From: Verrucomicrobiaceae bacterium
Lineage (GTDB): Bacteria > Verrucomicrobiota > Verrucomicrobiia > Verrucomicrobiales > Verrucomicrobiaceae
Length of the DNA stretch: 64,000 nucleotides
Direction of reading: 5' to 3'
Assembly: GCA_019694165.1 (NCBI GenBank)
Contig: JAIBCL010000017.1
Coordinates: 1 to 64,000, forward strand
Shown: positions 1-64,000 of the stretch, one piece after another
How positions within the stretch are numbered: position 1 is the first letter of the stretch
Layout of the letters: each line of letters begins with the position of its first letter
Made by a program: the position numbers and the translations under genes
Notes under the pieces: model-generated
Databases searched by the model: none
What the model saw: only the letters and a program-made list of their open reading frames with translations
What the model was told of the DNA's origin: nothing

Positions 1-46
1 GCGCCACGCTTGAGGATGTTCGGGGGTGCCTCCGTCTTGTCACTGT

Positions 47-70
47 GGGTCATAGCCTCTGCTATGACCC
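47..70. repeat. 10-bp perfect inverted repeat (hairpin)
   Basis: GGGTCATAGC (47-56) and GCTATGACCC (61-70) are perfectly complementary around the loop CTCT. No T-run follows on either strand, so it is not a classical intrinsic terminator. It lies about 75 bp outside the left 153-bp repeat. I see no gene in the first 140 bases. Confidence 0.6.
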
Positions 71-144
71 AATGGGATCGCCTTTCATAGCTCGTTCACA
101 TGGCGCTTGAGGTGACGCTTACGCTCACCCTGCACCCCTCCAGC

Positions 145-297
145 CTGTCAGCGTCCCGCCCCACCGGTCACGGTCACCTCGTTGAGATCGAAGGCGTCGA
201 GCGCACCTGCCGCCGTCGCCACGATGACGATCTTGCCGACGTGCTGGATCGTATCCGCCCACGAGAAACCGGTGGCCGACTTGCGCCAGCCGGCCCG
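145..297. repeat. 153-bp direct repeat, left copy
   Basis: This copy matches 2167-2319 in the same orientation with only two substitutions seen. It covers the last 49 codons and stop of the glycosidase-like gene at 2170-4161. The two copies flank the 553-aa gene at 385-2046. Both edges are sharp: sequence diverges at once before 145/2167 and after 297/2319. Confidence 0.95.
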
Positions 298-357
298 ATC
301 AACGATGTTGGAGAGCACAGCCCCTAAGTCGGTCGAAAACTCGAACTGATGCCACAA
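148..357 (-). pseudogene. 3'-end remnant of the secreted glycosidase-like gene
   Basis: The last 49 codons duplicate the C-terminus of the protein encoded at 2170-4161 (ending EVTVTGGAGR), with two conservative changes. The first 20 codons of the open frame are unrelated sequence picked up at the junction, so this is a fragment and not a gene of its own. It records a rearrangement that copied the 3' end of the host gene to the far side of the inserted 553-aa gene. Confidence 0.85.
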
Positions 358-384
358 ATTGACCCCGCCTGATGCGAAGCCGGT

Positions 385-2046
385 CTACTGATCGAAAACA
401 TAGCTTTCGCAAGAAGGGTCCGTTAACTCGGTTTTCCAAATGTCAAACTGCTGCCGCGCAAATGCGATACGATTAGCCGTAGAAATTTGGCCGTCAGACT
501 CCTGCAACAAGGCTGCGACGTCGCCAAAATCCACTTCACTGCGTTCGCACGCCGATCGCAATCTATCCACGGTCTCTGCCGATCTATTACGACAGGACAG
601 GCTCATGACTGAAGTTTCTGCAACAAGTTGCTTTAGCCTGTCCAATGGTACAGGACTGTTCGAAATGCCTCTCGACAACAATGCCTCCCGGACCAGCCAC
701 GCAAGTTCGTCGGCAAAATGAGAAAAACCGGCGCCGTCATTCGGATCCCTCATACACGCAACCAGATACGCCTCAGCTGCATTCCTATGCTGTTCGGCAT
801 TATGAAGCTCATTTCCGAACCATATTGCAGACGTATCATCAGATGACGGCATGACCGCTGCTTTGCGGAAGAACGTCATGGCTTCGGCAAATTTTCCGGC
901 TTTCTGGAGAACACGAGCGTAGTTTCGCGTCAGCAGGCAACTGTTCGACTCGCGTGGGCGTAGCGGTTCGATCAATCTCAATGCTTCGTCATGCATCCCA
1001 TCCTGATGATATGCGTCAAACATGACACCCAGCGTCGCCAGGTCAGTTTTTGAAAGGGGGCGCTGGAAAGTGATGCTGGCTCCATCAACTTCGATCCCTA
1101 GAAATCTCAAGAACTCTGACCTCGCTTTGGCACGTTGCTTCGGATTGTCTGCGTGTGCGAGTGTTTGAAGGCGGAGCATCACGAGCTCCCTGTTCTCAGG
1201 AAAGAGTTTGAGTGCATGATCCAGCAGCGCCTCGGTTACCGGCGGCAAATCGAGCATCTCGGCACTCTGAAACAACCGCATCAACTGCCTCATAGTCGGC
1301 CTGGCAACACGAAGCTGTAGAATAGCAGCTATCTTTTCAAGGAATAGGCTGCTATTCCCCCCTTGGGCAGCTTTTTCTGCTTCATCAACCAGTGTTGACG
1401 GCAAATTTCCTTCTTTTGCTTCTTTCTGGGCTTCCAAAATCACGCTCAAGGGATCGATGGTCGACTCTTCGTTTGTCGTCCCATACCTATCTTCGTAGTC
1501 CTTCAGCCGCCGACGACAGGTCTGAAGTTCTGATCGCAGCTTCCCCTCTTCGGATCCAAGACTGCTATCGAGAACATTCATTGGCAGTGATGGCAGCCAA
1601 TCATGGACCATGTTATCCCGCGTGTCGATATGCCCGCCCTCCATCTCCTTGATGTACTGGTCCATTTCACGCGTGAGAGCTCCCATGCCCTTGATGTCGG
1701 CGCAAAATCGTAAGACACGATAAGTAGTGATATCGAATGGTATCGGGTCGCCTCGCGACTCGTCGAGAAGCATGATCGTCCCTTTGCCTCTTAGGGCATG
1801 TCTGACGCCCAATTCGTAAAACACATTGGGATTCAATCCTGTCAGATCAGCTACAACAAGATCCGCCTGGGCCAATGGAAGGATGATGTCCTTTGATATC
1901 GATCCTCCGCCCTTGAGATCATCGGCGCGCTTAACATCATAGCCATGCTTCTCAACGGTCGGCTTGATCAAGTTTTCAAAAACCGCTCGAAAGTGCTCAA
2001 ACTCTGGCCCGCTCTTGATAGGCATTATGACGAAGCACTTTTTCAT
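385..2046 (-). CDS. Nucleoside-deoxyribosyltransferase/TIR-like protein with TPR-like C-terminus
   Basis: The 553-aa protein opens with KKCFVIMPIKS and at about residues 85-105 has VVADLTGLNPNVFYELGVRHA, the pattern of the nucleoside 2-deoxyribosyltransferase/TIR-like alpha-beta fold that is common in bacterial NAD- or nucleotide-cleaving effectors. Residues 230-500 are helical and TPR-like (for example LLDHALKLFPENRELVMLRL and NYARVLQKAGKFAEAMTFFRKA), suggesting a protein-binding or sensing region. A role as a stand-alone abortive-infection effector is inference; no enzymatic activity can be read from sequence. Base composition is visibly lower in GC than the neighbours. The gene is wedged between two copies of a 153-bp direct repeat, so it is probably a recent acquisition. 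No good ribosome binding site is visible. Confidence 0.75.
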   Translation of the reverse strand: MKKCFVIMPIKSGPEFEHFRAVFENLIKPTVEKHGYDVKRADDLKGGGSISKDIILPLAQADLVVADLTGLNPNVFYELGVRHALRGKGTIMLLDESRGDPIPFDITTYRVLRFCADIKGMGALTREMDQYIKEMEGGHIDTRDNMVHDWLPSLPMNVLDSSLGSEEGKLRSELQTCRRRLKDYEDRYGTTNEESTIDPLSVILEAQKEAKEGNLPSTLVDEAEKAAQGGNSSLFLEKIAAILQLRVARPTMRQLMRLFQSAEMLDLPPVTEALLDHALKLFPENRELVMLRLQTLAHADNPKQRAKARSEFLRFLGIEVDGASITFQRPLSKTDLATLGVMFDAYHQDGMHDEALRLIEPLRPRESNSCLLTRNYARVLQKAGKFAEAMTFFRKAAVMPSSDDTSAIWFGNELHNAEQHRNAAEAYLVACMRDPNDGAGFSHFADELAWLVREALLSRGISNSPVPLDRLKQLVAETSVMSLSCRNRSAETVDRLRSACERSEVDFGDVAALLQESDGQISTANRIAFARQQFDIWKTELTDPSCESYVFDQ

Positions 2047-2113
2047 GAGGAAGGGAGAAAATAATGGTTGTCGATGGAAGACCGAACGATTGAGCGATTC
2101 TGGCGTGAGACCG

Positions 2114-2134
2114 GCCGATTGTCATCGGCTTTTT
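2114..2134 (+). terminator. Intrinsic-terminator-like hairpin
   Basis: GCCGAT (2114-2119), loop TGTC, ATCGGC (2124-2129), then TTTTT (2130-2134). It points rightwards, towards the convergent end of the glycosidase-like gene, and lies within the inserted segment. No plus-strand gene is obvious upstream, so its use is uncertain. Confidence 0.4.
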
Positions 2135-2166
2135 GCGTGATCATCTTACATAATTTCGACGGAGTG

Positions 2167-2319
2167 CTGTCAGCGTCCCGCCCCACCGGTCACGGTCACC
2201 TCGTCGAGATCGAAGGCGTCGAGCGCACCTGCCGCCGTCGGCACGATGACGATCTTGCCGACGTGCTGGATCGTATCCGCCCACGAGAAACCGGTGGCCG
2301 ACTTGCGCCAGCCGGCCCG
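2167..2319. repeat. 153-bp direct repeat, right copy
   Basis: This is the native copy, forming the 3' end of the intact glycosidase-like gene. It starts 3 bp beyond the stop codon at 2170-2172. See 145-297 for the duplicate. Confidence 0.95.
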
Positions 2320-4161
2320 CGTGGCCTCCTCATCGCTCCAGTCGTAACGCAGCTCGGCGGTGGCGGCGCGCCACTCGTGATCGAAGGCAATGCCGGTCTC
2401 GAAGTGCCATGGCGCGATGTCACCGGCGAAAATTTCGATCTGAACCTTGCCGCCCGGCCTGGCGGCGCGCACCTGGCAGGAAATGGTCGCCTCCTTGCCG
2501 CCAAAGAGATGCGACCAGTCACCGGCGATCTTCTCATCGCCCACGGCCGAACTCGCAATCGGCAGCGCACGCCCTTTGCGCGACACCGTGACGTGCCCCC
2601 CTTTCGCTCCGCCGTCCGGATGATGCGTGACTTGATCGACGCCCGTCCACTTCTCCACATCGGCATCGAATGTGAAGGCACGTGCGGCCACGGGCGCGGC
2701 CCGTCGGTGCGGATTCTTCAGCGGACTGATCTTCTCCGGCATGGTCTCGTCCGCGGGATCGAGTCCGCTGATGCTCCAGAGCGTGGCGTTAGTCAGTTCG
2801 AATTGCAGATGAACGTCGCGCCCTCCGTGCGCGGCAAGCCCGCGGCCCTTCCATTTCACCTCGAAGCTGGTGACGTCCGCGGTGATGGGCTCCGCCTCGT
2901 CGATGCCCACGGCAATGTCGTCGAGAGCGGCGATGCGGATGCGACCGCCAGCCCCATCGGCCGTGATGCGCAACGGCTCACCGGTCACACGAAGCTTTGT
3001 GGTGAAGATCGTGGCGGGCTTCGCTTTGTCCGCGGGCGCGTAGCCGGCAAAGTGATCGAGCGGCAGCCGCGCGAGACAAGGCACGCAATCGCGCTTCCAG
3101 CCGGTGTGCGGGAAGTCGTCGCCACCGTAGAAAATGAGGTGCTGGCCGTCCTGCACGATCGGCGGTCCGGCCATGGCGTAAATGCATTCGCTGTCGCAGC
3201 AGCCTTTCCCACCGCGCGGGATGAAGGGCGTGCCAGGCATGAGGCGCTCCCATTTGATGGAGTCGGGACTCCAGGCCAGCTCGCAGTCCACGGTGCGACC
3301 GGCGCCGGGGTGGTACATCATCACCCAGGCCAGCCACACTCTTCCCCAGCGAAACGGCGTCATGCAATACGTCTGCGTCGCGCGGCCTTCAGCAATAGAC
3401 GAGCGCAGCACCATGCCGCCGCCGCGCCAGTTTAGAAAATCATCGCTCTCGAAGCGCGCCATCGTCCGCTCGCCGAGGTAGAGCTTTGTGAACCACAGGA
3501 ACTTCCCCGTGCGCTCGTCCCACAAGGCGTTGTTGTGCGTGTCGCCGTTTTGCGGGCCGAAGCCTTTCACATCGACCGCCGCACCCCAATGAATGCCGTC
3601 CGGCGAGAAACGGACCTGCGGCTTCCCAAGGCCGACGTCGGAGACCATCTTGTAGCGGCGCGCTGGATCGGTTTCGTGCCCGTCCTTCAAGACGCCGGCG
3701 TTCGGGCAGTCACGCGCGACGATGTTGGTGTCCGCGCTGCCGTCGAACTTGTGCAGGCCGAGCTTCGGCTTGTCCCAGCGGATGCCATCCTTCGACGTGG
3801 CGTAAAGCAGGTACCAACCCACTTCATGCACCGTGGACGGGCCGTCCATCTTTGCGATGGCCTCGTTGTCGGACAGCACGCATTTGTACCAGAGCTTGAA
3901 GACCTTCTCGCTCTCGTCCCACAGCACGTTCGGGTAGAGATTGTTCAGCGCGTTCTCCCACGGCTTGTCGGCTGAGAACAACGGATTCTCCGCCGCCTTG
4001 ACCGGCACACCGGGGACGAGCCGCGCGTTTTGTGCCGTGTGGATCACGCGCGGATCGAAGACGGCGAGCTGGTGCGCATCCGGCTTGAGGAGCGAAGGCT
4101 CCGCCGCAACGGAGATCGAGGCGATGCCGGACGCAGTGAGGGCGAGGATAACAGGGCGCAT
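2170..4161 (-). CDS. Secreted five-bladed beta-propeller glycoside-hydrolase-like protein
   Basis: I start at the methionine giving a clean signal peptide (MRPVILALTASGIASISVAA), residue 35 of the longest open frame; earlier methionines run into the divergent bactofilin promoter. The N-terminal two thirds has repeated blades of the form LWYKCVLSD, GWYLLYATSKDGIRW, RFSPDGIHW, LAWSPDSIKW and LIFYGGDDFPHTGW, typical of GH32/43/117-like five-bladed propellers acting on extracellular glycans. The C-terminal about 250 residues are a beta-rich domain resembling carbohydrate-binding modules. Substrate cannot be assigned. Cell location is probably periplasmic or exported. The 3' end is duplicated at 145-297. 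Confidence 0.8.
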   Translation of the reverse strand: MRPVILALTASGIASISVAAEPSLLKPDAHQLAVFDPRVIHTAQNARLVPGVPVKAAENPLFSADKPWENALNNLYPNVLWDESEKVFKLWYKCVLSDNEAIAKMDGPSTVHEVGWYLLYATSKDGIRWDKPKLGLHKFDGSADTNIVARDCPNAGVLKDGHETDPARRYKMVSDVGLGKPQVRFSPDGIHWGAAVDVKGFGPQNGDTHNNALWDERTGKFLWFTKLYLGERTMARFESDDFLNWRGGGMVLRSSIAEGRATQTYCMTPFRWGRVWLAWVMMYHPGAGRTVDCELAWSPDSIKWERLMPGTPFIPRGGKGCCDSECIYAMAGPPIVQDGQHLIFYGGDDFPHTGWKRDCVPCLARLPLDHFAGYAPADKAKPATIFTTKLRVTGEPLRITADGAGGRIRIAALDDIAVGIDEAEPITADVTSFEVKWKGRGLAAHGGRDVHLQFELTNATLWSISGLDPADETMPEKISPLKNPHRRAAPVAARAFTFDADVEKWTGVDQVTHHPDGGAKGGHVTVSRKGRALPIASSAVGDEKIAGDWSHLFGGKEATISCQVRAARPGGKVQIEIFAGDIAPWHFETGIAFDHEWRAATAELRYDWSDEEATRAGWRKSATGFSWADTIQHVGKIVIVPTAAGALDAFDLDEVTVTGGAGR

Positions 4162-4264
4162 GAGCGCCGAAGAAAGCCGGTGAACGCAGCACATCAAGAA
4201 CTTGAGGACCGCCGCGGCGGTACGACAGGAGAACATCTTGCCAGAAAAGGGAACCGGTGCCACG

Positions 4265-4642
4265 ATGCAGTCCGCTCAATCCACCGCACACCCACTCCTC
4301 GATATGAACACACTGGACAAAGACGTCGTGATCAAAGGCTCCATCAGCTTCGGACAGCAGCTCATGCTGGACGGAACCGTCGAGGGAGACATCGCCTCGG
4401 CGGGCACCGCCACCATCGGCGAGAGCGCCTTGGTGAAGGGCACGGTCAAGACGGGTGCTGCCGTGATTTTCGGCAGAGTGGAAGGCAACATCGTCGTGCA
4501 AGGTCGCTGCGAGGTGAAATCCACGGCCACCATCATCGGGGACATCACCGCCGCCTCCTTCCAGCTTGAGGAAGGCGCCACCTTCCAAGGCCGCTCCCGA
4601 GTCGGGAAGGCCGCAGTGGCTGCCGCCGGACCTGCGAAGTGA
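4265..4642 (+). CDS. Bactofilin (polymer-forming cytoskeletal protein)
   Basis: The 125-aa protein has the right-handed beta-helix repeat pattern of bactofilins (DUF583): a short unstructured N-terminus, then a core rich in VIKGSISFGQ, DGTVEGDI, ALVKGTVKTG, GRVEGNIVVQG and STATIIGDI, then a short Ala-rich tail. Bactofilins self-assemble without nucleotide and scaffold cell-shape or wall enzymes at the inner membrane. The start at 4265 follows a GGGA motif about 10 bases upstream; a longer frame from 4202 adds 21 residues unlike the family. It is divergent from the glycosidase-like gene. Confidence 0.93.
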   Translation: MQSAQSTAHPLLDMNTLDKDVVIKGSISFGQQLMLDGTVEGDIASAGTATIGESALVKGTVKTGAAVIFGRVEGNIVVQGRCEVKSTATIIGDITAASFQLEEGATFQGRSRVGKAAVAAAGPAK

Positions 4643-4846
4643 CCGGGGCGGAACACCGACATTGATCGCACCGCACACCCGCACCACTGCGAAGCGGCGG
4701 GCCTGCTCAGCAGGCTCAACGTGCCTTCGTAAACGCCGCCTTGATCCTACGCGCCACTTGCTCCGCGAGGTGGCAATGGCCCCGACCATTCACCAACGCC
4801 GGCGCTGACGAGTCCGGCCAGTCGGTTCTGACTGATCTGGTGCGGC

Positions 4847-5152
4847 TCAACGGCGACTCGAACTGTGGTTCGCAGGCATCACGCACGAATCCAGTCCAGT
4901 GAACAGGTAGTTTCCTGCCGGGGCAAGGCTTGGGTTGTCATGCGCGAGGGGATTGCGGCCAATCCATTCAACGATCACCTGTGATGACCCCAGAAGTCCT
5001 TCGCGATTCACCCAATCGAGAAACCGCTGGTCGAGTCCCAAATGTTCCCTTGTGTCTCCGAGCATCACGATTCGCGCCCGTTCGACGGCCTCGTGCAATC
5101 GAACCACAACGATATCGCCCAATTTTGCCGGAGAACCGTCGTGGTGCTGCAT
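4847..5152 (-). CDS. Small hypothetical protein (about 101 aa)
   Basis: The frame beginning MQHHDGSPAKLGDIVVVRL reads as a genuine soluble protein: balanced composition, alternating hydrophobics (ARIVMLGDT, QVIVEWIGRNP) and a conserved-looking C-terminal block (NPSLAPAGNYLFTGLDSCV). The opening GD-VVV strand resembles small SH3/barrel-like domains, but I do not recognise a family. A start 57 bases upstream is possible. No opposite-strand frame looks better. The preceding 204 bases (4643-4846) hold no gene I can support. Confidence 0.55.
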   Translation of the reverse strand: MQHHDGSPAKLGDIVVVRLHEAVERARIVMLGDTREHLGLDQRFLDWVNREGLLGSSQVIVEWIGRNPLAHDNPSLAPAGNYLFTGLDSCVMPANHSSSRR

Positions 5153-5227
5153 GAGTAGCCGACGTCTAATGTGTTTTCGTGAACGTGCGAGCATGGAATA
5201 CGCGTTCATACGTCATCGATTCCAACC

Positions 5228-6733
5228 ATGCTCCGCTCTCTCTTAGCTGCATTCCTCCTGGCTCCAGGCTCCATGCTCTTCGCCTCGACCTCCCCGAACA
5301 TCGTGATCATTTACTTCGATGATCTCGGCTACGGGGATCCGGGTTGCTACGGCTCGAAGCACATCGCGACGCCGAACATCGACCGCATTGCGAGCGAAGG
5401 TTTGCGATTCACCAGCGGCTATGCGCCTTCGGCGACGTGCACGCCTTCGCGGTATGCGATGATGACGGGCGAGTATGCGTGGCGGCAGAAGGGGACGGGT
5501 GTTTTGCCGGGCAATGCGGCGCTGATCATCAAGCCGGGACGCACGACGATGGCGTCGATCATGCAGAAGGCGGGCTATCGCACATGCGTCGTCGGCAAAT
5601 GGCATCTCGGTCTCGGCGAAGGGAGCATCGACTGGAACGGCGGGATCAAGCCGGGGCCGAATGCGGTGGGCTTTGACGAGTCGTTCATCATGGCGGCGAC
5701 GGGTGACCGCGTGCCGTGTGTATTCGTGCGCGACGGACGCGTGGTCGGCCTCGATCCGAAGGACCCGATCGAAGTGAGCTACGGCAAGCCGATCCCCGGC
5801 GTGCTCACGGGGAAGGATCATCCCGAGCTGCTGCGCATGAAGCCGAGCCACGGACACGACAACAGCATCGTCAATGGCATCAGCCGCATCGGTTTCATGA
5901 AGGGCGGCACGTCGGCACTGTGGAAGGACGAGGACATGGCGGACACCTTCACCGGCGAGGCGGTGAAGTTCATCGAGCGCAGCAAGGACAAGCCCTTCTT
6001 CCTCTACTTCGCGCTGCACGATCCGCATGTGCCGCGCGTGCCGCATCCGCGCTTCGTCGGCAAGACGAACCTCGGGCCGCGCGGCGACGCCATCGTGCAA
6101 GGCGACTGGGCGGCAGGCGAGATCATCAAGACACTGGACACGCTGAAGCTCTCCGACAACACGCTCGTCATCCTCAGCAGCGACAACGGCCCCGTCGTCG
6201 ATGACGGCTATCAAGATGACGCCGTGAAGCGTCTCGGCGATCACACACCCTGGGGACCGCTGCGCGGCGGCAAATACAGCAAGTTTGAAGCCGGCACGCG
6301 CGTGCCCTTCATCGTCCGCTGGCCCGGTCATGTGAAGCCCGGCACGAGCGAGGCCGTCGTTTGTCAGGTCGATTTTTGTGCGAGCTTCGCCTCGCTCACG
6401 GGACAATCGCTCGCGCAACAGGACGCACCCGACAGCTTCAACGTGCTGCCCGCTTTGCTCGGCGAGTCGAAAACCGGCCGCGATCACCTCATCGAGCACG
6501 CGAGCGGCCTCGCGATCCGACAGGGCCACTGGAAATACATCGAGCCGTCGAAAGGCCCGAAGAAAAGCGATCCGACCAACACCGAACTCGGCAACGACGC
6601 TCAGCCGCAACTCTACGATCTCGACACCGACATCGGCGAGAAGACCAACATCGCCGCGCAACACGCAGACGTGGTGACGAAGCTGCAGGCGATGCTGGAC
6701 AAGGTCCGCGCCGAAGGGCGGTCGCCACCTTGA
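5228..6733 (+). CDS. Secreted sulfatase (arylsulfatase family, Cys-type)
   Basis: The 501-aa protein has a signal peptide at about residues 1-20, then NIVIIYFDDLGYGD, whose aspartates (D31, D32) bind calcium. The sulfatase signature C71-T-P-S-R supplies the cysteine converted to formylglycine by an anaerobic or FGE-type maturase, and VGKWHLG follows at about 120. Further metal ligands are in ILSSDNGP near residue 320. It hydrolyses sulfate esters, probably from algal or mucin polysaccharides, in the periplasm or outside. Such genes are strongly expanded in Verrucomicrobiota and Planctomycetota. Length is normal for the family and the frame is intact. Confidence 0.95.
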   Translation: MLRSLLAAFLLAPGSMLFASTSPNIVIIYFDDLGYGDPGCYGSKHIATPNIDRIASEGLRFTSGYAPSATCTPSRYAMMTGEYAWRQKGTGVLPGNAALIIKPGRTTMASIMQKAGYRTCVVGKWHLGLGEGSIDWNGGIKPGPNAVGFDESFIMAATGDRVPCVFVRDGRVVGLDPKDPIEVSYGKPIPGVLTGKDHPELLRMKPSHGHDNSIVNGISRIGFMKGGTSALWKDEDMADTFTGEAVKFIERSKDKPFFLYFALHDPHVPRVPHPRFVGKTNLGPRGDAIVQGDWAAGEIIKTLDTLKLSDNTLVILSSDNGPVVDDGYQDDAVKRLGDHTPWGPLRGGKYSKFEAGTRVPFIVRWPGHVKPGTSEAVVCQVDFCASFASLTGQSLAQQDAPDSFNVLPALLGESKTGRDHLIEHASGLAIRQGHWKYIEPSKGPKKSDPTNTELGNDAQPQLYDLDTDIGEKTNIAAQHADVVTKLQAMLDKVRAEGRSPP

Positions 6734-6785
6734 CCGACGAATAGAGATGGATGCCGACGGCTCAAATTGTCGAGGATTTCGCACA

Positions 6786-7160
6786 ATGATGAATGCATCC
6801 AGCACCGGCCCCCTCCTTGTCCGTCATGAAGGACACACACCGCGCGAACGCAGCACCTGCGGCTGGCGTGACCGGCTCATCAGCCGCGAAGACGCCGCCC
6901 TGCATCCCGCCGCATGGGCGCATGCCGTGGACATCGACGGCGCGCGCCTGCATTATCACCGTCGCTCCACCGAACTTTACTACGTGCTCGACGGCAGCGG
7001 CACCGTCACCCTGGACGGCGTGGAGCACCCCGTCAGCAAAGGCTCGCTCGTCCACATCCCACCCGGCGTCGTACATGGCGCCCGCGGCCAGATGCGGGTG
7101 CTCGTCGTCGGCATTCCCGACATCGCCGAGGACGACTACTTCGAAGTGGCCGCGCCTTGA
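6786..7160 (+). CDS. Cupin-domain protein
   Basis: This is a single-domain cupin of about 124 aa. Motif 1 is visible as LHYHRRSTELYYVLDG, supplying two His and one Glu metal ligands, and motif 2 as HIPPGVVHGARG with the third His. These beta-barrel proteins bind small carbohydrates or act as isomerases/dioxygenases; the substrate is unknown. I start at the paired ATGs at 6786/6789. The gene follows the sulfatase by about 50 bases on the same strand and could be cotranscribed. It converges on the aminotransferase gene 5 bases downstream. Confidence 0.85.
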   Translation: MMNASSTGPLLVRHEGHTPRERSTCGWRDRLISREDAALHPAAWAHAVDIDGARLHYHRRSTELYYVLDGSGTVTLDGVEHPVSKGSLVHIPPGVVHGARGQMRVLVVGIPDIAEDDYFEVAAP

Positions 7161-7165
7161 GGCTG

Positions 7166-8503
7166 CTACGCCTTCCACGTCTCCGCATGTCGTGCGAAGG
7201 CCTTCGCGGCTTTTGCGAGTGCTTCGTCGATGTCGGCATCGGTGTGGGCGAGGCTGATGAACCAGAGGCCGCGTTCGATGGCGCGGACGCCTTCTTCGAG
7301 AAGGCAGCGGCGGAGGTGAGCCCAGCGCGGGGCGTCGTGGCGCTTCACGTAGTCGCGGTAGTCGCGGATCGCGCCACCTTCGGCTCCGGGCTTCAACATC
7401 GCGCAATGAAACACGAGTCCGGGACCTTGCGGACGCAGCGGGATGTCGTGCTTCTGAGCGAGTTCGGTGAGGCCGACCATGAGGCGGTTGCCGAGGCCGA
7501 TCATCGTGCCGGGATGTTTGTCGCCGAGCGCGATGACTTGATCGAGGGACCACTTCGCGGCGGCGAGGCAAAGCGGATTCGCATTGAGCGTGCCGGCGTG
7601 GACGACTTCGCCGCTGATGATCTTTTTGAAGGACGACTCCTTGCCAACAAGCGCACCGAATGGCGTGCCACCACCGACGGCCTTGCCGAGAATGGTGAGG
7701 TCGGGCACGAAGCCGAGATGCGTCTGCGCGCAGCCCGCGCCGAAGCGGAAGCCCGTGATCGTTTCGTCGGCGATCATGAGCATGCCGTCGCGATCACACA
7801 GATCGCGGATGGTGGAGATCAGGCCGGGCACGGGCTCGATGCAGCCGGTGTTGCAGAGCACCGGCTCGAAGATGATGGCGGCGATCTGCCCGCGATGTTC
7901 ATCGACGCGGCGGCGGAGATGCTCGGGATCGTTCCAGCGCGCGACGACGAAATTGCCAAGCACCTCGGGAATCACGCCCTGGCTCGGATGCAACGGCGCG
8001 GGGTTCTCATCGCTGCCCCATTTGTCAGCGGGCGGCGCAAAACCGACGAGTCCTTCATCCGACCAGCCGTGATAGTGGCCTTCGAATTTCAAAATCAGCG
8101 GCCGACCCGTGTGAGCACGCGCGAGCCGCAGCGCGGACATCACGACCTCGGTGGCGGAGTTGTTGAAGCGCACACGCTCAGCGCCGGGGATCATCTTTTG
8201 CAGCCGCTCGGCCACATCGATCTCCAGCTCCGACTGCGCAGCCCAGTGCGTGCCTTTGCGAGCTTGGTCGGCGATCGCATTTGCCATGCCGGGCGGCGCG
8301 TGGCCGTAGAGGATCGCGCCCTGGCCGATCTGGAAGTCGATGTATTCGTTGCCATCGACATCGAAGAGCCGCGAGCCATTGCCGTGATCAAAATAGAGCG
8401 GCACGGGCAGCTCCATCTTGCGGATGCCGCTGTTCACGCCGCCGGCGATGCTGCGCTGGGCGCGCTCGAAAAGGGCGCGGGATTTGGGAAAGTCGTAAGC
8501 CAT
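7166..8503 (-). CDS. Class III aminotransferase, glutamate-1-semialdehyde-aminomutase-like
   Basis: The 445-aa PLP enzyme shows the class III pattern: AGGVNSGIRK near residue 20, NSATEVVMSALRLAR at about 115, FEGHYHGWSD at about 140, the cofactor aspartate in LMIADETITGFR (D246), and the Schiff-base lysine K274 in LTILGKAVGGGTPFG. The arrangement matches HemL and its paralogs. Because it sits away from tetrapyrrole genes and differs from HemL around the active-site loop, I call it HemL-like and not hemL. It probably acts on an amino or keto acid in the cytoplasm. Confidence 0.85.
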   Translation of the reverse strand: MAYDFPKSRALFERAQRSIAGGVNSGIRKMELPVPLYFDHGNGSRLFDVDGNEYIDFQIGQGAILYGHAPPGMANAIADQARKGTHWAAQSELEIDVAERLQKMIPGAERVRFNNSATEVVMSALRLARAHTGRPLILKFEGHYHGWSDEGLVGFAPPADKWGSDENPAPLHPSQGVIPEVLGNFVVARWNDPEHLRRRVDEHRGQIAAIIFEPVLCNTGCIEPVPGLISTIRDLCDRDGMLMIADETITGFRFGAGCAQTHLGFVPDLTILGKAVGGGTPFGALVGKESSFKKIISGEVVHAGTLNANPLCLAAAKWSLDQVIALGDKHPGTMIGLGNRLMVGLTELAQKHDIPLRPQGPGLVFHCAMLKPGAEGGAIRDYRDYVKRHDAPRWAHLRRCLLEEGVRAIERGLWFISLAHTDADIDEALAKAAKAFARHAETWKA

Positions 8504-8562
8504 GAGTCAATGCCAAACGTGCTGTGCCGCGGCGCTCTCGCACCGACCTGTGAATCCACACC

Positions 8563-9981
8563 TCACCCACCGCTGCCAGTCTGCTCCGCGAGTTCCTCCG
8601 CCGGATACGTCCAGATTTCGCTCAGAGTCGGATGGTAATGCGGGATCGCCATGAACTGGCGCACCGTGCAGCGGTGGTGCATGGCAACGACGACTTCATG
8701 GATGATCTCCGTGGCCTCGGGCCCGACGCAGCACGCGCCGAGAATCTCGCCCGAGTCGCGATGCGCGATCATTTTTACAAAACCTTCGGTCTCGCCCATG
8801 ACCATCGACTTGCCGTGGTCGTCAAAGGGGTATGATGCGGAGACGAACGGCACGCCTTCCGCACGAAGCTCCACCTCGCCCGCTCCCACGGCGGCAACCT
8901 GCGGATGGGAGAAAACACCGAAGAGCCGGAGCCGGCCGTCGAACTCCTCGCTGACCGGCTCGCCGCGCAACATCCGGCGGGCATTGCGCGCGGCGATCTC
9001 GCCCTGCTGGATGGCGACGTGGACGACATCGAGCGGGCTGCACACGTCGCCCGCGGCAAAGATGTGCGGCTGCGTGGTCTGCATCGTCGGCGTCACGATG
9101 ATCTTCCTGCCGGCGAGGCCGACGTGCGCATGCTGCAGTCCGAGGTGCTCCGTCGCCGGATGCCGGCCCATCGCGACAAGGATTTGATCAACGGTGACGC
9201 TGCGCTCGTGCCCGCCCTGACGGAACTCGATGTGTCTTCGCCCGTGCACCTGGCTCACACGATGAATGTTCGTGTCGAGATGGCAGCCGATGCCGCGATG
9301 CGTGAAGGCATTCTCGATCACCTCGCTGCACGCGCGGTCCTGGCCGGTGAGGAACTGCGGCCCGCGCTGGATGAGCGCGACCTTGCAGCCCACGCCTTCG
9401 AGATAATGCGCCATCTCCAGGGCGATGGCACCGCCGCCGAGCACGGCAATGCTTTGCGGGAGTGAGCCGGCATCAAGCACATCATCGCTCGTCCAGAAGC
9501 CAGCCTCGCGCAGACCCGGAATCTCAGGCACGTTCGACACAGAGCCGGCGGCAACGCAGAACGTCCTCGCGCGGATTTCAACACCCGCGCCCCCCTCGCG
9601 CGGCGTGATTTCGACAGCGTGCGCGTTCTTGAACCGCGCATGGCCGCGGTGCAATACGAAGCGCCCGTCTTGAAGCTGCCCTTGCCGGTAGCCGGCGAAG
9701 CCGGCGATGAGCGCACGTTTCCGGTCGCGGACAGCCGTCACGTCCACGCCTCGCGATTCCACGCGCAGACCAAACTCCTCCGCGCGGCGGATCGCGAGAT
9801 TGCGGTTCGCCGACTCGATCAGCGCCTTGCTCGGCATGCAGCCCCGGAGAATGCACAGGCCGCCGAGTTCCTCCGCGCCGTCCACGACCGCCACACGCAT
9901 GCCCTCAGCCGCCGCCGTGCGTGCCGCCGCATAGCCCGCGCTGCCGCCACCGAGGACGAGAAAATCGAAATCGTCAGTCAT
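8563..9981 (-). CDS. Class I pyridine nucleotide-disulfide oxidoreductase (Lpd/Mer-like)
   Basis: The 472-aa flavoprotein begins with an FAD-binding LVLGGGSAGYAAA, followed by the redox-active pair in GGLCILRGCMPSK (C43, C48), an NAD(P)-binding IAVLGGGAIALEMAHYLEG at about 180-200, and IFAAGDVCSP at about 310. The C-terminal dimer-interface motif HYHPTLSEIW carries the His-Glu pair. This matches dihydrolipoamide dehydrogenase/mercuric reductase relatives. No 2-oxo-acid dehydrogenase genes are nearby and no mercury-binding C-terminal cysteines are present, so the electron acceptor is unknown. It is 59 bases upstream of, and on the same strand as, the aminotransferase gene. Confidence 0.88.
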   Translation of the reverse strand: MTDDFDFLVLGGGSAGYAAARTAAAEGMRVAVVDGAEELGGLCILRGCMPSKALIESANRNLAIRRAEEFGLRVESRGVDVTAVRDRKRALIAGFAGYRQGQLQDGRFVLHRGHARFKNAHAVEITPREGGAGVEIRARTFCVAAGSVSNVPEIPGLREAGFWTSDDVLDAGSLPQSIAVLGGGAIALEMAHYLEGVGCKVALIQRGPQFLTGQDRACSEVIENAFTHRGIGCHLDTNIHRVSQVHGRRHIEFRQGGHERSVTVDQILVAMGRHPATEHLGLQHAHVGLAGRKIIVTPTMQTTQPHIFAAGDVCSPLDVVHVAIQQGEIAARNARRMLRGEPVSEEFDGRLRLFGVFSHPQVAAVGAGEVELRAEGVPFVSASYPFDDHGKSMVMGETEGFVKMIAHRDSGEILGACCVGPEATEIIHEVVVAMHHRCTVRQFMAIPHYHPTLSEIWTYPAEELAEQTGSGG

Positions 9982-10050
9982 ACGAGCGGGTAGTTCGTGC
10001 CATCCATGCCTGTGGGCTGGTGTTTGTGGACGCCGGGGCAGAGACCGGCC

Positions 10051-11181
10051 TCAGCGGGGCGGCCCTTTCTTCACCCACTTCTCCATCCACGCCTCCATCT
10101 TCTCCCACATCTCCGGCAGATATACGTGCGCCACACCAGGGTAGATGACGCTCTCGAATCTCTCCGCCGCCGCACCGCCATGCAGCGCGTACACTTTGTC
10201 CACGATTCCGCCGAGGGTCTTCACCCCCTCGACGGGCGAGCCGCCATCCTGGTCGCCCGTCATGAAGAGCATCGGCCGCGGAGCAGCGAGAGCGATGACC
10301 GCCTCGGTGTCGAAGTGCTTCAACAGGCCGGGCACGAAGTAGTAGATGCCGTGCGCCTTCAACATGCCGGCGCGTATCAGGTCCTGGCAGCGCGTCATGC
10401 ATGCCACACACACGGCGGCGCGCGGGCGGTCGTCCAGTGCCATCACCCACCAAGAGCGGGTGCTGCCCATGCTGATGCCGGTCACGCCAATGCGCGAGGC
10501 GTCCACCTCGGGACGCGCGGCGAGACAATCCAGCGCCATGAGATCATCACGCACGATCATGCCCCAGAGCGTACGACCGAGCCAGAGATTGAACTTCGCC
10601 GCCGTCATCTCCCCCGCGGAGCCTTTTTGCGCGGGGCCGTCGGGACCCTTGCCATTACGCTCGCCGAAGCAGCACGCGTCAATGCCGAGCACGACGTAGC
10701 CTCGCTTTGCCAGCGTCTCTCCCGGCGCGCGCGGGATCGCCTTGTTCACGCCGAGCATCTCGTCCTTGCCGATGTCGTACTGTCCGCCGTGCCAGTGGCA
10801 GTAAAGGATTGCCGGCGCCTTGTTGGTCGCGCTCGCGGTCTTCGGCACGAAGCACCAACCCGGCACCTCTTCGCCCGCGCCGTTGTCGAAGGTAAACTTT
10901 TCCAGCCAATGATCGCCCTTGTCCTCTCGCGAAAGGGCTGTGACTGCCGGGACGTCAGGACGCGGTGGCAGATCACCGAGCAGCTTCCAAAGCGTGGCAC
11001 GAATCTCCCTTCTCTGCTTTTCCCACTCCGTCCATGCGGCGGGGATTTTCAATTCAGGAACTGGCGGCGCTTTCGCAAGCCAGCCTGCGGCGGCGGCATC
11101 GTCTTGGGCTTGGGACATGGGTACAAGGTAAAAGAACGCGCACATCAGACTGACGCGCGGAATGAAAAGCGGCGGGCGCAT
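10051..11181 (-). CDS. Exported alpha/beta hydrolase (esterase-like)
   Basis: I start at MRPPLFIPRVSLMCAFFYL, which yields a signal peptide ending near QAQDD; the longer frame adds 57 unlikely residues. The mature protein has the hydrolase core: APAILYCHWHGGQYDIG (oxyanion region), nucleophile elbow GISMGS, an acid in MLFMTGDQDGG, and the histidine in YPGVAHVYLP. The architecture resembles acetyl-xylan or glucuronoyl-esterase-like enzymes common in Verrucomicrobiota, acting on polysaccharide side chains; substrate is inference. It is separated from the oxidoreductase by about 70 bases. Confidence 0.82.
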   Translation of the reverse strand: MRPPLFIPRVSLMCAFFYLVPMSQAQDDAAAAGWLAKAPPVPELKIPAAWTEWEKQRREIRATLWKLLGDLPPRPDVPAVTALSREDKGDHWLEKFTFDNGAGEEVPGWCFVPKTASATNKAPAILYCHWHGGQYDIGKDEMLGVNKAIPRAPGETLAKRGYVVLGIDACCFGERNGKGPDGPAQKGSAGEMTAAKFNLWLGRTLWGMIVRDDLMALDCLAARPEVDASRIGVTGISMGSTRSWWVMALDDRPRAAVCVACMTRCQDLIRAGMLKAHGIYYFVPGLLKHFDTEAVIALAAPRPMLFMTGDQDGGSPVEGVKTLGGIVDKVYALHGGAAAERFESVIYPGVAHVYLPEMWEKMEAWMEKWVKKGPPR

Positions 11182-11414
11182 AAAGGAGATGCAATCACAA
11201 GCGCCGCCGGGGGGACAAGTGGTTTTTTCAGGCGCTGAGGCGAGCCAGCAGAACTTGGAAAGCGATTGGAGCGGCCCGTCAGGCATGCGCGCCCGCATCA
11301 GGAAGAATCGGGATGCTCCTGCGGAGGGCAGGAAGAGGCCGTGCAATGCCAACCGAACACGAAAGCAGCCGATCTTGTCCGGTCCCGCCGGCGGTCCGTT
11401 CAGGACTGCAAGGA

Positions 11415-11489
<75 letters not shown>

Positions 11490-11536
11490 GTTTTACCTGC
11501 GTAGATGGCGGTTTCCAAAAGCCGAAAAACTTGCTT

Positions 11537-11559
11537 TTCTACGGTCCTGTTCTACGGTG
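11537..11559. repeat. Two arm-type repeats TTCTACGGTC
   Basis: Copies are at 11537-11546 (exact) and 11550-11559 (last base G), 13 bp apart. They lie between attL and the integrase start. The same motif and the same 13-bp spacing recur at the other end (53574, 53587), the arrangement expected for arm-type sites bound by the integrase N-terminal domain. Confidence 0.7.
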
Positions 11560-11564
11560 CAACC

Positions 11565-12665
11565 ATGAAAGCAGATGCACCCGTGAAACGGTGGGAAAAG
11601 ACGAGTCGCCAGAATTTGGTCCGCCATATATCAGGCCGCTATTATGCCCGCCTCTTTCTCAATGGCAAAGAGATTTGGAAATCCCTCAAGACTGACAGTT
11701 TCTCTGTCGCACAGGCGAAACTGGCCGAGTTGAGGAAAGGACACAAAGAGGCCCAGGCGCAAGTGGTCGAACCCTCAGACTCCAAGCTCACTTTCGGTCA
11801 GGCCGCCAAACTGCACCTTGAACGCATCGACAAAAAGGTCAGCATCAAAAAGCGAACTCGCCAATATTGGCATGAACGTATGGACGCCCTTTTCCGCTCA
11901 TGGAAGGAACTGTCGGACACCGAAATTCGCAAAATCACGCCCGAAGCCTGCCGCACTTGGGCCGCCTCATTTGCAAAAGAGGTTGAGCCTTCAAGCTACA
12001 ACAACACCATCGCAATTCTCCGCCATGTGTTTGTGATTGGAATTGAGGGAGGGGTGATTTTTGCCAACCCCGCAGCGAGCGTCGAGAAGAAGCCCGTTCG
12101 CGCAAAGCATCTCGAATTGCCGTCGCTTGCCAAGTTTAACGCCTTCATCAAGGAGATGCGTTCCGCCCACAGCCGCGACACGCAGAACTGCGCTGACCTC
12201 ACCGAAGGACTCGCATACACTGGATGCAGAATCGGGGAGGCGGCAAACCTCACATGGGCAGACATCGACTTTATGGACGGTGAAATTGTTGTGCGCGGCG
12301 ACCCCGAAGAAGCCACCAAGAACGGATTGATTCGGCTTGTGCCGCTAATCCCGACAGCCAAAGAGCTTTTTGCGCACATGCGCGAGAAACGCAAAAACGA
12401 ACCTGCCACAGAAGCGGTCTTCAAGGTTCGCGAATGCCAGAAGGCGATTGACCGTGCTGCCGCCCGCACCGGCATGGCTCGAATCACGCATCACGACCTC
12501 CGCCATTTGTTCGCCACTGTCTGCATTGAGTCCGGCGTGGACATCCCCACCGTTTCGCGCTGGCTTGGGCACAAGGACGGCGGAGCGCTCGCTATGAAGA
12601 CCTACGGCCATCTGCGGAACGAGCACTCGCTGGCCGCTGCGAAGAAGGTTTCCTTCGCTGCTTGA
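11565..12665 (+). CDS. int: Tyrosine integrase of the element
   Basis: I start at the ATG at 11565 (366 aa), just after the arm-type repeats; a frame from 11505 would add 20 residues encoded by those repeats. An N-terminal arm/core-binding region (1-180) with a SAM-like fold precedes the catalytic domain. The catalytic set is visible: R222 in TGCRIGE, K252, H310 and R313 in HDLRH, H336 in WLGHKD, and nucleophile Y347 in MKTYGHL. It catalyses site-specific integration between attP and the tRNA-Thr gene. Position next to attL is the normal arrangement. Its 3' end overlaps the convergent excisionase-like gene by 74 bases, which might couple their expression antagonistically. Confidence 0.95.
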   Translation: MKADAPVKRWEKTSRQNLVRHISGRYYARLFLNGKEIWKSLKTDSFSVAQAKLAELRKGHKEAQAQVVEPSDSKLTFGQAAKLHLERIDKKVSIKKRTRQYWHERMDALFRSWKELSDTEIRKITPEACRTWAASFAKEVEPSSYNNTIAILRHVFVIGIEGGVIFANPAASVEKKPVRAKHLELPSLAKFNAFIKEMRSAHSRDTQNCADLTEGLAYTGCRIGEAANLTWADIDFMDGEIVVRGDPEEATKNGLIRLVPLIPTAKELFAHMREKRKNEPATEAVFKVRECQKAIDRAAARTGMARITHHDLRHLFATVCIESGVDIPTVSRWLGHKDGGALAMKTYGHLRNEHSLAAAKKVSFAA

Positions 12666-12927
12666 TGGCCTCCACCCAGCTCTTGCCGTCGAGAGCTTTG
12701 CGGACCGCCCTTGTCTTTTTGCTCGCCTTCTTTCGAGGCTTGGATTTCCGACCAGCGTAGCGTCCGGCTTGGGACAGCAGTTTATCGACTTCCTTTTGCG
12801 GAATGAGCAACCGACCAAACTCCGTGATCGCCTCGACTTTGCCAGCGTAGAGCTGGCGATAGGCCCATGTTCTCTCTTTCCCAAAAAGGGCTGCGAATTC
12901 GGCAGGAGTGTAAGCGGCTTGACCCAC
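12592..12927 (-). CDS. Excisionase-like HTH protein (candidate recombination directionality factor)
   Basis: The 111-aa protein begins YTPAEFAALFGKERTWAYRQLYAGKVEAITEFGRLLIP, a winged-helix HTH_17/MerR-like pattern shared by Xis proteins and AlpA-like regulators. A strongly basic tail (residues 55-111, rich in K, R and S) probably adds nonspecific DNA binding. It lies immediately beside the integrase, convergent and overlapping. The role as the factor that biases integrase towards excision is inference from fold and position. Confidence 0.72.
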   Translation of the reverse strand: MGQAAYTPAEFAALFGKERTWAYRQLYAGKVEAITEFGRLLIPQKEVDKLLSQAGRYAGRKSKPRKKASKKTRAVRKALDGKSWVEAIKQRRKPSSQRPASARSADGRRSS

Positions 12928-12977
12928 CCTGAAAGCCTACCCAGAAAGCGGTTTGTCTCAATCGGAGCCGGAATCCG

Positions 12978-13958
12978 TCAGTAGCTCACCTTGAAAGTCG
13001 GCGAGTCTTCGGGCTTCGACCGCCTGCGGTCATAGAGCCTTGTGGTGGCGATGCTGGCATGTCCGAGCCATTCCTGAACCTTGGCGATGTCCGCCTCGTG
13101 ATCGAGTGCGTTTGTGGCCGCTGTGGCTCGGAGGCCATGCACACAAACGGCACTCGGATCGAGGCCAAGAATGCGCGCATACTTCCTCACAACGTCTTTG
13201 TAGATTCCATGTCCCGTGAGTGCCCGTTCGAGCGTTCCCGCTGAATTCTTCACTGGTCTGAAAAGCTCGTTGTCCGGCCTATCTCCGTGACCTGAGCGCT
13301 CCAGGTATTCGCTGATTCGTTGGGAGCTGTGCGGATGCACCGGAATGAATCGAATTTTGCCACCTTTACCCTCCACCCTGAAATGCATCACCCCACGGCG
13401 GGATTGCAGATCGCCAACCCGAAGCGAGCACAATTCAGCACGGCGCAGCCCGTGAAACAGCAAAACAGAAAGGATTGCGCGATCACGCATCCCTTTGAGC
13501 GTGTCGGACGGCGGTGTTTCCAGCAAGGCTTTGGCTTCTGCATCACCCAAGGCAGGGGATTTCCCTTCATTCGCGCCCTGATTTGGGCGCTTCACTCCAT
13601 CTGCCGGATTGAACGGAACCGCATTGCACTCGCACAAGTAATCAAAAAGCGATGCCACCGCTGAGAGCTTCCGGCGTACTGTTGCCGCCTCAAGCTCCCT
13701 TGCTTCGAGCTGCTTGCGCCAGGCGATGAGATGAGAGCGTTTGACGAGTCGGAATTCTTCTGGCTGGCGAATGCCGGCAAAGGCCGTGAAATCGCGAACA
13801 TCGCTACGATATGCCCGTCGTGTATTCGCGTTGTCGATATTGGCGAACCATTCGACTTCGGGAGGCACCTCCGCCAAAGACTGAAACTGAGCCGCACTGA
13901 GCAAGCGTTGCTCCACCGCAATTCCAGCCACTTCACCATGCTCGACCTCGTTATACAA
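12978..13958 (-). CDS. Second tyrosine recombinase, XerC/XerD-like
   Basis: The 326-aa protein has an N-terminal core-binding domain (NTRRAYRSDVRDFTAFAG at 45-62) and a complete catalytic domain: R172 in FHGLRRAEL, a lysine in VEGKGGKIR, H274/R277 in VHGLRATAATNAL, H300 in WLGHAS, and Y309 in TTRLYDRR. It has XerC/D length and order, unlike the phage-type integrase at 11565. Plausible roles are dimer resolution of the replicating circular form, or recombination at a second site. It has no partner recombinase here. It is on the same strand as the XRE regulator gene, about 90 bases downstream of it. Confidence 0.9.
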   Translation of the reverse strand: MYNEVEHGEVAGIAVEQRLLSAAQFQSLAEVPPEVEWFANIDNANTRRAYRSDVRDFTAFAGIRQPEEFRLVKRSHLIAWRKQLEARELEAATVRRKLSAVASLFDYLCECNAVPFNPADGVKRPNQGANEGKSPALGDAEAKALLETPPSDTLKGMRDRAILSVLLFHGLRRAELCSLRVGDLQSRRGVMHFRVEGKGGKIRFIPVHPHSSQRISEYLERSGHGDRPDNELFRPVKNSAGTLERALTGHGIYKDVVRKYARILGLDPSAVCVHGLRATAATNALDHEADIAKVQEWLGHASIATTRLYDRRRSKPEDSPTFKVSY

Positions 13959-14047
13959 GAAGCCTCTCCGTTTGCTACCGCAAAATCAATATACCAGAAG
14001 CGATGTCTTGAAGCCAGCGCCTCGTGGCCCCGATGAAGGCGGCATCA

Positions 14048-14317
14048 CTATTTTTTCACTTCCTTGAACATGTATTGCTTTGAAGCCGCAAACAGCGCGG
14101 GCACAGGGAGGCGGAGCGACTTGGAAATCTCCAACAGTTCAAGGTCGGTGACGCACCGAATCCCCGCTTCGATTTTGGCGAGAGTTTCACGGGACAGATC
14201 CCAGCCATTCCGCTGACAATGCGCCGCGAACTCCGCTTGCGACATCGAAAGCGAGTTTCGATGACGAGCAAGCTGAGGCCCAATTGCATTCCTCAATCCC
14301 GTAGCCATTGAGGCCAC
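14048..14317 (-). CDS. XRE-family (Cro/CI-like) transcriptional regulator
   Basis: The 89-aa protein has a helix-turn-helix at about residues 12-68: IGPQLARHRNSLSMSQAEFAA, then LSRETLAKIEAGIRCVTDLELLEISKSL. There is no additional sensor domain. Three operator-like repeats lie 40-90 bases upstream in the divergent promoter region, so autoregulation and control of the gene at 14414 are likely. It may control the recombinase gene downstream. Confidence 0.85.
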   Translation of the reverse strand: MASMATGLRNAIGPQLARHRNSLSMSQAEFAAHCQRNGWDLSRETLAKIEAGIRCVTDLELLEISKSLRLPVPALFAASKQYMFKEVKK

Positions 14318-14356
14318 TTTTTATCCGAAGATGAACTTGATCCGGTTCCGTTTTCA

Positions 14357-14406
14357 GAACATTGTTCGGCAATCGGAACAAATGTTCTGATTTACGAACA
14401 ATGGTC
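14357..14406. promoter_or_regulatory. Triple operator for the XRE regulator
   Basis: Three related near-palindromes are regularly spaced: GAACATTGTTC (14357-14367), GAACAAATGTTC (14376-14387) and GAACAATGGTC (14396-14406), about 19-20 bp apart centre to centre, so on one helical face. They lie between the divergent starts at 14317 and 14414. The third abuts the start codon of the downstream gene, which would allow occlusion of its promoter and leader. Confidence 0.7.
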
Positions 14407-14413
14407 CGCTGCC

Positions 14414-15172
14414 ATGAAGACACTCTCAGCTCTATTTGCCTTGTGCTTGGTGCTCGTGGCGAACGCCGCCGAGCCCCCTGAATACCTCAAATACTTCGAC
14501 CCTGCCAAGGGCTTCAAACCCGCGCAGCGCAATCTCTCGGAGATTTATCTTCAAGCCGCAGGAAGCCTTGAGCATTACGGCAGCCCTGAGCCGTATTTCC
14601 GCCACATGCTGGCAGAGCATGAGCGGATCGCCAAGCTCGCCGAGCGGAAGCTTGGGCGAGGGAAGGGAGATCGCCGACCAGCGAGAATGACGAAGGACTA
14701 CATCGAGAAGCTGATCGCAAACTGGAACAAGCTGTCGCCTGTGCTTCAACTCGACGAGCTGTCGCGCGGCATCGGTAGCGATGTCCGTAGCGCCATACGA
14801 GGAGTATGGGAAAAGGGAACTCCAGTCATCGCTATTCTGAATTCCCATCAAGACAAAGTCATTGATGCAATGGCAAACTCCGATGCTACCGCCAGGTGGT
14901 TTGACAAGCTCTGTGCCATCGTGCGCTCAGAATTGCAGATGGACGTGAAGAGGATAGACACAAGCGGTTTGGACGACGGCAAACGCGATGCAATTCGTGA
15001 TGCGGATGTAGTGTTGGGGCGGCTACAGAGGTTGAAATCCGTTCTCGCAGCAAAGTTGCCGCAACCACAGGCAACAGCCATCGCGGATGCGCTCAAAAGT
15101 GTGTTCATTGATCTAGCCGAAATGGCACACTCTGAATTGGAAGCAGGCATTCTGGAATGGAGTCTCGAATGA
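14414..15172 (+). CDS. Exported hypothetical protein
   Basis: The 252-aa protein has a clear signal peptide (MKTLSALFALCLVLVANAA) and a mature domain dominated by amphipathic helices (for example YFRHMLAEHERIAKLAERKL and RSAIRGVWEKGTPVIAILN). I recognise no family and no catalytic motif; composition suggests a helical periplasmic protein. It is divergent from the XRE regulator and probably under its operators. It converges on the next gene 5 bases downstream. Confidence 0.7.
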   Translation: MKTLSALFALCLVLVANAAEPPEYLKYFDPAKGFKPAQRNLSEIYLQAAGSLEHYGSPEPYFRHMLAEHERIAKLAERKLGRGKGDRRPARMTKDYIEKLIANWNKLSPVLQLDELSRGIGSDVRSAIRGVWEKGTPVIAILNSHQDKVIDAMANSDATARWFDKLCAIVRSELQMDVKRIDTSGLDDGKRDAIRDADVVLGRLQRLKSVLAAKLPQPQATAIADALKSVFIDLAEMAHSELEAGILEWSLE

Positions 15173-15177
15173 GGACG

Positions 15178-16017
15178 CTATTTCGGCCCACGGCCTTTAC
15201 TGTCTGGGCTGGAGGGCAGAGCAGTAGCCCTGAGGCTCTCAAGCAGTGCATCGTTCACATCGAGCGAAGCCATCGAAGTGCCGTTCGTCTGAGGCTCGTT
15301 CCTGGCCTCGCCTCCTACCGCTTCGCGAATGGAAGTCTTGAGGGCATCACGCCCGGCGGTGGATTCCTGACCGATGAAAACCGGTCCGGTTTGGCTCAGG
15401 GCATCTGCAAAACATGGTCTATCGAGCACTCGATACGCTGCCTCACTCTCTCCGCTGCTATACCGTTGCACAAACTCCGTTCGATCTGCGGCCGGTATGG
15501 CATCCGCTTCGCTCAAACGTCCAGTTCCTTGCGTCAGGGAAGAGTGAACACGATCCGATTCTCTGCTTTTCACGGACTCGGGCAATTCACTGAACTTGTA
15601 TTCTCCACGATGCACGCCCTCCCATACTCGACGGCTCATTTCATCTTTGCCTTGCTCGCTCAGTCTGTCCCAGGTGTGCGTATAGAACTTGTCGAGTCGA
15701 TTGAAGTCTCCTCGCGTGAAATATGCGACGGTGAGGAAGCTGGCGTATTCGCGCTTTTCTTCGCGAGACAGCGCGGTTTCTCTCTCAGCCATCCGCACAA
15801 CACCAGCGATTTGTTCGAGCTGCTTTTTCTCTTCCGCCTGTTTCGTGGCCTTCACTTCAACATCGACGAACCCAGCCCGCGATTGCGCCTCTGCGAGTTT
15901 TGCCACAAGCATGCTTGTGGTTGCGGCAAGACTGCCGCCACCTTCAAAAATGAGTTTTTGCAGAACGCCTATCAGCTCACTGAGTTGGTCGCTCTCAATT
16001 TTATCCAAAGCCGACAT
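15178..16017 (-). CDS. Hypothetical cytoplasmic protein (279 aa)
   Basis: No signal peptide or membrane segment is visible. Residues 1-90 are helical and charged (VEVKATKQAEEKKQLEQIAG), possibly a short coiled coil. The middle carries aromatic motifs (FLTVAYFTRGDFNRLDKFYTHTW), and the C-terminal about 100 residues are Ser/Gly-rich and likely disordered. I do not recognise the family. It is plausible as a real gene because it is long, uninterrupted and has no better frame opposite. Confidence 0.55.
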   Translation of the reverse strand: MSALDKIESDQLSELIGVLQKLIFEGGGSLAATTSMLVAKLAEAQSRAGFVDVEVKATKQAEEKKQLEQIAGVVRMAERETALSREEKREYASFLTVAYFTRGDFNRLDKFYTHTWDRLSEQGKDEMSRRVWEGVHRGEYKFSELPESVKSRESDRVHSSLTQGTGRLSEADAIPAADRTEFVQRYSSGESEAAYRVLDRPCFADALSQTGPVFIGQESTAGRDALKTSIREAVGGEARNEPQTNGTSMASLDVNDALLESLRATALPSSPDSKGRGPK

Positions 16018-16350
16018 CAGCCCTCCGTTACTGATGAATCATAGCAGCGAATTGTTGCGGTTTTATGACAACCCCTCAATCAACTGCGGTCGGACGACAC
16101 CACACCCATGAAACGCTCCCATTCCTGTGAATGCATTATTTTCTCAGGTGTTGCAATCTGGCAACGGTCGAACTGTGGAGAGGACGCCAGAGGGATTTCG
16201 TTATGGTAATGATAAAATACATTATCAATACGAGACTAGGGACGGAGTTTTGATCCCTGAAAACTTTGCAAAAACCACGTTCCATTCAACGCTCTGCTCC
16301 TGAACGAGACCATTGATCGCACGCTGAACTGATTGGTGTCACCCCAAAGT
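16018..16350. promoter_or_regulatory. Intergenic region upstream of the RHS gene
   Basis: These 333 bases hold no gene I can support. An inverted repeat TGATAA (16210-16215)/TTATCA (16222-16227) sits in a locally AT-rich stretch about 130 bases before the RHS start and may be a promoter or operator. Confidence 0.4.
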
Positions 16351-19300
16351 ATGAAACCCCCACTCTACATCCGAGCGTTGTTGATGGCCGTCTCACTTTC
16401 GGCACCCTCAATTTCGGATGCGATTCAGCCCACCTCTACCGCCAGTGGACGAGTCTCGCAGGCCGATACTTCCCTCTCAAACAGTTCTTCGGGAGGAAGG
16501 TCGGCTGCCGTGAGTGGCACTTCCGGAGGTAGATACTTTGCTTCCGCAGCAGGCGGAACGCACGTCGCCGCTCGTGTGAGAGCGAAAGGAACAGGCATCT
16601 GGTACCCGTCATGTAGCGCCAGCACCAATGGTGTCATTCGTTTCAAAAACCCCTCGAAACTCCAGCCGCTACTTCTTCCCGGAAACACGAAGGTCAATCT
16701 TCGCTTGGCCGTCAGCGCAAATTATTCGAATAGCGCTCCGAGCGGAAACAGTGGCTTCGCGCATGTGAATTTTTCAGCGTCCTGCGGAAGTTCCAGCGCA
16801 GCCGGTGATGCGCAAGTCAACGCCAGTGGTACGACAAGCAGCAGCGGTCTCTTTTCCGGTCGGCCCAATGGCGGCTCAGTATCGACCTCGCTCACCTTCT
16901 CAATAACCCCCTCGGGCACCACAATGGTCGAGCAATCATTCACGATTGGCTGCGGCGCTAGTGGCATCGAGCTGAATGGGCTCGCAGCAAATGTCGCGGT
17001 CATCAATGCAACCATGAGCGGCCTCAACAATTCGGACGGCACCCCATTGGAGCCGCTTCTGCCAAGCCTGGAAATTGAAATCGTGCCCGCTTTGACGCCA
17101 GAGACGCCAATACCAAGGGATCCCGACCGCGGCTATGCCGACCCAGTGGACTCAGCGACCGGAGCCTACACCATCCATCGAGCGTTCTTCCCTCAAAATT
17201 GCCCCACCGAACTAAGCTTCATGCTCAATTACGACTCGCTAGACACAACGGCAGGACCGATGGGCAAAGGCTGGTCTCACAATTTCATGTCATGGATTGA
17301 TGAATTGTCTGAAACTCAGATTCTCCTGAATTGGGACTACAATCGGCGCAACTACTTTACCCGTGTCGGTTCGACCAACACCTATGTTTCGACCTCGCGA
17401 TCCGTCAATCATGACGTGCTCACGCGCAACTCCGACGGCTCCTATACTCTGCTCCGGGCGGATCAATCAAAGCTGGAATTCAACGGGGCAGGACTGCTCG
17501 TCACAGTTTCCAACAAGCACGGCCAGAACATCACTCTCTCTTACGGCTCGGAGGTTCACCCAACGAGCATCAAGGACTCCATTTCCAACCGCGCATACTC
17601 GCTTACCTACAACGCCTCGAAGCAGCTCACCAAAATCACGGACCCGCTGGGACGACAGCTTGATCTAGCCTACTCAGGTTCGGGATACCTTTCATCGTGG
17701 TCTGTATCTGACAGTGCAAACGTCATCGCCGCACGAAACGACTTCACCCATGATGCCAGCGGACGAATTCTAACAGCGACAGATGCAGAGGGAGTCACCT
17801 TCGTTCAGAACACCTACGACTCAACAGGGCGCGTCATTCTTCAAGACGACGCGCTACCAGCGACTCCCCTCACCGAATTCAACTATTCAACGGGCGGTGT
17901 GGCAGGCCAGACGGTGACCTCCATCAAGGATCGCAATGGGTTCAATCTTTCGTTTCGGTATGACCAGAGCGGGCAGCTTCTCTCATTCACCAATCAGAAT
18001 TCGGAAACGACTTCCCACACCTACGACGCCGCATTCAACTGCCTGAGCACGACTGATGCGCGAGGGAACACAACATCTCGCGGTTACGATGCAAACGGCA
18101 ACGTCATCAGCACGACTGATCCTTCTGGAGCGACTACCCAGATGTTTTATGATTCTCGCAACAACCTCACGAAAATCAGCAACGCAGCAAACAGGGACAC
18201 CCTCTTCGCCTACGACACTAAGAACAATCTCGTGTCATTCACCAACGCGCTCAATCAGACCACCGGCTTCACATTCGATTCCAACAGCATCCTGACTCAG
18301 CGCACCGCACCTCGCGGCGGCGTCACCGTTTTCACAAACACAGGTGGCCTGCCTACTTCGGTCAAAGACGCCAACAACCTCACCACAAATCTCGGCTACG
18401 ATGCGGCGGGCAGACTCACAAGCACCACAGACCCTCTTTCAAAAACCTACCAGTTTGCCTACGACACCAACGACAATCTTGTCTCAGTCACGGACCCGTT
18501 GAATCATTCGCGAACATTCACTCACGATTCACGAAAACGCAGGCTCACTGCGAGCGACGCTCTTGGCGCGACGATCACAAGCGGTTACAACGGCAACGGT
18601 GATTTGTTGTCCTCCACCGATGCGCTTGGCAATGTCACCGGCTTCTCATACGATGCAGAATCTCGATTGATTGGCATCACCGATCCACGGGGAGGGAAGA
18701 CAATATTGCAGCGTGACCCGACAGGTCGTTTCATTGCGACCATTGATCCCACGGGCGTGATTCACACGTTTCGCAGCGACGGCAACGGCAATCCCACTTC
18801 TGACAGCGATTCCCAAGGCTTTCGGACGCGCCGGACCTTCAATAGCCGAAATCTCCTGACGAGCATCGAAGACCCGCGATCACGAGTAACCTCGTTGGTT
18901 TACGACAATCTTCGGCGACTCACCAGCACAACGAACCCGCTCGGTGAATCAGTCAGCTTTACACATGACGATCTCGACAGGCTGGTAGCTGTGAATGACC
19001 CGCTGAATCAGGTGACGAATCAAGGATTCGATGCGGATGGCAACCTCAGCTCGATTACCAATGCACGCTCCGCAACCACTTCGTTTGCTTACGACCTTGG
19101 GGAGCGGATGACCTCACAGACGATACCAGGAAATCGTGTGACTGCCTTTGGCTACAATTCACGGAATCTCACCTCCTCAATCACTGAGCCCTCAAACCAG
19201 CAGACCACGCTGAACTACGATGATGCGCGGCGGCTCACGAGCACCACCGACCCACAAGGCACGATTGCCTACTCATACGACAATGCGGATCGGCTCGTCA

Positions 19301-20835
19301 CGACCACCGAGGGCGCGGCCACGATCAGTCGATTTTACGACGCTGCGGGCAGACTGACTCAATTCACCGATGCCGCAGGCAACGTCCTCAAGTATGCGTA
19401 CGACGCATCAGGCAACCTCGGAAAGCTGACCTACCCTGACAACAAAGAGGTGAACTATCTCTACGACTCGGCGAACCGGATGGTCCGCGTGACTGACTGG
19501 GCGGGTCGCATCACGAGCTACTCGTACGATTCAAACGGAAGGCTCCACACCACCACTCGTCCCAATGGAACCGTCGAAACCCGCACATGGCACGGAACGG
19601 GAGAGCTTGCTTCACTCACGGCCACTCTCGGTGCTTCGGTGATTTCTCAGCTTACGTTCAGCTACGACCTCGCCGGAAGAATTGCGGTTCAGAACCCGGT
19701 TCCAAGTCCTGCCGTTTACGCACCAACTGGATTCACGGCATCCTACGACCTTGCCAATCAGGTTGCCAGTTTCAGCAGCATCGCCTGTGCCTTTGATGCC
19801 GATGGCAACATGACCACAGGCCCAAATCTCACTGGCACCGCCAGCAGTTCCTTCGTCTTCGATTCTCGCAACCGATTGACCAGTTTCAACGGAGTGTCCT
19901 ACACCTACGATTCCGAAAACCGCCGGACTTCGTGGACAGATGGCACTGGCACCACTGCATTCGTCATCAATCCAAACGCCCGGCTCAGCCAGGTTCTCGT
20001 GCGTACGGCCCCAAGTGGCATCGTTACTCGGGCAGTTTATGGTTTGGGCCTGCTTTACGATGAAACGGACACTTCGATGCGATACTACCACTTCGACTAC
20101 CGAGGCAGCGCCGTTGCCTTCACAAGCTCGGCTGGCGGCGTCATCGGCAGGGTGGAATACGGGCCGTATGGTGAGACGGCAACGCAGACTGGCGACACGG
20201 CAACTCCCTTCCTGTTTTGCGCTCGTCATGGTGTAATGACCGACCCCAACGGGCTTTACCAAATGCGGGCGAGATATTATCACCCGACACTTCGCCGATT
20301 CATCAATCAAGACGTGCTGCTCGGCGACATCACAACCGGCGTCGGGTTGAACCGATTTGCTTATGCGAATGGAAATCCGGTTTCGCTGATTGATCCATTT
20401 GGATTGGCCGCAGAAGATGCAGACGAGAATTGGTTTGATGATGTTTTTGAATGGCTCCCCGAGTCTGACTATGTTGATTGGAAACGAGCGAGGAAACCTG
20501 ATTATGTTGAGTTTTCTAGTGGAGTTGGAGTGATCGAATTAGGCATAACCGTTGATAGGAATGGCAATGTATATCTAACCGGCGGAATTGGTTTTGGGAT
20601 CGATGCTGCTGTAACGGAAAACTGGATAGACGGCGATGGCCCTGTTACGGATCGAGAACTCCGTGAAACCATTGAAGGAGTGGGTAACACAGTAGCAGCT
20701 GGCTATGGCGGCCTTGTGCAATCTTCAAATTCAGATAATGGCAGAAGTGCGCATGGAAGTGGTGTCGGGCTTGGTATTGGTTACTCCTCGACATACACAC
20801 GCCGCATCTGGCAGTCGCGCTACTTGTCTTATTAA
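16351..20835 (+). CDS. RHS/YD-repeat polymorphic-toxin protein
   Basis: The start chosen gives a signal peptide (MKPPLYIRALLMAVSLSAP). About 250 Ser/Gly-rich residues precede a DUF6531-type entry (YADPVDSATGAYTIHR), then a long series of YD repeats (pattern G-x3-YDxxGRL...TDPxG) forming the shell-like beta-cage that encloses a toxin. The RHS core ends RYYHPTLRRFINQD...YANGNPVSLIDPFGL. The remaining 142 residues (from 20407) are unrelated and AT-rich, with acidic WFDDVFEW and a Gly-rich block; this is the expected variable toxin tip, of unrecognised activity. Secretion is presumably Sec-dependent. The membrane protein immediately downstream may provide immunity. Confidence 0.92.
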   Translation: MKPPLYIRALLMAVSLSAPSISDAIQPTSTASGRVSQADTSLSNSSSGGRSAAVSGTSGGRYFASAAGGTHVAARVRAKGTGIWYPSCSASTNGVIRFKNPSKLQPLLLPGNTKVNLRLAVSANYSNSAPSGNSGFAHVNFSASCGSSSAAGDAQVNASGTTSSSGLFSGRPNGGSVSTSLTFSITPSGTTMVEQSFTIGCGASGIELNGLAANVAVINATMSGLNNSDGTPLEPLLPSLEIEIVPALTPETPIPRDPDRGYADPVDSATGAYTIHRAFFPQNCPTELSFMLNYDSLDTTAGPMGKGWSHNFMSWIDELSETQILLNWDYNRRNYFTRVGSTNTYVSTSRSVNHDVLTRNSDGSYTLLRADQSKLEFNGAGLLVTVSNKHGQNITLSYGSEVHPTSIKDSISNRAYSLTYNASKQLTKITDPLGRQLDLAYSGSGYLSSWSVSDSANVIAARNDFTHDASGRILTATDAEGVTFVQNTYDSTGRVILQDDALPATPLTEFNYSTGGVAGQTVTSIKDRNGFNLSFRYDQSGQLLSFTNQNSETTSHTYDAAFNCLSTTDARGNTTSRGYDANGNVISTTDPSGATTQMFYDSRNNLTKISNAANRDTLFAYDTKNNLVSFTNALNQTTGFTFDSNSILTQRTAPRGGVTVFTNTGGLPTSVKDANNLTTNLGYDAAGRLTSTTDPLSKTYQFAYDTNDNLVSVTDPLNHSRTFTHDSRKRRLTASDALGATITSGYNGNGDLLSSTDALGNVTGFSYDAESRLIGITDPRGGKTILQRDPTGRFIATIDPTGVIHTFRSDGNGNPTSDSDSQGFRTRRTFNSRNLLTSIEDPRSRVTSLVYDNLRRLTSTTNPLGESVSFTHDDLDRLVAVNDPLNQVTNQGFDADGNLSSITNARSATTSFAYDLGERMTSQTIPGNRVTAFGYNSRNLTSSITEPSNQQTTLNYDDARRLTSTTDPQGTIAYSYDNADRLVTTTEGAATISRFYDAAGRLTQFTDAAGNVLKYAYDASGNLGKLTYPDNKEVNYLYDSANRMVRVTDWAGRITSYSYDSNGRLHTTTRPNGTVETRTWHGTGELASLTATLGASVISQLTFSYDLAGRIAVQNPVPSPAVYAPTGFTASYDLANQVASFSSIACAFDADGNMTTGPNLTGTASSSFVFDSRNRLTSFNGVSYTYDSENRRTSWTDGTGTTAFVINPNARLSQVLVRTAPSGIVTRAVYGLGLLYDETDTSMRYYHFDYRGSAVAFTSSAGGVIGRVEYGPYGETATQTGDTATPFLFCARHGVMTDPNGLYQMRARYYHPTLRRFINQDVLLGDITTGVGLNRFAYANGNPVSLIDPFGLAAEDADENWFDDVFEWLPESDYVDWKRARKPDYVEFSSGVGVIELGITVDRNGNVYLTGGIGFGIDAAVTENWIDGDGPVTDRELRETIEGVGNTVAAGYGGLVQSSNSDNGRSAHGSGVGLGIGYSSTYTRRIWQSRYLSY

Positions 20836-20847
20836 TATATAACTGAT

Positions 20848-22059
20848 ATGATTATGCAAATGCTCGACTATTTACTCTTTATTGTTTGGGTGTCCATGGT
20901 TTACTATATGGTAAAATATGGACACAAAACATGGCCGGCTAGACTAGTGCCCAATTTAAGCCGATCAATCTTTCGCATCTTCGGCATCATTTATTTCGCA
21001 GCAGGCTCAGTTGCAATACTTTCGACTCTGGGGTTGCTTAACGCCAGTGAGGTTCAGTATGATTCCACGGGTAGGCTCACGGAGGTGCGAACAGATGATG
21101 GAAATCGGGTGCATTTCGTGTACGATTCTGCGGGAAACATTACCTCTATGAGTGTAGTCGCTGGAGCGAGTGGACCACCTGTCTTAACCAGCGATCCCGC
21201 GCCTGCGGGCAAGGTTGGAGTTCCGCTTTCGCATACACTCACTTCAAGCCGCGTGCCTGCCACGTTCGCCGCAACCACCTTGCCCGCTGGCTTGACTCTC
21301 AGCGCTGTCACGGGAGCGATCACTGGCAGCCCAACCGCAGCAGGTGTCTATCCCGTGTCGGTGACAGTCACGTCTGGAGCGACCTCCAGCACCTCACAGA
21401 TTGTCTTTCAAATCGTCCCAGCTTCCAGCGCACCCTTCATTCTCCGTGAACCTGAAAGCCAGGCTGTCCCACTCGGGCAGAGTGTCACCCTATATGCCGA
21501 TGTCGATGGCAGTGCCCCGTTCGCTTTTCAATGGCTGAAAAACGGGGTCATCATCAATGGAGCCAACTCTCTCAGGTATCACATCAATGCCATGTCGGCA
21601 TCCGACGTTGGTAGCTACGCGCTCCAGGTGAGCAACGATGCCGGCATCGTCAGCACAGCCGCATACCTCTCCATCGCCGGTGCCAGCACCTTCACAGAAT
21701 GGGCGCAGACATGGGGTCTGCCTCCAGGCAGCAGCGGCATGTCCGACGATCCCAATGGCGACGGTATTCCAAACCTCATGGCCTATGCCTTCGGCCTCGC
21801 CCCAAACCAGAACGCAGTGCCTTTCATGCCAGCGAGTGAGATCAGCGGCAACACCCTCCGCTGCTACTATCGCCGCTCAAAGTCCGCCGTCGGCATCGCC
21901 TGGTCCGCCGAAGTGTCATCCGACCTCACCCACTGGACCGCCAGCGGTGTTTCTCACCAACTGATCAGTTCAAACAGTTCCGTCGAAACATGGCGAGCCT
22001 CCGTCCCCATTCTCAACGGCCAGCCGAATTTCATCCGAGTGAAGATCGACCAGCAGTGA
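20848..22059 (+). CDS. Membrane protein fused to orphan YD-repeat/Ig tail
   Basis: The 403-aa reading frame is chimeric. Residues 1-68 have two hydrophobic segments (LLFIVWVSMVYYMV and IFGIIYFAAGSVAILSTLGLL), encoded by AT-rich DNA, fitting an immunity protein for the upstream toxin tip. At residue 69 it switches to a lone YD repeat (YDSTGRLTEV...VYDSAGNITSM), then a putative-Ig (He_PIG) domain at about 110-200, an Ig-like domain at about 205-285, and a tail typical of verrucomicrobial exported proteins. This looks like the original C-terminus of the RHS or a related protein, displaced when a new toxin-immunity segment was inserted. The gene is 12 bases downstream of the RHS stop. Confidence 0.75.
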   Translation: MIMQMLDYLLFIVWVSMVYYMVKYGHKTWPARLVPNLSRSIFRIFGIIYFAAGSVAILSTLGLLNASEVQYDSTGRLTEVRTDDGNRVHFVYDSAGNITSMSVVAGASGPPVLTSDPAPAGKVGVPLSHTLTSSRVPATFAATTLPAGLTLSAVTGAITGSPTAAGVYPVSVTVTSGATSSTSQIVFQIVPASSAPFILREPESQAVPLGQSVTLYADVDGSAPFAFQWLKNGVIINGANSLRYHINAMSASDVGSYALQVSNDAGIVSTAAYLSIAGASTFTEWAQTWGLPPGSSGMSDDPNGDGIPNLMAYAFGLAPNQNAVPFMPASEISGNTLRCYYRRSKSAVGIAWSAEVSSDLTHWTASGVSHQLISSNSSVETWRASVPILNGQPNFIRVKIDQQ

Positions 22060-22423
22060 AAGGCAGTGGGCACGATGGTCATTTCTCAACGTACCTGCGC
22101 CCTCAAGCCGGGCACAAGAAGTCCATTGACCATTGACCACCCATCTCAGCATTTCAGCCGTTCGTCTGAGCACTGCGCAAGATGGTCGCCTATTCTCGTA
22201 TTTAATTCTCCTTGACAATCTGCAAGATGCACAAATGTAGTCTAATTTCAATTTGGGCCTGATTCCAGTGACGGACACATTTTAGTTTGCATTCCGCTTG
22301 CTGGACTCAATGATTTGACGGCTGCAATTCCCGCCTCTCATAGTGAGGCTCTCCTACAGCGCACTCTTGTTTTGATAAACAATAAGTTCCATATCTTGTA
22401 AACACACCTCTGCCGATAAAGAT
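22060..22423. other. Intergenic region, no gene seen
   Basis: This 364-base stretch between the tail protein and the next membrane protein has only short, unconvincing frames. The last 100 bases are AT-rich (TTGATAAACAATAAG and similar) and probably carry the promoter for the gene at 22424. No hairpin followed by a T-run was seen. Confidence 0.5.
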
Positions 22424-24643
22424 ATGTCGACACCAGACGAAAGCCCCTCACTATTTTCTAGAAATAAGCTAATTACCTTCATTTCTGGGCTTGTTGTTTT
22501 CGGGGGAGGATTTCTCATCTATAAACTTACAGGTCATGAGCATTCGGACTCTCCTTCCCCCTCTGGACCACTCGCTGGTGAGCACCAGCAGGTGCCGACT
22601 ACCTCTGCTAGCGGCGGTCAAGCCCAATCGGCCGTAACATCTGAACCCTCGTTTCTTCACGAAATCGGAATACACATAGCCGCACATGGACTTCTTGTCG
22701 CAGGAGGTGCTTTTGGACTAGTGGGGGTCGGATACCTCATCGGCCTTTTGCAAACCAACTTCACCAAAAAGCGTTCTCAGAGATCGATTCAGCATCCCGA
22801 TGATTCTAGCTGCGTGACCACGCTGTCCTCGTCTGAAAACCCACCCCGCGATCCTAATCTTTCAATCACGATTCTCCCTCGCCTAGATTACCAACTTCTA
22901 ATTGGCCGTTTGAACATGGCAAAAAAAGGGGACCGTTTTGTAGTCCAGAAAAACTGGCTTTGCTCCTCAACAGACGCTTTGGATCCCGATTTTGCGACCG
23001 GATTGTTTGATGCGATCAGTAGGGGAGTCGACATTTATATTTTTTTGTTGCACCCCCGCTCGCCCTCCGCGCGACGACGCTCAATTCAGGTCGGTTTCCG
23101 CGACAAGTTCGCAGTTGGTGAACGCGTTATCACCACCGTGCGAAAACTCCAGGAGAGATATCGCACTCGCAAGCAAAGCCGCGATGAGGGACAGCTTCAG
23201 GTGTATTGTCATGACACCTTTTCTGGGTTTGAACTCTTTTTGCATGACAGTCACGTCAGCGGGCAAGCGTGGGCACAACTAGCGTTTTATAATTGCTTGG
23301 GACCTTCTTCGCAGTTCACACAGTTTTTGACAGAAACTCCGCAAAGGCTTGCTCACGAGGCTTATAACCACGCTTGGGAGTACCTCAGGCGCATCACTCC
23401 ATCCGAAACCCAAAATTTCGACGCAATCGCTATCGATCTGAATGACCCAAACGCAGCAGATGCACTACGGTGCGTTCCATTGCTAATTGAGGCTGAGGAC
23501 GTCGCCTTCGCACTTAAAACCGTTTCTCGAAACCAGATTGATGCGTTCACGTCTGATATCTCCACGTTCGCTACATCATCCGCGAACCAGGCCCCGTCCG
23601 GATCCGTGCCTTACTCGGAGGTGATTGGTTTGCTCATGTCGAAAGCGATTGGCGCGGACTCGACCGCACGCTCTCTTGGTGTGCGCTCAGTGCTTCCCCA
23701 ATTGAGCGCTGAAACTGTTGGAAAGCTGATAATGGACACCCCTGACGGCGGTGAGTTTATTATCTTGGATAATTGGCTGGTCGGACACGTCGGAACTCAT
23801 GAATTGTCCCCATTTCTGCGGGACGCTTTTACTCGCGGAATTACTGTTACCATCATTCTTCTTCACCCCAACTCCATCTTGGTTGATCGCAGGCTGTCAC
23901 AAGTTCCTTCCGCTCGCTCAGTTCGAGGACTGATTAAACAAACGCTTAAGGACCTGATCTGGGAAAAAAAACAATGGGAACAGTCTCACAAGGGCAAAAC
24001 TGCGTCACTTAAATTGTTTCTTCACGATACCTTTACGAGCGTTCAACTCTTCACAGGGGGGGCTTCTGCTTGCGTTGGCTTCTACTTGAAAGATAAGTTT
24101 GCAAGTGCAGGACCTCAGCTCATTTTTGACATCAGCAGTGACTTTGGTACTTTGGCAAAGGAGCATTTGCAGTCCATTACCTCGGACACGATGCGTTGTG
24201 CTCCTTTTGACCTTTCTGCACAAATTGATTCGCAGATAGATGGACTAGTTATGCCTGGGCAATTAGCCGAAGTTTCCGAAATTATGTGCAATGTCTCCCC
24301 GCGATTCGCTGCTCAGGCTGCAACAGTCGTGATAGATCATGCAACGAAGGGGCCCGCTGTATCGCATCTCGATGCTTTCAAACTCGAAGATCCTGGATGG
24401 CAGTTCAGCTCTAAGGCTACGAAGCGGCAGGAACAGATGTGGGCACTTCTTACGGCGCTTCTGACAAGGATGCTCCAAGAACAGTACGGAGCTGCCACCT
24501 TAAAAGATTTCGACAGCATTATTTCACAGCTCTCTGGTGCGAGCGCGAAACAGATAAAAACGCTCCTAACTTCCGAACCTAAGAAGGAGTCACTTCAATC
24601 GTTTCTTAGTTTTCTCAAGAGATTCACTCTGAGCGAAACTTAA
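22424..24643 (+). CDS. Two-TM protein with internally duplicated unknown domain
   Basis: The 739-aa protein has one hydrophobic segment at about 17-36 (LITFISGLVVFGGGFLIYKL) and another at about 85-108, separated by a Ser/Pro-rich linker. Two copies of one domain follow, at about 150-320 and 430-600. Shared landmarks are VVQKNWLCSS / IILDNWLVGH, AISRGVDIYIFLLHPRSP / AFTRGITVTIILLHPNSI, RRRSIQV / DRRLSQV, and QVYCHDTFSGFELF / KLFLHDTFTSVQLF. The LLHP and HDTF motifs could be catalytic, reminiscent of phospholipase-D-like or TIR-like strands, but neither family is established. It is AT-rich against the element backbone. A defence or signalling role is only suggested by the setting. Confidence 0.75.
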   Translation: MSTPDESPSLFSRNKLITFISGLVVFGGGFLIYKLTGHEHSDSPSPSGPLAGEHQQVPTTSASGGQAQSAVTSEPSFLHEIGIHIAAHGLLVAGGAFGLVGVGYLIGLLQTNFTKKRSQRSIQHPDDSSCVTTLSSSENPPRDPNLSITILPRLDYQLLIGRLNMAKKGDRFVVQKNWLCSSTDALDPDFATGLFDAISRGVDIYIFLLHPRSPSARRRSIQVGFRDKFAVGERVITTVRKLQERYRTRKQSRDEGQLQVYCHDTFSGFELFLHDSHVSGQAWAQLAFYNCLGPSSQFTQFLTETPQRLAHEAYNHAWEYLRRITPSETQNFDAIAIDLNDPNAADALRCVPLLIEAEDVAFALKTVSRNQIDAFTSDISTFATSSANQAPSGSVPYSEVIGLLMSKAIGADSTARSLGVRSVLPQLSAETVGKLIMDTPDGGEFIILDNWLVGHVGTHELSPFLRDAFTRGITVTIILLHPNSILVDRRLSQVPSARSVRGLIKQTLKDLIWEKKQWEQSHKGKTASLKLFLHDTFTSVQLFTGGASACVGFYLKDKFASAGPQLIFDISSDFGTLAKEHLQSITSDTMRCAPFDLSAQIDSQIDGLVMPGQLAEVSEIMCNVSPRFAAQAATVVIDHATKGPAVSHLDAFKLEDPGWQFSSKATKRQEQMWALLTALLTRMLQEQYGAATLKDFDSIISQLSGASAKQIKTLLTSEPKKESLQSFLSFLKRFTLSET

Positions 24644-25150
24644 CACAGACAGCATTTTCGTCGGCACCCATTCTGGGTTGAGCTTCAATTTGGCCAGCTT
24701 GGGTTCCAATTTTAGCAGCGCACTTAATTGCCGCCGAATCTTACGCTTTGAGACAACAAAACCGGCAAACTCTGTTCGCATGGCTACACGAAGTGGCTTA
24801 TCGTCGAGCGCCCTTTTTAGCAGCCCGTCAAAGTCGTCTTTTTCAACTTCTGAATACTTCTTGGCCGTTTTCGCCATTCGTTCAGTTAGTGGCGCAGCGC
24901 CTTCTGTCACCACTGTCAATAATTTTCGGCATCTGCGCCTGATGTCGGCATCAATGCCGACCGAGAAAACGCCTTTGCCGTAAAGAAGTAATTTGGTAAC
25001 CGCGACTAATATCTCGAGCTTTGGCCCCACATGCGCACATGCAATTGGATAACCCCGGTCGGCAGCCAATTCAGCTTCGATTCTTTCAGCTTCTTTGAGA
25101 TATAACCCTCCTGTAGTGTATAAGATCGAAAGGTATGCTTGGCGGTTCAC
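24590..25150 (-). CDS. Hypothetical protein (186 aa)
   Basis: This is a soluble, lysine-rich, mostly helical protein (AKKYSEVEKDDFDGLLKRALDDKPLRVAMRTEF). No recognised motif. Its last 18 codons overlap the end of the convergent 739-aa gene. The next gene on the same strand lies upstream (25193-25657), about 40 bases away, so the two may form a small operon. Confidence 0.6.
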   Translation of the reverse strand: MNRQAYLSILYTTGGLYLKEAERIEAELAADRGYPIACAHVGPKLEILVAVTKLLLYGKGVFSVGIDADIRRRCRKLLTVVTEGAAPLTERMAKTAKKYSEVEKDDFDGLLKRALDDKPLRVAMRTEFAGFVVSKRKIRRQLSALLKLEPKLAKLKLNPEWVPTKMLSVLSFAQSESLEKTKKRLK

Positions 25151-25192
25151 TTGACGCTGTAGAGATTCGTAATTTCACAACGCAACGACTGC

Positions 25193-25657
25193 TCAAGCAG
25201 CACGGCCTTTCGCCAGACGGCTAAACTCTTTGTACCGCCGTTCAACCTCCCCACATCGGTCGTTGCGCGATTTCTCCTCTCTACAAATGGTGTCCAGAAC
25301 CCCCAATCGCACCAGAGTATTTTCGATCATTTCGTCCAAATGTGAGCCTCGTCTGACCTCGCCTTGATTTTCAACAATCCGCTTTTCCTTCGCCTTCCGC
25401 AATAACGCTAGTCCGCGTGCCACCATGTCACGGATGTTCCTCGCTTCTGGCTGTAGAGATGCATCTGCTCTCCAAGCATCATAGAATTCCAGCGTCAACA
25501 TCCGATCTGCTGCACAAATACGCATTGCCCTTACATAAGTTTCGGTTGGGGTATCGGGAAGATTTTCCATGTCATCACAAGCATCTATCAGTCGCTGCTG
25601 CCATTTCCCGAATGCAAGCGTTGGATCTGTAACTAGCGGGAGAAGAGACTCGGTCAT
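25193..25657 (-). CDS. Hypothetical protein (154 aa)
   Basis: The start at 25657 is supported by AAAAGGA about 8 bases upstream. The longer frame from 25699 adds 14 residues. The protein is helical and charged, with a central segment (ICAADRMLTLEFYDAWRADA) and basic C-terminus (ERRYKEFSRLAKGRAA). I do not recognise a family. It probably precedes the 186-aa gene in one transcript. Confidence 0.6.
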   Translation of the reverse strand: MTESLLPLVTDPTLAFGKWQQRLIDACDDMENLPDTPTETYVRAMRICAADRMLTLEFYDAWRADASLQPEARNIRDMVARGLALLRKAKEKRIVENQGEVRRGSHLDEMIENTLVRLGVLDTICREEKSRNDRCGEVERRYKEFSRLAKGRAA

Positions 25658-25935
25658 AAGCAATCCTTTTCTGGCTTTCATTTTGTCCGCCAATAGCAAT
25701 CAGCAAGCATGGCAAGTATAATAGTTATTAAACTACCTGTCAAATTTGTTTTGCGCACCTTGATATTTAAGCCGTTGCGGCTTACCCCCTCCCCCACTTC
25801 TCTCATCAGTTTGTGAAGGGGTGTCCCGTTCCATAAAAGCGCAAAAGATTCAGGAGGGTTAAACTTTCGGAGCTTCTGCACTCAACGAGCTTGCAATTCC
25901 TTTGAACGAGGCGATATTACCTTTGTTGCGGCTCT

Positions 25936-26159
25936 TCAGCGACTGTTGCGACCAACCCGAACTCCGAGATGAGCCTTGGATTCTCTTGAATATTGGTCGA
26001 AGGCGGAGCATTTAGGCAAAGGAATAGCGCATTTAATAGTCGTACCCTCCGGTAACGCAACACAAAATTCGAAAAGTTCTTTCATGTTCGCATGAGCAGG
26101 TGATGAGATCGGCATAGCCATTCCGCCGCCTCCAGGCGTTTCTTGTCGTCCTCAGTCAT
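25936..26159 (-). other. Two tiny coupled frames or a decayed small gene
   Basis: Two bases after the stop of the 434-aa gene a frame starts MTEDDKKRLEAAEWLCRSHH and stops after 25 codons (26082). Its TGA overlaps, as ATGA, a 49-codon frame (26085-25936) beginning MKELFEFCVALPEGTT. Either these are two translationally coupled micro-ORFs or one small gene split by a frameshift. The remaining bases 25658-25935 show no supported gene. Confidence 0.3.
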
Positions 26160-26161
26160 CC

Positions 26162-27466
26162 TCAATTCTTCCACCGCTCAATCCACTGCAACCGAGTCAC
26201 CGGCTTTGGCGTTTCCGCCAAGCGCTCTGCTTTCAACTCGCTGCCCTTCATCCTGAACATCGCCAGTCGTGTGGCGAACAAAATCAGCCCCTCGTCTTCG
26301 AGGCGTGAAACGGCTGCCGTGCCATTCCGGTCAGAAATGAAGGGGTCGTTTTCAATCCGAAACTCAGCCTCCCCAAATCGCTTCACCCAGGTTCCGCGCA
26401 ACTGCGAATCCGGCACTTCCCGCGCCATGAGCAACGTGTCATCGGCAATCCACTGGAAGTTCTGACCCGGAATCTGGATGATTTCCGTTTTGCCCGTCTC
26501 GACATCGGCAAGCACCGCAGCACTTCCCCCGGCGCAAAACACATAGCGGCCAGTCGGCGAGGCTACTGCCAAGCTCATGCAGGGCGTCGGCAACTTTACC
26601 GCCAGGCGAATCGCGCCGGTCTTGCGCTCGAAAACTTGCACCGCATCACGGCCCGCGAGGAAAGCGCAGCGATCCTTGTTCAGCCACAGGAACGAGATGA
26701 GACGGTCGTTTCCCTTCACGGCATGTGAGGTGATCTCGTTGGTGTCCACATCGTAAAGGATGAGCTTCGTCTGGCGATTTGACCAGTCCTCACCCGCCAG
26801 CATCCCCCCATCTGGTGAACGAGCTGTGCCGAGCTTCGAGAGATTCAAGCGTCCGGGCGTTACCTCGCCCGTGTCGAGATTGACGCGAAGCAATGCGTTC
26901 ATGTTCCGCACAATCAACGCCTTGTCGGAACCCAGAATGATGTTCTGCGTGAAAAACGACTCCATGAACTGCCCCAGCGTGGTCACACGCCGCTCATTCA
27001 CCAGCTTGAATTCCTGCCAGTCGATCTCCGAACGCCAGATGTCTCTGTCTCTGGCAAAAATCGCGATCTTCGCCGCCTCATTGACCACCAGCCCGGACTT
27101 CGCGCCTATCACGCCGGCATTCGTGCCGTCAAGATTGTAGCGCACGAATCCGTTGCCTTGAGTGCCGATGATCTTTCCCGAAGCCGCATCAAACCACAGG
27201 CGAAGCGGGGAATCACCTTTGAGCCAGCGGCGGATGACAATCTCGCCCGCGTCCACGTCGTAGAGATCTCCGTTGGCGACGAACAGCCTCCCAACTCGCG
27301 ACGGCAGATCAGGAGCTTTCTCCTCTATTGGTGTTTGCGCCACTGCTTGCACCGGCGGGCCCGAAGCCGCGCGATGACTCCACCACCACCAAAACCAAAA
27401 CGTGCTGCCTGCCAGCACCACCGCGACGAGAAGGATTTTCGGAAACTGACGAACGAAGCGCCACAT
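26162..27466 (-). CDS. Membrane-anchored beta-propeller-like protein
   Basis: The 434-aa protein has an N-terminal membrane anchor (residues 8-29, ILLVAVVLAGSTFWFWWWW) followed by about 400 residues in short repeated beta units (GRLFVANGDLYDVDAGE, LILYDVDTNEITSH, VQVFERKTGAIRLAV, AAVLADVETGKTEII), the pattern of WD40/quinoprotein-like propellers. The propeller would face the periplasm. It lies in a same-strand run with the relaxase and 136-aa genes (18 bases from the latter), so it may belong to the mobilization operon. Function is unassigned. Confidence 0.7.
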   Translation of the reverse strand: MWRFVRQFPKILLVAVVLAGSTFWFWWWWSHRAASGPPVQAVAQTPIEEKAPDLPSRVGRLFVANGDLYDVDAGEIVIRRWLKGDSPLRLWFDAASGKIIGTQGNGFVRYNLDGTNAGVIGAKSGLVVNEAAKIAIFARDRDIWRSEIDWQEFKLVNERRVTTLGQFMESFFTQNIILGSDKALIVRNMNALLRVNLDTGEVTPGRLNLSKLGTARSPDGGMLAGEDWSNRQTKLILYDVDTNEITSHAVKGNDRLISFLWLNKDRCAFLAGRDAVQVFERKTGAIRLAVKLPTPCMSLAVASPTGRYVFCAGGSAAVLADVETGKTEIIQIPGQNFQWIADDTLLMAREVPDSQLRGTWVKRFGEAEFRIENDPFISDRNGTAAVSRLEDEGLILFATRLAMFRMKGSELKAERLAETPKPVTRLQWIERWKN

Positions 27467-27484
27467 GGCCGGATGGAGTAATGT

Positions 27485-27895
27485 TCATTCCGAAGTGGTT
27501 TCCTCTGCCGCAAAATCCTTCGGCGGCGTGATGGCGATTTCAGAAATGAAGCAGGCATTGCTCTTGTTGTCCTGAAACTCCGAATCCGCCTCCTTCACCC
27601 AAGCCACACGCTTGGATTTGATCGCGGAAAAGAGATTGGCAAGCCCGCGCCCCTTGATGGTCACAAGGAAATCGCCGAACGACAGATCAATGCAGCCGCC
27701 TTCAGGATCGTGATTGAACCACATCAAATCCGTGTAGTTGAAGCAAGTTTGCAGGCCGTTCTGAAAGCGCAGTTCGAGGAAAAACTCCGTCATACCGTCG
27801 CCACCCATCACCGAGAAAAACGCATCGCTCGGCCCCTCGGCCTCGCCCATTGGCTTCTTCCGTTGCTGGATGATTTCGTCGATCTTGTCTGCCAT
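27485..27895 (-). CDS. Hypothetical protein (136 aa) between relaxase and propeller genes
   Basis: This is an acidic soluble protein with a central beta-rich stretch (TEFFLELRFQNGLQTCFNYTDL and GCIDLSFGDFLVTIKGRGL). No recognised family. It starts 3 bases after the relaxase stop, so it is very likely cotranscribed with it and may assist relaxosome assembly; that role is inferred from position alone. Confidence 0.65.
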   Translation of the reverse strand: MADKIDEIIQQRKKPMGEAEGPSDAFFSVMGGDGMTEFFLELRFQNGLQTCFNYTDLMWFNHDPEGGCIDLSFGDFLVTIKGRGLANLFSAIKSKRVAWVKEADSEFQDNKSNACFISEIAITPPKDFAAEETTSE

Positions 27896-27898
27896 AAA

Positions 27899-30800
27899 TC
27901 ACTTTCTTGGGGCTGGTCGTGGCGCAGCCTGGACCTGCTTCGCCATTTTAGCCTGTTGCTCACGCTTCCTGCCACCGTCTTCTGCTTTGACCCGCACCGC
28001 GTGCTTCACGGCCGCGCCGCTGTTGCTCTTCTGCAACGGCTTCACCTCTGTTTTGCCCATTCTGATTTTCCGCTCAGCGGTGGCCGACTGCTTTTCGCCT
28101 TTCACCTTGTCTGCGATTTTCCCGAACGACTTGGCCGCGCCCTGATACACCTCCTTGAAGCGGGCTTGGCGCGTGCCACCGTCGGCCTTCTTGGCTGCCT
28201 GTGGCTTCGCCGTTTTCCCCTGTTTTTTCTCATCACTCAAAGCCAGCATTTTGTCGCGAACCGGCGTCGAAACCTGAATGGCTTTCGGCCAGCTTTTGCC
28301 TTTCTCTTTCGTGCCAGACTTCGGTTTTCCGCCGGGATGTCCTTTTGAACGGCTCTTTCCGTCCGGGCCGGCCAGGCTCCGCTTCAATTCAATGTAGCCG
28401 CGCCAGCTAATCACATTGTCAGTCCCGCGAGTGTGTTCGCGCCGTTGGTCAATGAGCCGCTTCACTGCCGATCTCGTTTCCTCAGAACCGCGCTGCCGCT
28501 GCACCGCCTCGCGCCATTTCGTTGCATTTAGCTCGGTGCTCATGAGGGAGGAAATATCTTTGGTTTTGAATCCCGCCAGCTCTACACCAGACATCCGGGT
28601 TGAGCTGTTGCCCACCGCTTGCTGGAGGCCGCGAATATTGTCCGTGTAGATGCGAATGGTTTCCTTGCCACGACTGCAAGAGACATAAAGCTGCTCCCGC
28701 GAACTGGCAAGAAACGATGCTTCGCTCTGAGCGACAAGAACATCCTTGACGCTCTTGCTCTGCGAGGAATGCGAAGTCTGGCAATAGCCATAGGCGAGAT
28801 GACCGTGATCGGGCTTTAGCACTGCTCCCGTGTTCAAAACAATACGCCCCTTTTTGTCGATCTTCTCGACCGTAAAGACATTACCATTATTGAGCCGCCT
28901 TCCGTTCTCGCTCACTCCATTGCGCGTGATCCGAACACGGTCCCCTTTGGCGAGCGAAAGTTCCTTTTCTTCAAAGACCTGGAACTTGGCGGCATCACGC
29001 ATCGAAAGAACACGCTCTACTCCGCTCGCGCTCTTCACTTTCACCGAGCCGTCATCATCTCGCCCGACTACGCGAAAGAGTTCGCCGCGCTTCACTCCTT
29101 TTGCGTTCTGATGATACTGAACCACCAGCCCCTCTTGGAAATTCTCAGGCCGCCCTCGCTCCGCCTCCTGCCATTGCAAATTGTGGAATTGAAGAAATGT
29201 CCGCCCTGCCCCCAAACGCTTCGCTTCGCGCAACTCCGCCCGAATCGCACTCGTCACCTTCGCGCTTTCGGCATGAGTCGGAGAAACGACCAACGGGACA
29301 CCGCCGCGCTTTGCGAGCGCCACGAAGTCCCGAGCGAGTTCACGATAACGCTCCGCGTCATCTTCAATCTCCACCAGCGCCCCGAGCTTCTCCAAGCGCC
29401 GGAAGCCTGTGCGCAAATCGCCTTTGCTCAAACTGGCGATTGCCGCCTTGTAATCCTCAACTTGCTGTCTCCGAATTTCCGTGACTTCCGCCACTCTGAG
29501 TCCGGCATGTTGCTGGAGCAGCCGGAAGGCATCTCCACGAGCAACCGGTGCATGTTGGGCCGTGTCTCCTGTCAGTATGACGCGAGTATTCGGCCCCGCT
29601 ATCTGCATGATGCGCCACATGTCGCGCACTCCAAGAAGTCCGGCCTCGTCAATCCAGATGACCTGCCCCTGAACCTGCTTTTGCAATTTCGTGTTGTGAA
29701 GGAGATGAGCGACCGTTTCCGCGCCTGCAAACCCCTCCTCCCGCATCGTCTCGCGCGAAGCCGATGCCGAAGGCGCGAATGCGAACACCTTGGTCCCCTT
29801 GGCCTCGATGGCTGCCACCGCTTCCTTCATCAGCGTCGTCTTGCCCACACCAGCCGCGCCACGAACCGCAATCACCTGATCGCGGCTCGTGAGAATATGC
29901 GCGACCGCCAGCTCTTGCTCATCGGAGAGATTACCTCTTACCGATGCCCTTATCCCAAGTGACGGAGCAGAATTGCGCCCGCTGCGGACGAAGTTGATCA
30001 GGGCGACTTCCTCCGCCAGCACGTCCACGGAAGTGCATAAATGCTCGTCACCGATCTTGCGGCCAACCAGTTCCCTCCGCTCAAATTCTGCTTTGATGGC
30101 TTGTGGCGTAACATGCCCTACTCCGTAGCGCATCGCCTCCGCCAGTATGCGCTCACGCTCCACCACCGACTGGCGTTCAAAGAGCTTGGAGATCGCGAAG
30201 TCCACTGCTTCAACCGCCGTGACCTTCACCACTTTCGTCTGCCCCTTGTCGTAGCAGACTTTGGAAATGCTCACCTTTTCATCATCGGTAAGCCTCACAC
30301 TCCAAGCCGCCATCAGATCAGGAAAAGTGAGGCCATGCCTTTTGCCCTCACGAGTGAGCGCACCCAGCGTCTCTTTTTCTTTTGCATCGATGATGCCCTT
30401 CTCAGCCGCCAGCCGCTCAATTTGAGCCGTGCGCCGTGAAAACTTCGCAATCACACTGGCCGGCATTCCTTTCAGTTCCCACCCGTTCTTCGTGCGCTCG
30501 ATATGATAGCCCTGCGCTGAAAGCGCCGATGTCAGTCGCGCATGAAAAGCCGCCTCGCTGTATGGCGCATTGCGTTTGATGTCCCTGAACTTCGCTGCCT
30601 TCCATTTGCCTTCCGTTTCATCAAATGTCGCGTTAAAGGCGAAGCAGTGAACGTGCAAATGGGGATCGGGAATGCCCCCGACCGGACGGGCAGTGAAGTG
30701 GACGAACTCCGCCCAGGCCAGATTTCCCGTCACCCTGTCGCTCGATTGACCTCGCGTCCTGACACGGGTTGCCGTCCCCTCCTCCAGCTCCGCCATCGTG

Positions 30801-31144
30801 TCTTGAACAGCCTGTCGGAATGCCCTCAAGACACCTTCGTCTTGAGTCATGGCATAGAGAACCGACAGGCTCTTGGGCGCATGAAAATTGAGATCGTATC
30901 CGACGATGCGTCCCGATTTCGTGTTCGGCGTCAACCGCCCTCCTCCAACTGGATGACGGTTCTCCACCAGTGCCCCAAAAGCTTCCGGTGTGACGTTTCC
31001 GGTAAGCCCCAGTTGCACCGCCGCCTTCCCATTCCACTTGCCCACCACCTCCTGCTTCTCCGTGTAGTAGTCCTCACGCTTCAAGCCCTCCGCGTAGTAT
31101 TGGCGGGCTGCCGCAGCGCTTTTGTGTGAAATCACTCGAAGCAT
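27899..31144 (-). CDS. MobF-family conjugative relaxase-helicase (TrwC/TraI-like)
   Basis: The 1081-aa protein has an N-terminal HUH relaxase domain: paired tyrosines Y16/Y17 and Y26/Y27 for nicking, D85 in YDLNFHAPKS, and the metal-binding triad H162/H164/H166 in DPHLHVHCF. A RecD2-like helicase follows, with Walker A GAAGVGKTT (429-437), Walker B IWIDEAG, and LTGDTAQHAPVARGD. A basic, low-complexity C-terminus (about 940-1081) ends the protein. It nicks at oriT, stays covalently bound and unwinds the transferred strand. The domain set and length match TrwC-type proteins. It heads an apparent operon with the 136-aa and propeller genes. Confidence 0.95.
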   Translation of the reverse strand: MLRVISHKSAAAARQYYAEGLKREDYYTEKQEVVGKWNGKAAVQLGLTGNVTPEAFGALVENRHPVGGGRLTPNTKSGRIVGYDLNFHAPKSLSVLYAMTQDEGVLRAFRQAVQDTMAELEEGTATRVRTRGQSSDRVTGNLAWAEFVHFTARPVGGIPDPHLHVHCFAFNATFDETEGKWKAAKFRDIKRNAPYSEAAFHARLTSALSAQGYHIERTKNGWELKGMPASVIAKFSRRTAQIERLAAEKGIIDAKEKETLGALTREGKRHGLTFPDLMAAWSVRLTDDEKVSISKVCYDKGQTKVVKVTAVEAVDFAISKLFERQSVVERERILAEAMRYGVGHVTPQAIKAEFERRELVGRKIGDEHLCTSVDVLAEEVALINFVRSGRNSAPSLGIRASVRGNLSDEQELAVAHILTSRDQVIAVRGAAGVGKTTLMKEAVAAIEAKGTKVFAFAPSASASRETMREEGFAGAETVAHLLHNTKLQKQVQGQVIWIDEAGLLGVRDMWRIMQIAGPNTRVILTGDTAQHAPVARGDAFRLLQQHAGLRVAEVTEIRRQQVEDYKAAIASLSKGDLRTGFRRLEKLGALVEIEDDAERYRELARDFVALAKRGGVPLVVSPTHAESAKVTSAIRAELREAKRLGAGRTFLQFHNLQWQEAERGRPENFQEGLVVQYHQNAKGVKRGELFRVVGRDDDGSVKVKSASGVERVLSMRDAAKFQVFEEKELSLAKGDRVRITRNGVSENGRRLNNGNVFTVEKIDKKGRIVLNTGAVLKPDHGHLAYGYCQTSHSSQSKSVKDVLVAQSEASFLASSREQLYVSCSRGKETIRIYTDNIRGLQQAVGNSSTRMSGVELAGFKTKDISSLMSTELNATKWREAVQRQRGSEETRSAVKRLIDQRREHTRGTDNVISWRGYIELKRSLAGPDGKSRSKGHPGGKPKSGTKEKGKSWPKAIQVSTPVRDKMLALSDEKKQGKTAKPQAAKKADGGTRQARFKEVYQGAAKSFGKIADKVKGEKQSATAERKIRMGKTEVKPLQKSNSGAAVKHAVRVKAEDGGRKREQQAKMAKQVQAAPRPAPRK

Positions 31145-31397
31145 TCAATCGGGAGCATGTTCCCTGTCTCCATCGGTTCGAAGCACAATGAATACTCGTT
31201 TAGGTGCATTCACGGGCGCTTCGCCAGTTCATCGCGCCATGATATTCATCTTCTCGTTTGATTTCAATGTCTTCGCAGTTCACCACATCATCGTGGCGGA
31301 GCGCCCAAGCGAATGGCGGAATGACCGAGGCCAGAATGCGGTCGCGGCTGCCTCTGCACGCCTGTTGATAATCTATCCACGCCAACGATGGTGATCA
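31145..31397. promoter_or_regulatory. Relaxase upstream region; candidate oriT
   Basis: This 253-base gap lies between the divergent relaxase and cysteine desulfurase genes. MobF systems usually carry oriT next to the relaxase gene, so this is the first place to look. I could not identify a nic site or a convincing inverted repeat. A DnaA-box-like TCTATCCAC occurs near 31371. A 61-codon minus-strand frame (31200-31385) is possible but unsupported. Confidence 0.25.
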
Positions 31398-32534
31398 GTG
31401 ATTTACCTCGACCACAACGCCACCACGCCGGTGCTTCCCGAAGTCAAGGAAGCCATGCTCCCGTTCTTTGGCGACGAGTGGGGCAATCCGTCGAGCAGCT
31501 ACCGGTTTGGCTCGCACTTGAAGTCGAAAATTGAAGAGGCGCGGGAACAAGTGGCGGATCTGATTGGGGGCAAGACACCGCGCGAAATCATTTTCACGAG
31601 TGGCGGCACGGAGAGCAACAACACCGCGATTCATTCGGCCATCATGTCGAATCCGGAAAAGAAGCACATCATCACCTCGCAGGTGGAGCATTCGTCTGTG
31701 CTCACCTATTGTCGATTTCTGGAGAGGCATCACGGATATCGCGTGACGTATTTGCCGGTGGATCGCGAGGGGCTCCTGTCGATTGCGGATTTGGAGAGCG
31801 CTTTCACCGGCGACACCGCCGTCGTTTCCCTGATGTGGGCGAATAACGAAACAGGAGTCCTTTTCCCCGTCGAGCAGATCGCCCAGCTCTGCCGCAATCG
31901 CGGAGTGCACTATCATTGCGATGCCGTGCAGGCAGCAGGCAAGCTGCCCATCGACGTGCGCGCGATTCCCTTCGATTACCTATCAATCACCGGCCACAAG
32001 ATCGGCGCACCAAAAGGCATTGGCGCCCTCTATGTTCAGAAGAAGACCCCGTTCGTTCCCTTTATGCATGGCGGGCATCAGGAGCGTGCGCGGCGTGGAG
32101 GCACCGAGAATGTTTCGCACATCGTCGGCCTTGGCACCGCTGCTGCCATTGCAAAACAGAAACTGCCCGCCTACGACAGCACCGTCCGCCCGATGCGCGA
32201 TGCTCTGGAGCACGGCATCCTCTCCAACACGCCCAATACTGAACTCAACGGCCACGCCACGCAGCGCCTTGCCAACACCACGAATATCACTTTTCACGGC
32301 ATTGAGTCCGAGGCGCTGCTCCTTCTCCTAGATCAGGCCGGCATATGCGCCAGCAGCGGCTCCGCCTGTCTCGCCGACTCTCCCGATCCGTCCCATGTAG
32401 TTGCTGCTATGAAAGAAGGAAATGCTGCCCGGCAGTGCATTCGTCTTTCGGTGGGAATCGAAGATCGTCCGTTCGATATGACAAAGGTTTCAATGGATAC
32501 ACTGCGCTTGACTTCGTCGCTTGCGCCCTATTAA
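31398..32534 (+). CDS. dndA: Cysteine desulfurase DndA-like (phosphorothioation sulfur donor)
   Basis: The 378-aa PLP enzyme of the NifS/IscS family begins IYLDHNATTPV. It has H98 in QVEHSSV, the PLP lysine K201 in SITGHKIGAPKG, and the persulfide cysteine C324 in SSGSACLADS. It takes sulfur from L-cysteine and passes it as persulfide to the DndC-type protein. It starts with GTG and has no visible Shine-Dalgarno site. It converges on the Dnd operon, ending 13 bases from the methyltransferase-like gene, which is why I call it DndA and not a housekeeping IscS; no iscU or other cluster-assembly genes are near. The family alone cannot distinguish DndA from IscS. Confidence 0.85.
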   Translation: MIYLDHNATTPVLPEVKEAMLPFFGDEWGNPSSSYRFGSHLKSKIEEAREQVADLIGGKTPREIIFTSGGTESNNTAIHSAIMSNPEKKHIITSQVEHSSVLTYCRFLERHHGYRVTYLPVDREGLLSIADLESAFTGDTAVVSLMWANNETGVLFPVEQIAQLCRNRGVHYHCDAVQAAGKLPIDVRAIPFDYLSITGHKIGAPKGIGALYVQKKTPFVPFMHGGHQERARRGGTENVSHIVGLGTAAAIAKQKLPAYDSTVRPMRDALEHGILSNTPNTELNGHATQRLANTTNITFHGIESEALLLLLDQAGICASSGSACLADSPDPSHVVAAMKEGNAARQCIRLSVGIEDRPFDMTKVSMDTLRLTSSLAPY

Positions 32535-32547
32535 GGGTCGCATCTTG

Positions 32548-33546
32548 CTACGCAAAAACGATCTCGGAGTAGTTTGGAAAATAGCGATACACTTCGGCGT
32601 AGCGCTTAACATCCGCATCAGGTATGCCTTCTCTCTTGAGTTGTGTGGGATCGTCACTCGGGAGAAAGGAATTTAGTTGGTGCATTTCGCGGGGAGTCAG
32701 GCATGGCACCTTGATCGGAAAGGGACGATCATCCTGTCGATAGAAAGGAAGTTCACCAAAACGACAAGCTTCGAACATTGCCAACTCCTGTTTAGCGACC
32801 AGCACCCCACCAAGAGTCAGCATCTGAGCGCCATCCTGATATACGAAGTGCAACACCTGAACAAAGGCAAGCTGTTCTGCGTCGGGCAAACTGCCGTTTC
32901 TAACTGCTAGTTTTGCATTGATCTCCCCTAGTAGGACTCTACGCAGCACTTGGGGCGTGCCCTTCATGTCCAACATCGTACCCGTGACATCTGTCGGTAT
33001 CTTCTCTGGGAGGTTTTCCTGAAGTTTTGAAAGTCGGTAATCTGCCAAACGAAATGGTGCGCCTTGCTTCGCTTCCGTGATTTTCCTCGCTTCTTCAGTC
33101 GGCTCCGCAACTGGGTGAGCATTTACCGAAAACACAATCATCGTTCCGGATGTTGCTTTTGAGGCTAGAGTTGCGGCATCCGCCAGAACATCAGTGTCGA
33201 GTGTCCCGTCATAATCCAACCACACGACCCGACGTTTATTCCAGTTCAAAGTTGGCAGCACCACCCCTGATTCTCGAAAATCCATCGAAATGCATCCATA
33301 TGGCAAATTCATCTCGAATCGCTTGGCGTTGTCTTCATCACGCTCGATGCTCAGCAAGTCGTTTATTCCAAGGTTTCGGTGAATCAATTGGAAGTCGCTA
33401 AAGTAAATGGATCCAAAGCCTATATACCCATATGAATCGACTGGTTGAAATGGATAGAGGCGTCCAAAAGTCTCACAAAGCATCCGTCTCTCGATCGCTT
33501 TGGCTGGCCTTAATGCGTAGTTTATCCGTTCGTAGCTACGTGTCAT
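32548..33546 (-). CDS. Rossmann-fold methyltransferase-like protein of the Dnd cluster
   Basis: From the ATG at 33546 the protein is 332 aa; a frame from 33639 would overlap the upstream gene by 74 bases. YIGFGSIYFSDFQLIHRNLG resembles a SAM-binding glycine loop, followed by an acidic strand end in LLSIERDEDN and VVWLDYDGTLD, which looks like motif IV. This fits class I methyltransferases often annotated as putative O-methyltransferase or three-Cys-motif-partner-like. No DNA-methylase NPPY or DPPY motif is present, so base methylation is unlikely. It is last in the operon, 19 bases after the MORC-type ATPase gene. Substrate unknown. Confidence 0.65.
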   Translation of the reverse strand: MTRSYERINYALRPAKAIERRMLCETFGRLYPFQPVDSYGYIGFGSIYFSDFQLIHRNLGINDLLSIERDEDNAKRFEMNLPYGCISMDFRESGVVLPTLNWNKRRVVWLDYDGTLDTDVLADAATLASKATSGTMIVFSVNAHPVAEPTEEARKITEAKQGAPFRLADYRLSKLQENLPEKIPTDVTGTMLDMKGTPQVLRRVLLGEINAKLAVRNGSLPDAEQLAFVQVLHFVYQDGAQMLTLGGVLVAKQELAMFEACRFGELPFYRQDDRPFPIKVPCLTPREMHQLNSFLPSDDPTQLKREGIPDADVKRYAEVYRYFPNYSEIVFA

Positions 33547-33565
33547 TTGAGTCAGTTCTCGCGGA

Positions 33566-34933
33566 TCAATCTTCGCCTTTGTTTTCGAGATAATAGTCAA
33601 AAGTCTTCTCGCCGACAGCAGTGAATGTTGTGACTCCAAGGAGCTTTTTTACTTTTTCGACTAACTCAGCACGCTTCGTGTACTGAATCTTTTGGTATCG
33701 CGGCCCTGTTGGCCGTGGGAAGGATGCCGGTGCTACAAAGCCTTGTGCAATGGTGATTCCCTCTGCACGCGTCTCGACAGCATTCTTCACTTCCACTTGT
33801 AGTGGTTCGTCCACACTATCTCCATTCTCTCTGTCACGGCGTTCTCTTTCTAATCGATTTAAGAAATCTAGCACCGGCCGTGTAATCTCGATCATTTCCT
33901 GTTGGACCATCCTGTATATTTTTGAATCAACATCGACACCCGTTTTCGTTGTCGTCCAAGGAAGCAAAGCTGCGTGGTCAGAATCAAAATACGCAAAACC
34001 CCGGAAATACGCGTAATCGGGGTGGTATTGCCGGAGATTGTGAGCCGGACCCCATACTGTTGTAGAAGTCTGATCGGCCCGAAGAACAAGACGACCATTA
34101 CAAAAAATATACCAACCCCCGTCATGCAGGCTACGTTCGGAAACACCTGCGTACAGTTTCACCTTCACGGGAGGCGTCGCTTCACCATCAATTAGCGTTC
34201 GTGCGTACTCTTTTTGCACAAATGCCGGTTTCAGATTTGTGGAAATAAGCAGATTGTGAGGGGTGTGCCGAATTGGGATGCCGTTCACCGAGATCGCGAG
34301 ACCTCGATCCATACTCAATGAATGTGCTGCACTAATTTCATCGGCAAGCCGTGTGCAAAATTGCTCCACTTCAAAATTATCACCCACCCCATCCCGCAAG
34401 CGCTTTATCTCAATTATTGTGCCCTTGGCGTCGGAGGGTACATCAGTTAAATTCTCGGCAACACTATCGAACTCAAAATGCCAATCGCTTGTCCGCTCGT
34501 CGTCAGAGTGTTGCATCCATTTGTCGACGTCCACATTGAGGGTGAAGCTTGAATCTGATGCTTTAGATTCCACGGAGAAATAGCGACCCAGCTTGAAAAA
34601 GCTGCGTTTCATACCAACTCCGAATTGCCCAATTGACCCCGATGTCTCCTGCGCATCCTCTGGTCGGCCAAATCGAAAGGCGTATTCACGGGCGATCTTA
34701 ACCGGAATTCCACCGCAATTGTCAGCGATTCTAAATTCATCCCGAGAGAGTTCGACGCGCACCCAAAGGCCATCGTATTTTCCGCCATCTCGCTCTCGAA
34801 TCGCTCCGTCGATACAATTATCAATCAGATCCAAAATGGCCCGTGTTAAAGGGACATCCCTCGTTAGCATGTGGATGAAAAAAGCCTTCGTTGGCGAGGC
34901 CTTTATCCATTTGGGATTCGATTCTTCCGGCAT
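33566..34933 (-). CDS. MORC/Hsp90-type GHKL ATPase of the Dnd cluster
   Basis: The 455-aa protein carries the Bergerat ATP fold near its N-terminus: N-box AILDLIDNCIDGA (N39), G1 box RIADNCGGI (71-75), and G2 box GQFGVGMKRSFFKLG (102-). A second S5-like domain follows (GWYIFCNGRLVL at about 280), then a charged region (DFLNRLERERRDREN). GHKL ATPases of this kind dimerise on ATP and act as DNA or protein clamps; MORC-type members are known in bacterial conflict systems. It is located 3 bases after the DndE-HerA-like gene, implying cotranscription. A sensing or restriction role is inference. Confidence 0.8.
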   Translation of the reverse strand: MPEESNPKWIKASPTKAFFIHMLTRDVPLTRAILDLIDNCIDGAIRERDGGKYDGLWVRVELSRDEFRIADNCGGIPVKIAREYAFRFGRPEDAQETSGSIGQFGVGMKRSFFKLGRYFSVESKASDSSFTLNVDVDKWMQHSDDERTSDWHFEFDSVAENLTDVPSDAKGTIIEIKRLRDGVGDNFEVEQFCTRLADEISAAHSLSMDRGLAISVNGIPIRHTPHNLLISTNLKPAFVQKEYARTLIDGEATPPVKVKLYAGVSERSLHDGGWYIFCNGRLVLRADQTSTTVWGPAHNLRQYHPDYAYFRGFAYFDSDHAALLPWTTTKTGVDVDSKIYRMVQQEMIEITRPVLDFLNRLERERRDRENGDSVDEPLQVEVKNAVETRAEGITIAQGFVAPASFPRPTGPRYQKIQYTKRAELVEKVKKLLGVTTFTAVGEKTFDYYLENKGED

Positions 34934-34936
34934 AAG

Positions 34937-36415
34937 TCATTCACCTTGGTTTTTCCAAAACTGCCGTGTCGCTCCGGTTGTTGTCTTCCCTCCAAGGCGC
35001 AAAACAGCATCACCCTTTTCCAAGTCCTTCGCTACCATCACTCCAAGAATATCCTTCTGCTCTTTGGGCTTGAGAGTCTGCGGCGAGAAGTGAACACCTG
35101 CGGAAGCGAGTTCGGCAAAATCGACGCCGCTGCTGAGAAACTTGTCGGCATCCTGGCTGGCGAGCCAGAGGGGAAAGCCCCAGGAGCGCCCTTCACGCGC
35201 CAGCTTTTCCAGCAGTTGGGCTTTGCCGTCCTTGGGCAGAATGTTGTGCGCTTCATCAACGAAAAGCACCATCTGTAGAGGCTGGATGCCTTTGCGAACG
35301 GACAGGTTTTTGTTCAGGCGCTCGATGAAGAAGTTCAGCACGAAGGCGACCACAAGCACACGCGAATCGTTGTCGAGTGGTTTGAGATCAATGATGTTAG
35401 AACGACTGATCCACTCCTCGAAGGGGCGAGCCTTGTCAGCGGTGGCGAAGATGTTTCGGCTTACAAGCTGGCGCAGTACCGAGACAGCAACGCCTTCGGC
35501 TCCGTTGGCTTCGAGTTGCTGGAGCAGTGAAGGAAAATCCGGGCGACGCAGGGATTGGTATGCAGTACAAATCTCATCAGCTTGATTCGGTCCCATTTGA
35601 GGGCCGAAAGCACGGACAAGCGAAGCAATGCGGGAAGCGATGTTCGCCGTCTCGGGGCCGCTCTTGCCTGCGTAGAGCGGGTTCACTGGCAACGGTGCGT
35701 CTATCAGGCGGAGATACTGGGCACCCGTGAGGTCAAAGAACTTCTTCCGGTTCTCAGCCTTTTGCTTGTCGTCAGCGGTGGCTTCTTCAAGCTCGCCTTT
35801 GAGGTCGAAGAAAAGGAAAGACACGCCCTGCCGCGCGAGCTGCGCGAGCAGATCGAGAGCGAGCTGGCTTTTGCCAGAGCCGGGTTGGCCGGAGATGATG
35901 AGCAGGCCATTCTTCGTATTCGGGCCGTTCATGCTCCACGGCTCAGCATCGGTGAGGAGCTTGAGCTTTACCTCGCGATCTACCACGGTGAGCATCTTAC
36001 CTTTGCCGCCGGCAGTGGAGACGAGGTTCACAGGCATTTGAAGCTCCGTGTTCTGCGCGCCGCGCAGCAAGTCGGCCACAAACTTGGCCTGATCGCGTCC
36101 GCTGGCTTCCCATAGGTCCGCCATTCTCATGCAGCCGAATTCAAACATGCGTCGGAATTCCCGCTGAAAGGCGGTTTCATCGAGCGTCTTCCCCGCCCGG
36201 AAACGAATGGAGGCACGGAAGACTTCCTCTAGCGGCCCAACTAACGCATCCCAACTGATGTCCTTGCCATTGCCAGCGGGTGGCTTGTAGTCAGCGGGCA
36301 CACCTTCGGCCAACGCGAGACTCACGGCAGCACGCCCCAGCACCGCCTTGGTCTTAGCACCCACGCGGGGATACACTTCTTCGATGAACTTCTCGGCGGA
36401 CAGGCTCGGGGTCAT
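34937..36415 (-). CDS. dndE: DndE domain fused to HerA/VirD4-like ATPase
   Basis: Residues 1-105 resemble DndE, the small DNA-nick-binding subunit of the phosphorothioation complex (KTKAVLGRAAVSLALAEG... GKDISWDALVG), which is normally a protein of about 110-120 aa alone. Here it continues into a P-loop ATPase: Walker A GQPGSGKS (176-183), FLFFDLKGELEEA (about 200), Walker B LFVDEAHNIL (384-393), and a HerA/FtsK-type C-terminus (REGRSWGFPLWLASQDADKF). It is 492 aa in one intact frame, so a true fusion. It lies between dndD and the MORC-type gene in a tight operon. A HerA-like motor might couple sulfur modification to DNA translocation. Confidence 0.78.
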   Translation of the reverse strand: MTPSLSAEKFIEEVYPRVGAKTKAVLGRAAVSLALAEGVPADYKPPAGNGKDISWDALVGPLEEVFRASIRFRAGKTLDETAFQREFRRMFEFGCMRMADLWEASGRDQAKFVADLLRGAQNTELQMPVNLVSTAGGKGKMLTVVDREVKLKLLTDAEPWSMNGPNTKNGLLIISGQPGSGKSQLALDLLAQLARQGVSFLFFDLKGELEEATADDKQKAENRKKFFDLTGAQYLRLIDAPLPVNPLYAGKSGPETANIASRIASLVRAFGPQMGPNQADEICTAYQSLRRPDFPSLLQQLEANGAEGVAVSVLRQLVSRNIFATADKARPFEEWISRSNIIDLKPLDNDSRVLVVAFVLNFFIERLNKNLSVRKGIQPLQMVLFVDEAHNILPKDGKAQLLEKLAREGRSWGFPLWLASQDADKFLSSGVDFAELASAGVHFSPQTLKPKEQKDILGVMVAKDLEKGDAVLRLGGKTTTGATRQFWKNQGE

Positions 36416-36469
36416 GCAGCAGGGAGGGAAAGAGTGGTGTGCGTAGTTGCGGGGAGAGATCGAGACTGC

Positions 36470-38551
36470 TTAAAGCTTCTTTCCGAAGTATTTGGGTTCC
36501 AGGCGCACCTGGTAATCATCCGTTCCTTCGATGCCCTCGGGCACGAGCGTGTAGCCACGTCCGAACTGATCGCGCACCTTCGCAAACAGGGCACCATCAG
36601 GGTCAATTTCGGCATTTGTGGCAAGCACTATGGACTGATGGCCTTCGTGGCTGAGGTAGAGCTTGTCCAGAACGGCGGCGCGCACCTCGCGGTCCAGGCG
36701 ACCAAGCGGCGTATCCACTACGAGAGGCGGCACCGTCTGTGCGATGCGGCGAAGGGCTTCATTAAAGGCGAGCAACCGAACCTGACGCTGACCCGCCGAT
36801 GGGTTCGCATCATCCCAAAGGATTCGTTCGCCATTGCGGCGAATGAGTTCGCACTGCCACAGATCACCGGTGAACTGCATACCTTTGAATTCATGGCTGC
36901 GCTCAGTAATCTCCAGCCAAAGATCGCCGACCAACTGATTGATCTGCTTGCGCATCTGCTCGGAAGCTCTCTTGCGCATCACGCTGGCGGCATCTCGGAA
37001 AGCGTGAGCGCGTGAAGCAAGGCTACGGCCCCTGGACGCTTGATTCTCGATCTCCTGCCAGCGGCTCTCTTCCACTTTCAGACGCGTCATCTCAGTTTCC
37101 GCAAGAGTCTTCTGAACATCAAGTTCGCTCAACTCACGAGCAATGACCTCAAGTTCAACCTTCAGGTCATTGCGCTTGTCGTGAAGTTCCTTCCCGGCCC
37201 CAATGGCGGCGATGTTCTGCGTTTGCTGGCGAATGTCGTAGTCGAGGTCACGGACATCGGCTTGTAGAAGTTCCAAGTTACGGCACGCAGCTTCGAGGCT
37301 TGAGACCTCAGTCGTTGCAGCGGCAAGGGCCTGTCGCACGGCGAAGTTCGTCTCGGGACGATCACACAGAAAAATCTCAATTCCGTCGATGCCTTCCGGT
37401 GGTGGATTGAAAAGGCTGAGCAAGGCGTGATCAAGCCGCCCGGAATAGTAGGCATGAGTAGGAGGAGCGAGTCGATGCTCGGCATCCGGGTTGTCGAAGA
37501 CATCCGCCTTGATGGAAGGAAGCTTGGGCTCAATCGCGGCTTTACGATCCATCCACTCGCGCTTCCGTTCCTCACCTTCGAGTTGCTGCGTCACCGCAAC
37601 ACGGAGCCCGGCAAGCAAAGTTACCGGAATTGGGCTTTCCCAAGAGGTCTCAAGCTTGTTCTCAATTTCACGCTTTGCAGTGGCCACCTCATCCCGACGG
37701 GACTGATCTCGTTCGAGTTTCTTGGGATCAACCGCGCCGATGGTCTTCAGTTGGTCCTCAATGTCGGCCAACTGCGACTCCGCTTCCTGCTTTTTCTCGA
37801 TCTGGCTGGCGCGTTTCTGTTCGTTGGCTTTGAGTTTTCCCGCGAGACTTTGGATTTGCGCCCCGATCTCCGCTAGCTTTTCCGTCGCTTCGCTTCCGCC
37901 GTCAGCGTTGAGTTGCCGGTTCGTATTTTGGAAGATGCTTCTCAGTTCATCTTCGAGGCGCTCGTAAGCCCAAAGGCCCAAGATCCGGCTGATTGCCTGA
38001 ACGATCTCCGTCTCACCGAGGTTCACGTTCTGGCTTTTCTCGGCATCAAAGAAGAAGAAACGCGCGAGATGCCTCGGAAGGAAGGCGTCACGAAGCCGCT
38101 CGATCATCTTGTCGTCTTCTTCGACTTGGCGGTCATTTGAGCGTTCGGCCCACGACCGCCAATCCGGTGCGGAACTCGCTCGGAAACGAATCTCACGGTG
38201 GAGAGTCAGAATTTGCTCCTTGCCGCTGTCGGCATCGCGCTGACGGATTGCGACACGGAGTTTGCATGTGTCGGCCCCTTCGCGGATGGCACGTCGGTTA
38301 AGCGCTTTCGCGAAACTGAAGCGAGTTGCATCTGAGCCGGATTCCACCTTCCGAAGATCGCCAAGACCCGCTTCACCCACCACCGCTAGATAAAGGGCTC
38401 GAAGGACGTGTGTTTTGCCTGCTCCATTTTTTCCTCCAATCAAAACATGAGGAGAACTGTCGGCAGGTGTGACAAAATCGAAATTCGTAGTCTCGTAAAA
38501 CGGACCAAAGTTGGTAATCGACAGCGAGTCTATCGAGATCAGGTTGGCCAT
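36470..38551 (-). CDS. dndD: DndD-like SMC/RecN-type ATPase
   Basis: The 693-aa protein begins with an SMC-type head (MANLISIDSLSITNFGPF), Walker A GGKNGAGKT (39-47), a long central coiled-coil region (about 200-540, for example RASQIEKKQEAESQLADIE), then the ABC signature-like NPSAGQRQ and Walker B PLVVDTPLGRLD near the C-terminus. Size and architecture match DndD, the ATPase of the phosphorothioation complex that may open or sense DNA structure. It starts 3 bases after the dndC stop. A gap of 54 bases separates it from the DndE fusion. Confidence 0.9.
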   Translation of the reverse strand: MANLISIDSLSITNFGPFYETTNFDFVTPADSSPHVLIGGKNGAGKTHVLRALYLAVVGEAGLGDLRKVESGSDATRFSFAKALNRRAIREGADTCKLRVAIRQRDADSGKEQILTLHREIRFRASSAPDWRSWAERSNDRQVEEDDKMIERLRDAFLPRHLARFFFFDAEKSQNVNLGETEIVQAISRILGLWAYERLEDELRSIFQNTNRQLNADGGSEATEKLAEIGAQIQSLAGKLKANEQKRASQIEKKQEAESQLADIEDQLKTIGAVDPKKLERDQSRRDEVATAKREIENKLETSWESPIPVTLLAGLRVAVTQQLEGEERKREWMDRKAAIEPKLPSIKADVFDNPDAEHRLAPPTHAYYSGRLDHALLSLFNPPPEGIDGIEIFLCDRPETNFAVRQALAAATTEVSSLEAACRNLELLQADVRDLDYDIRQQTQNIAAIGAGKELHDKRNDLKVELEVIARELSELDVQKTLAETEMTRLKVEESRWQEIENQASRGRSLASRAHAFRDAASVMRKRASEQMRKQINQLVGDLWLEITERSHEFKGMQFTGDLWQCELIRRNGERILWDDANPSAGQRQVRLLAFNEALRRIAQTVPPLVVDTPLGRLDREVRAAVLDKLYLSHEGHQSIVLATNAEIDPDGALFAKVRDQFGRGYTLVPEGIEGTDDYQVRLEPKYFGKKL

Positions 38552-38554
38552 GGC

Positions 38555-39841
38555 CTATGCGGTAATCGCCATGTTGGGACTATCCTTCATGTCATCTTGG
38601 AGGATCTTGGTGAGTTCCGCCGGCAGACCATGCGCCCGGTTATTTTCGCTGAACTCCTCCACCTTCGAGACAAGCCGTTGCAACGTGTCGGCTGAAAGTC
38701 CCTTCTCGCCAGCGACCTCAGCTTCGAGCTTGCGGAGACGGGCGGTATTGCGCAGGTCGTGCATAGGAAGTCCTGAGTGAGCGTTTACGATTCTAGCGAC
38801 ACCGCGGCCATCGTCCGGCTCACGGGCAGATTTCCAATACTGCTGAATGAGGAGAAGCTCTTCATCGCTTATGAGCTTCATCTTGGCTGAGTCCTGAAGT
38901 TTAAGCAACTCTTTGAGTAGCATTTTCCTCCCCTTCATGAGAATCGGGCCGTTGCCTTCCGAGCCATTCATGCGTCGGGTATCGCGCCACCCATTGTCGG
39001 GATCTTGTACCTTCAGCAGAAGTTCGCGGAATTCGAGCATCGATTCCATGCGCTCATCTCCATTCGCCATCAGGCCTTCGCTGGCCTTGTCTCGCTCAAC
39101 GACAGTGCAGGTCCAGCAACCGAAGCGCGAATTGCCGCAACTCGGGGTGCTTGTGTCAATATGAATGGGACACTCGCCGCCGCCCGCATCCCGGTAGAGC
39201 CTATAGAGTTCCTGATTGCTGCCGCCCCAGGGCGGATTGTTTTGCAGAAGATACGCCCACACTTGTTCAGTACTGAGATGCTCGATGGGGTTCGATACAT
39301 CCACACGCGGTAGATCGGGATGACGCCGAAGTCCGTTTTTGAGCTCGATGCCTGCCATGGTCTGTGAGCGCGTGGCGCTCTCCGCGCGGCGCGCGCCGAG
39401 ATGGAGAATGGCCTGACCAGTGCGACCCAGTGTCCGCTCGACGAACTGATTCACCGGATCAATTTTCATTCGCTGCGTGCACCACCGAAAATGACGATTC
39501 GGCGGCGGATAACCGCGTCCGATGAGATTGACCCAGAAGGATTCGCCAGGAGGCGGTTTGAGCAGATGAACTTCTGTGTTCAATCCGACGCGCTGTGAAA
39601 ACTGGCGCATCTTCTCGAGAGTGCCTTCGATCATGCCAACAATGGCAGGGATTTCAACACGGGTGTCCGTACAGAGGACGGAGATGGGCTTGATGCGCTG
39701 CTCCGATGGTATGGCACTGACGACCTCGAAAATCAGCCCCGCCACCATCGTCGAGTCCTTCCCGCCACTGAAGCCCACAAGCCATGGTCTTGGATCGGAT
39801 TTGTAGAGGTCGAGTATGGAGTCTTTGATTTCTGAAAACAC
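38555..39841 (-). CDS. dndC: DndC-like PP-loop sulfurtransferase
   Basis: The 428-aa protein has the PAPS-reductase/ATP-pyrophosphatase P-loop SGGKDST (25-31), then CTDTRVEIP (57-), RWCTQRMKI with C121, and a cysteine cluster CGNSRFGCWTC (C235, C242, C245), the ligands of the iron-sulfur cluster in DndC. It adenylates the DNA backbone and hands over sulfur received from DndA. It begins with GTG; no earlier ATG is available. It is the first gene of the five-gene operon dndC-dndD-dndE/herA-MORC-methyltransferase. No dndB repressor gene precedes it. Confidence 0.92.
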   Translation of the reverse strand: MFSEIKDSILDLYKSDPRPWLVGFSGGKDSTMVAGLIFEVVSAIPSEQRIKPISVLCTDTRVEIPAIVGMIEGTLEKMRQFSQRVGLNTEVHLLKPPPGESFWVNLIGRGYPPPNRHFRWCTQRMKIDPVNQFVERTLGRTGQAILHLGARRAESATRSQTMAGIELKNGLRRHPDLPRVDVSNPIEHLSTEQVWAYLLQNNPPWGGSNQELYRLYRDAGGGECPIHIDTSTPSCGNSRFGCWTCTVVERDKASEGLMANGDERMESMLEFRELLLKVQDPDNGWRDTRRMNGSEGNGPILMKGRKMLLKELLKLQDSAKMKLISDEELLLIQQYWKSAREPDDGRGVARIVNAHSGLPMHDLRNTARLRKLEAEVAGEKGLSADTLQRLVSKVEEFSENNRAHGLPAELTKILQDDMKDSPNMAITA

Positions 39842-40200
39842 AATTTTTAGAAGCTAAAACAGTATTCTTTGGGGCGGAGTGCCGCCCTTACTAGCACGTT
39901 CGGACCTCCTGAAGAAACTAAATTCTTCCGCAAATGAGACCAAGGAAATGTGTGCGGATTTAGGCGCTAGCATCTTCCTTTCACTCAACCGCTAAAGCCA
40001 TTCGGGGCTCGTCGTTTTCATCCACTCCTGATTCGTTTCTCATTCGGGATTTTGGGAACGTAGCATCCGCGCGGGGCAGTCAATACCCGGCCCGCTCCAT
40101 TCGCTTCGCTCCCGTGTTGGGCATGACAACACCCCGCTTCTCCGGCTGCTTTTCACGCTCCCAATCCCCTTCGGGGAGAAACCAAAACAAGGAGTATCAA
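39842..40200. promoter_or_regulatory. Dnd promoter region and shared leader element
   Basis: This 359-base gap has no gene. The part next to dndC is AT-rich (GCTTCTAAAAATTGTG) and should hold its promoter. The segment 40086-40127 (CCCGGCCCGCTCCATTCGCT... to ...GGGCATGAC) recurs nearly exactly at 43267-43311, each time upstream of a small plus-strand gene with a strong ribosome binding site. AAGGAG precedes the 40201 start. Confidence 0.55.
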
Positions 40201-40452
40201 ATGAAAAAACAACCGGCACATCAAATCATCATTGGTGGCTACAAGGCCACCATTACCAAAAGAAATGGCGGCTCCCGAATACCGCGACACTACGCCGTTT
40301 TCACTCGCACTGGCTGCCCACGAAGCGCCAAAGCGCATTCAAAAAGCGACTTCGATGCCAACGACATCCCCCGCCTCTTCGAAATCATGAGCCTCGCTCA
40401 TGCATGGATGTGGGATGCCGACAGGAGGGCACTTAAAGAGTTCTGCAAATGA
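40201..40452 (+). CDS. Small basic hypothetical protein (83 aa)
   Basis: AAGGAG lies 7 bases before the ATG, a strong ribosome binding site by the standards of this window. The protein is basic, opening KKQPAHQIIIGGYKATITK with a beta-strand character and ending in a helix (FEIMSLAHAWMWDADRRALKEF). No family recognised. It is preceded by the leader shared with the DUF6876 gene and followed by a long hairpin, so it appears to be an independent transcription unit. Confidence 0.6.
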   Translation: MKKQPAHQIIIGGYKATITKRNGGSRIPRHYAVFTRTGCPRSAKAHSKSDFDANDIPRLFEIMSLAHAWMWDADRRALKEFCK

Positions 40453-40459
40453 GCTACAG

Positions 40460-40499
40460 GCCCGGTCATTCACCGCATCAGCTGCGGTGAATGGCGGGC
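40460..40499 (+). terminator. Long hairpin after the 83-aa gene
   Basis: Outer arms GCCCG/CGGGC and inner arms CATTCACCGCA (40467-40477)/TGCGGTGAATG (40483-40493) with loop TCAGC give about 16 paired bases. Only ATTCTCT follows, a weak U tract. It begins 7 bases after the stop codon. A terminator or mRNA-stabilising structure is likely. Confidence 0.65.
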
Positions 40500-40605
40500 A
40501 TTCTCTCCGCAATCAACTTTCTACATCTTGACTGAGTAATAAACACTGGATTTATTGCTCACAATTCCATACAATGGTGAGGCATAAACAATGGAGCTTT
40601 GAATC

Positions 40606-41730
40606 ATGCCCACTGAAATCACTTGGAATTGGCAGCAGAAAGACTGGCCGATTTTCCGCTACGACGCGACCAAACTCGCCCCGCTTGAAGCCGAATTCTT
40701 GAGGCAGGCCGGCATGTTCTCGGGCGCGATCAAGCATGTCGAAAACGACGACCAGCAACAGCTCATCGTTGAACTCATCAGCGATGAAGCCTTCCACACA
40801 TCCGAGATCGAGGGAGAGATTCTGAACCGCGACAGCCTCCAGTCTTCCATTCGCCGGAATTTCGGACTCACCACCGACAATCGAAAAATCCCACCAGCAG
40901 AGCATGGCATCGCCCAGATGATGGTGGAACTCTACCGCAAGTTCGACACTCCTCTGTCGCACGAGCTTCTGTTTCACTGGCATGAAATGCTGATGAACGG
41001 CAGACGCGACCTGATCGACATCGGACGCTACCGCACCGACGAACACGCAATGCAGGTTGTCTCCGGGCGGCTCGACTCGCCGAAGGTTCACTTTGAAGCG
41101 CCTCCATCGAAAGTGGTTTCCAAAGAGATGAACCACTTTATTCAATGGTTCAGTCGCACTGCTCCCGATGGCGATTCGCCACTCCCCATTCTGACCCGTG
41201 CCGGCGTCGCTCATCTCTACTTTGTCTGCATCCACCCCTTCGAGGACGGCAACGGTCGAATCGGCCGCGCCATCGCCGAGAAGACCATTTCCGAGGGGTT
41301 GCGACAACCCACTCTGATCTCGCTCTCGCTCACAATCAATCGTGGACGAAAGGCCTACTACGAGATGCTGGAGGGCAGCAACAAGCAGAACGAAATCACC
41401 GAATGGCTGGTTTATTTTGCCAAGACCATTCTCGATGCGCAATCACACGCGCAGCAAATGCTCGATTTCTTGATCGCCAAAACCAAGTTTTACGACCGCA
41501 TTCGAGGCCAGTTGAACGAGCGTCAGGACAAAGTCATCGCACGAATGATGCGCGAGGGACCACAAGGCTTTGAGGGCGGAATGAGCGCTGAGAAATACAT
41601 TCGCCTGACCGGAACCTCCCGTGCCACCGCCACCCGAGATCTCCAGGATTTGGTGGAGAAAAAGGCGCTTGTCCAAACCGGCACCCTCAAGAGCACCCGC
41701 TACCACTTGAATATCGAATTGAAGTCCTAG
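40606..41730 (+). CDS. Fic/DOC-family protein (AMPylase-type)
   Basis: The 374-aa protein has the full Fic motif HPFEDGNGRIGR (210-221), with catalytic His and phosphate-binding loop, so it should transfer AMP or a related group onto a protein. The upstream helix carries TSEIEGE (65-71), matching the [S/T]xxxE[G/N] inhibitory motif that blocks ATP positioning; this is therefore a self-inhibited class II enzyme needing no separate antitoxin. A winged-helix-like region closes the C-terminus (LTGTSRATATRDLQDLVEKK). GGAG lies about 9 bases before the ATG. Target unknown; a defence or stress role is plausible in this island. Confidence 0.93.
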   Translation: MPTEITWNWQQKDWPIFRYDATKLAPLEAEFLRQAGMFSGAIKHVENDDQQQLIVELISDEAFHTSEIEGEILNRDSLQSSIRRNFGLTTDNRKIPPAEHGIAQMMVELYRKFDTPLSHELLFHWHEMLMNGRRDLIDIGRYRTDEHAMQVVSGRLDSPKVHFEAPPSKVVSKEMNHFIQWFSRTAPDGDSPLPILTRAGVAHLYFVCIHPFEDGNGRIGRAIAEKTISEGLRQPTLISLSLTINRGRKAYYEMLEGSNKQNEITEWLVYFAKTILDAQSHAQQMLDFLIAKTKFYDRIRGQLNERQDKVIARMMREGPQGFEGGMSAEKYIRLTGTSRATATRDLQDLVEKKALVQTGTLKSTRYHLNIELKS

Positions 41731-41811
41731 TCGGCCTGTCTTGTTCCACCTTTGGCGTGGTTTTCTCTCTGTTGACTCGACAAAAAGCAAGAATCAGCGG
41801 GCATCGCCCAA

Positions 41812-42978
41812 CTACAATATCTCTCGAAAGAGTGCGGGATGCGTTTCCATCGCACGATTCAGTTTTTCCATCTCCATCTTGAAGCGCTCAAAATCAGGCT
41901 CGCCGAATGTAACCGTCAGCTTCAAGACACCCGTCGGATCATTGCCATTTTCAAACGGCTTCAAAAACTGCTCTGGAAATTGCTCGAACTCCTTCAGCGG
42001 TACTTCAGCAATTCCTTTCAGCGCGTCCCGTGCCGCCTCCATGATCTCTGGCGGGCGCATGGCGTGAAGCCGTTCTTCGCAATCAATCAGATTGTTGAAA
42101 AGGTCGATCAGTCCGTCCACCGCCGTCTTGATCTCTGAAGCATTTCCCGGTTTACCAAGAGGCCCCATGCTCTCTTGAAGAGAAATTGCGAATTGTTTAC
42201 GCATCGCCTCAGCGATCGCCAAGACATCCGCGAACAAATCTTGGATGTCTTCAATGAATTGCTTTCCACGCATCCGCTCGCCGCGAATATGCACGAAGCC
42301 ACCCGCCAATCTGTCATATCTCAACCTCACACTTTTCAGCTTCGTCCTGACAAGCTCTGCTATCAGGAAAAACTCCCAGTATTTGGGTTTCTCTCTTGCG
42401 ATTCGTTCTGCTTCCCTGCTCTCGCTGCCAAACTCCGCAAGAGGATCAAGTGTTCCCGCACTTGATCGATCTAGGAGATCGCGAAGCAGGTTCGATAGTT
42501 GAACACTCAACACGGTCTTGATTTCATCTGTTCTATCAAACTCGAAAATCCACCTTCCTTCGCCTCGCAGCCTCTCGACAAATTCAAACACCTCCGGCCC
42601 ATCAACATCCCGCGTAAACTGCCAGTTGGCACTATTCTTCCAGTGGGGAAGCAGAGTCATGACCGACTTCCGCACAAAAACAAAAACTGGTAGCCCTGCT
42701 GCTACCGCTTCCTCAAATTCCAGGTTCACAATCGGCTTACCCGAATGCACATCAAGCGTTCCTCTGCTGCCTCCGACTATTAGCACCAGAACATCGGTTT
42801 TCTCTTTCACGTTTCGCCTGCAATTTGCGATGGCTGACTCGGAAGGGTTTACCGGAAACGATGCGTATTCACTCAGAACTGGTTCGTGTCCCAGAGAAAG
42901 AATCAGTTCTCGTAGGTTTTCGCGCACCGGTCCGAGATCATAGCATGTGGAACTGACAAAAATTCGAGTTCTGTTCAT
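41812..42978 (-). CDS. DUF4062 (TIR-like) domain protein
   Basis: The 388-aa protein opens RIFVSSTCYDLGPVRENL, the hallmark of DUF4062, followed by DVLVLIVGGSRG and SGKPIVNLEFEEAVAAGLPVFVFVRK, the strands of this TIR-like/deoxyribosyltransferase-related fold (residues 1-110). The remainder is helical, without a recognised catalytic domain. DUF4062 proteins are frequent in bacterial conflict and NLR-like systems, so an effector or sensor role is reasonable but inferred. It converges on the Fic gene. Confidence 0.85.
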   Translation of the reverse strand: MNRTRIFVSSTCYDLGPVRENLRELILSLGHEPVLSEYASFPVNPSESAIANCRRNVKEKTDVLVLIVGGSRGTLDVHSGKPIVNLEFEEAVAAGLPVFVFVRKSVMTLLPHWKNSANWQFTRDVDGPEVFEFVERLRGEGRWIFEFDRTDEIKTVLSVQLSNLLRDLLDRSSAGTLDPLAEFGSESREAERIAREKPKYWEFFLIAELVRTKLKSVRLRYDRLAGGFVHIRGERMRGKQFIEDIQDLFADVLAIAEAMRKQFAISLQESMGPLGKPGNASEIKTAVDGLIDLFNNLIDCEERLHAMRPPEIMEAARDALKGIAEVPLKEFEQFPEQFLKPFENGNDPTGVLKLTVTFGEPDFERFKMEMEKLNRAMETHPALFREIL

Positions 42979-43383
42979 TCACAGTTTAGATTGCCTTGCA
43001 GATCAGTTTCCCGGTTTCCAGGCTTTCACAAGGGAAAAGCCTTTCCCTCGCCGCGACGATGTGGGCGGCTACCCATTCCAACGGGAGGTGTCCCGTAACG
43101 CCCTCGACTGCGCTCCTCGCCATCTCTTGCTTGTAGGGTTCTGCCTGCCTGATTGTTCAGTCCCGTTCACTGTCCCGCATCAGATCGTGATTTTGCGACG
43201 CTCCTAGTTTTAACCCCACTCTGCGGAGATGGCTCGGTTATGGCGGAAGCCGTCTGCCCGTCAACCCCCGGCCCGCTCCATTCGCTAGCGCTCCCGTGTT
43301 GGGGGCATGACTGACAGCCTCATGGCCTCCGCCTTTGCACCGTCGCCCCGCAGTGGGGTGTAAACACAAACTAGGAGAAAACT
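42979..43383. promoter_or_regulatory. Intergenic region with repeat fragment and shared leader
   Basis: These 405 bases have no gene. 43027-43102 is a diverged copy of the start of the 470-bp repeat (shared AAGCCTTTCCCTCGCCGC and CGGGAGGTGTCCCGTAACGC). 43267-43311 is the second copy of the leader found at 40086-40127. CTAGGAG precedes the downstream start. Confidence 0.65.
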
Positions 43384-43746
43384 ATGACGCAAAAAACACT
43401 CACAAAAGCAGACCTCAGCCAGTTCACAGGCACGGAACAATGGCATCGCCACGGCATCGCACGAAACGTGCTCTATACTGATGGCGCTCAATACGTCGCT
43501 GAAAGCGCCGGAGCCTACTGGCTGCTCGATGAAATCGCGTTTGCTCAATCCATCCGCGATGTCGCAGCCGAGGCATTCCAAGTCTGGAGGCTCAAAGTCA
43601 ATCCCGGCCATTCCGCCACCCTCACTTGTGATGACGGCAACTCGCAGATTCGCTTCTCAAGACACATTGAGTACACGGACTTTCCTCTCGAAGAAATCGC
43701 CTTCTACTTCGCTGACAACATCATCTTGCTGCCAAGCGAATATTAG
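43384..43746 (+). CDS. DUF6876-type small protein
   Basis: The 120-aa protein begins TKADLSQFTGTEQWHRHG, continues YTDGAQYVAESAGAYWLLDE, then VWRLKVN and FPLEEIAFYFADNIILLPSEY at the C-terminus, matching the DUF6876 family found on plasmids and mobile elements. Function is unknown. AGGAG is 8 bases before the ATG and a strong terminator follows, so it is a stand-alone unit. It shares its leader with the 83-aa gene at 40201. Confidence 0.8.
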   Translation: MTQKTLTKADLSQFTGTEQWHRHGIARNVLYTDGAQYVAESAGAYWLLDEIAFAQSIRDVAAEAFQVWRLKVNPGHSATLTCDDGNSQIRFSRHIEYTDFPLEEIAFYFADNIILLPSEY

Positions 43747-43758
43747 CCTGGCACCATG

Positions 43759-43790
43759 CCCGCCCAAGATGTTCTTGGGCGGGTTTCCTT
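43759..43790 (+). terminator. Intrinsic terminator after the DUF6876 gene
   Basis: CCCGCCCAAGA (43759-43769), loop TGT, TCTTGGGCGGG (43773-43783), then TTTCCTT. The stem is 11 bp and perfect, 12 bases after the stop codon. Confidence 0.88.
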
Positions 43791-43814
43791 CACTCCTCTT
43801 TTATTGAAAGCACC

Positions 43815-44285
43815 ACTTCGTCTGTGAGGGGAAAAGCCTTTCCCTCGCCGCTACTCTCGTGCGCGGCTACCCTTTCTAACGGGAGGTGTCCCGTAACGCC
43901 CTCAGGGCTAGCTCCGCACCTCCGCCACGAGCAAGCCCGCCATCCACCATCACCGCTCTTCGGGCAAGCCCTTCGCGCCGCTGCCGGACGGCCAACTTGT
44001 TCCCCCACCTCCCTCTTGAACAGAACCGGCTTGATCAGAGACGGCGCCCACTTTGCCCGCCTTCGCCCTCCCTTCTCGTCGCCCGTCCCCTGAACAATCC
44101 GGTTCCATCCGCCCCTGATTCCCTGCCGCGTGGCGCAGTCTGTCTCGCCTTCAGCAAGCCTTGAAGACTCAAGGCGCGCCGATTCAGACAACGCCACTCC
44201 CCGCCACAATACCGGACACAGAAGCAGGCTGTTCGATTCGCTGCCGCCTGACCGTCCGCTCAATTCGAGCCAGCCTCTTCCGTGT
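43815..44285. repeat. 470-bp direct repeat, left copy
   Basis: It is practically identical to 46410-46879 apart from a single-base indel and one substitution in the first 20 bases. It contains palindromic pieces near the start (GGGAAAAGCCTTTCCC; ACGGGAGGTGTCCCGT). Open frames on both strands are identical between copies, but their composition is not protein-like. Together with its partner it brackets a 2.1-kb cassette with a toxin-antitoxin pair and two membrane-protein genes. Confidence 0.93.
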
Positions 44286-44310
44286 GTGATGCAATCACAG
44301 AACCATTGAC

Positions 44311-44360
44311 ATCATATCTCGATTTCGATATGATGGTATCAATATGCCACCATATGTGGC
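44311..44360. promoter_or_regulatory. Putative operator of the toxin-antitoxin pair
   Basis: Inverted repeat ATCATATC (44311-44318)/GATATGAT (44327-44334) and hairpin GCCAC (44346-44350)/GTGGC (44356-44360) lie just upstream of the antitoxin start. Antitoxins of this type usually bind such palindromes and repress their own operon. Confidence 0.6.
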
Positions 44361-44362
44361 AA

Positions 44363-44659
44363 ATGGAGAAACCCTTGAATCACATCGAAATGCCCGCTCG
44401 AAACGCCCTCACCATCAGACCGCCTGCTGAGCTTCATGGCTTGCTGACGCAAGCCGCTTCGTGGCTGGGCGTGTCGCTCAACAGCCTCGTCCTTGAGGCG
44501 GCGGCTGACCGCGCCCGCGAGGTTCTTGATTCACAACGGCAAATCCATCTGTCTCGGCGCGACAGCGAACGGTTCCTGGCGGCTCTGGAAAAACCCGCCA
44601 AACCAAACGCCGCGCTGAAAAGAGCCTCGAAGGCATACCGGGAACTGGTTCGTGAATAA
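44363..44659 (+). CDS. DUF1778-type antitoxin (ribbon-helix-helix)
   Basis: I start at the ATG giving MEKPLNHIEMPARNALTIRP; the ATG at 44390 is also possible, and a longer frame from 44282 reads through the operator palindromes. RNALTIRPPAELHGLLTQAASWLGVSLNSLVLEAA is the RHH DNA-binding part. The C-terminal tail (LEKPAKPNAALKRASKAYRELV) should wrap the toxin active site. Its stop overlaps the toxin start by 8 bases, typical of a coupled pair. Confidence 0.88.
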   Translation: MEKPLNHIEMPARNALTIRPPAELHGLLTQAASWLGVSLNSLVLEAAADRAREVLDSQRQIHLSRRDSERFLAALEKPAKPNAALKRASKAYRELVRE

Positions 44660-45158
44660 AATCGAACTGCTTTCACGCGATCATGATCGCGAAGGTTTTG
44701 ATTGCGGTGCAGATGCCCTCAATTCTTATCTCCGCAACATCGCCCGGCAGCATATCGAGAAGCAGATTTCAAAGACCTTTGTGCTCGTTGATGAACACGC
44801 CGTCGCTCCAAAGCCAATTCTTGGATTCTACACCGTCGGATTGTGCGAGGTGGTTACTGGCGAACTGCCTCCGAGTTTCGCAAAAAAGTATCCGCCGCTG
44901 ATTCCCGCCATTCGTCTTGGCCGCCTTGCCATCGACCTCAGACAACAGGGGAAGCGTCTCGGTGCCGCGCTCCTTTTCGCCGCGATCAAGCAGTATGCGC
45001 AGGCCGCTGAATCTGTGGGTGGAGTTGCCATTATCGTTGATGCGAAGGACGAGAAGGCCGCGCAGTTCTACCTTCACTTCGGTTTCGAGCGTTTCGCTAC
45101 AGATCCGTTGAAGCTGTTCATGCCGCTCGGTGCCGTTCGCCAACTACTCGCCGTCTGA
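44652..45158 (+). CDS. GNAT-family toxin (TacT/AtaT-like)
   Basis: The 168-aa acetyltransferase starts IELLSRDHDREGFDCGADALNSYL, the opening motif of the tRNA-acetylating GNAT toxins, with acetyl-CoA-binding DLRQQGKRLGAALLF at about residues 100-114 and the catalytic tyrosine region AAQFYLHFGF at about 140. These toxins acetylate charged tRNA and stop translation. The antitoxin is encoded directly upstream with overlap. Confidence 0.92.
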   Translation: MNKIELLSRDHDREGFDCGADALNSYLRNIARQHIEKQISKTFVLVDEHAVAPKPILGFYTVGLCEVVTGELPPSFAKKYPPLIPAIRLGRLAIDLRQQGKRLGAALLFAAIKQYAQAAESVGGVAIIVDAKDEKAAQFYLHFGFERFATDPLKLFMPLGAVRQLLAV

Positions 45159-45235
45159 AATCCGAACGCGCTTATCATGGCCGTCATGTGTCGTGATTGT
45201 GGCTTTTATCAGTTCAATCACCACTAAGCGACGAG

Positions 45236-45910
45236 CTACCTGGAAGATGAAGTTGCCGGGACAGGAACTGAGGTCGTGGGAGTATCTGTGGTTGGCGTTC
45301 CAGATGTCTCCTTCTTGATCTCCACTCGCTCGATGAAAGGAGCGAGAAGTTTTTCTTTTATGCTATCCGGCAGCGAACTCCACACTGCGAAAAGCAAGAC
45401 GGCAGTCAGCGCTACGACGACAGCGATTCTCCCAAGCGTCCCCTTTCCGATCAAACCAATTACCATCTCCTCAAACGTCTCCGGTTGTTTTGTTGTCAGT
45501 GAGGAGGCATTCGATGCACCCTTCTCATCGCTTGCTGCATGATTGGTTGAGCGAAGAGTGGGAGAAGTTGCCGACTCCGCTACTTCAACAGAAACACTGG
45601 ACCGTTGGCTTTTGTTTTCGAGCGAGGCAATTCGTTTCAAAACAGGCTCAATCAGTTCATTCAAATATCGCAGGCGAGATTGTTCGGACGAAAGACCTTG
45701 TTCGTTATTGCAGCGCACATTCCACTGGAAGAGATCGAAGGGAATCGGCTCATTGATATCATGAGTACTCAGCAAGGAACGTATGCGCTCTCTTCGCTTC
45801 GCATAAAGCTCTCCATCGTTCGGGGTTGCCATTCGTCCGCCCGAGATTTCCAGCAGAAGTTTCTTCTGTGCTTCCAGCAGCAAAGGAGCATCGTTGATTT
45901 CATCGTTCAT
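45236..45910 (-). CDS. Single-TM hypothetical protein (224 aa)
   Basis: Residues 1-90 are a charged soluble region, 90-150 a Ser/Thr-rich linker, about 160-178 one membrane helix (IAVVVALTAVLLFAVW), and the tail after residue 200 a Thr/Pro-rich stretch (TSGTPTTDTPTTSVPVPA). No family recognised. It is 18 bases downstream of the 131-aa membrane protein gene, so the two probably form an operon. Both are within the cassette flanked by the 470-bp repeats. Confidence 0.65.
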   Translation of the reverse strand: MNDEINDAPLLLEAQKKLLLEISGGRMATPNDGELYAKRRERIRSLLSTHDINEPIPFDLFQWNVRCNNEQGLSSEQSRLRYLNELIEPVLKRIASLENKSQRSSVSVEVAESATSPTLRSTNHAASDEKGASNASSLTTKQPETFEEMVIGLIGKGTLGRIAVVVALTAVLLFAVWSSLPDSIKEKLLAPFIERVEIKKETSGTPTTDTPTTSVPVPATSSSR

Positions 45911-45928
45911 GCATTAATTTGCAAACAT

Positions 45929-46324
45929 TCATTCACACTTCCGCGCTACCGCAGTACCTGACGCCCCGACGACAGCGCCCGCAAAAATTTTCGCAATATC
46001 CAGCCATCCTTGCGTCTCAGTTGGTGACAGATTGCCGAACCCTTTGCCGAAAACTCCCAATACGCCGAACGCTACTGCAAGCGCAGCCGACACCCACGCA
46101 ATGGCAGGCAACGACGAGAAAAACGATAGCAATATGCTCGTTCGCATGACCCCGGCACGCGAGTTTGCCCGATGCTTGATGGGACAAACGTCAGCGATTG
46201 CAACAGCGACATCCTCCACCGTGACACTGTCTTCTCCAATCTCCTGGGCGCGCTTTACAATTTTAAGTCTGACTTCCTCTAGGTGCGCTTGGATCCATTC
46301 GTTTTGTGATGTTGTGAGGTCCAT
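45929..46324 (-). CDS. Two-TM hypothetical protein (131 aa)
   Basis: A soluble N-terminal segment of about 65 residues (TVEDVAVAIADVCPIKH) precedes two hydrophobic helices (ILLSFFSSLPAIAWVSAALA continuing to VFG, and AKIFAGAVVGASGTAV). No family recognised. It is first in a likely two-gene operon with the 224-aa membrane protein. Two small membrane proteins in a mobile cassette could be a membrane-acting defence pair, but nothing in the sequence proves that. Confidence 0.6.
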   Translation of the reverse strand: MDLTTSQNEWIQAHLEEVRLKIVKRAQEIGEDSVTVEDVAVAIADVCPIKHRANSRAGVMRTSILLSFFSSLPAIAWVSAALAVAFGVLGVFGKGFGNLSPTETQGWLDIAKIFAGAVVGASGTAVARKCE

Positions 46325-46409
46325 AGGTGGTAAAAAGTATGTGGCTATTTATGTCGCTGCAACTGTCTAATTTTCTCCGAACGAAGGCGAGCTGCCCAGC
46401 CAAAACGCT

Positions 46410-46879
46410 ACTTCGTCTGTGAGGGAAACGCCTTTCCCTCGCCGCTACTCTCGTGCGCGGCTACCCTTTCTAACGGGAGGTGTCCCGTAACGCCCTCAGG
46501 GCTAGCTCCGCACCTCCGCCACGAGCAAGCCCGCCATCCACCATCACCGCTCTTCGGGCAAGCCCTTCGCGCCGCTGCCGGACGGCCAACTTGTTCCCCC
46601 ACCTCCCTCTTGAACAGAACCGGCTTGATCAGAGACGGCGCCCACTTTGCCCGCCTTCGCCCTCCCTTCTCGTCGCCCGTCCCCTGAACAATCCGGTTCC
46701 ATCCGCCCCTGATTCCCTGCCGCGTGGCGCAGTCTGTCTCGCCTTCAGCAAGCCTTGAAGACTCAAGGCGCGCCGATTCAGACAACGCCACTCCCCGCCA
46801 CAATACCGGACACAGAAGCAGGCTGTTCGATTCGCTGCCGCCTGACCGTCCGCTCAATTCGAGCCAGCCTCTTCCGTGT
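46410..46879. repeat. 470-bp direct repeat, right copy
   Basis: See 43815-44285. The downstream flank here (GATTCTACCGCC) is unrelated to the antitoxin operator that follows the left copy. The next 231 bases (46880-47110) hold no gene I can support. Confidence 0.93.
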
Positions 46880-47110
46880 CGATTCTACCGCCTTCCGGCG
46901 ACAGGGCCGCCGACCGCTCCTCGATGCCTCGCTCGTCGGCTCTGATGCCATCGGGCGGTGTCTCGTCAAGGGCATCCAAAGGCTGTCCCTGAAGGGCACC
47001 CTCCTTCGGAACCTCCCTGTGACTAGCCACCTCTGCCCTCCGGCTTTTGGCACTCATCATTTCACGCGACGCATTCGCTTTGTCGTGAAACTCCAAATCC
47101 AGAACATGCC

Positions 47111-47329
47111 ATGAACAACATCGTCAGAATGACCGGCCCCCATCTTGGAGCCGTTACCAACGGCAGGACTTCCCGCCCCGCGTGGAAGGTTGCCATCATC
47201 TCCTGCCAGGACCGAGTTCCAACGAGCAAGGTGTATCAGTGCCTCAGCTACCGCCGGGCCGTTGCCCTCTCCTGCAACATGGCCCATGACCGCAAGCTTC
47301 ACCTCCATCTGGAAGCGTTGCCGCGCTAA
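47111..47329 (+). CDS. Small hypothetical protein (72 aa)
   Basis: The frame MNNIVRMTGPHLGAVTNG... WKVAIISCQDRVPTSKVYQC... LHLHLEALPR has protein-like composition and ends in an amphipathic strand. No family recognised and no clear ribosome binding site. It lies just before the CTTGC-rich repeat region and the coupling-protein gene. Confidence 0.45.
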   Translation: MNNIVRMTGPHLGAVTNGRTSRPAWKVAIISCQDRVPTSKVYQCLSYRRAVALSCNMAHDRKLHLHLEALPR

Positions 47330-47349
47330 AACAGACCTGTTTTTGATGG

Positions 47350-47485
47350 CTGACAAGCAAGCTTGTTTGCAGGCTTGCCATGATGGTTGCTGGCTAGCAT
47401 CCATGCGAGCTTCCGAGCAAACTTGCGACCTTGCGAGCAGTCTTTCAAGCGAGCGTGCTAGCAAGCTAGCAATGTAGCAATATTG
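47350..47485. repeat. GCAAG/CTTGC-rich array upstream of the coupling-protein gene
   Basis: About 135 bases are packed with GCAAGC, CTTGC and GCTAGC units, including the tandem palindrome GCTAGCAAGCTAGC at 47457-47470. The same words recur at 52368-52413 upstream of parA. It could be a partition, relaxosome or control site. Confidence 0.55.
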
Positions 47486-47573
47486 CATTCAGACATCTGC
47501 CCTGTGCAGTGCACAGGGGGTGGTTTTCGCTCGCCCCAAAGCCGCTCTCCAGCTAGCCTCCGGCCAGAATTCC

Positions 47574-49127
47574 ATGGCCGATTTCTCCATCACTCCAAAG
47601 ACCTCGCCGGACTCCAGTAGTGCGGCCAGGCCAGTCCGAAGGGATTGGCCTGATGATGACGAGGCCATCCTGGAACTGAGTCAAAGTGGAGACCCGAAGC
47701 CTGAGAATTTCTGGTGCCTGAAAGATGCTTTTGAAGGCGTCCAGATTCTCGGTGGCACCGGTTCGGGCAAATCATCGGGAAGCGGTCAGGCGCTCGCCAG
47801 AGCCTTCCTTGAGTCCAATCTCGGAGGGCTGGTGCTGACCGCCAAGCTCGATGAGGTGTTGTCATGGAAGCGCTACGCGAAAGAGGCGGGACGCGAGTCG
47901 GATTTGCTCATTGTTGAGCCAGGCTCACCGCATCGCTTCAACTTTCTTCGCTACGAATTGAAGCGGCCAGGAACGGGAGCAGGGCACACCGAGAATCTCG
48001 TGAATCTCTTTTGCAGCATCCTCGAAGCCGCCGAGCGGAGGCAGGGGCAGGGCGGCGGGAATGACGCCTACTGGCAGCGCACCTTGAAGCAGCTCTTGCG
48101 CAACTCGATTGACCTCGCGGTCTTGTCGCTGGACGACATCGACCTGCCGTCTCTTTACCGCATTATCACGTCCGCCCCGCGCACCGCTCAGGAAGCTGCC
48201 AGCGATGAGTGGAAGGCTGAATCGGCCTGCTTTGCCCTGATTGAGATTGCCAAAGAAAAGGCCGAGGCCAAAAAGCGCCAATCGGACTTTGAGCTGACTC
48301 GCGACTACTGGCTGAAGGAGTTTCCAAACCTTGCGACCGAAACCCGCTCCGTCATCGTCTCGACCTTCACCAGCATGGCCGACTGCTTTTTGCGCGGCCT
48401 GCTTCGCGAGATGTTTTGCACCGAAGTCACCTTCACCCCCGAAGACACGTTCAATGGCAAAATCATCATCCTGAATCTCCCCGTCAAAGAGTTCAACGAG
48501 TTGGGACAGTTCGCCCAGGTGCTCTTCAAGTTCGTGTGGCAAAGGGCCGTGGAGAGGCGCATCCCGCCCGGAATCGACCGTGCCAAGTCTCAGGCCACCA
48601 TCCGGCCTGTGTTCCTGTGGGCAGATGAATCCCAATTCTTTGTGAATTCCTACGATGCGCTGTTTCAAAGCACGGCCCGCAGCTCACGCGCCTGCACCGT
48701 CTATCTCACCCAAAACCTCCCCAGCTATTTTTCAGCCTTCGGCGGCCCGAATTCCCGTTCCGATGCGGAGAGTTTTCTCGGCAATCTCCAGACCAAAATT
48801 TTCCACGCCAACGGCGATCCCACGACGAACAATTGGGCTGCCGACTCCATCGGCAAGACCAGGCAGGCGCAGTTTTACGGCGGCATGTCCGAGGCGATGG
48901 CGCGGGCCGGAAGCAACCTCAATCAAAACGCGGGCGGCAGCCTCGTTTTTGAATACCTCGTACAGCCGCAGGAGTTCACCATGTTGCGGACTGGCGGACT
49001 CGAAGCCGAGCATCTGGTTGATGCGATCCTGTTCCAGGGCGGCAGGCGATGGCTCGCCACCGCCAGAGGAAAGGAGGTGACGCAAAACTTCATCCGCCAC
49101 GTCTTCCCGCAGAATTATGAAGGATAG
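47574..49127 (+). CDS. Soluble type IV coupling-protein-like ATPase (VirD4/TraD family)
   Basis: From MADFSITPKT the protein is 517 aa (a GTG at 47520 would add 18). Walker A GGTGSGKS is at 60-67, Walker B-like VFLWADESQFF near 355, and the TraG/TraD C-terminal signature RSSRACTVYLTQNLPSY after it, followed by a long C-terminal part of the ATPase ring. Coupling proteins bring the relaxosome to the secretion channel. The usual N-terminal transmembrane pair is missing, so it must be tethered otherwise; the adjacent membrane gene overlapping its 3' end by 11 bases is an obvious candidate. Confidence 0.85.
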   Translation: MADFSITPKTSPDSSSAARPVRRDWPDDDEAILELSQSGDPKPENFWCLKDAFEGVQILGGTGSGKSSGSGQALARAFLESNLGGLVLTAKLDEVLSWKRYAKEAGRESDLLIVEPGSPHRFNFLRYELKRPGTGAGHTENLVNLFCSILEAAERRQGQGGGNDAYWQRTLKQLLRNSIDLAVLSLDDIDLPSLYRIITSAPRTAQEAASDEWKAESACFALIEIAKEKAEAKKRQSDFELTRDYWLKEFPNLATETRSVIVSTFTSMADCFLRGLLREMFCTEVTFTPEDTFNGKIIILNLPVKEFNELGQFAQVLFKFVWQRAVERRIPPGIDRAKSQATIRPVFLWADESQFFVNSYDALFQSTARSSRACTVYLTQNLPSYFSAFGGPNSRSDAESFLGNLQTKIFHANGDPTTNNWAADSIGKTRQAQFYGGMSEAMARAGSNLNQNAGGSLVFEYLVQPQEFTMLRTGGLEAEHLVDAILFQGGRRWLATARGKEVTQNFIRHVFPQNYEG

Positions 49128-49992
49128 GCAGATACATGTTTCAGGACCGCAGGCGCGGATTCCCGTCTTCAGCTCGCTGCTTCACTGGCTGTCCATGCCA
49201 GCCATTGTGTTCCTGCGCTCCAGCTTTGGCTTCTCCTTCCTCAGTCCCAAAAGCGTGTTCATCGCCTTCTCATGGGCGATGCTCTTGTTTGCCGTTTACT
49301 CGTGGCTGGAGCCGGGCGCATGGGCCAAATATTGGGCCGTGAGCGGCTTTGGAACGTGCGCGGCTATCCTCTACCTCGTTCACTTGCTCACCGCGTTCAC
49401 GCGCGAGCTGAGCCGCAAAGGAGCGCATGACTTTTACGTCGGCACATCGCACTTGCTGCGACTGGCTGGCAATTCCACCTCACGCAGTTCCGAGCGACTG
49501 GCAACGACCATTCATCTCTGGGTGGAGCCTGCAATCGTGCTGTTCGTTGCCGCCTTGCTTCGCGGGTTTATGGGAGAGGGCAGGCTCTCGCAAGGATTGG
49601 CAATCATCGCCTTTGCCATGTGGGGAAAAGAATTCGTCAATCACTGGTATCGCCTGCGGCAGCAGAAGAAGCAGCAAGACGTTTTTGCCGATGCGGAGGA
49701 AGCCATCGAAGAGAATCCCACCATGACAAGAGCCACTGCGCCGAGCGCATTAGGCCGCAAGGCTCGCGCCAAACGCGTTCGAGCTGCTGGCGAGGCAGGG
49801 GAGGGCGACGAGCGAAAATTCGCCGAAGCCTTGCGGCTCCTGCCTCCATACAGCTTGGCGCAAGCCGAGCAGAATTATCGTGTGCTCATCAAGGATTGCC
49901 ACCCCGATGCAAACGACCAGTCGGAGGAAAGCAACGAGAGGGCGGCGACACTCAACGAAGCGCTGGAGCACTTCCGGCGAAAATTTGCATGA
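49117..49992 (+). CDS. Membrane protein with J-domain-like C-terminus
   Basis: The 291-aa protein has hydrophobic segments at about 20-40, 48-63 (FIAFSWAMLLFAVYSW), 74-92 and 135-175. A basic linker (SALGRKARAKRVRAAGE) leads to a C-terminal region, about 235-291, with YRVLIKDCHPDANDQSEESNERAATLNEALEHF: the HPD tripeptide between two helices is the J-domain signature that stimulates DnaK. It overlaps the coupling-ATPase gene by 11 bases, implying joint translation. It may anchor the soluble ATPase and recruit DnaK to remodel the relaxosome; that is inference. Confidence 0.7.
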   Translation: MKDRQIHVSGPQARIPVFSSLLHWLSMPAIVFLRSSFGFSFLSPKSVFIAFSWAMLLFAVYSWLEPGAWAKYWAVSGFGTCAAILYLVHLLTAFTRELSRKGAHDFYVGTSHLLRLAGNSTSRSSERLATTIHLWVEPAIVLFVAALLRGFMGEGRLSQGLAIIAFAMWGKEFVNHWYRLRQQKKQQDVFADAEEAIEENPTMTRATAPSALGRKARAKRVRAAGEAGEGDERKFAEALRLLPPYSLAQAEQNYRVLIKDCHPDANDQSEESNERAATLNEALEHFRRKFA

Positions 49993-50041
49993 CCCAGATG
50001 GGGGCATTGATTTCTGCTTTGCGTTCTGATACCATCAACCC

Positions 50042-50308
50042 ATGCAGTTCATGATCGAAGTCCCAGATGTTGTTGCCCAGCGGATGCACCTTGATGGTCC
50101 AAAGGGTCGCCAGCGCACCCTTGAAGGATTGGCGATCCAAGGCTACAACGCTGGTGAACTGACGCATGGACAGGTCGGTGCGATGCTTGGCCTGGAGGAG
50201 TTCAACGAAATCGAGAAGTTCTTGAAGGACAACGGTGCCGCTTCGGGCATGACTTCAGAGGACTACATCAGCAGTCTGGAAGCTATTCAAAAACTGCGGA
50301 ACCGATGA
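50042..50308 (+). CDS. UPF0175-type antitoxin
   Basis: The 88-aa protein MQFMIEVPDVVAQRM... RTLEGLAIQGYNAGELTHGQVGAMLGL matches the UPF0175 pattern, a small HTH-like protein often paired with PIN-type DUF3368 toxins. The C-terminal half (LEEFNEIEKFLKDNG) would bind the toxin. Its stop overlaps the toxin start by 4 bases. Confidence 0.82.
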   Translation: MQFMIEVPDVVAQRMHLDGPKGRQRTLEGLAIQGYNAGELTHGQVGAMLGLEEFNEIEKFLKDNGAASGMTSEDYISSLEAIQKLRNR

Positions 50309-50793
50309 CGGCAATTGTTTCCGACACGTCACCCATCAACTATCTCGTTCTCATCGGGCAAATTGAGTTGCTGCCCCAGTTGTTTGAGGAAGTGCTGATC
50401 CCACCCGCAGTCTGGAGAGAATTGCAACATCCCAAGACTCCCAAGTCTGTCTATGACTGGGCGGCAAATCTTCCTGCATGGGCCAGTGTCGCGACACCTT
50501 CACGACTGGACAACTCTCTTTTGCTCGATCCTGGCGAAACAGAGGCCATTTCGCTCGCTGTAGAACTGAACATCCAGTCAATGTTGGTGGATGATCGTCA
50601 AGCATGGCTTGCGGCAAAGGACCGGGCTATCGTGCCAATCGGCACAGTGACGGTGTTGGAGTTGGCGGACATTGAGGGGCTAGTTGATTTTGAGCAAGCG
50701 ATGAAGAAGCTCCGAACAACCAACTTCCACATCGAACAGCGACTCTTCGACGAAGCGATCGAGCGTCATAAAGCGCGGCAAAGCCAGAGCTAA
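50305..50793 (+). CDS. PIN-like toxin (DUF3368)
   Basis: The 162-aa protein begins AIVSDTSPINYLVLIGQIELL, with the first PIN aspartate and the SDTSPI motif of DUF3368, then LIPPAVWRELQ, LLDPGETEAISLA with acidic residues, and MLVDDRQAW with the last acidic pair. It should be a Mg2+-dependent ribonuclease toxin. It forms a coupled operon with the UPF0175 antitoxin, and its end overlaps the convergent rep gene by 4 bases. Confidence 0.88.
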   Translation: MTAIVSDTSPINYLVLIGQIELLPQLFEEVLIPPAVWRELQHPKTPKSVYDWAANLPAWASVATPSRLDNSLLLDPGETEAISLAVELNIQSMLVDDRQAWLAAKDRAIVPIGTVTVLELADIEGLVDFEQAMKKLRTTNFHIEQRLFDEAIERHKARQSQS

Positions 50794-52235
50794 GCCGCCT
50801 TTTTCCCTGCCGTTTCAAAACGAAGCTCCGTAACGGAGTAGCCAAGCGACCCCCAGCACTCTTTGAGTTTTGGGCCAAAGTGCGATTCAACCCATTCTGA
50901 GATGAATTTGGTTGGTGAGCGGAAGGTGAGGGCGCTTTCCTCAATGCCAAGCGGGGCCAGCTTCTCCAGCCAAGCCTTCACCGTTTCTGGCCCGACTGCT
51001 ACGCGCATCATCTCCAACACGTTCTCCCATGCTTCTTCAAGCGGAGTCAGTTCGATGAGCGCAAGTTGAGCCTCGATCTTTGGCCCTGATGACGCTGCCC
51101 TCGCTTCCACTGCTTCGCGCTTCTCTGTGCGCTCCATCAGGAGCATGTCATCTCCAGAAGTGGACTTGGCCTTCTCCAGTCTTAAGCCCGGCAGGCTGTT
51201 TTTCTCCACCAGCTTCCGCAGAGCACTGGCATAGTGTTTGTATGCCTGCTGTGAAGCCGATTTTTTGTAGAGGCTCTTGAAGGTCTCTTTCCAGGCTCCA
51301 TTCGCGCCGCCTGTCGCCTTGCGAGCGTAAAGGTAAAGCCAACGCTCAACGCCGCCGTGAATCTCGAAATAGCGCTTGTCCAGCGTCAGGACGTGGAAGT
51401 CCTGGATGCTCTCAAACAGCCACTCCGCAAGCACGACCTCAACGCCTCGCACTTCGCCTTCTTCCTCCGTAATCTCCCACTCAGAAATCCACGAGAATTG
51501 CCTTACACGGTTGCGCCTGCGCTTGCCCGCATCAGCGCGAATCGTGGTTTCAATCGTTGTCGTTTTGAGCCTGTGCAGCGCCTCTTTCAGCCGCGCGTAA
51601 GCCGTGCCTTGAGAGGCAATTCCCAGCCAGCCGAAGAACTGGTATGGTGTGAAGTGAATCCGGCGCGATGTTGGCAACCCAAGCCGCTTCGCATCGATCC
51701 ATTGCGAGATGGCGAAGATCAGCAAATCCTGGTCGTAGATCGTAGCGATGCCATGCTCAGAACTGCCCGTGATGCGCACCGTCTCAGTAATGCTCGTTTT
51801 GCGATCCACATATTCATGCTCAATCGGTTCCGTGCGCCCATGCGTGAGGCTGAACCAGCAGCGAGCCATCAGATCAATCTGGTCTTTGGGCGCTATGTCA
51901 GACGAACTCGCTGCGAACCTCGCCAGGTCTTGATGCTCCTTGATTCCGCCCTCGATCTTCCGTCCCATTTCGTCGGGCATACCAGCTTTCGCAGTTAATG
52001 ACAATATCGGGGGAGTAGCGACTTTTCGCTTTCCAAACAGGTGTGGCATTCCTGCTATCGTCATGCCAGCGACCTTGAGTATCGGGCCTTCAGCGACCGT
52101 ATCGAGGGACTGGCGACCAAGTATCGGGGGAGCAGCGACCAGAGTATCGTCGTGCCAGCGACCCATTATCGGGGTTCCAACGACCGACCTGCCACTCAAA
52201 GCCGCCACCCGCGCCAATTTCCCAATCTGAAACAC
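50790..52235 (-). CDS. RPA-family replication initiator with DnaA-domain-I-like C-terminus
   Basis: The GTG at 52235 is preceded by AAGGA with 9-base spacing, supporting a 481-aa product. Residues 20-85 are encoded by the iterons and read as degenerate VAxPPIL repeats. Residues 110-330 match the RPA plasmid initiator family (KDQIDLMARCWFSLTHGRTE, IDAKRLGLPTSRRIHFTPYQFFGWLG, DFHVLTLDKRYFEIHG). Residues 400-475 (LEEAWENVLEMMRVAVGPET... LTFRSPTKFISEWVESHFGP) resemble the DnaA N-terminal domain, which contacts the replicative helicase. It should open the origin at its own iterons. An internal start at 51980 would exclude the iteron-encoded part. Confidence 0.88.
   Translation of the reverse strand: MFQIGKLARVAALSGRSVVGTPIMGRWHDDTLVAAPPILGRQSLDTVAEGPILKVAGMTIAGMPHLFGKRKVATPPILSLTAKAGMPDEMGRKIEGGIKEHQDLARFAASSSDIAPKDQIDLMARCWFSLTHGRTEPIEHEYVDRKTSITETVRITGSSEHGIATIYDQDLLIFAISQWIDAKRLGLPTSRRIHFTPYQFFGWLGIASQGTAYARLKEALHRLKTTTIETTIRADAGKRRRNRVRQFSWISEWEITEEEGEVRGVEVVLAEWLFESIQDFHVLTLDKRYFEIHGGVERWLYLYARKATGGANGAWKETFKSLYKKSASQQAYKHYASALRKLVEKNSLPGLRLEKAKSTSGDDMLLMERTEKREAVEARAASSGPKIEAQLALIELTPLEEAWENVLEMMRVAVGPETVKAWLEKLAPLGIEESALTFRSPTKFISEWVESHFGPKLKECWGSLGYSVTELRFETAGKKAA
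52005..52184. repeat. Seven iterons, consensus TATCGGGGGAGCAGCGAC
   Basis: The 18-bp units start at 52005, 52056, 52080, 52100, 52122, 52145 and 52167. All begin TATCG and five of seven end AGCGAC; the other two end GGCGAC and AACGAC. The last six are 20-24 bp apart, about two helical turns. They are in one orientation and lie within the 5' part of the rep frame, so this is probably the replication origin. Confidence 0.85.
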
Positions 52236-52263
52236 TTTAAACTTTCCTTCTTAAACCCTTAAA

Positions 52264-52313
52264 CGCCGCTGGCAGGCAGCGAGCCAGGTGAATGGCTCGC
52301 CTGCCAGACGGCG
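52264..52313. repeat. Long imperfect inverted repeat between rep and parA
   Basis: Arms CGCCG / CGGCG outside, TGGCAGG / CCTGCCA and GCGAGCCA / TGGCTCGC inside, with loop GGTGAA. About 20 paired bases just upstream of rep could form a cruciform at the origin, or a transcriptional barrier between rep and parA. No T-run on the plus strand. Confidence 0.7.
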
Positions 52314-52367
52314 GTGTATCGAAACTACAACAGCAGGGCAGAGGTATTCTGTTTTACCCCTCCAAAT

Positions 52368-52413
52368 GCTAGCAAGCTTGCTTGCAAGCAGGCCAGCTTG
52401 CTCTGTTGCAAGT
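52368..52413. repeat. GCAAGC palindrome cluster upstream of parA
   Basis: GCTAGCAAGCTTGCTTGCAA (52368-52387) includes the perfect palindrome GCAAGCTTGC, followed by CAGCTTGC and GTTGCAAG. It shares words with 47350-47485. Its position about 100-145 bases before parA suits a parS/operator site. Confidence 0.5.
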
Positions 52414-52513
52414 GTGCCACTGCTTCAAAGAATTCTCGCGCAACACAAAGCACAAAACGTCATTTCGTACCACACAGCAGCGTGAGTCTTTATGCTTCGC
52501 CCGAGGAAGCAAA

Positions 52514-53137
52514 ATGATCTACGGGCTGACGAATTCCAAAGGCGGTGTCGGAAAAACCACAATCGCGGTGCATCTAGCCGCATGGCTGGCGAAGAAGGGG
52601 CGCAAAGTCGTCTTCGTGGATGCCGACCCGCAATCCTCCGCTTCACAGTGGATCAAAGAACTCTCAATAGGTATCAAGCTCGAACAAGTTCCCGAATCGG
52701 GGGAGATAATTCGTCGAGTCGCCAAACTCTCGAATGACGCGAATGACATCGTCATTGACGGACCCGCAGGGCTTTCAGCCACCACCCGCGCCATCATGCT
52801 GCAAGCTGACCGCGTGTTCTTTCCATGTGGGCCGTCTATTCTCGACCTCCGAGCCGCATCGAAGGCGGTGTTGCTCTTGCGCGAAGCGCAAAAGATCAGG
52901 GCAGGCAAGCCGACCGGCGCATTGATTCCAAACAAGCTCCAGAAGCGAGGACGCCTGAGCCGTGAGATGATGGATGCCGCAAAGAAATTGGGCATTGATG
53001 TTCTGGCCGGTCTTTCACTTCGCCAGAGCTTCGCAGACGTAGCAGGGCAGGCCAAAGTTGTGTGGCAAATGGGAACAACGTCACTTCTCGCCTCCCACGA
53101 AATGCAACAACTGATGAAGGAGATCACAGGTGACTAA
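52514..53137 (+). CDS. parA: ParA-family partition ATPase
   Basis: The start at 52514 (MIYGLTNSKGG, preceded by GAGGA at 6 bases) gives 207 aa with the deviant Walker A KGGVGKTT right at the N-terminus, FVDADPQSSASQW as the Walker A' aspartate region, and DIVIDGPAG as Walker B. No N-terminal HTH is present, so this is a type Ib-like ParA without DNA-binding autorepressor domain. It segregates the circular form by nucleoid-bound gradients. The partner gene overlaps by 8 bases. Confidence 0.93.
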   Translation: MIYGLTNSKGGVGKTTIAVHLAAWLAKKGRKVVFVDADPQSSASQWIKELSIGIKLEQVPESGEIIRRVAKLSNDANDIVIDGPAGLSATTRAIMLQADRVFFPCGPSILDLRAASKAVLLLREAQKIRAGKPTGALIPNKLQKRGRLSREMMDAAKKLGIDVLAGLSLRQSFADVAGQAKVVWQMGTTSLLASHEMQQLMKEITGD

Positions 53138-53513
53138 ACGACGCTCGCTCAACGACGCGCTGACTCCGGAACAGCAGGCTTTCCTTGAGCGAGGCACAAC
53201 AGATGCAGTTGAGCCGAAGGTGGCTCCTGCACGAAAACCAAAACCGGTGAGGGCCTCATCAAAGCACAAAACATCCTTTGAACCAACCGCCAAAACTCCT
53301 GACACAACTCCTGCCATTGTTGCTGTTCCTCAGCCAGTCATGCCGGGTGTGGTGTCTCTCAACGTGCGAATCGAGCCGCACATCAGCACCGCTCTTTTGC
53401 GGGCTTCGATGGAAAGGAAAATCCAGCGCCTCAGCCCCTTCACTCAGCAGGACATCGTTGCCGAGGCATTGGCCCTTTGGCTCAAGACTCACGGATTCTA
53501 CGGTCAAGAGTGA
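53130..53513 (+). CDS. ParA partner, ribbon-helix-helix-like DNA-binding protein
   Basis: The GTG start lies inside the parA stop region, with AAGGAG about 10 bases upstream. The 127-aa protein has a basic disordered N-terminus (residues 1-70, rich in K, P and T), then VVSLNVRIEPHISTALLRASMERKI... FTQQDIVAEALALWLKTHGF, which fits a ribbon-helix-helix fold. Type Ib partition systems use such proteins as centromere binders. Its 3' end overlaps the first right-hand TTCTACGGTC repeat. Confidence 0.82.
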   Translation: MTKRRSLNDALTPEQQAFLERGTTDAVEPKVAPARKPKPVRASSKHKTSFEPTAKTPDTTPAIVAVPQPVMPGVVSLNVRIEPHISTALLRASMERKIQRLSPFTQQDIVAEALALWLKTHGFYGQE

Positions 53514-53596
53514 GCGTTCTACGGTCCGACAAGCGGCTTGAGAGGCGGAACTGAGCTAAAATCAGTCCGCCAGTTCTACGGTCGCGTTCTACGGTC
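53496..53596. repeat. Four arm-type repeats TTCTACGGTC near the right end
   Basis: Exact copies at 53496-53505, 53517-53526, 53574-53583 and 53587-53596, all in the same orientation as the two at 11537-11559. The final pair is spaced 13 bp, as at the left end. An inverted repeat TTTGCA (53682-53687)/TGCAAA (53694-53699) lies between them and attR. No gene is present from 53514 to attR. Confidence 0.75.
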
Positions 53597-53722
53597 ACGC
53601 CATTTTTTCATGCAAAACAGCGCAACACGGCGCATTTTTCTTTGCCCCTGAAAAACGCATTTCTCCTTCGTACAACGTCAATTTGCAACACTGTGCAAAT
53701 CCCTGAAAATCAGCGTTTTGCA

Positions 53723-53760
53723 ATTACAAATCAGTTGCTCTACCACTGAGCTAACCCGGC
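53723..53760. repeat. attR core: truncated tRNA-Thr 5' half
   Basis: Identical to 11452-11489. It holds only the 5' half of tRNA-Thr, from acceptor strand to anticodon loop, followed on the right by what should be the original upstream DNA of the tRNA gene. The next 289 bases to tRNA-Ser contain no gene I can support. Confidence 0.95.
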
Positions 53761-54049
53761 AAAGGGATTCACACACGAGAACCGTGCCTGACTCCGGCTG
53801 ACGCATGGCTGCCAGGCACCGTGAACCACCGCAAGCTGATCGGACAAGTGTTCCACCCAACTCCAATCCCCTGCGGCGGGGCGCATTATGTTCGACCGGC
53901 TGGCAAAGGCAAAACATTTCGGCTTCGGCAAGATGCGCTGCGATGACCGCCCTCTGCCGTGGGCCCGCATGAGAAGACTGGTGGCGGAAGTACGTTGGGG
54001 GTGCCCCCAGGGTGACGCAACATGCGAACCGACCTGTCACGGATCAAGA

Positions 54050-54139
<90 letters not shown>

Positions 54140-54308
54140 TTGATCCGATGCCGGTGTTTCCCCGGCGACCGGGCGCTATGTAAGCCTCCCCGGCTGGAAA
54201 AGCAAGTCGGGGAACGCGCGGGTGAAACCGCATGTGACATTCTGTTCACACTTGCGGCGCTGACCTGTGATAGGCTGGACGGCATCTTCAACGCGTCCCT
54301 TCACAACC

Positions 54309-55001
54309 ATGCCCGCCACCACCGATTCCCGACACATTCTTTCCCGCTTCGACCAGGCGCTGACCGATCTGCGCGCGGACCTTCTGCGCATGGCATCGTT
54401 GTGCGAGCAGAATTTCAGCACCGCGGCGCGCGCCCTGGCCACCCGCGACGAAGACCTGTGCAACCGGGTGATCGCCGATGACGAAGAGGTGGACACACTC
54501 GAGAAGAAGATCGACGCGGAGGGCATTTCCATCATCACGCGCTTCCAGCCGGTGGCGCATGACTTCAGGAGTGTGTTTTCGACGATGAAGGCGGCGACGG
54601 ATCTCGAGCGGGTGTCGGACCAGGCGGTGAGCATCGCGCGCAGGGCAAAGCGTCTGCTTCACTCCCTGGAGCTGCCGGAGACGCGAATGCTCGAGCCGCT
54701 GTTCACCACCGCCGCCGGCCTGCTGCGGGACAGCATCCGGGCATTTGCCGAGGAAAACCAGGAGCTGGGAGAATCGCTAAAACAACGCGACCGGGAACTG
54801 GACAGGCTGCAGCACGAATTCATCGAGCGAATCACGCGCCGCATGGAGGAGGACGCGGTAAACGCGCAAGGTTACCTCGATCTCGTGCTCATCGTCCGCA
54901 TGATCGAGCGCGTGGGGGATCACGCCGTGAACATCGGAGAGGACTCGGTCTATGCCATTTCCGCGCGCGACATCCGGCATCAGGGGGACCCCGCACCATG
55001 A
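54309..55001 (+). CDS. phoU: PhoU-like phosphate regulator
   Basis: The 230-aa all-helical protein shows the two-fold PhoU repeat: helix bundle 1 (LRADLLRMASLCEQNFSTAARAL... ADDEEVDTLEKKIDAEGISII) and bundle 2 (LLRDSIRAFAEENQELGESLKQRDRELDRLQHEF), each followed by the metal-binding pattern (FRSVFSTMKAATDLERVSDQAVSIA; LVLIVRMIERVGDHAVNIGED). PhoU links phosphate import to PhoR/PhoB signalling. No pst genes are in view. The ATG at 54309 gives the usual length; the frame extends 14 codons upstream. Confidence 0.93.
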   Translation: MPATTDSRHILSRFDQALTDLRADLLRMASLCEQNFSTAARALATRDEDLCNRVIADDEEVDTLEKKIDAEGISIITRFQPVAHDFRSVFSTMKAATDLERVSDQAVSIARRAKRLLHSLELPETRMLEPLFTTAAGLLRDSIRAFAEENQELGESLKQRDRELDRLQHEFIERITRRMEEDAVNAQGYLDLVLIVRMIERVGDHAVNIGEDSVYAISARDIRHQGDPAP

Positions 55002-55104
55002 ACTCACGGAAGGCAGGTGCCGCCGTGGACAAACCACCAGGCGTTTGGGGTTGAGCGTCCTTCGGCCTGCTTGACCACGCCGTCTCCCTCCTCTACCTCC
55101 GCGC

Positions 55105-55668
55105 ATGGCTCTCAAGGCGATCATTCACAAAGCCAGCGTCTCGTTGTCCGATCTCGACCGGAACATCTATGCCGACCACGAACTGACGCTGGCCCGGCAT
55201 CCTTCGGAAACCGAGGAGCGGATGATGGTGCGGCTGGTGGCGTGGATGCTCAATGCGCCTGAAACCAACGATCACGGGACGCTGGAGTTCGGCAAGGGCA
55301 TGTGGGAGCCTGACGAGCCATCGCTGGTGCGCGATGACCTTACGGGCTTGCGGATGCACGAGATCGAGATCGGCCAGCCGGAGGAAAAGCGGCTGGTGCG
55401 CGCTTGCGGCCGGTCGAGGCAGGTGACGGTTTACAATTGCAGCGCGGCGGGCACGGCTGGCGCATGGTGGGCGGGTATGGCGGACAAGCTGGCGAAGGTG
55501 CGGAACCTCACCGTGTGGCAGTTTCCGCCGGATCAAGTGCAGACGCTCGGCGCATTGGCGGACAGGGCGATGACGCTGCAGGTCACGGTGCAGGATGGCG
55601 TGGTCACCGTGGACGGCAGCGGGAAGAGCGCGGAGATCACACCGATACGAATCTTCGGCTGCGGGTGA
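55105..55668 (+). CDS. yaeQ: YaeQ family protein
   Basis: The 187-aa protein MALKAIIHKASVSLSDLDRNIYADHELTLARHPSETEERMMVRLVAW, with DLTGLRMHEIEIGQPEEKRLVRACGRSRQV and VWQFPPDQVQTL, is full-length YaeQ, a PD-(D/E)XK-fold protein of unproven function. The acidic and lysine positions of the nuclease fold (E..IGQPEEKR) are retained. Confidence 0.93.
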   Translation: MALKAIIHKASVSLSDLDRNIYADHELTLARHPSETEERMMVRLVAWMLNAPETNDHGTLEFGKGMWEPDEPSLVRDDLTGLRMHEIEIGQPEEKRLVRACGRSRQVTVYNCSAAGTAGAWWAGMADKLAKVRNLTVWQFPPDQVQTLGALADRAMTLQVTVQDGVVTVDGSGKSAEITPIRIFGCG

Positions 55669-55747
55669 CGGACCGCTGACGTCGCAGGGCACACGGGCGG
55701 ACGTTCGAGCTTTCAATGCGAAGACTCCGCTTCAACCTTCCTCGCCG

Positions 55748-56290
55748 ATGCCCGATGTTTTCTCCAAAAAGAAACGCAGCGAGGTGATGCGCAGCATCCG
55801 CTCGCGGGGAAATCGCGGCACGGAACTGGTGATGGCTCGCATCCTGCGCGGGCTGGGGATCACAGGCTGGCGGAGGCATGTGGCGATCGGAATCCGTAAA
55901 GGTGTCGAATGTGCCGGAGGCGGGCGCAAGACGCCGGGCGCGCGGCATGCAAAGACAACGGCAAAGGCTCGGCAATGCGTGCGGCCTGACTTCGTGTTTC
56001 GTCAGGGGCGCGTGGCGCTGTTCGTGGACGGCTGTTTCTGGCACGCGTGCCCGGTTCATGCGACGAAGCCACGCGGCAATGCAGCCTTCTGGCGCGAGAA
56101 GCTGGCGCGCAATCAGGCGCGCGACCGGCTGGTGACGCGAATGCTCCGAACCAAGGGCTGGAAAGTCATCCGCATCTGGGAGCATGAACTGGCCGTGCGG
56201 CAACGCGCGAAGCTGGAACAAAAACTGCGACGGGGTTTGGGCACCCGTAGCGTCTTTGGACAAAGATCACAATCCGGACATGGTCGATGA
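55748..56290 (+). CDS. vsr: Very-short-patch-repair (Vsr)-type endonuclease with an insertion
   Basis: The 180-aa protein has MPDVFSKKKRSEVMRSIRSRGNRGTELVMARILRGLG, then RPDFVFRQGRVALFVDGCFWHACP with the zinc ligands and catalytic region, AAFWREKLARNQARD, and GWKVIRIWEHEL. Vsr nicks 5' of T:G mismatches. Between ITGWRRHVAIG and RPDFVF there are about 30 extra basic, Gly-rich residues (55896-55985) where Vsr proteins usually have about ten. No partner cytosine methyltransferase gene is near, so it could serve another mismatch or act as a DUF559-like nuclease. Confidence 0.82.
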   Translation: MPDVFSKKKRSEVMRSIRSRGNRGTELVMARILRGLGITGWRRHVAIGIRKGVECAGGGRKTPGARHAKTTAKARQCVRPDFVFRQGRVALFVDGCFWHACPVHATKPRGNAAFWREKLARNQARDRLVTRMLRTKGWKVIRIWEHELAVRQRAKLEQKLRRGLGTRSVFGQRSQSGHGR

Positions 56291-56391
56291 CGGCACGGCC
56301 GAGGCGGCACGACCGGCCGGAAATACTCCCCATTTCCCTTGCACAACACAGGCCCGGTGATTCCTTCGCGCCCCATTCGCACCCGCCCCTC

Positions 56392-57150
56392 ATGAAGCTC
56401 GCCGATCTCAAAGCCTACCTCGACACCGAACTGCGCATCAACGACATCCCCGATTACCCGAACGCCCTCAACGGTCTGCAGCTCGAAAGCTCGAAGGATG
56501 AGATCACCTGCGTGGGCTGCGCGGTCGATGCAAACTTGATGACCATCATCAAGGCGGTGAAACAGGGTGTGGACTTCCTCGTGGTGCATCACGGCCTTTT
56601 CTGGTCCGGCGCGCGTCCGCTCACCGGCGTGGATTTCGCGAAGATCGAACTCGCCATCGAGAGCAAGCTGGCGATCTACAGCGCACACTTGCCCCTCGAC
56701 GTGCATCCGGTGTGGGGCAACAACGCGATGCTGGCCAAAGGCATGGGACTGGAGCCGGACGGGACCTTCCTCGACTACAAGGGCCACCCCATCGGCATCA
56801 CATGCAGGGCGGACATCATGCTGCCTGATCTCGTCGCGAAATTCGAGGCCGCGGTCGAAGGCAGTCATCCGAACGTCGGCACCGGCGGCCCGATGAAAGT
56901 CAGCCGCGTGGGCATCTGCACCGGCGCGGCGGGATCGCACATCGAAGAAGCACACGCCGCGGGAGTGGACACCTTCATCACCGGCGAGGGACCGCACTGG
57001 AGCTTCCTCCGCGCGGAGGAACTCGGCATGAATGCGATCTACGGCGGTCATTACTGGACCGAGACCGCCGGCGTTCGCGCGCTGGCCGAGCATCTGTCCG
57101 AGAAGTTCAAACTCGGACTGGAGTACATCAATCACCCGAGCGGAATTTGA
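56392..57150 (+). CDS. Nif3-like dinuclear metal-centre protein
   Basis: The 252-aa protein from MKLADLKAYLDTEL has NALNGLQLES, VDFLVVHHGLFWSG (two metal His), IYSAHLPLDVHP, GEGPHW and IYGGHYWTETAGVRALAEHL (further metal ligands), the Nif3/YbgI set. These toroidal hexamers bind two metals; substrate unclear, proposed GTP cyclohydrolase-like. The longer frame from 56287 lacks similarity to the family. Confidence 0.93.
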   Translation: MKLADLKAYLDTELRINDIPDYPNALNGLQLESSKDEITCVGCAVDANLMTIIKAVKQGVDFLVVHHGLFWSGARPLTGVDFAKIELAIESKLAIYSAHLPLDVHPVWGNNAMLAKGMGLEPDGTFLDYKGHPIGITCRADIMLPDLVAKFEAAVEGSHPNVGTGGPMKVSRVGICTGAAGSHIEEAHAAGVDTFITGEGPHWSFLRAEELGMNAIYGGHYWTETAGVRALAEHLSEKFKLGLEYINHPSGI

Positions 57151-57235
57151 TGGCGGCGCGGATCGTCGGGCAATTCCGTGCGCGCGGAGTTCAGTCCGCA
57201 ACATCTCTGTGCGGGTGAATACTGAATACCGCCCC

Positions 57236-57838
57236 ATGCGCTTCCTTGGCACCGACTTCTTTTCCCGCGACGTACTCGCCGTGGCCCGCGATCTCGTCGG
57301 AGTGGAGCTGGTGTGGCGCGGTTCCTCGGGAGTCATCGTCGAGACCGAGGCGTATGCCGTCGCTGGTGATGCCGCCTGCCACACTGCGCACCGGCCGAGC
57401 GCGCGCGAGTTTGTGAAGCACATGCCTCCCGGCGCGGCCTACGTGTACTTCAACTACGGCATGTACTGGCTCTTCAACCTTCATGTGAAGGGCGGCCCGC
57501 GCGACGGCCTCATCCTCATCCGTGCACTCGAGCCTGCACGCGGCATCGAGCTGATGAAGTTCCGCCGCAAGAAGCAAAGGCTCGACGAACTCTGCTCCGG
57601 CCCCGGCAAACTTGCCCTCGCTCTCGACATCCACGGCGAGCATCACGGCACGCCGATGGCCGGACGCGGCAGGCCGGCAGGCTGCGGTCTGCGCATGACC
57701 GATCGTTTTTCAGAAAGCGATGTCGTGAGCGACATCCGTGTGGGCATCAGTCAGGCGGTCGATTTCAAATGGCGCTTCCTCGTGAAGGGCTCACCACATG
57801 TGAGCGTGAAGTTTGGAAAAGTGAAGATGGCGGGGTAG
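57236..57838 (+). CDS. 3-methyladenine DNA glycosylase (AAG/MPG type)
   Basis: The 200-aa protein MRFLGTDFFSRDVLAVARDLVG, with IVETEAYAVAGDAACHTAHRPSARE (catalytic Glu), AAYVYFNYGMYWLFNL, LILIRALEP and LCSGPGKLALALDI, is a complete member of the family that excises alkylated and deaminated purines. It initiates base-excision repair. It is 86 bases downstream of the Nif3-like gene on the same strand. Confidence 0.95.
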   Translation: MRFLGTDFFSRDVLAVARDLVGVELVWRGSSGVIVETEAYAVAGDAACHTAHRPSAREFVKHMPPGAAYVYFNYGMYWLFNLHVKGGPRDGLILIRALEPARGIELMKFRRKKQRLDELCSGPGKLALALDIHGEHHGTPMAGRGRPAGCGLRMTDRFSESDVVSDIRVGISQAVDFKWRFLVKGSPHVSVKFGKVKMAG

Positions 57839-57964
57839 TGCGGACCGGGGAGCACTCCGGTGAAGAAAGCCCAGCATGACTGCCGTCGAGTCCTGCGCCA
57901 TGCGCAGACAGTTGGAGCGCGGTGCTTGACGCGCTGGACTTTGCATGGCAAAGCTTCCGCCGCC

Positions 57965-58600
57965 ATGAACCGCACCCGCGCCCTGCTCCTCATCCTGTCG
58001 TTCCTCTGGTGTGTCGCCCTCCTCGCGGCGCGCCATGTCGTTTTCGGGCAGGTTTCGTACGGCTTCCTGATCTGGAACATGTTTCTGGCCGCCCTGCCTC
58101 TGGCTCTCAGCACGGCGATGGTCCGCACCACCGTCTGGCTGGCGCTGCCTGTGTTTCCCGTCTGGCTGCTGCTCTTTCCGAATGCACCGTATGTGCTGAC
58201 CGACTTGTTTCACCTGAGACCGAAGGCACCCGTGCCGCTGTGGTTCGATCTGCTCCTGCTGCTGTCCTCGGGCGGACTTTCGCTGTTCATGGGCCTGGTG
58301 TCGATGCGGCAGGTGCATGGTCTCGTGACGCGGGGCTTTGGCGCGCTGACTGGCTGGCTGGTGGTGATCGTGTCGATGTTCGCCACGGGCTTCGGCATCT
58401 ACCTCGGCCGCTTTCTGCGCTGGAACAGTTGGGACGTGCTCACTCATCCCCGCGCTCTCGGCTCGGACATCGCGGGGCGGCTGCTGCATCCGCTGCGGCA
58501 CTCCGAAGTGTATGCCGTCACCGCCGGCTTCGGGGCGCTGCTGGTTTTGGCCTACGCGCTGTTCGTCACGGAAGCAGACGCGGCACGTCGCGAGCACTGA
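57965..58600 (+). CDS. DUF1361 integral membrane protein
   Basis: The 211-aa protein has about six hydrophobic helices. The family motif LLLFPNAPYVLTDLFHL is visible at about residues 68-84, and FATGFGIYLGRFLRWNSWDVL near 150. Function is unknown. I start at MNRTRALLLILSFLW; the frame extends 35 codons upstream without support. Confidence 0.88.
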   Translation: MNRTRALLLILSFLWCVALLAARHVVFGQVSYGFLIWNMFLAALPLALSTAMVRTTVWLALPVFPVWLLLFPNAPYVLTDLFHLRPKAPVPLWFDLLLLLSSGGLSLFMGLVSMRQVHGLVTRGFGALTGWLVVIVSMFATGFGIYLGRFLRWNSWDVLTHPRALGSDIAGRLLHPLRHSEVYAVTAGFGALLVLAYALFVTEADAARREH

Positions 58601-58715
58601 GACTCGCGGGCTGGAGCGACGAAGCGCGCGGCCCGATGCACCCGCACGGCGGACGGACGAGCAGGGAGCGGTCCTTCGACACGCCCGCGCACCAGACTGC
58701 GCAAACCCCGTCCGT

Positions 58716-59618
58716 TCACGAGCGCCACTCCAGCTTCGTCACAAGCCGGTTCCATTCGTGATCCGGAGCGTGCGTGTGGAGCGTCAGCTCGATGCCGCGT
58801 TCGCCCAGCCTCGCCATCGTCCAGCCGGTGGTCGAGAGCTTCGGGTTCGCGACATATGAGACTGCCGGCGTGTTGATGATGTGGATGTCCTGATGCACGG
58901 CGAGGCTCCAGTGGTGGATGTGCCCGTGCACGTAGGCTTTCACACGTCTCCGCGGCACCAGCGTCTGCCAGAGCGCATCCGAGTCCTCAAGCCCTCCGGG
59001 AAAATGCAGCGGATTACCGCCGAGACGAGGATTGTGATGGGCGACGATTATCACCGGCTTCGTCGCACGGGCATCCAGCTCCTTGGCGAGCCACGCGATC
59101 TGCTGCGCCCCCAGCTCACCGGGCGCCTTGTTCACCGTTTTGAGCGAGTCGAGCAGGAACAAGTCGGCGAACTTCGTCTCGACCACGCCGACATGCCTCG
59201 ATGCATCGAGCGGAGCGGCGGGATCCGCCCTGCGGACAGTCTCGAAGAAGACTTCACGGTCGTCGTGGTTGCCGAGAGTGAGGTGAACCGGCAGCCCTGC
59301 CTCGCGAAGCGGACGGATGAGTTCCATGAAGGCGGCGTAGTCGCCCGGCTGGCCGTCCAGGAGCGCGAGGTCGCCATTGATCACGACAAGCGCCGGACGC
59401 TTCTCGAGCGCAAGCAGCCACTTCACCGTCTCGCGCAGATGTGATGGGTTTTGCGAGTCCGCCGGCTGCCTCTGGCCGATGTGCGCGTCGTTCAGGATGG
59501 CGAGCAGCGACTCGTCCGTACCCGCATCCGCCGCGGGCACAGTCGCGGGGAGCAGCAAGGAACTTCCGATGCCGCATATGAAGCGGCGGCGTGACAACGG
59601 CGGCAGATGAACGGGCAT
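58716..59618 (-). CDS. Tat-exported calcineurin-like metallophosphoesterase
   Basis: The 300-aa protein starts MPVHLPPLSRRRFICGIGSSLLLP, a twin-arginine-type signal. It carries the metal motifs LAILNDAHIG, VVINGDLALLDG, LTLGNHDDRE, IIVAHHNPRLGG and AYVHGHIHHW in order, the full dimetal phosphoesterase set. It should cleave phospho-mono- or diesters in the periplasm. It is divergent from the PHP-domain gene; the much longer open frame up to 60752 is a shadow of that gene. Confidence 0.92.
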   Translation of the reverse strand: MPVHLPPLSRRRFICGIGSSLLLPATVPAADAGTDESLLAILNDAHIGQRQPADSQNPSHLRETVKWLLALEKRPALVVINGDLALLDGQPGDYAAFMELIRPLREAGLPVHLTLGNHDDREVFFETVRRADPAAPLDASRHVGVVETKFADLFLLDSLKTVNKAPGELGAQQIAWLAKELDARATKPVIIVAHHNPRLGGNPLHFPGGLEDSDALWQTLVPRRRVKAYVHGHIHHWSLAVHQDIHIINTPAVSYVANPKLSTTGWTMARLGERGIELTLHTHAPDHEWNRLVTKLEWRS

Positions 59619-59663
59619 GGCAGGAAATGTTGGGGCACGGAGGCCGTTTTGTGAGCCACTACC

Positions 59664-60947
59664 ATGCTCCGCTCCGTCATCTTTCACTCCCTGGCTTTTC
59701 TCTCCGTCACCTCCGCCGCCCCTGCCGAAGCACTCCGCTGGTTCAAGGGCAACACTCACACGCACTCGCTCTGGAGCGACGGGAACGACTTCCCCGACAT
59801 GATCTCCGAATGGTATCGCAGCCATGGCTACGATTTCCTCGCGATGTCCGACCACAATCTGCTCGCACGCGGCGACAAATGGGTGACCGAGGAGCTGATC
59901 GAGAAAAAGAAGATCGTGCTCGGCAAGAAGGTGCTCGACAAATACCGCGCGCGATTTGGAGACAAGTGGGTGGAAACGCGCACGGACGGCAAAGGCAGGC
60001 TGGAGGTGCGGCTCAAGCCCCTGGAGGAGTACCGCAGGCTCGTCGAGAAGCCGGGAAAATTCCTTCTGGTGGAGGCCGAGGAGATCAGCGCCGGCATGGG
60101 CAAGGCGCCCATCCACATCAATGCGGTGAACCTGCACGAGGCCATCAAGCCTGTGAAGGACCTGACCTCCATCCGCGAAGTGATGCGGCAGAATCTGCAG
60201 CTTGTTGCCGGGCAGGCGGCGAAGACCGGCAAGCCCATCATCGCGCATGTGAACCACCCGAACTTCCAGTGGGCGCTGACCGCGGAGGATCTCGCACATG
60301 TGATCGAGGACCGCTACTTCGAGGTCTTCAACGGCCACCCGAAGACCTTCACGCGCGGCGACGACCTGCGCGCGACCTCGAACACGGAAAAAATCTGGGA
60401 CGTGGCGAACACGATCCGCCTGGCCGAACTCAAGGCGCCCATTCTCTACGGCGTGGCCACCGACGACTCGCACAACTATCACGGCGGCGATGTCACGCCG
60501 GGCCGCGGCTGGGTGATGGTCCGCGCCGCGAAACTCGATGCCGACGCGCTCGTCTCCGCCATGCAGCGCGGCGACTTTTACGGCTCCACCGGTGTCACGC
60601 TGGACGAAGTGAAATTCGACGCCACGACGCGCAAGCTCTCGATCAAAATCAAGGGCGAGTCCGGCGTGAGCTACAGCACCGAATTCCGCGGCACGCTGAA
60701 GAATTATGACCGGGCCGTGAAGGAAGTGCCTGCCGACCCGAAGGACCCGCACCCCGTCCGGCTCGAGTACACGGCCGATGTCGGCAAGGTGCTCGCAAAA
60801 TCAGACAGCCTCACGCCCGAGTATCAGATGACCGGCGCCGAATTGTTCGTGCGCGCCACGATCACTTCGACGAAGAAGCCGGTGAATCCGGTCTGGGACA
60901 CGCAGACCGAGCAGGCATGGACGCAACCGGCCGGGTGGGAGAAGTGA
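59664..60947 (+). CDS. Exported PHP-domain metal-dependent phosphoesterase
   Basis: The 427-aa protein has a signal peptide (to about residue 23, ending AEALRW). PHP motifs follow: GNTHTHSLWSDGN (His-x-His), FLAMSDHNLL, VEAEEISAG, IIAHVNHPNF, and GVATDDSHNY near 270. The C-terminal about 100 residues are a beta-rich extension (TRKLSIKIKGESGVSYSTEFRG). Substrate unknown. Divergent from the metallophosphoesterase across 45 bases; the two may act on related extracytoplasmic phosphate compounds. Confidence 0.9.
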   Translation: MLRSVIFHSLAFLSVTSAAPAEALRWFKGNTHTHSLWSDGNDFPDMISEWYRSHGYDFLAMSDHNLLARGDKWVTEELIEKKKIVLGKKVLDKYRARFGDKWVETRTDGKGRLEVRLKPLEEYRRLVEKPGKFLLVEAEEISAGMGKAPIHINAVNLHEAIKPVKDLTSIREVMRQNLQLVAGQAAKTGKPIIAHVNHPNFQWALTAEDLAHVIEDRYFEVFNGHPKTFTRGDDLRATSNTEKIWDVANTIRLAELKAPILYGVATDDSHNYHGGDVTPGRGWVMVRAAKLDADALVSAMQRGDFYGSTGVTLDEVKFDATTRKLSIKIKGESGVSYSTEFRGTLKNYDRAVKEVPADPKDPHPVRLEYTADVGKVLAKSDSLTPEYQMTGAELFVRATITSTKKPVNPVWDTQTEQAWTQPAGWEK

Positions 60948-60960
60948 CCGCGGCCCCCCT

Positions 60961-62196
60961 TCAAGGCGCAGGCGGGGGAGCGGGCCAGTCGAGGCGCTTC
61001 TGGCCGCTCTGCGGCTCGAACTTGCCCGCCGGTTCCAGTTTGCCAAACATGATGCGCTCCTTGCGGCTGGGATCCTTGTCGCCCTGCGTCACGGTGAGCC
61101 AGACCGTGCCCGCGTGCTCGTGGAAGGCCGGGTACTGGAAGGACTTCGGTGTCTCAAAGCGGAACTTCCGCTGCCACAACCTGCCGTCACGCGAGATGTC
61201 CACATTGAACACGCTGCGGCTCACTCCCTGGATGCGCGCTGACTCCTGCCAGCCGAGGTAATAGACGCCGCCGAACCGGTCGAAGGTGGGCTTCGAGTTC
61301 GTGCCATTGGGCACGCTTGGCATTTCCTTGCCGGCGCTCCAGCTCCTGCCGTCCGCACTGGTGGCAAAGTGGTAGTTGCCCTTGTCGTTGCGGCAGATGG
61401 CCATCCATGTGCCGTCGGGCAGACGGTTCACGGCGGACTCACTGAACTGCTCGCTCTGCGGCTCGTTGAAGTGACCGAGCACCTCGAAGGTCACCAGGTC
61501 ATCATGCACGAGCGCGAGCGCGTTTTGCTTCCCGCTGAAGTTGTTCAAGGCGACGTAGAGCCTGCCGTCGAACCGCTTGAACGAATCGAAGATGAAGAAG
61601 GAAGAGTCGCTGGGTTTGCGCATGAAGCCCTGCGCGGCTGCGTCGGCGTGGAAATGCCGCGGCTGGAAGTCGAAGGTGCCCGCCGCGGTCTTGAGCTTCG
61701 CCCTGTGGATCGTCCTCACAAACCCGCCGCTGTTCAGATCAAAGTCGCGATACCACATCTGCGATTGTCGTTTGCCCGGATCTTCGCTGGTGAAATAACA
61801 GCGCAGGGTGCCGGCATCCTTTTGGATGATGCGCGGCACAAAGCACGCGCCGGGAGGCAGCGTTTCGTTTTCAAAGACCTGCCCGCCCTGCGCGAAGTCG
61901 ATGACCTTCTCCACCGTCAGCGTCTCCAAGTCCACGATGGACACCGTGGCGTAAACGAAGGGCCATCCCGCGCTCTCGCCCGCCTTCACATCATTGGCTT
62001 CGGAGACGACATACGCACGCCGCCCCACGCATGCGAACTCCGCATCATGCGCGCCCTTCACGCGCGGCGCGGAGATGTTCACGAGCCGGCGCATCACGAC
62101 GTCGCCCGCGAGCGCAGGGTCCCAGCGCGCAGGCAGGAGGCTCTGGGCACAGGCGGCGGTGGCGCAGGAGATACAGATCAGTGCGAGTCGGATCAT
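60961..62196 (-). CDS. Exported sialidase-like beta-propeller protein
   Basis: The 411-aa protein has a short signal peptide (MIRLALICISCATAACA) and repeated propeller strands with Asp-box-like turns (FATSADGRSWSAG, VDISRDGRLWQRK), as in six-bladed sialidase-like proteins. Catalytic arginine triad and Tyr/Glu pair cannot be assigned with confidence, so I do not call it a sialidase. Convergent with the PHP gene (13 bases). Confidence 0.78.
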   Translation of the reverse strand: MIRLALICISCATAACAQSLLPARWDPALAGDVVMRRLVNISAPRVKGAHDAEFACVGRRAYVVSEANDVKAGESAGWPFVYATVSIVDLETLTVEKVIDFAQGGQVFENETLPPGACFVPRIIQKDAGTLRCYFTSEDPGKRQSQMWYRDFDLNSGGFVRTIHRAKLKTAAGTFDFQPRHFHADAAAQGFMRKPSDSSFFIFDSFKRFDGRLYVALNNFSGKQNALALVHDDLVTFEVLGHFNEPQSEQFSESAVNRLPDGTWMAICRNDKGNYHFATSADGRSWSAGKEMPSVPNGTNSKPTFDRFGGVYYLGWQESARIQGVSRSVFNVDISRDGRLWQRKFRFETPKSFQYPAFHEHAGTVWLTVTQGDKDPSRKERIMFGKLEPAGKFEPQSGQKRLDWPAPPPAP

Positions 62197-62339
62197 GGTG
62201 AGCTGGGGTCAGGAAGGGCACTGGACCAGGACAACGCGACTACGCAACCAGTCAGTCAACAGACACGCAATCCATCCGCCGATTTCCGTGTCACCAGTCA
62301 GAGCCGGCCAAGGGATCTTGGTTCATTGCCGGCGGCACT

Positions 62340-63410
62340 CTACCGCTTTACCCGCCCCGAGGCATCGCCGCGCATGAGGGACTCGATCTCGTCGCGTGTG
62401 ACGTAATTGAAGTCGCCTTCAATCGAGTGCGCAAGGCAGCCGGCGGCGGTGGCGAAGGAGACGGTGGCTTCCTGTTCGCCAAGTTCTGGAGTGGTGAGTG
62501 CAAAGAGCAGCGCCGCTGTGAATGCGTCCCCGGCTCCGAGCCGGTCCACGATGTCGGTGATTCCATAGAACGACGGTGCGCCCGATTTCATCGGAGCGAA
62601 ACACGCTGAATCCGCGGCTGCGTCGTAAAGCATGCCGCCGAAGTTGTTGTGCGTGGCGGAAATGCCTTCGCGGCGCGTCATGGCGACGCGCTGAATGCGC
62701 GGGAACTGCGATGTGATCTGTCGTGCGGTGGTGACGAGAGCATCCGGCGACGCGCCGGCGTCGGGGATGCCGAGCATCTCGGCGGCATCCTCACGACCGC
62801 CGATGAAGAGATCGACGAAGGGCATCAGCCCGCGCATGGTGCGGGTGGCGAGGTCGCGCGGCTGAATCGGCGGATCCCATTGCCAGAGTTTGCCGCGGTA
62901 GTTCATGTCGCAGGCCACTTTCACGCCGCGTGCGGAGGCTTCTTTGACGGCGGTCAGCGAGACCTCGGCGGCGTTGCGCGAGATGGCGGGCGTGATGCCG
63001 GAGATGACGAACCATTCGGCACCCTCGAAGATCACCGGCCAGTCGTAGTCGCCGCCGGGCGTGACCGCGGCGGCGGAGCCTTCCCGATCATAGATCACGT
63101 TGCCGGGGCGTTGATTGGCGCCGGTCTCAAGGAAGTAGAGGCCGAGCCGTCCACGATCAGTGCGCACGATGTGCCGGGTATCGACGCCCAAGGATTTCAG
63201 GTCGGCGACACAGGCATCAGCGAGCGCGTGGTTTGGCAGAGCGGTGACGAAAGCCGCGCTGCCTCCAAGGTAAGCGATGGAGGCGGCAATGGATGCCTCC
63301 GCTCCGGCGAAGGTCACATCGAGCGAGCCGGGCATGGCCTGCTGAAAGCGCTTGAAACCCGGCGCCGCCAGCCGCGCCATGATCTCGCCGAAGGTGACGA
63401 TGCGGCTCAT
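62340..63410 (-). CDS. kdgK: 2-keto-3-deoxygluconate kinase (PfkB family)
   Basis: The 356-aa sugar kinase opens RIVTFGEIMARLAAPGFKRFQQA, has ASIAASIAYLGGSAAFVTALP, and the PfkB signature with the catalytic base in DRLGAGDAFTAALLFAL near residue 300. Together with the aldolase gene, which overlaps its start by 4 bases, it phosphorylates KDG to KDPG in the Entner-Doudoroff/uronate pathway. The frame extends upstream, but the ATG at 63410 gives the right length. Confidence 0.93.
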   Translation of the reverse strand: MSRIVTFGEIMARLAAPGFKRFQQAMPGSLDVTFAGAEASIAASIAYLGGSAAFVTALPNHALADACVADLKSLGVDTRHIVRTDRGRLGLYFLETGANQRPGNVIYDREGSAAAVTPGGDYDWPVIFEGAEWFVISGITPAISRNAAEVSLTAVKEASARGVKVACDMNYRGKLWQWDPPIQPRDLATRTMRGLMPFVDLFIGGREDAAEMLGIPDAGASPDALVTTARQITSQFPRIQRVAMTRREGISATHNNFGGMLYDAAADSACFAPMKSGAPSFYGITDIVDRLGAGDAFTAALLFALTTPELGEQEATVSFATAAGCLAHSIEGDFNYVTRDEIESLMRGDASGRVKR

Positions 63411-64000
63411 GCGGCCCCTCCGCGCACGCGATTGACGATGGCCGTGGCCGCGGACGCGAGCCGGGTGATGGCGCTCCAGTCTTTCTGTTTGATCGCATCG
63501 CGCGGGCCGAGCCACGAACCTCCCAGCGCCAGCACATGCGGCTCCCGGAGATAATCCTCCGCATTGCCGGCGCCCACACCGCCGAGCGGAATGTACTTCA
63601 CGCCGAGATGAGCGAATGGCGCGGCGACGGCGCGCAGATACGCCAGCCCGCCGCTCGGCTCGGAGGGAAAAAACTTCAGCAGGCGACAGCCTTGCTCGAC
63701 GGCCAGTTCGATGTCCGTCGGTGTGCAAACGCCCGGTGAGAACGGCAGCCCGATGCGCGCCGCCTCGCTCACGACGCGCGGATTCATCCCGGGTGCCACG
63801 CCGAAGGCCGCACCGGCAGCCTTCACGTCGTTCACCTGCTTCGGAGTGAGGATGGTGCCGACGCCGGCCAGCATCTCCGGCAGTTCGCCGCGGATGCGCC
63901 GCAGAGACTCCATCGCAGCATCGGTGCGCAGGGTGAGTTCGATGCTATCGACGCCGCCGGCCTGCAGGGCGCGCGCCACGGGCACGGCGTCGGCTGCGTC
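63407..64000 (-). CDS. eda: KDPG aldolase, 5' end cut by window
   Basis: The frame is open to the window edge (DAAD-AVPVARALQAGGV...), so the start codon lies beyond 64000. Visible motifs are SIELTLRTDAA, MLAGVGTIL, PGVCTPTDIELA, and LLKFFPSEPSGG with the Schiff-base lysine, then IPLGGVGAGN. It splits KDPG into pyruvate and glyceraldehyde-3-phosphate. The 4-base ATGA-type overlap with kdgK shows one operon. Confidence 0.94.
   Translation of the reverse strand, partial: DAADAVPVARALQAGGVDSIELTLRTDAAMESLRRIRGELPEMLAGVGTILTPKQVNDVKAAGAAFGVAPGMNPRVVSEAARIGLPFSPGVCTPTDIELAVEQGCRLLKFFPSEPSGGLAYLRAVAAPFAHLGVKYIPLGGVGAGNAEDYLREPHVLALGGSWLGPRDAIKQKDWSAITRLASAATAIVNRVRGGAA

Follow-up and report, generated by a model that had tools for sequence, protein, structure and literature searches.

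In the window, a stretch of 64,000 nucleotides from a Verrucomicrobiaceae bacterium (contig JAIBCL010000017.1), a phosphorothioation (Dnd) cluster carries two genes between dndEi and dndA that form a foreign, exchangeable cassette and encode a MORC-family ATPase and a methyltransferase-fold protein, MT35. The chances appear evenly balanced that the cluster is a modular phosphorothioation-based defence locus with MORC-MT35 as its read-out, or effector, half. Five of the genes (dndC, dndD, dndEi, MORC and MT35) form one tight operon, and dndA is convergent to it (31398-39841). Intergenic gaps in the cluster are 3-54 nt, and those linking the cassette genes to dndEi are 3-19 nt. The cluster sits inside a mobile element. 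Its features are as follows:

38555-39841, minus strand: dndC, PP-loop sulfurtransferase (TIGR03183, 371.9 bits against a cut-off of 290.4; PADLOC DndC, 6e-122)
36470-38551, minus strand: dndD, SMC-like ABC ATPase (PADLOC DndD, 1.6e-60; AAA_23; TIGR03185, 168 bits, under the cut-off of 245.9)
34937-36415, minus strand: dndEi, DndE-like domain (aa 4-88) and HerA/FtsK ATPase (aa ~167-460)
33566-34933, minus strand: MORC-family GHKL-S5 ATPase (HATPase_c_3, 4.4e-13; family motifs; AF2 model)
32548-33546, minus strand: MT35 (Methyltransf_35), predicted class I SAM-methyltransferase fold (PF20553, 333 bits, 1.9e-99, cut-off 27)
31398-32534, plus strand: dndA, cysteine desulfurase, convergent (PADLOC DndA, 3e-136; TIGR03235, 362.9 bits, under the equivalog cut-off of 480)
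32457-34953, no strand: exchangeable MORC + MT35 cassette between dndEi and dndA (break in DNA homology to locus L134; GC drop)

All six open reading frames lie where the original prediction had placed them, and profile, motif and predicted structure support its calls of a MORC and a Rossmann methyltransferase-like gene; profile matches support dndC and dndD. The start of MT35 is probably the ATG at 33546 and not the TTG at 33639, from which a 363-aa frame would run. The DndE fusion stands as a fusion to a HerA/FtsK ATPase, but its DndE part gives only a weak match to PF08870 (residues 4-88; E = 0.0026; 18.5 bits against a cut-off of 25); the DndEi proteins of loci L134 and L135 match equally weakly. 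The best PADLOC match of the ATPase part is the C-terminus of DndH (1.2e-23), and the whole protein shares 88% and 73% identity with the DndEi proteins of G235 and G066, respectively. By its domain layout, in which a DndE-like domain is fused to a helicase/HerA-type ATPase, the gene is assigned to the DndEi subtype. Such a fusion to a HerA-like ATPase has been published as DndEi (Zheng 2016, as cited in PMC7464106), and PMC10853773 places DndEi in HerA clade 3. A search of viral contigs and plasmids returned no DndEi match. From their sequences, DndA, DndC, DndD and DndEi are predicted to put backbone sulfur on host DNA.

In the closest Dnd core, whose DndC, DndD and DndEi are 84-89% identical at the protein level, an unrelated pair fills the slot held here by MORC and MT35. 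At the DNA level, positions 34954-39841 of the window align to L134, a locus from the same bacterial family, with 74% identity, and positions 31399-32456 with 73.5%; homology ends at 34954 and restarts at 32456, that is, at the edges of the cassette. In place of MORC-MT35, L134 has a membrane-protein-like gene and a DGQHR/DndB-like protein, as does L135. The cassette has a GC content of 48.5-48.8%, compared with 55.9-57.6% on both sides. MORC and MT35 in this dnd locus are a foreign, exchangeable cassette, and the exchange relative to L134 together with the GC drop bears out the earlier view that the last two genes occupy a slot of their own. The argument for an effector slot rests partly on MORC homologues that lack MT35 and carry a C-terminal extension, described below.

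The original prediction had seen neither dndB nor dndF, dndG or dndH, and wider searches agree with it. No DndB is encoded in the organism's own genome (96% complete), profile searches recognised no DndF, DndG or DndH in the operon, and the sole DndH match genome-wide is the dndEi gene itself. For the DptF family, nothing in the genome scored above the cut-off, with a model that gives weak signals in every control genome. The PbeABCD/CxC module, recognisable by an HKD nuclease-SF2 helicase together with a CxC ABC ATPase, is absent among the flanking genes scanned, and the operon's proteins contain no domain of the SspE/DndI type, in which DUF262 (DGQHR) is combined with HNH. In sister Dnd loci, a second DndD-like gene of the PbeABCD/CxC type is present.

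The six-gene order is repeated in MAGs from Verrucomicrobia, Acidobacteria and deltaproteobacteria (L002, L003 and L004; 46-68% protein identity), so that the two genes occur with dndCDE more often than chance would predict. A Burkholderiales MAG (L005) has MORC-MT35-dndA in the part visible at a contig end, ordered as in the window, and in L004 a HepT/MNT pair sits between MT35 and dndA. Dnd-linked MORC-MT35 is rare: we found five loci, four of them using the window's own MORC as query, and in the Verrucomicrobiota sample the pair accompanied Dnd in one of 12 DndC-positive genomes.

The pair has a wider distribution outside Dnd. We assembled 46 non-redundant non-Dnd MORC-MT35 loci, all with both proteins (46/46 each), and a C5 methylase lies within 4 kb in 39 of them; the remainder have an N4/N6 methylase (five loci) or a C5 methylase further out (two loci). 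Vsr is found in 9/46, and no other nuclease family recurs across the set. MORC and MT35 are adjacent in nearly all loci surveyed, and distances correlate more strongly between MORC and MT35 (r = 0.80) than between MORC and the C5 methylase (r = 0.34). In a tree of MORC proteins the Dnd-linked members form one clade (100/99) that is nested among C5-methylase-linked MORCs and is sister to one such clade (99/91), a topology from which the Dnd version of the pair is judged to derive once from the DNA-methylase-linked kind. Of 5426 complete E. coli genomes, 173 carry MORC-MT35 together with a C5 methylase, and in the one genome inspected the set lies in prophage sequence; a Pseudomonas filamentous phage has the combination too. 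The pair is carried compactly as phage cargo and is laid out like R-M genes. Its pairing with ordinary DNA methylases suggests that one nuclease-less read-out pair serves chemically different self-marks. The proposal of a different read-out therefore had to be recast: a separate, exchangeable pair is indeed present, but it is a widespread cassette and no invention of Dnd systems, and since its usual partner is a DNA methyltransferase, we now describe it as a modification-flexible read-out that was recruited once to Dnd.

Profile, motif and predicted structure agree in assigning the window protein to the MORC family. Its AF2 model (pLDDT 90) has MORC3/4/2 as its best PDB matches (Z = 21-23), and the predicted fold is near Hsp90 as well as MORC; in PADLOC, only a weak match to MzaB was returned. 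The family motif is present as GWYIFCNGRLVL; set against the S5-domain GhXhhpXXRhl pattern (Iyer 2008), the protein reads GWYIFCNGRLV, whose G, W, C, N and R do not vary across the aligned sequences. The GHKL N-box, G1 and G2 boxes and the S5 lysine are intact (D35/N39, D71/G75, G105/G107 and K330 are invariant; the lysine lies in TTTK), and the position of the N-box general base is occupied by Asp, where Glu is usual. The last ~55 residues are modelled as two helices, which argues against a hidden nuclease. Related MORCs without MT35, also located beside C5 methylases, carry a C-terminal extension of 150-170 aa. An R-x6-H-like motif suspected by eye suggested a HEPN domain, but neither Pfam nor NCBIfam recognises the extension, and we therefore use HEPN as a hint only.

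The AF2 model of MT35 (pLDDT 93) is closest to the folds of Trm1 (Z = 14.8), RsmD and TYW2, and the G-x-G loop, E68 and D111-Y112 are strongly conserved in its alignment. On its model, MT35 is accordingly given a SAM-methyltransferase fold, in which the residues of a cofactor-type site are conserved, and the methyl transfer predicted for it is putative. Its motif IV reads LDY[DT] instead of [DNS]PP[YFW], which speaks against a DNA amino-methyltransferase, and the plain class I methyltransferase fold of the model speaks against a hidden nuclease. No sequence relatives were found in the PDB, PADLOC holds no MT35 model, and a literature search for PF20553 by name returned no papers.

We infer both that MORC-MT35 restricts unmarked DNA and how it might do so. 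The two proteins would work as a single unit, distinguishing unmarked from marked DNA and then responding. MORC, an ATP-gated GHKL-S5 dimer akin to eukaryotic MORCs, would load on and close round DNA, as its family and fold suggest. Phosphorothioate marks, or DndCDEi sitting on them, would block stable loading on self DNA, and MORC loaded on unmarked DNA would recruit or activate MT35 as the effector. A broader reading, which we offer tentatively, makes the pair a mark-agnostic restriction effector that needs no nuclease. Its ATP-gated DNA clamp and its SAM-methyltransferase-fold protein would silence or disable unmarked DNA or trigger shutdown, and would have been fitted to C5-methyl, N4/N6-methyl and DISARM systems and once to backbone sulfur.

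Adjacency to a modification enzyme is no proof of restriction, however, and MORC-MT35 could have a supporting role in modification. An Hsp90-like GHKL machine with a methyltransferase partner might load, assemble or regulate DndCDEi and the C5 and N4/N6 methylases without any role in restriction, a proposal in keeping with the nearness of the fold to Hsp90 and with a pair that adjoins a modification enzyme and never a recurring nuclease except Vsr. In L134 and L135, moreover, the pair that fills this dnd slot includes a DndB-like protein, and DndB in its canonical form regulates modification. We nevertheless consider such a helper role unlikely, as the loose coupling of the methylase to the pair would be odd for a dedicated assembly factor, C5 methylases generally act alone, and compact carriage as phage cargo in an R-M arrangement looks like defence.

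It is also doubtful that MORC acts as a guardian that detects when modification is blocked or subverted, or when foreign DNA is present, and then turns on a toxic, perhaps RNA-modifying MT35 that halts growth in an abortive infection. PrrC and RloC, which are associated with R-M systems, are analogues of such an arrangement. It would accord with the extension of the MT35-less MORCs beside C5 methylases, with the HepT/MNT pair in L004 and with the tRNA/rRNA methyltransferases among the nearest folds of MT35, yet the profile libraries do not see the extension as HEPN and a common methyltransferase fold says little on substrate. Some weight comes from published R-M loci in which a HEPN RNase is fused to a paraMORC (PMC3710099). 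That MORC and MT35 came to lie between dndEi and dndA by chance, with no joint action with Dnd, seems highly improbable: the mobile element, the foreign composition of the cassette and the nearest Dnd relatives without MORC-MT35 would all fit hitch-hiking, but the gene order persists across several phyla with identities of about 50-57%, the Dnd MORCs form one clade, and both genes are almost contiguous with dndEi.

If MORC-MT35 is the read-out of the sulfur mark, it adds to phosphorothioation a read-out without a recognised nuclease, and one effector pair would prove adaptable to base methylation and backbone sulfur alike; were the mark-agnostic reading true, the pair would be a bacterial counterpart of eukaryotic MORC silencing of foreign elements. 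The role of prokaryotic MORCs, long an open question, becomes directly testable, and the occurrence of the pair in E. coli and a Pseudomonas filamentous phage makes the mechanism accessible in standard hosts.

Among known systems, the window locus shares with DndEi systems the dndC-dndD-dndE/HerA-like ATPase fusion with dndA nearby, but the published descriptions consulted name no MORC or MT35. The core alone thus belongs to an already named Dnd subtype, whereas MORC and MT35 together with Dnd are undescribed in the literature searched, which covered the text of PMC10853773. DndFGH, PbeABCD, SspE and DndI are likewise read-out modules partnered with phosphorothioation genes, but they have recognised or proposed nucleases (the REase in DndFGH, the HKD-helicase PbeA, HNH in SspE and DndI), none of which was found in the window's locus genes. 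Prokaryotic MORC/paraMORC proteins have been described in R-M operons with DNA methylases and Vsr as neighbours, in a minority of cases without helicases (Iyer, Abhiman and Aravind 2008, PMC2292703). These MORCs share GHKL + S5 and the MORC-specific motif with the window protein, but the available text names neither MT35 nor Dnd and describes neither a strict MORC-MT35 pair nor the recruitment of such a pair to phosphorothioation. A DISARM locus on a Microvirga plasmid (L007) has MORC-MT35 between an MmeI-like methylase and drmA; its modification is methylase-based and it carries drmABCD, which the window lacks. In the GHKL-Shedu protein VcSduA (PMC12137116), a GHKL ATPase is likewise proposed to gate a defence effector; there the effector is a fused DUF4263 nuclease, whereas the partner in the window has a methyltransferase fold.

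Each gene name that the original prediction gave to the window's dnd cluster is backed by a profile match, with the caveat that the DndE domain matches only weakly and that neither DndD nor DndA reaches its NCBIfam equivalog cut-off. The five minus-strand genes of 31398-39841 are packed almost gap-free:

38555-39841, minus strand, dndC
36470-38551, minus strand, dndD
34937-36415, minus strand, DndE-HerA/FtsK fusion (DndEi)
33566-34933, minus strand, MORC-type GHKL ATPase (MORC)
33546 (ATG) to 32548, minus strand, Methyltransf_35 gene (MT35; PF20553)
31398-32534, plus strand (convergent), dndA

As predicted, a profile search matched no DndB anywhere in the window's genome. None of dndF, dndG and dndH was recognised in the operon, and the sole DndH-like match in the genome is the HerA part of the DndE fusion itself; the DptF family gave no match at or above its curated cut-off. 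The fusion is not new: a DndE joined to a helicase domain has been named DndEi (Zheng 2016, cited by PMC7464106), and PMC10853773 assigns DndE-fused HerA domains to its clade 3.

DndC was found in 12 of 388 Verrucomicrobiota genomes, mostly in canonical dndBCD(E) loci, several of which also hold another DndD-like gene, one of CxC/Pbe type. Two of the 12 loci (L134 and L135), both in the window's own family, are of the DndEi type. The L134 proteins are 89% (DndC), 84% (DndD) and 88% (DndEi) identical to those of the window, and its DNA aligns unbroken to window positions 34954-39841 (74%), resuming at 31399-32456 (73.5%). Between these blocks, in the slot separating dndEi from dndA, the window holds MORC and MT35, and L134 a gene for a 167-aa membrane-protein-like product with a DGQHR/DndB-like protein (PF14072), the same pair as in L135 (2155-3911 in L134; 13559-15237 in L135). 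The window's cassette has a GC content of 48.5-48.8% (GC3 47-50%) compared with 55.9-57.6% (GC3 61-69%) for the four core genes, and the alternative cassette is likewise GC-poorer than its own core. The alignment break, the alternative pair and the GC drop therefore mark MORC and MT35 as a unit that was acquired separately and occupies a slot whose contents vary, bearing out the earlier guess from gene order that the last two genes are set apart.

A perfect 38-bp direct repeat lies at window 11452-11489, inside tRNA-Thr(tgt) and beside an integrase-like ORF (11505-12665), and again at the far end, at 53723-53760. Between the copies are:

27899-31144, MobF relaxase
47520-49127, coupling-protein-like gene
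52382-53137, ParA-like ORF

Together, these features outline an integrative mobile element of ~42 kb carrying the dnd cluster. Beside the cluster lie a Fic-domain gene (40606-41730) and a DUF4062 gene (41812-42978), likely further conflict-system genes. Two 479-bp direct repeats, 99% identical (43807-44285 and 46402-46879), and a related partial stretch (43031-43105) are possibly a small insertion element.

A search with the window's MORC protein returned four loci; this choice of query biases the survey towards Dnd loci. Three of them (Verrucomicrobia L002, Acidobacteria L003 and deltaproteobacterial L004) share the order dndC-dndD-dndEi-MORC-MT35 with a convergent dndA, and Burkholderiales L005 starts inside MORC, followed by MT35 and dndA. 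Protein identities to the window are 64-68% for DndC, 46-49% for DndD, 49-53% for DndEi, 55-57% for MORC, 50-52% for MT35 and about 67% for DndA. A nucleotidyltransferase/HepT toxin-antitoxin-like pair sits between MT35 and dndA in L004 (9238-9868), and in L002 a partial dndA-like copy adjoins MT35, besides a full dndA (9800-10096 and 11367-12518).

PF20553 occurs in about 1-2% of the genomes sampled from four phyla. In all 11 above-cut-off matches that were not survey seeds, MORC lies directly upstream of MT35 with a DNA methylase nearby (C5-cytosine in six, N4/N6 in five). On a Microvirga plasmid (L007) the pair lies inside a DISARM locus, and MORC-MT35-C5 methylase is cargo of the filamentous Pseudomonas phage PfAC20 (L020, 280-3711). 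The sole locus-level break of strict adjacency is an S. meliloti plasmid (L006), where both genes are present ~3 kb apart. Scanning viral contigs with a MORC profile yielded 76 loci. MT35 is adjacent in 68 of them, most often with an overlap of 1-8 nt at the MORC stop, and in 66 of those 68 a C5 methylase lies no more than 600 nt away. Of 5426 complete E. coli genomes, 173 carry a near-identical MORC-MT35-C5 methylase module, named by PGAP 'ATP-binding protein, O-methyltransferase, DNA cytosine methyltransferase'; in the one genome examined (E. coli O111; L114, 10001-13500) it sits in lambdoid prophage sequence. Within 4 kb, all 46 non-redundant non-Dnd loci have MORC and MT35, 39 a C5 methylase and nine Vsr; the only other recurring families are N4/N6 methylases and a small number that each appear in three or four loci. 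The seven loci with no C5 methylase within 4 kb have either an N4/N6 methylase (five) or a C5 methylase further out (L006 and L007). Some MORC homologues (L103, L105, L110, L112, L113) adjoin a C5 methylase without MT35 and carry a 150-170-aa C-terminal extension, which has no Pfam or NCBIfam match and is possibly an alternative effector domain.

Across 36 loci, pairwise distances correlate at 0.80 for MORC and MT35, 0.34 for MORC and C5 methylase, and 0.27 for MT35 and C5 methylase. Judged from these distances, the unit is the MORC-MT35 pair, its partner DNA methylase being swapped more readily. A maximum-likelihood tree of 52 MORCs groups the five Dnd-linked proteins in a single clade (100/99); its sister is linked to C5 methylases (99/91), and the partner labels need only three changes. 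This fits a single putative recruitment of the pair to phosphorothioation from base-methylation systems, a direction read from the nesting because the root is not fixed.

Every GHKL motif is conserved in the window's MORC, with Asp instead of the usual Glu as N-box general base, as is the TTTK lysine; the S5 motif, given as MORC-specific by Iyer et al., is present. Its model (pLDDT 90) best matches MORC3, MORC4 and MORC2 (Z = 21-23, about 300 aligned, r.m.s.d. = 4.2-4.7); Hsp90 ranks just below these, followed by topoisomerases. The MT35 model (pLDDT 93) has a class I SAM-methyltransferase fold, closest to Trm1 (Z = 14.8, 219 aligned, r.m.s.d. = 3.9), with an RNA-methyltransferase-like protein, RsmD and TYW2 tied within Z 1. 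Among the strongly conserved residues are those of a G-x-G loop that follows strand 1, E68 just past strand 2 and, within strand 4, D111-Y112, a pattern that suits a predicted cofactor-binding enzyme.

We favour a role for the pair as a read-out that would discriminate modified from unmodified DNA. MORC would load onto DNA in an ATP-dependent manner, perhaps clamping it, unless a self-mark, here presumably phosphorothioation, blocks loading; loaded MORC would couple to MT35, whose part in any restriction we infer. Much of the evidence is also compatible with either main rival, a helper in modification or a guardian or abortive module.

MORCs adjoining DNA methylases have been known since 2008 (PMC2292703), HEPN-paraMORC fusions since 2013 (PMC3710099) and DndEi since 2016. 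Neither MORC nor GHKL appears in the main text of PMC10853773, and the literature searched (mostly open-access main texts) yielded no account of MORC and MT35 as a pair, or of Dnd together with either one. The cluster is thus a variant of an already known type of phosphorothioation-linked defence, in which MORC-MT35 is, within that literature, an apparently undescribed companion of Dnd; the real interest lies in the flexible use of the pair with different marks.
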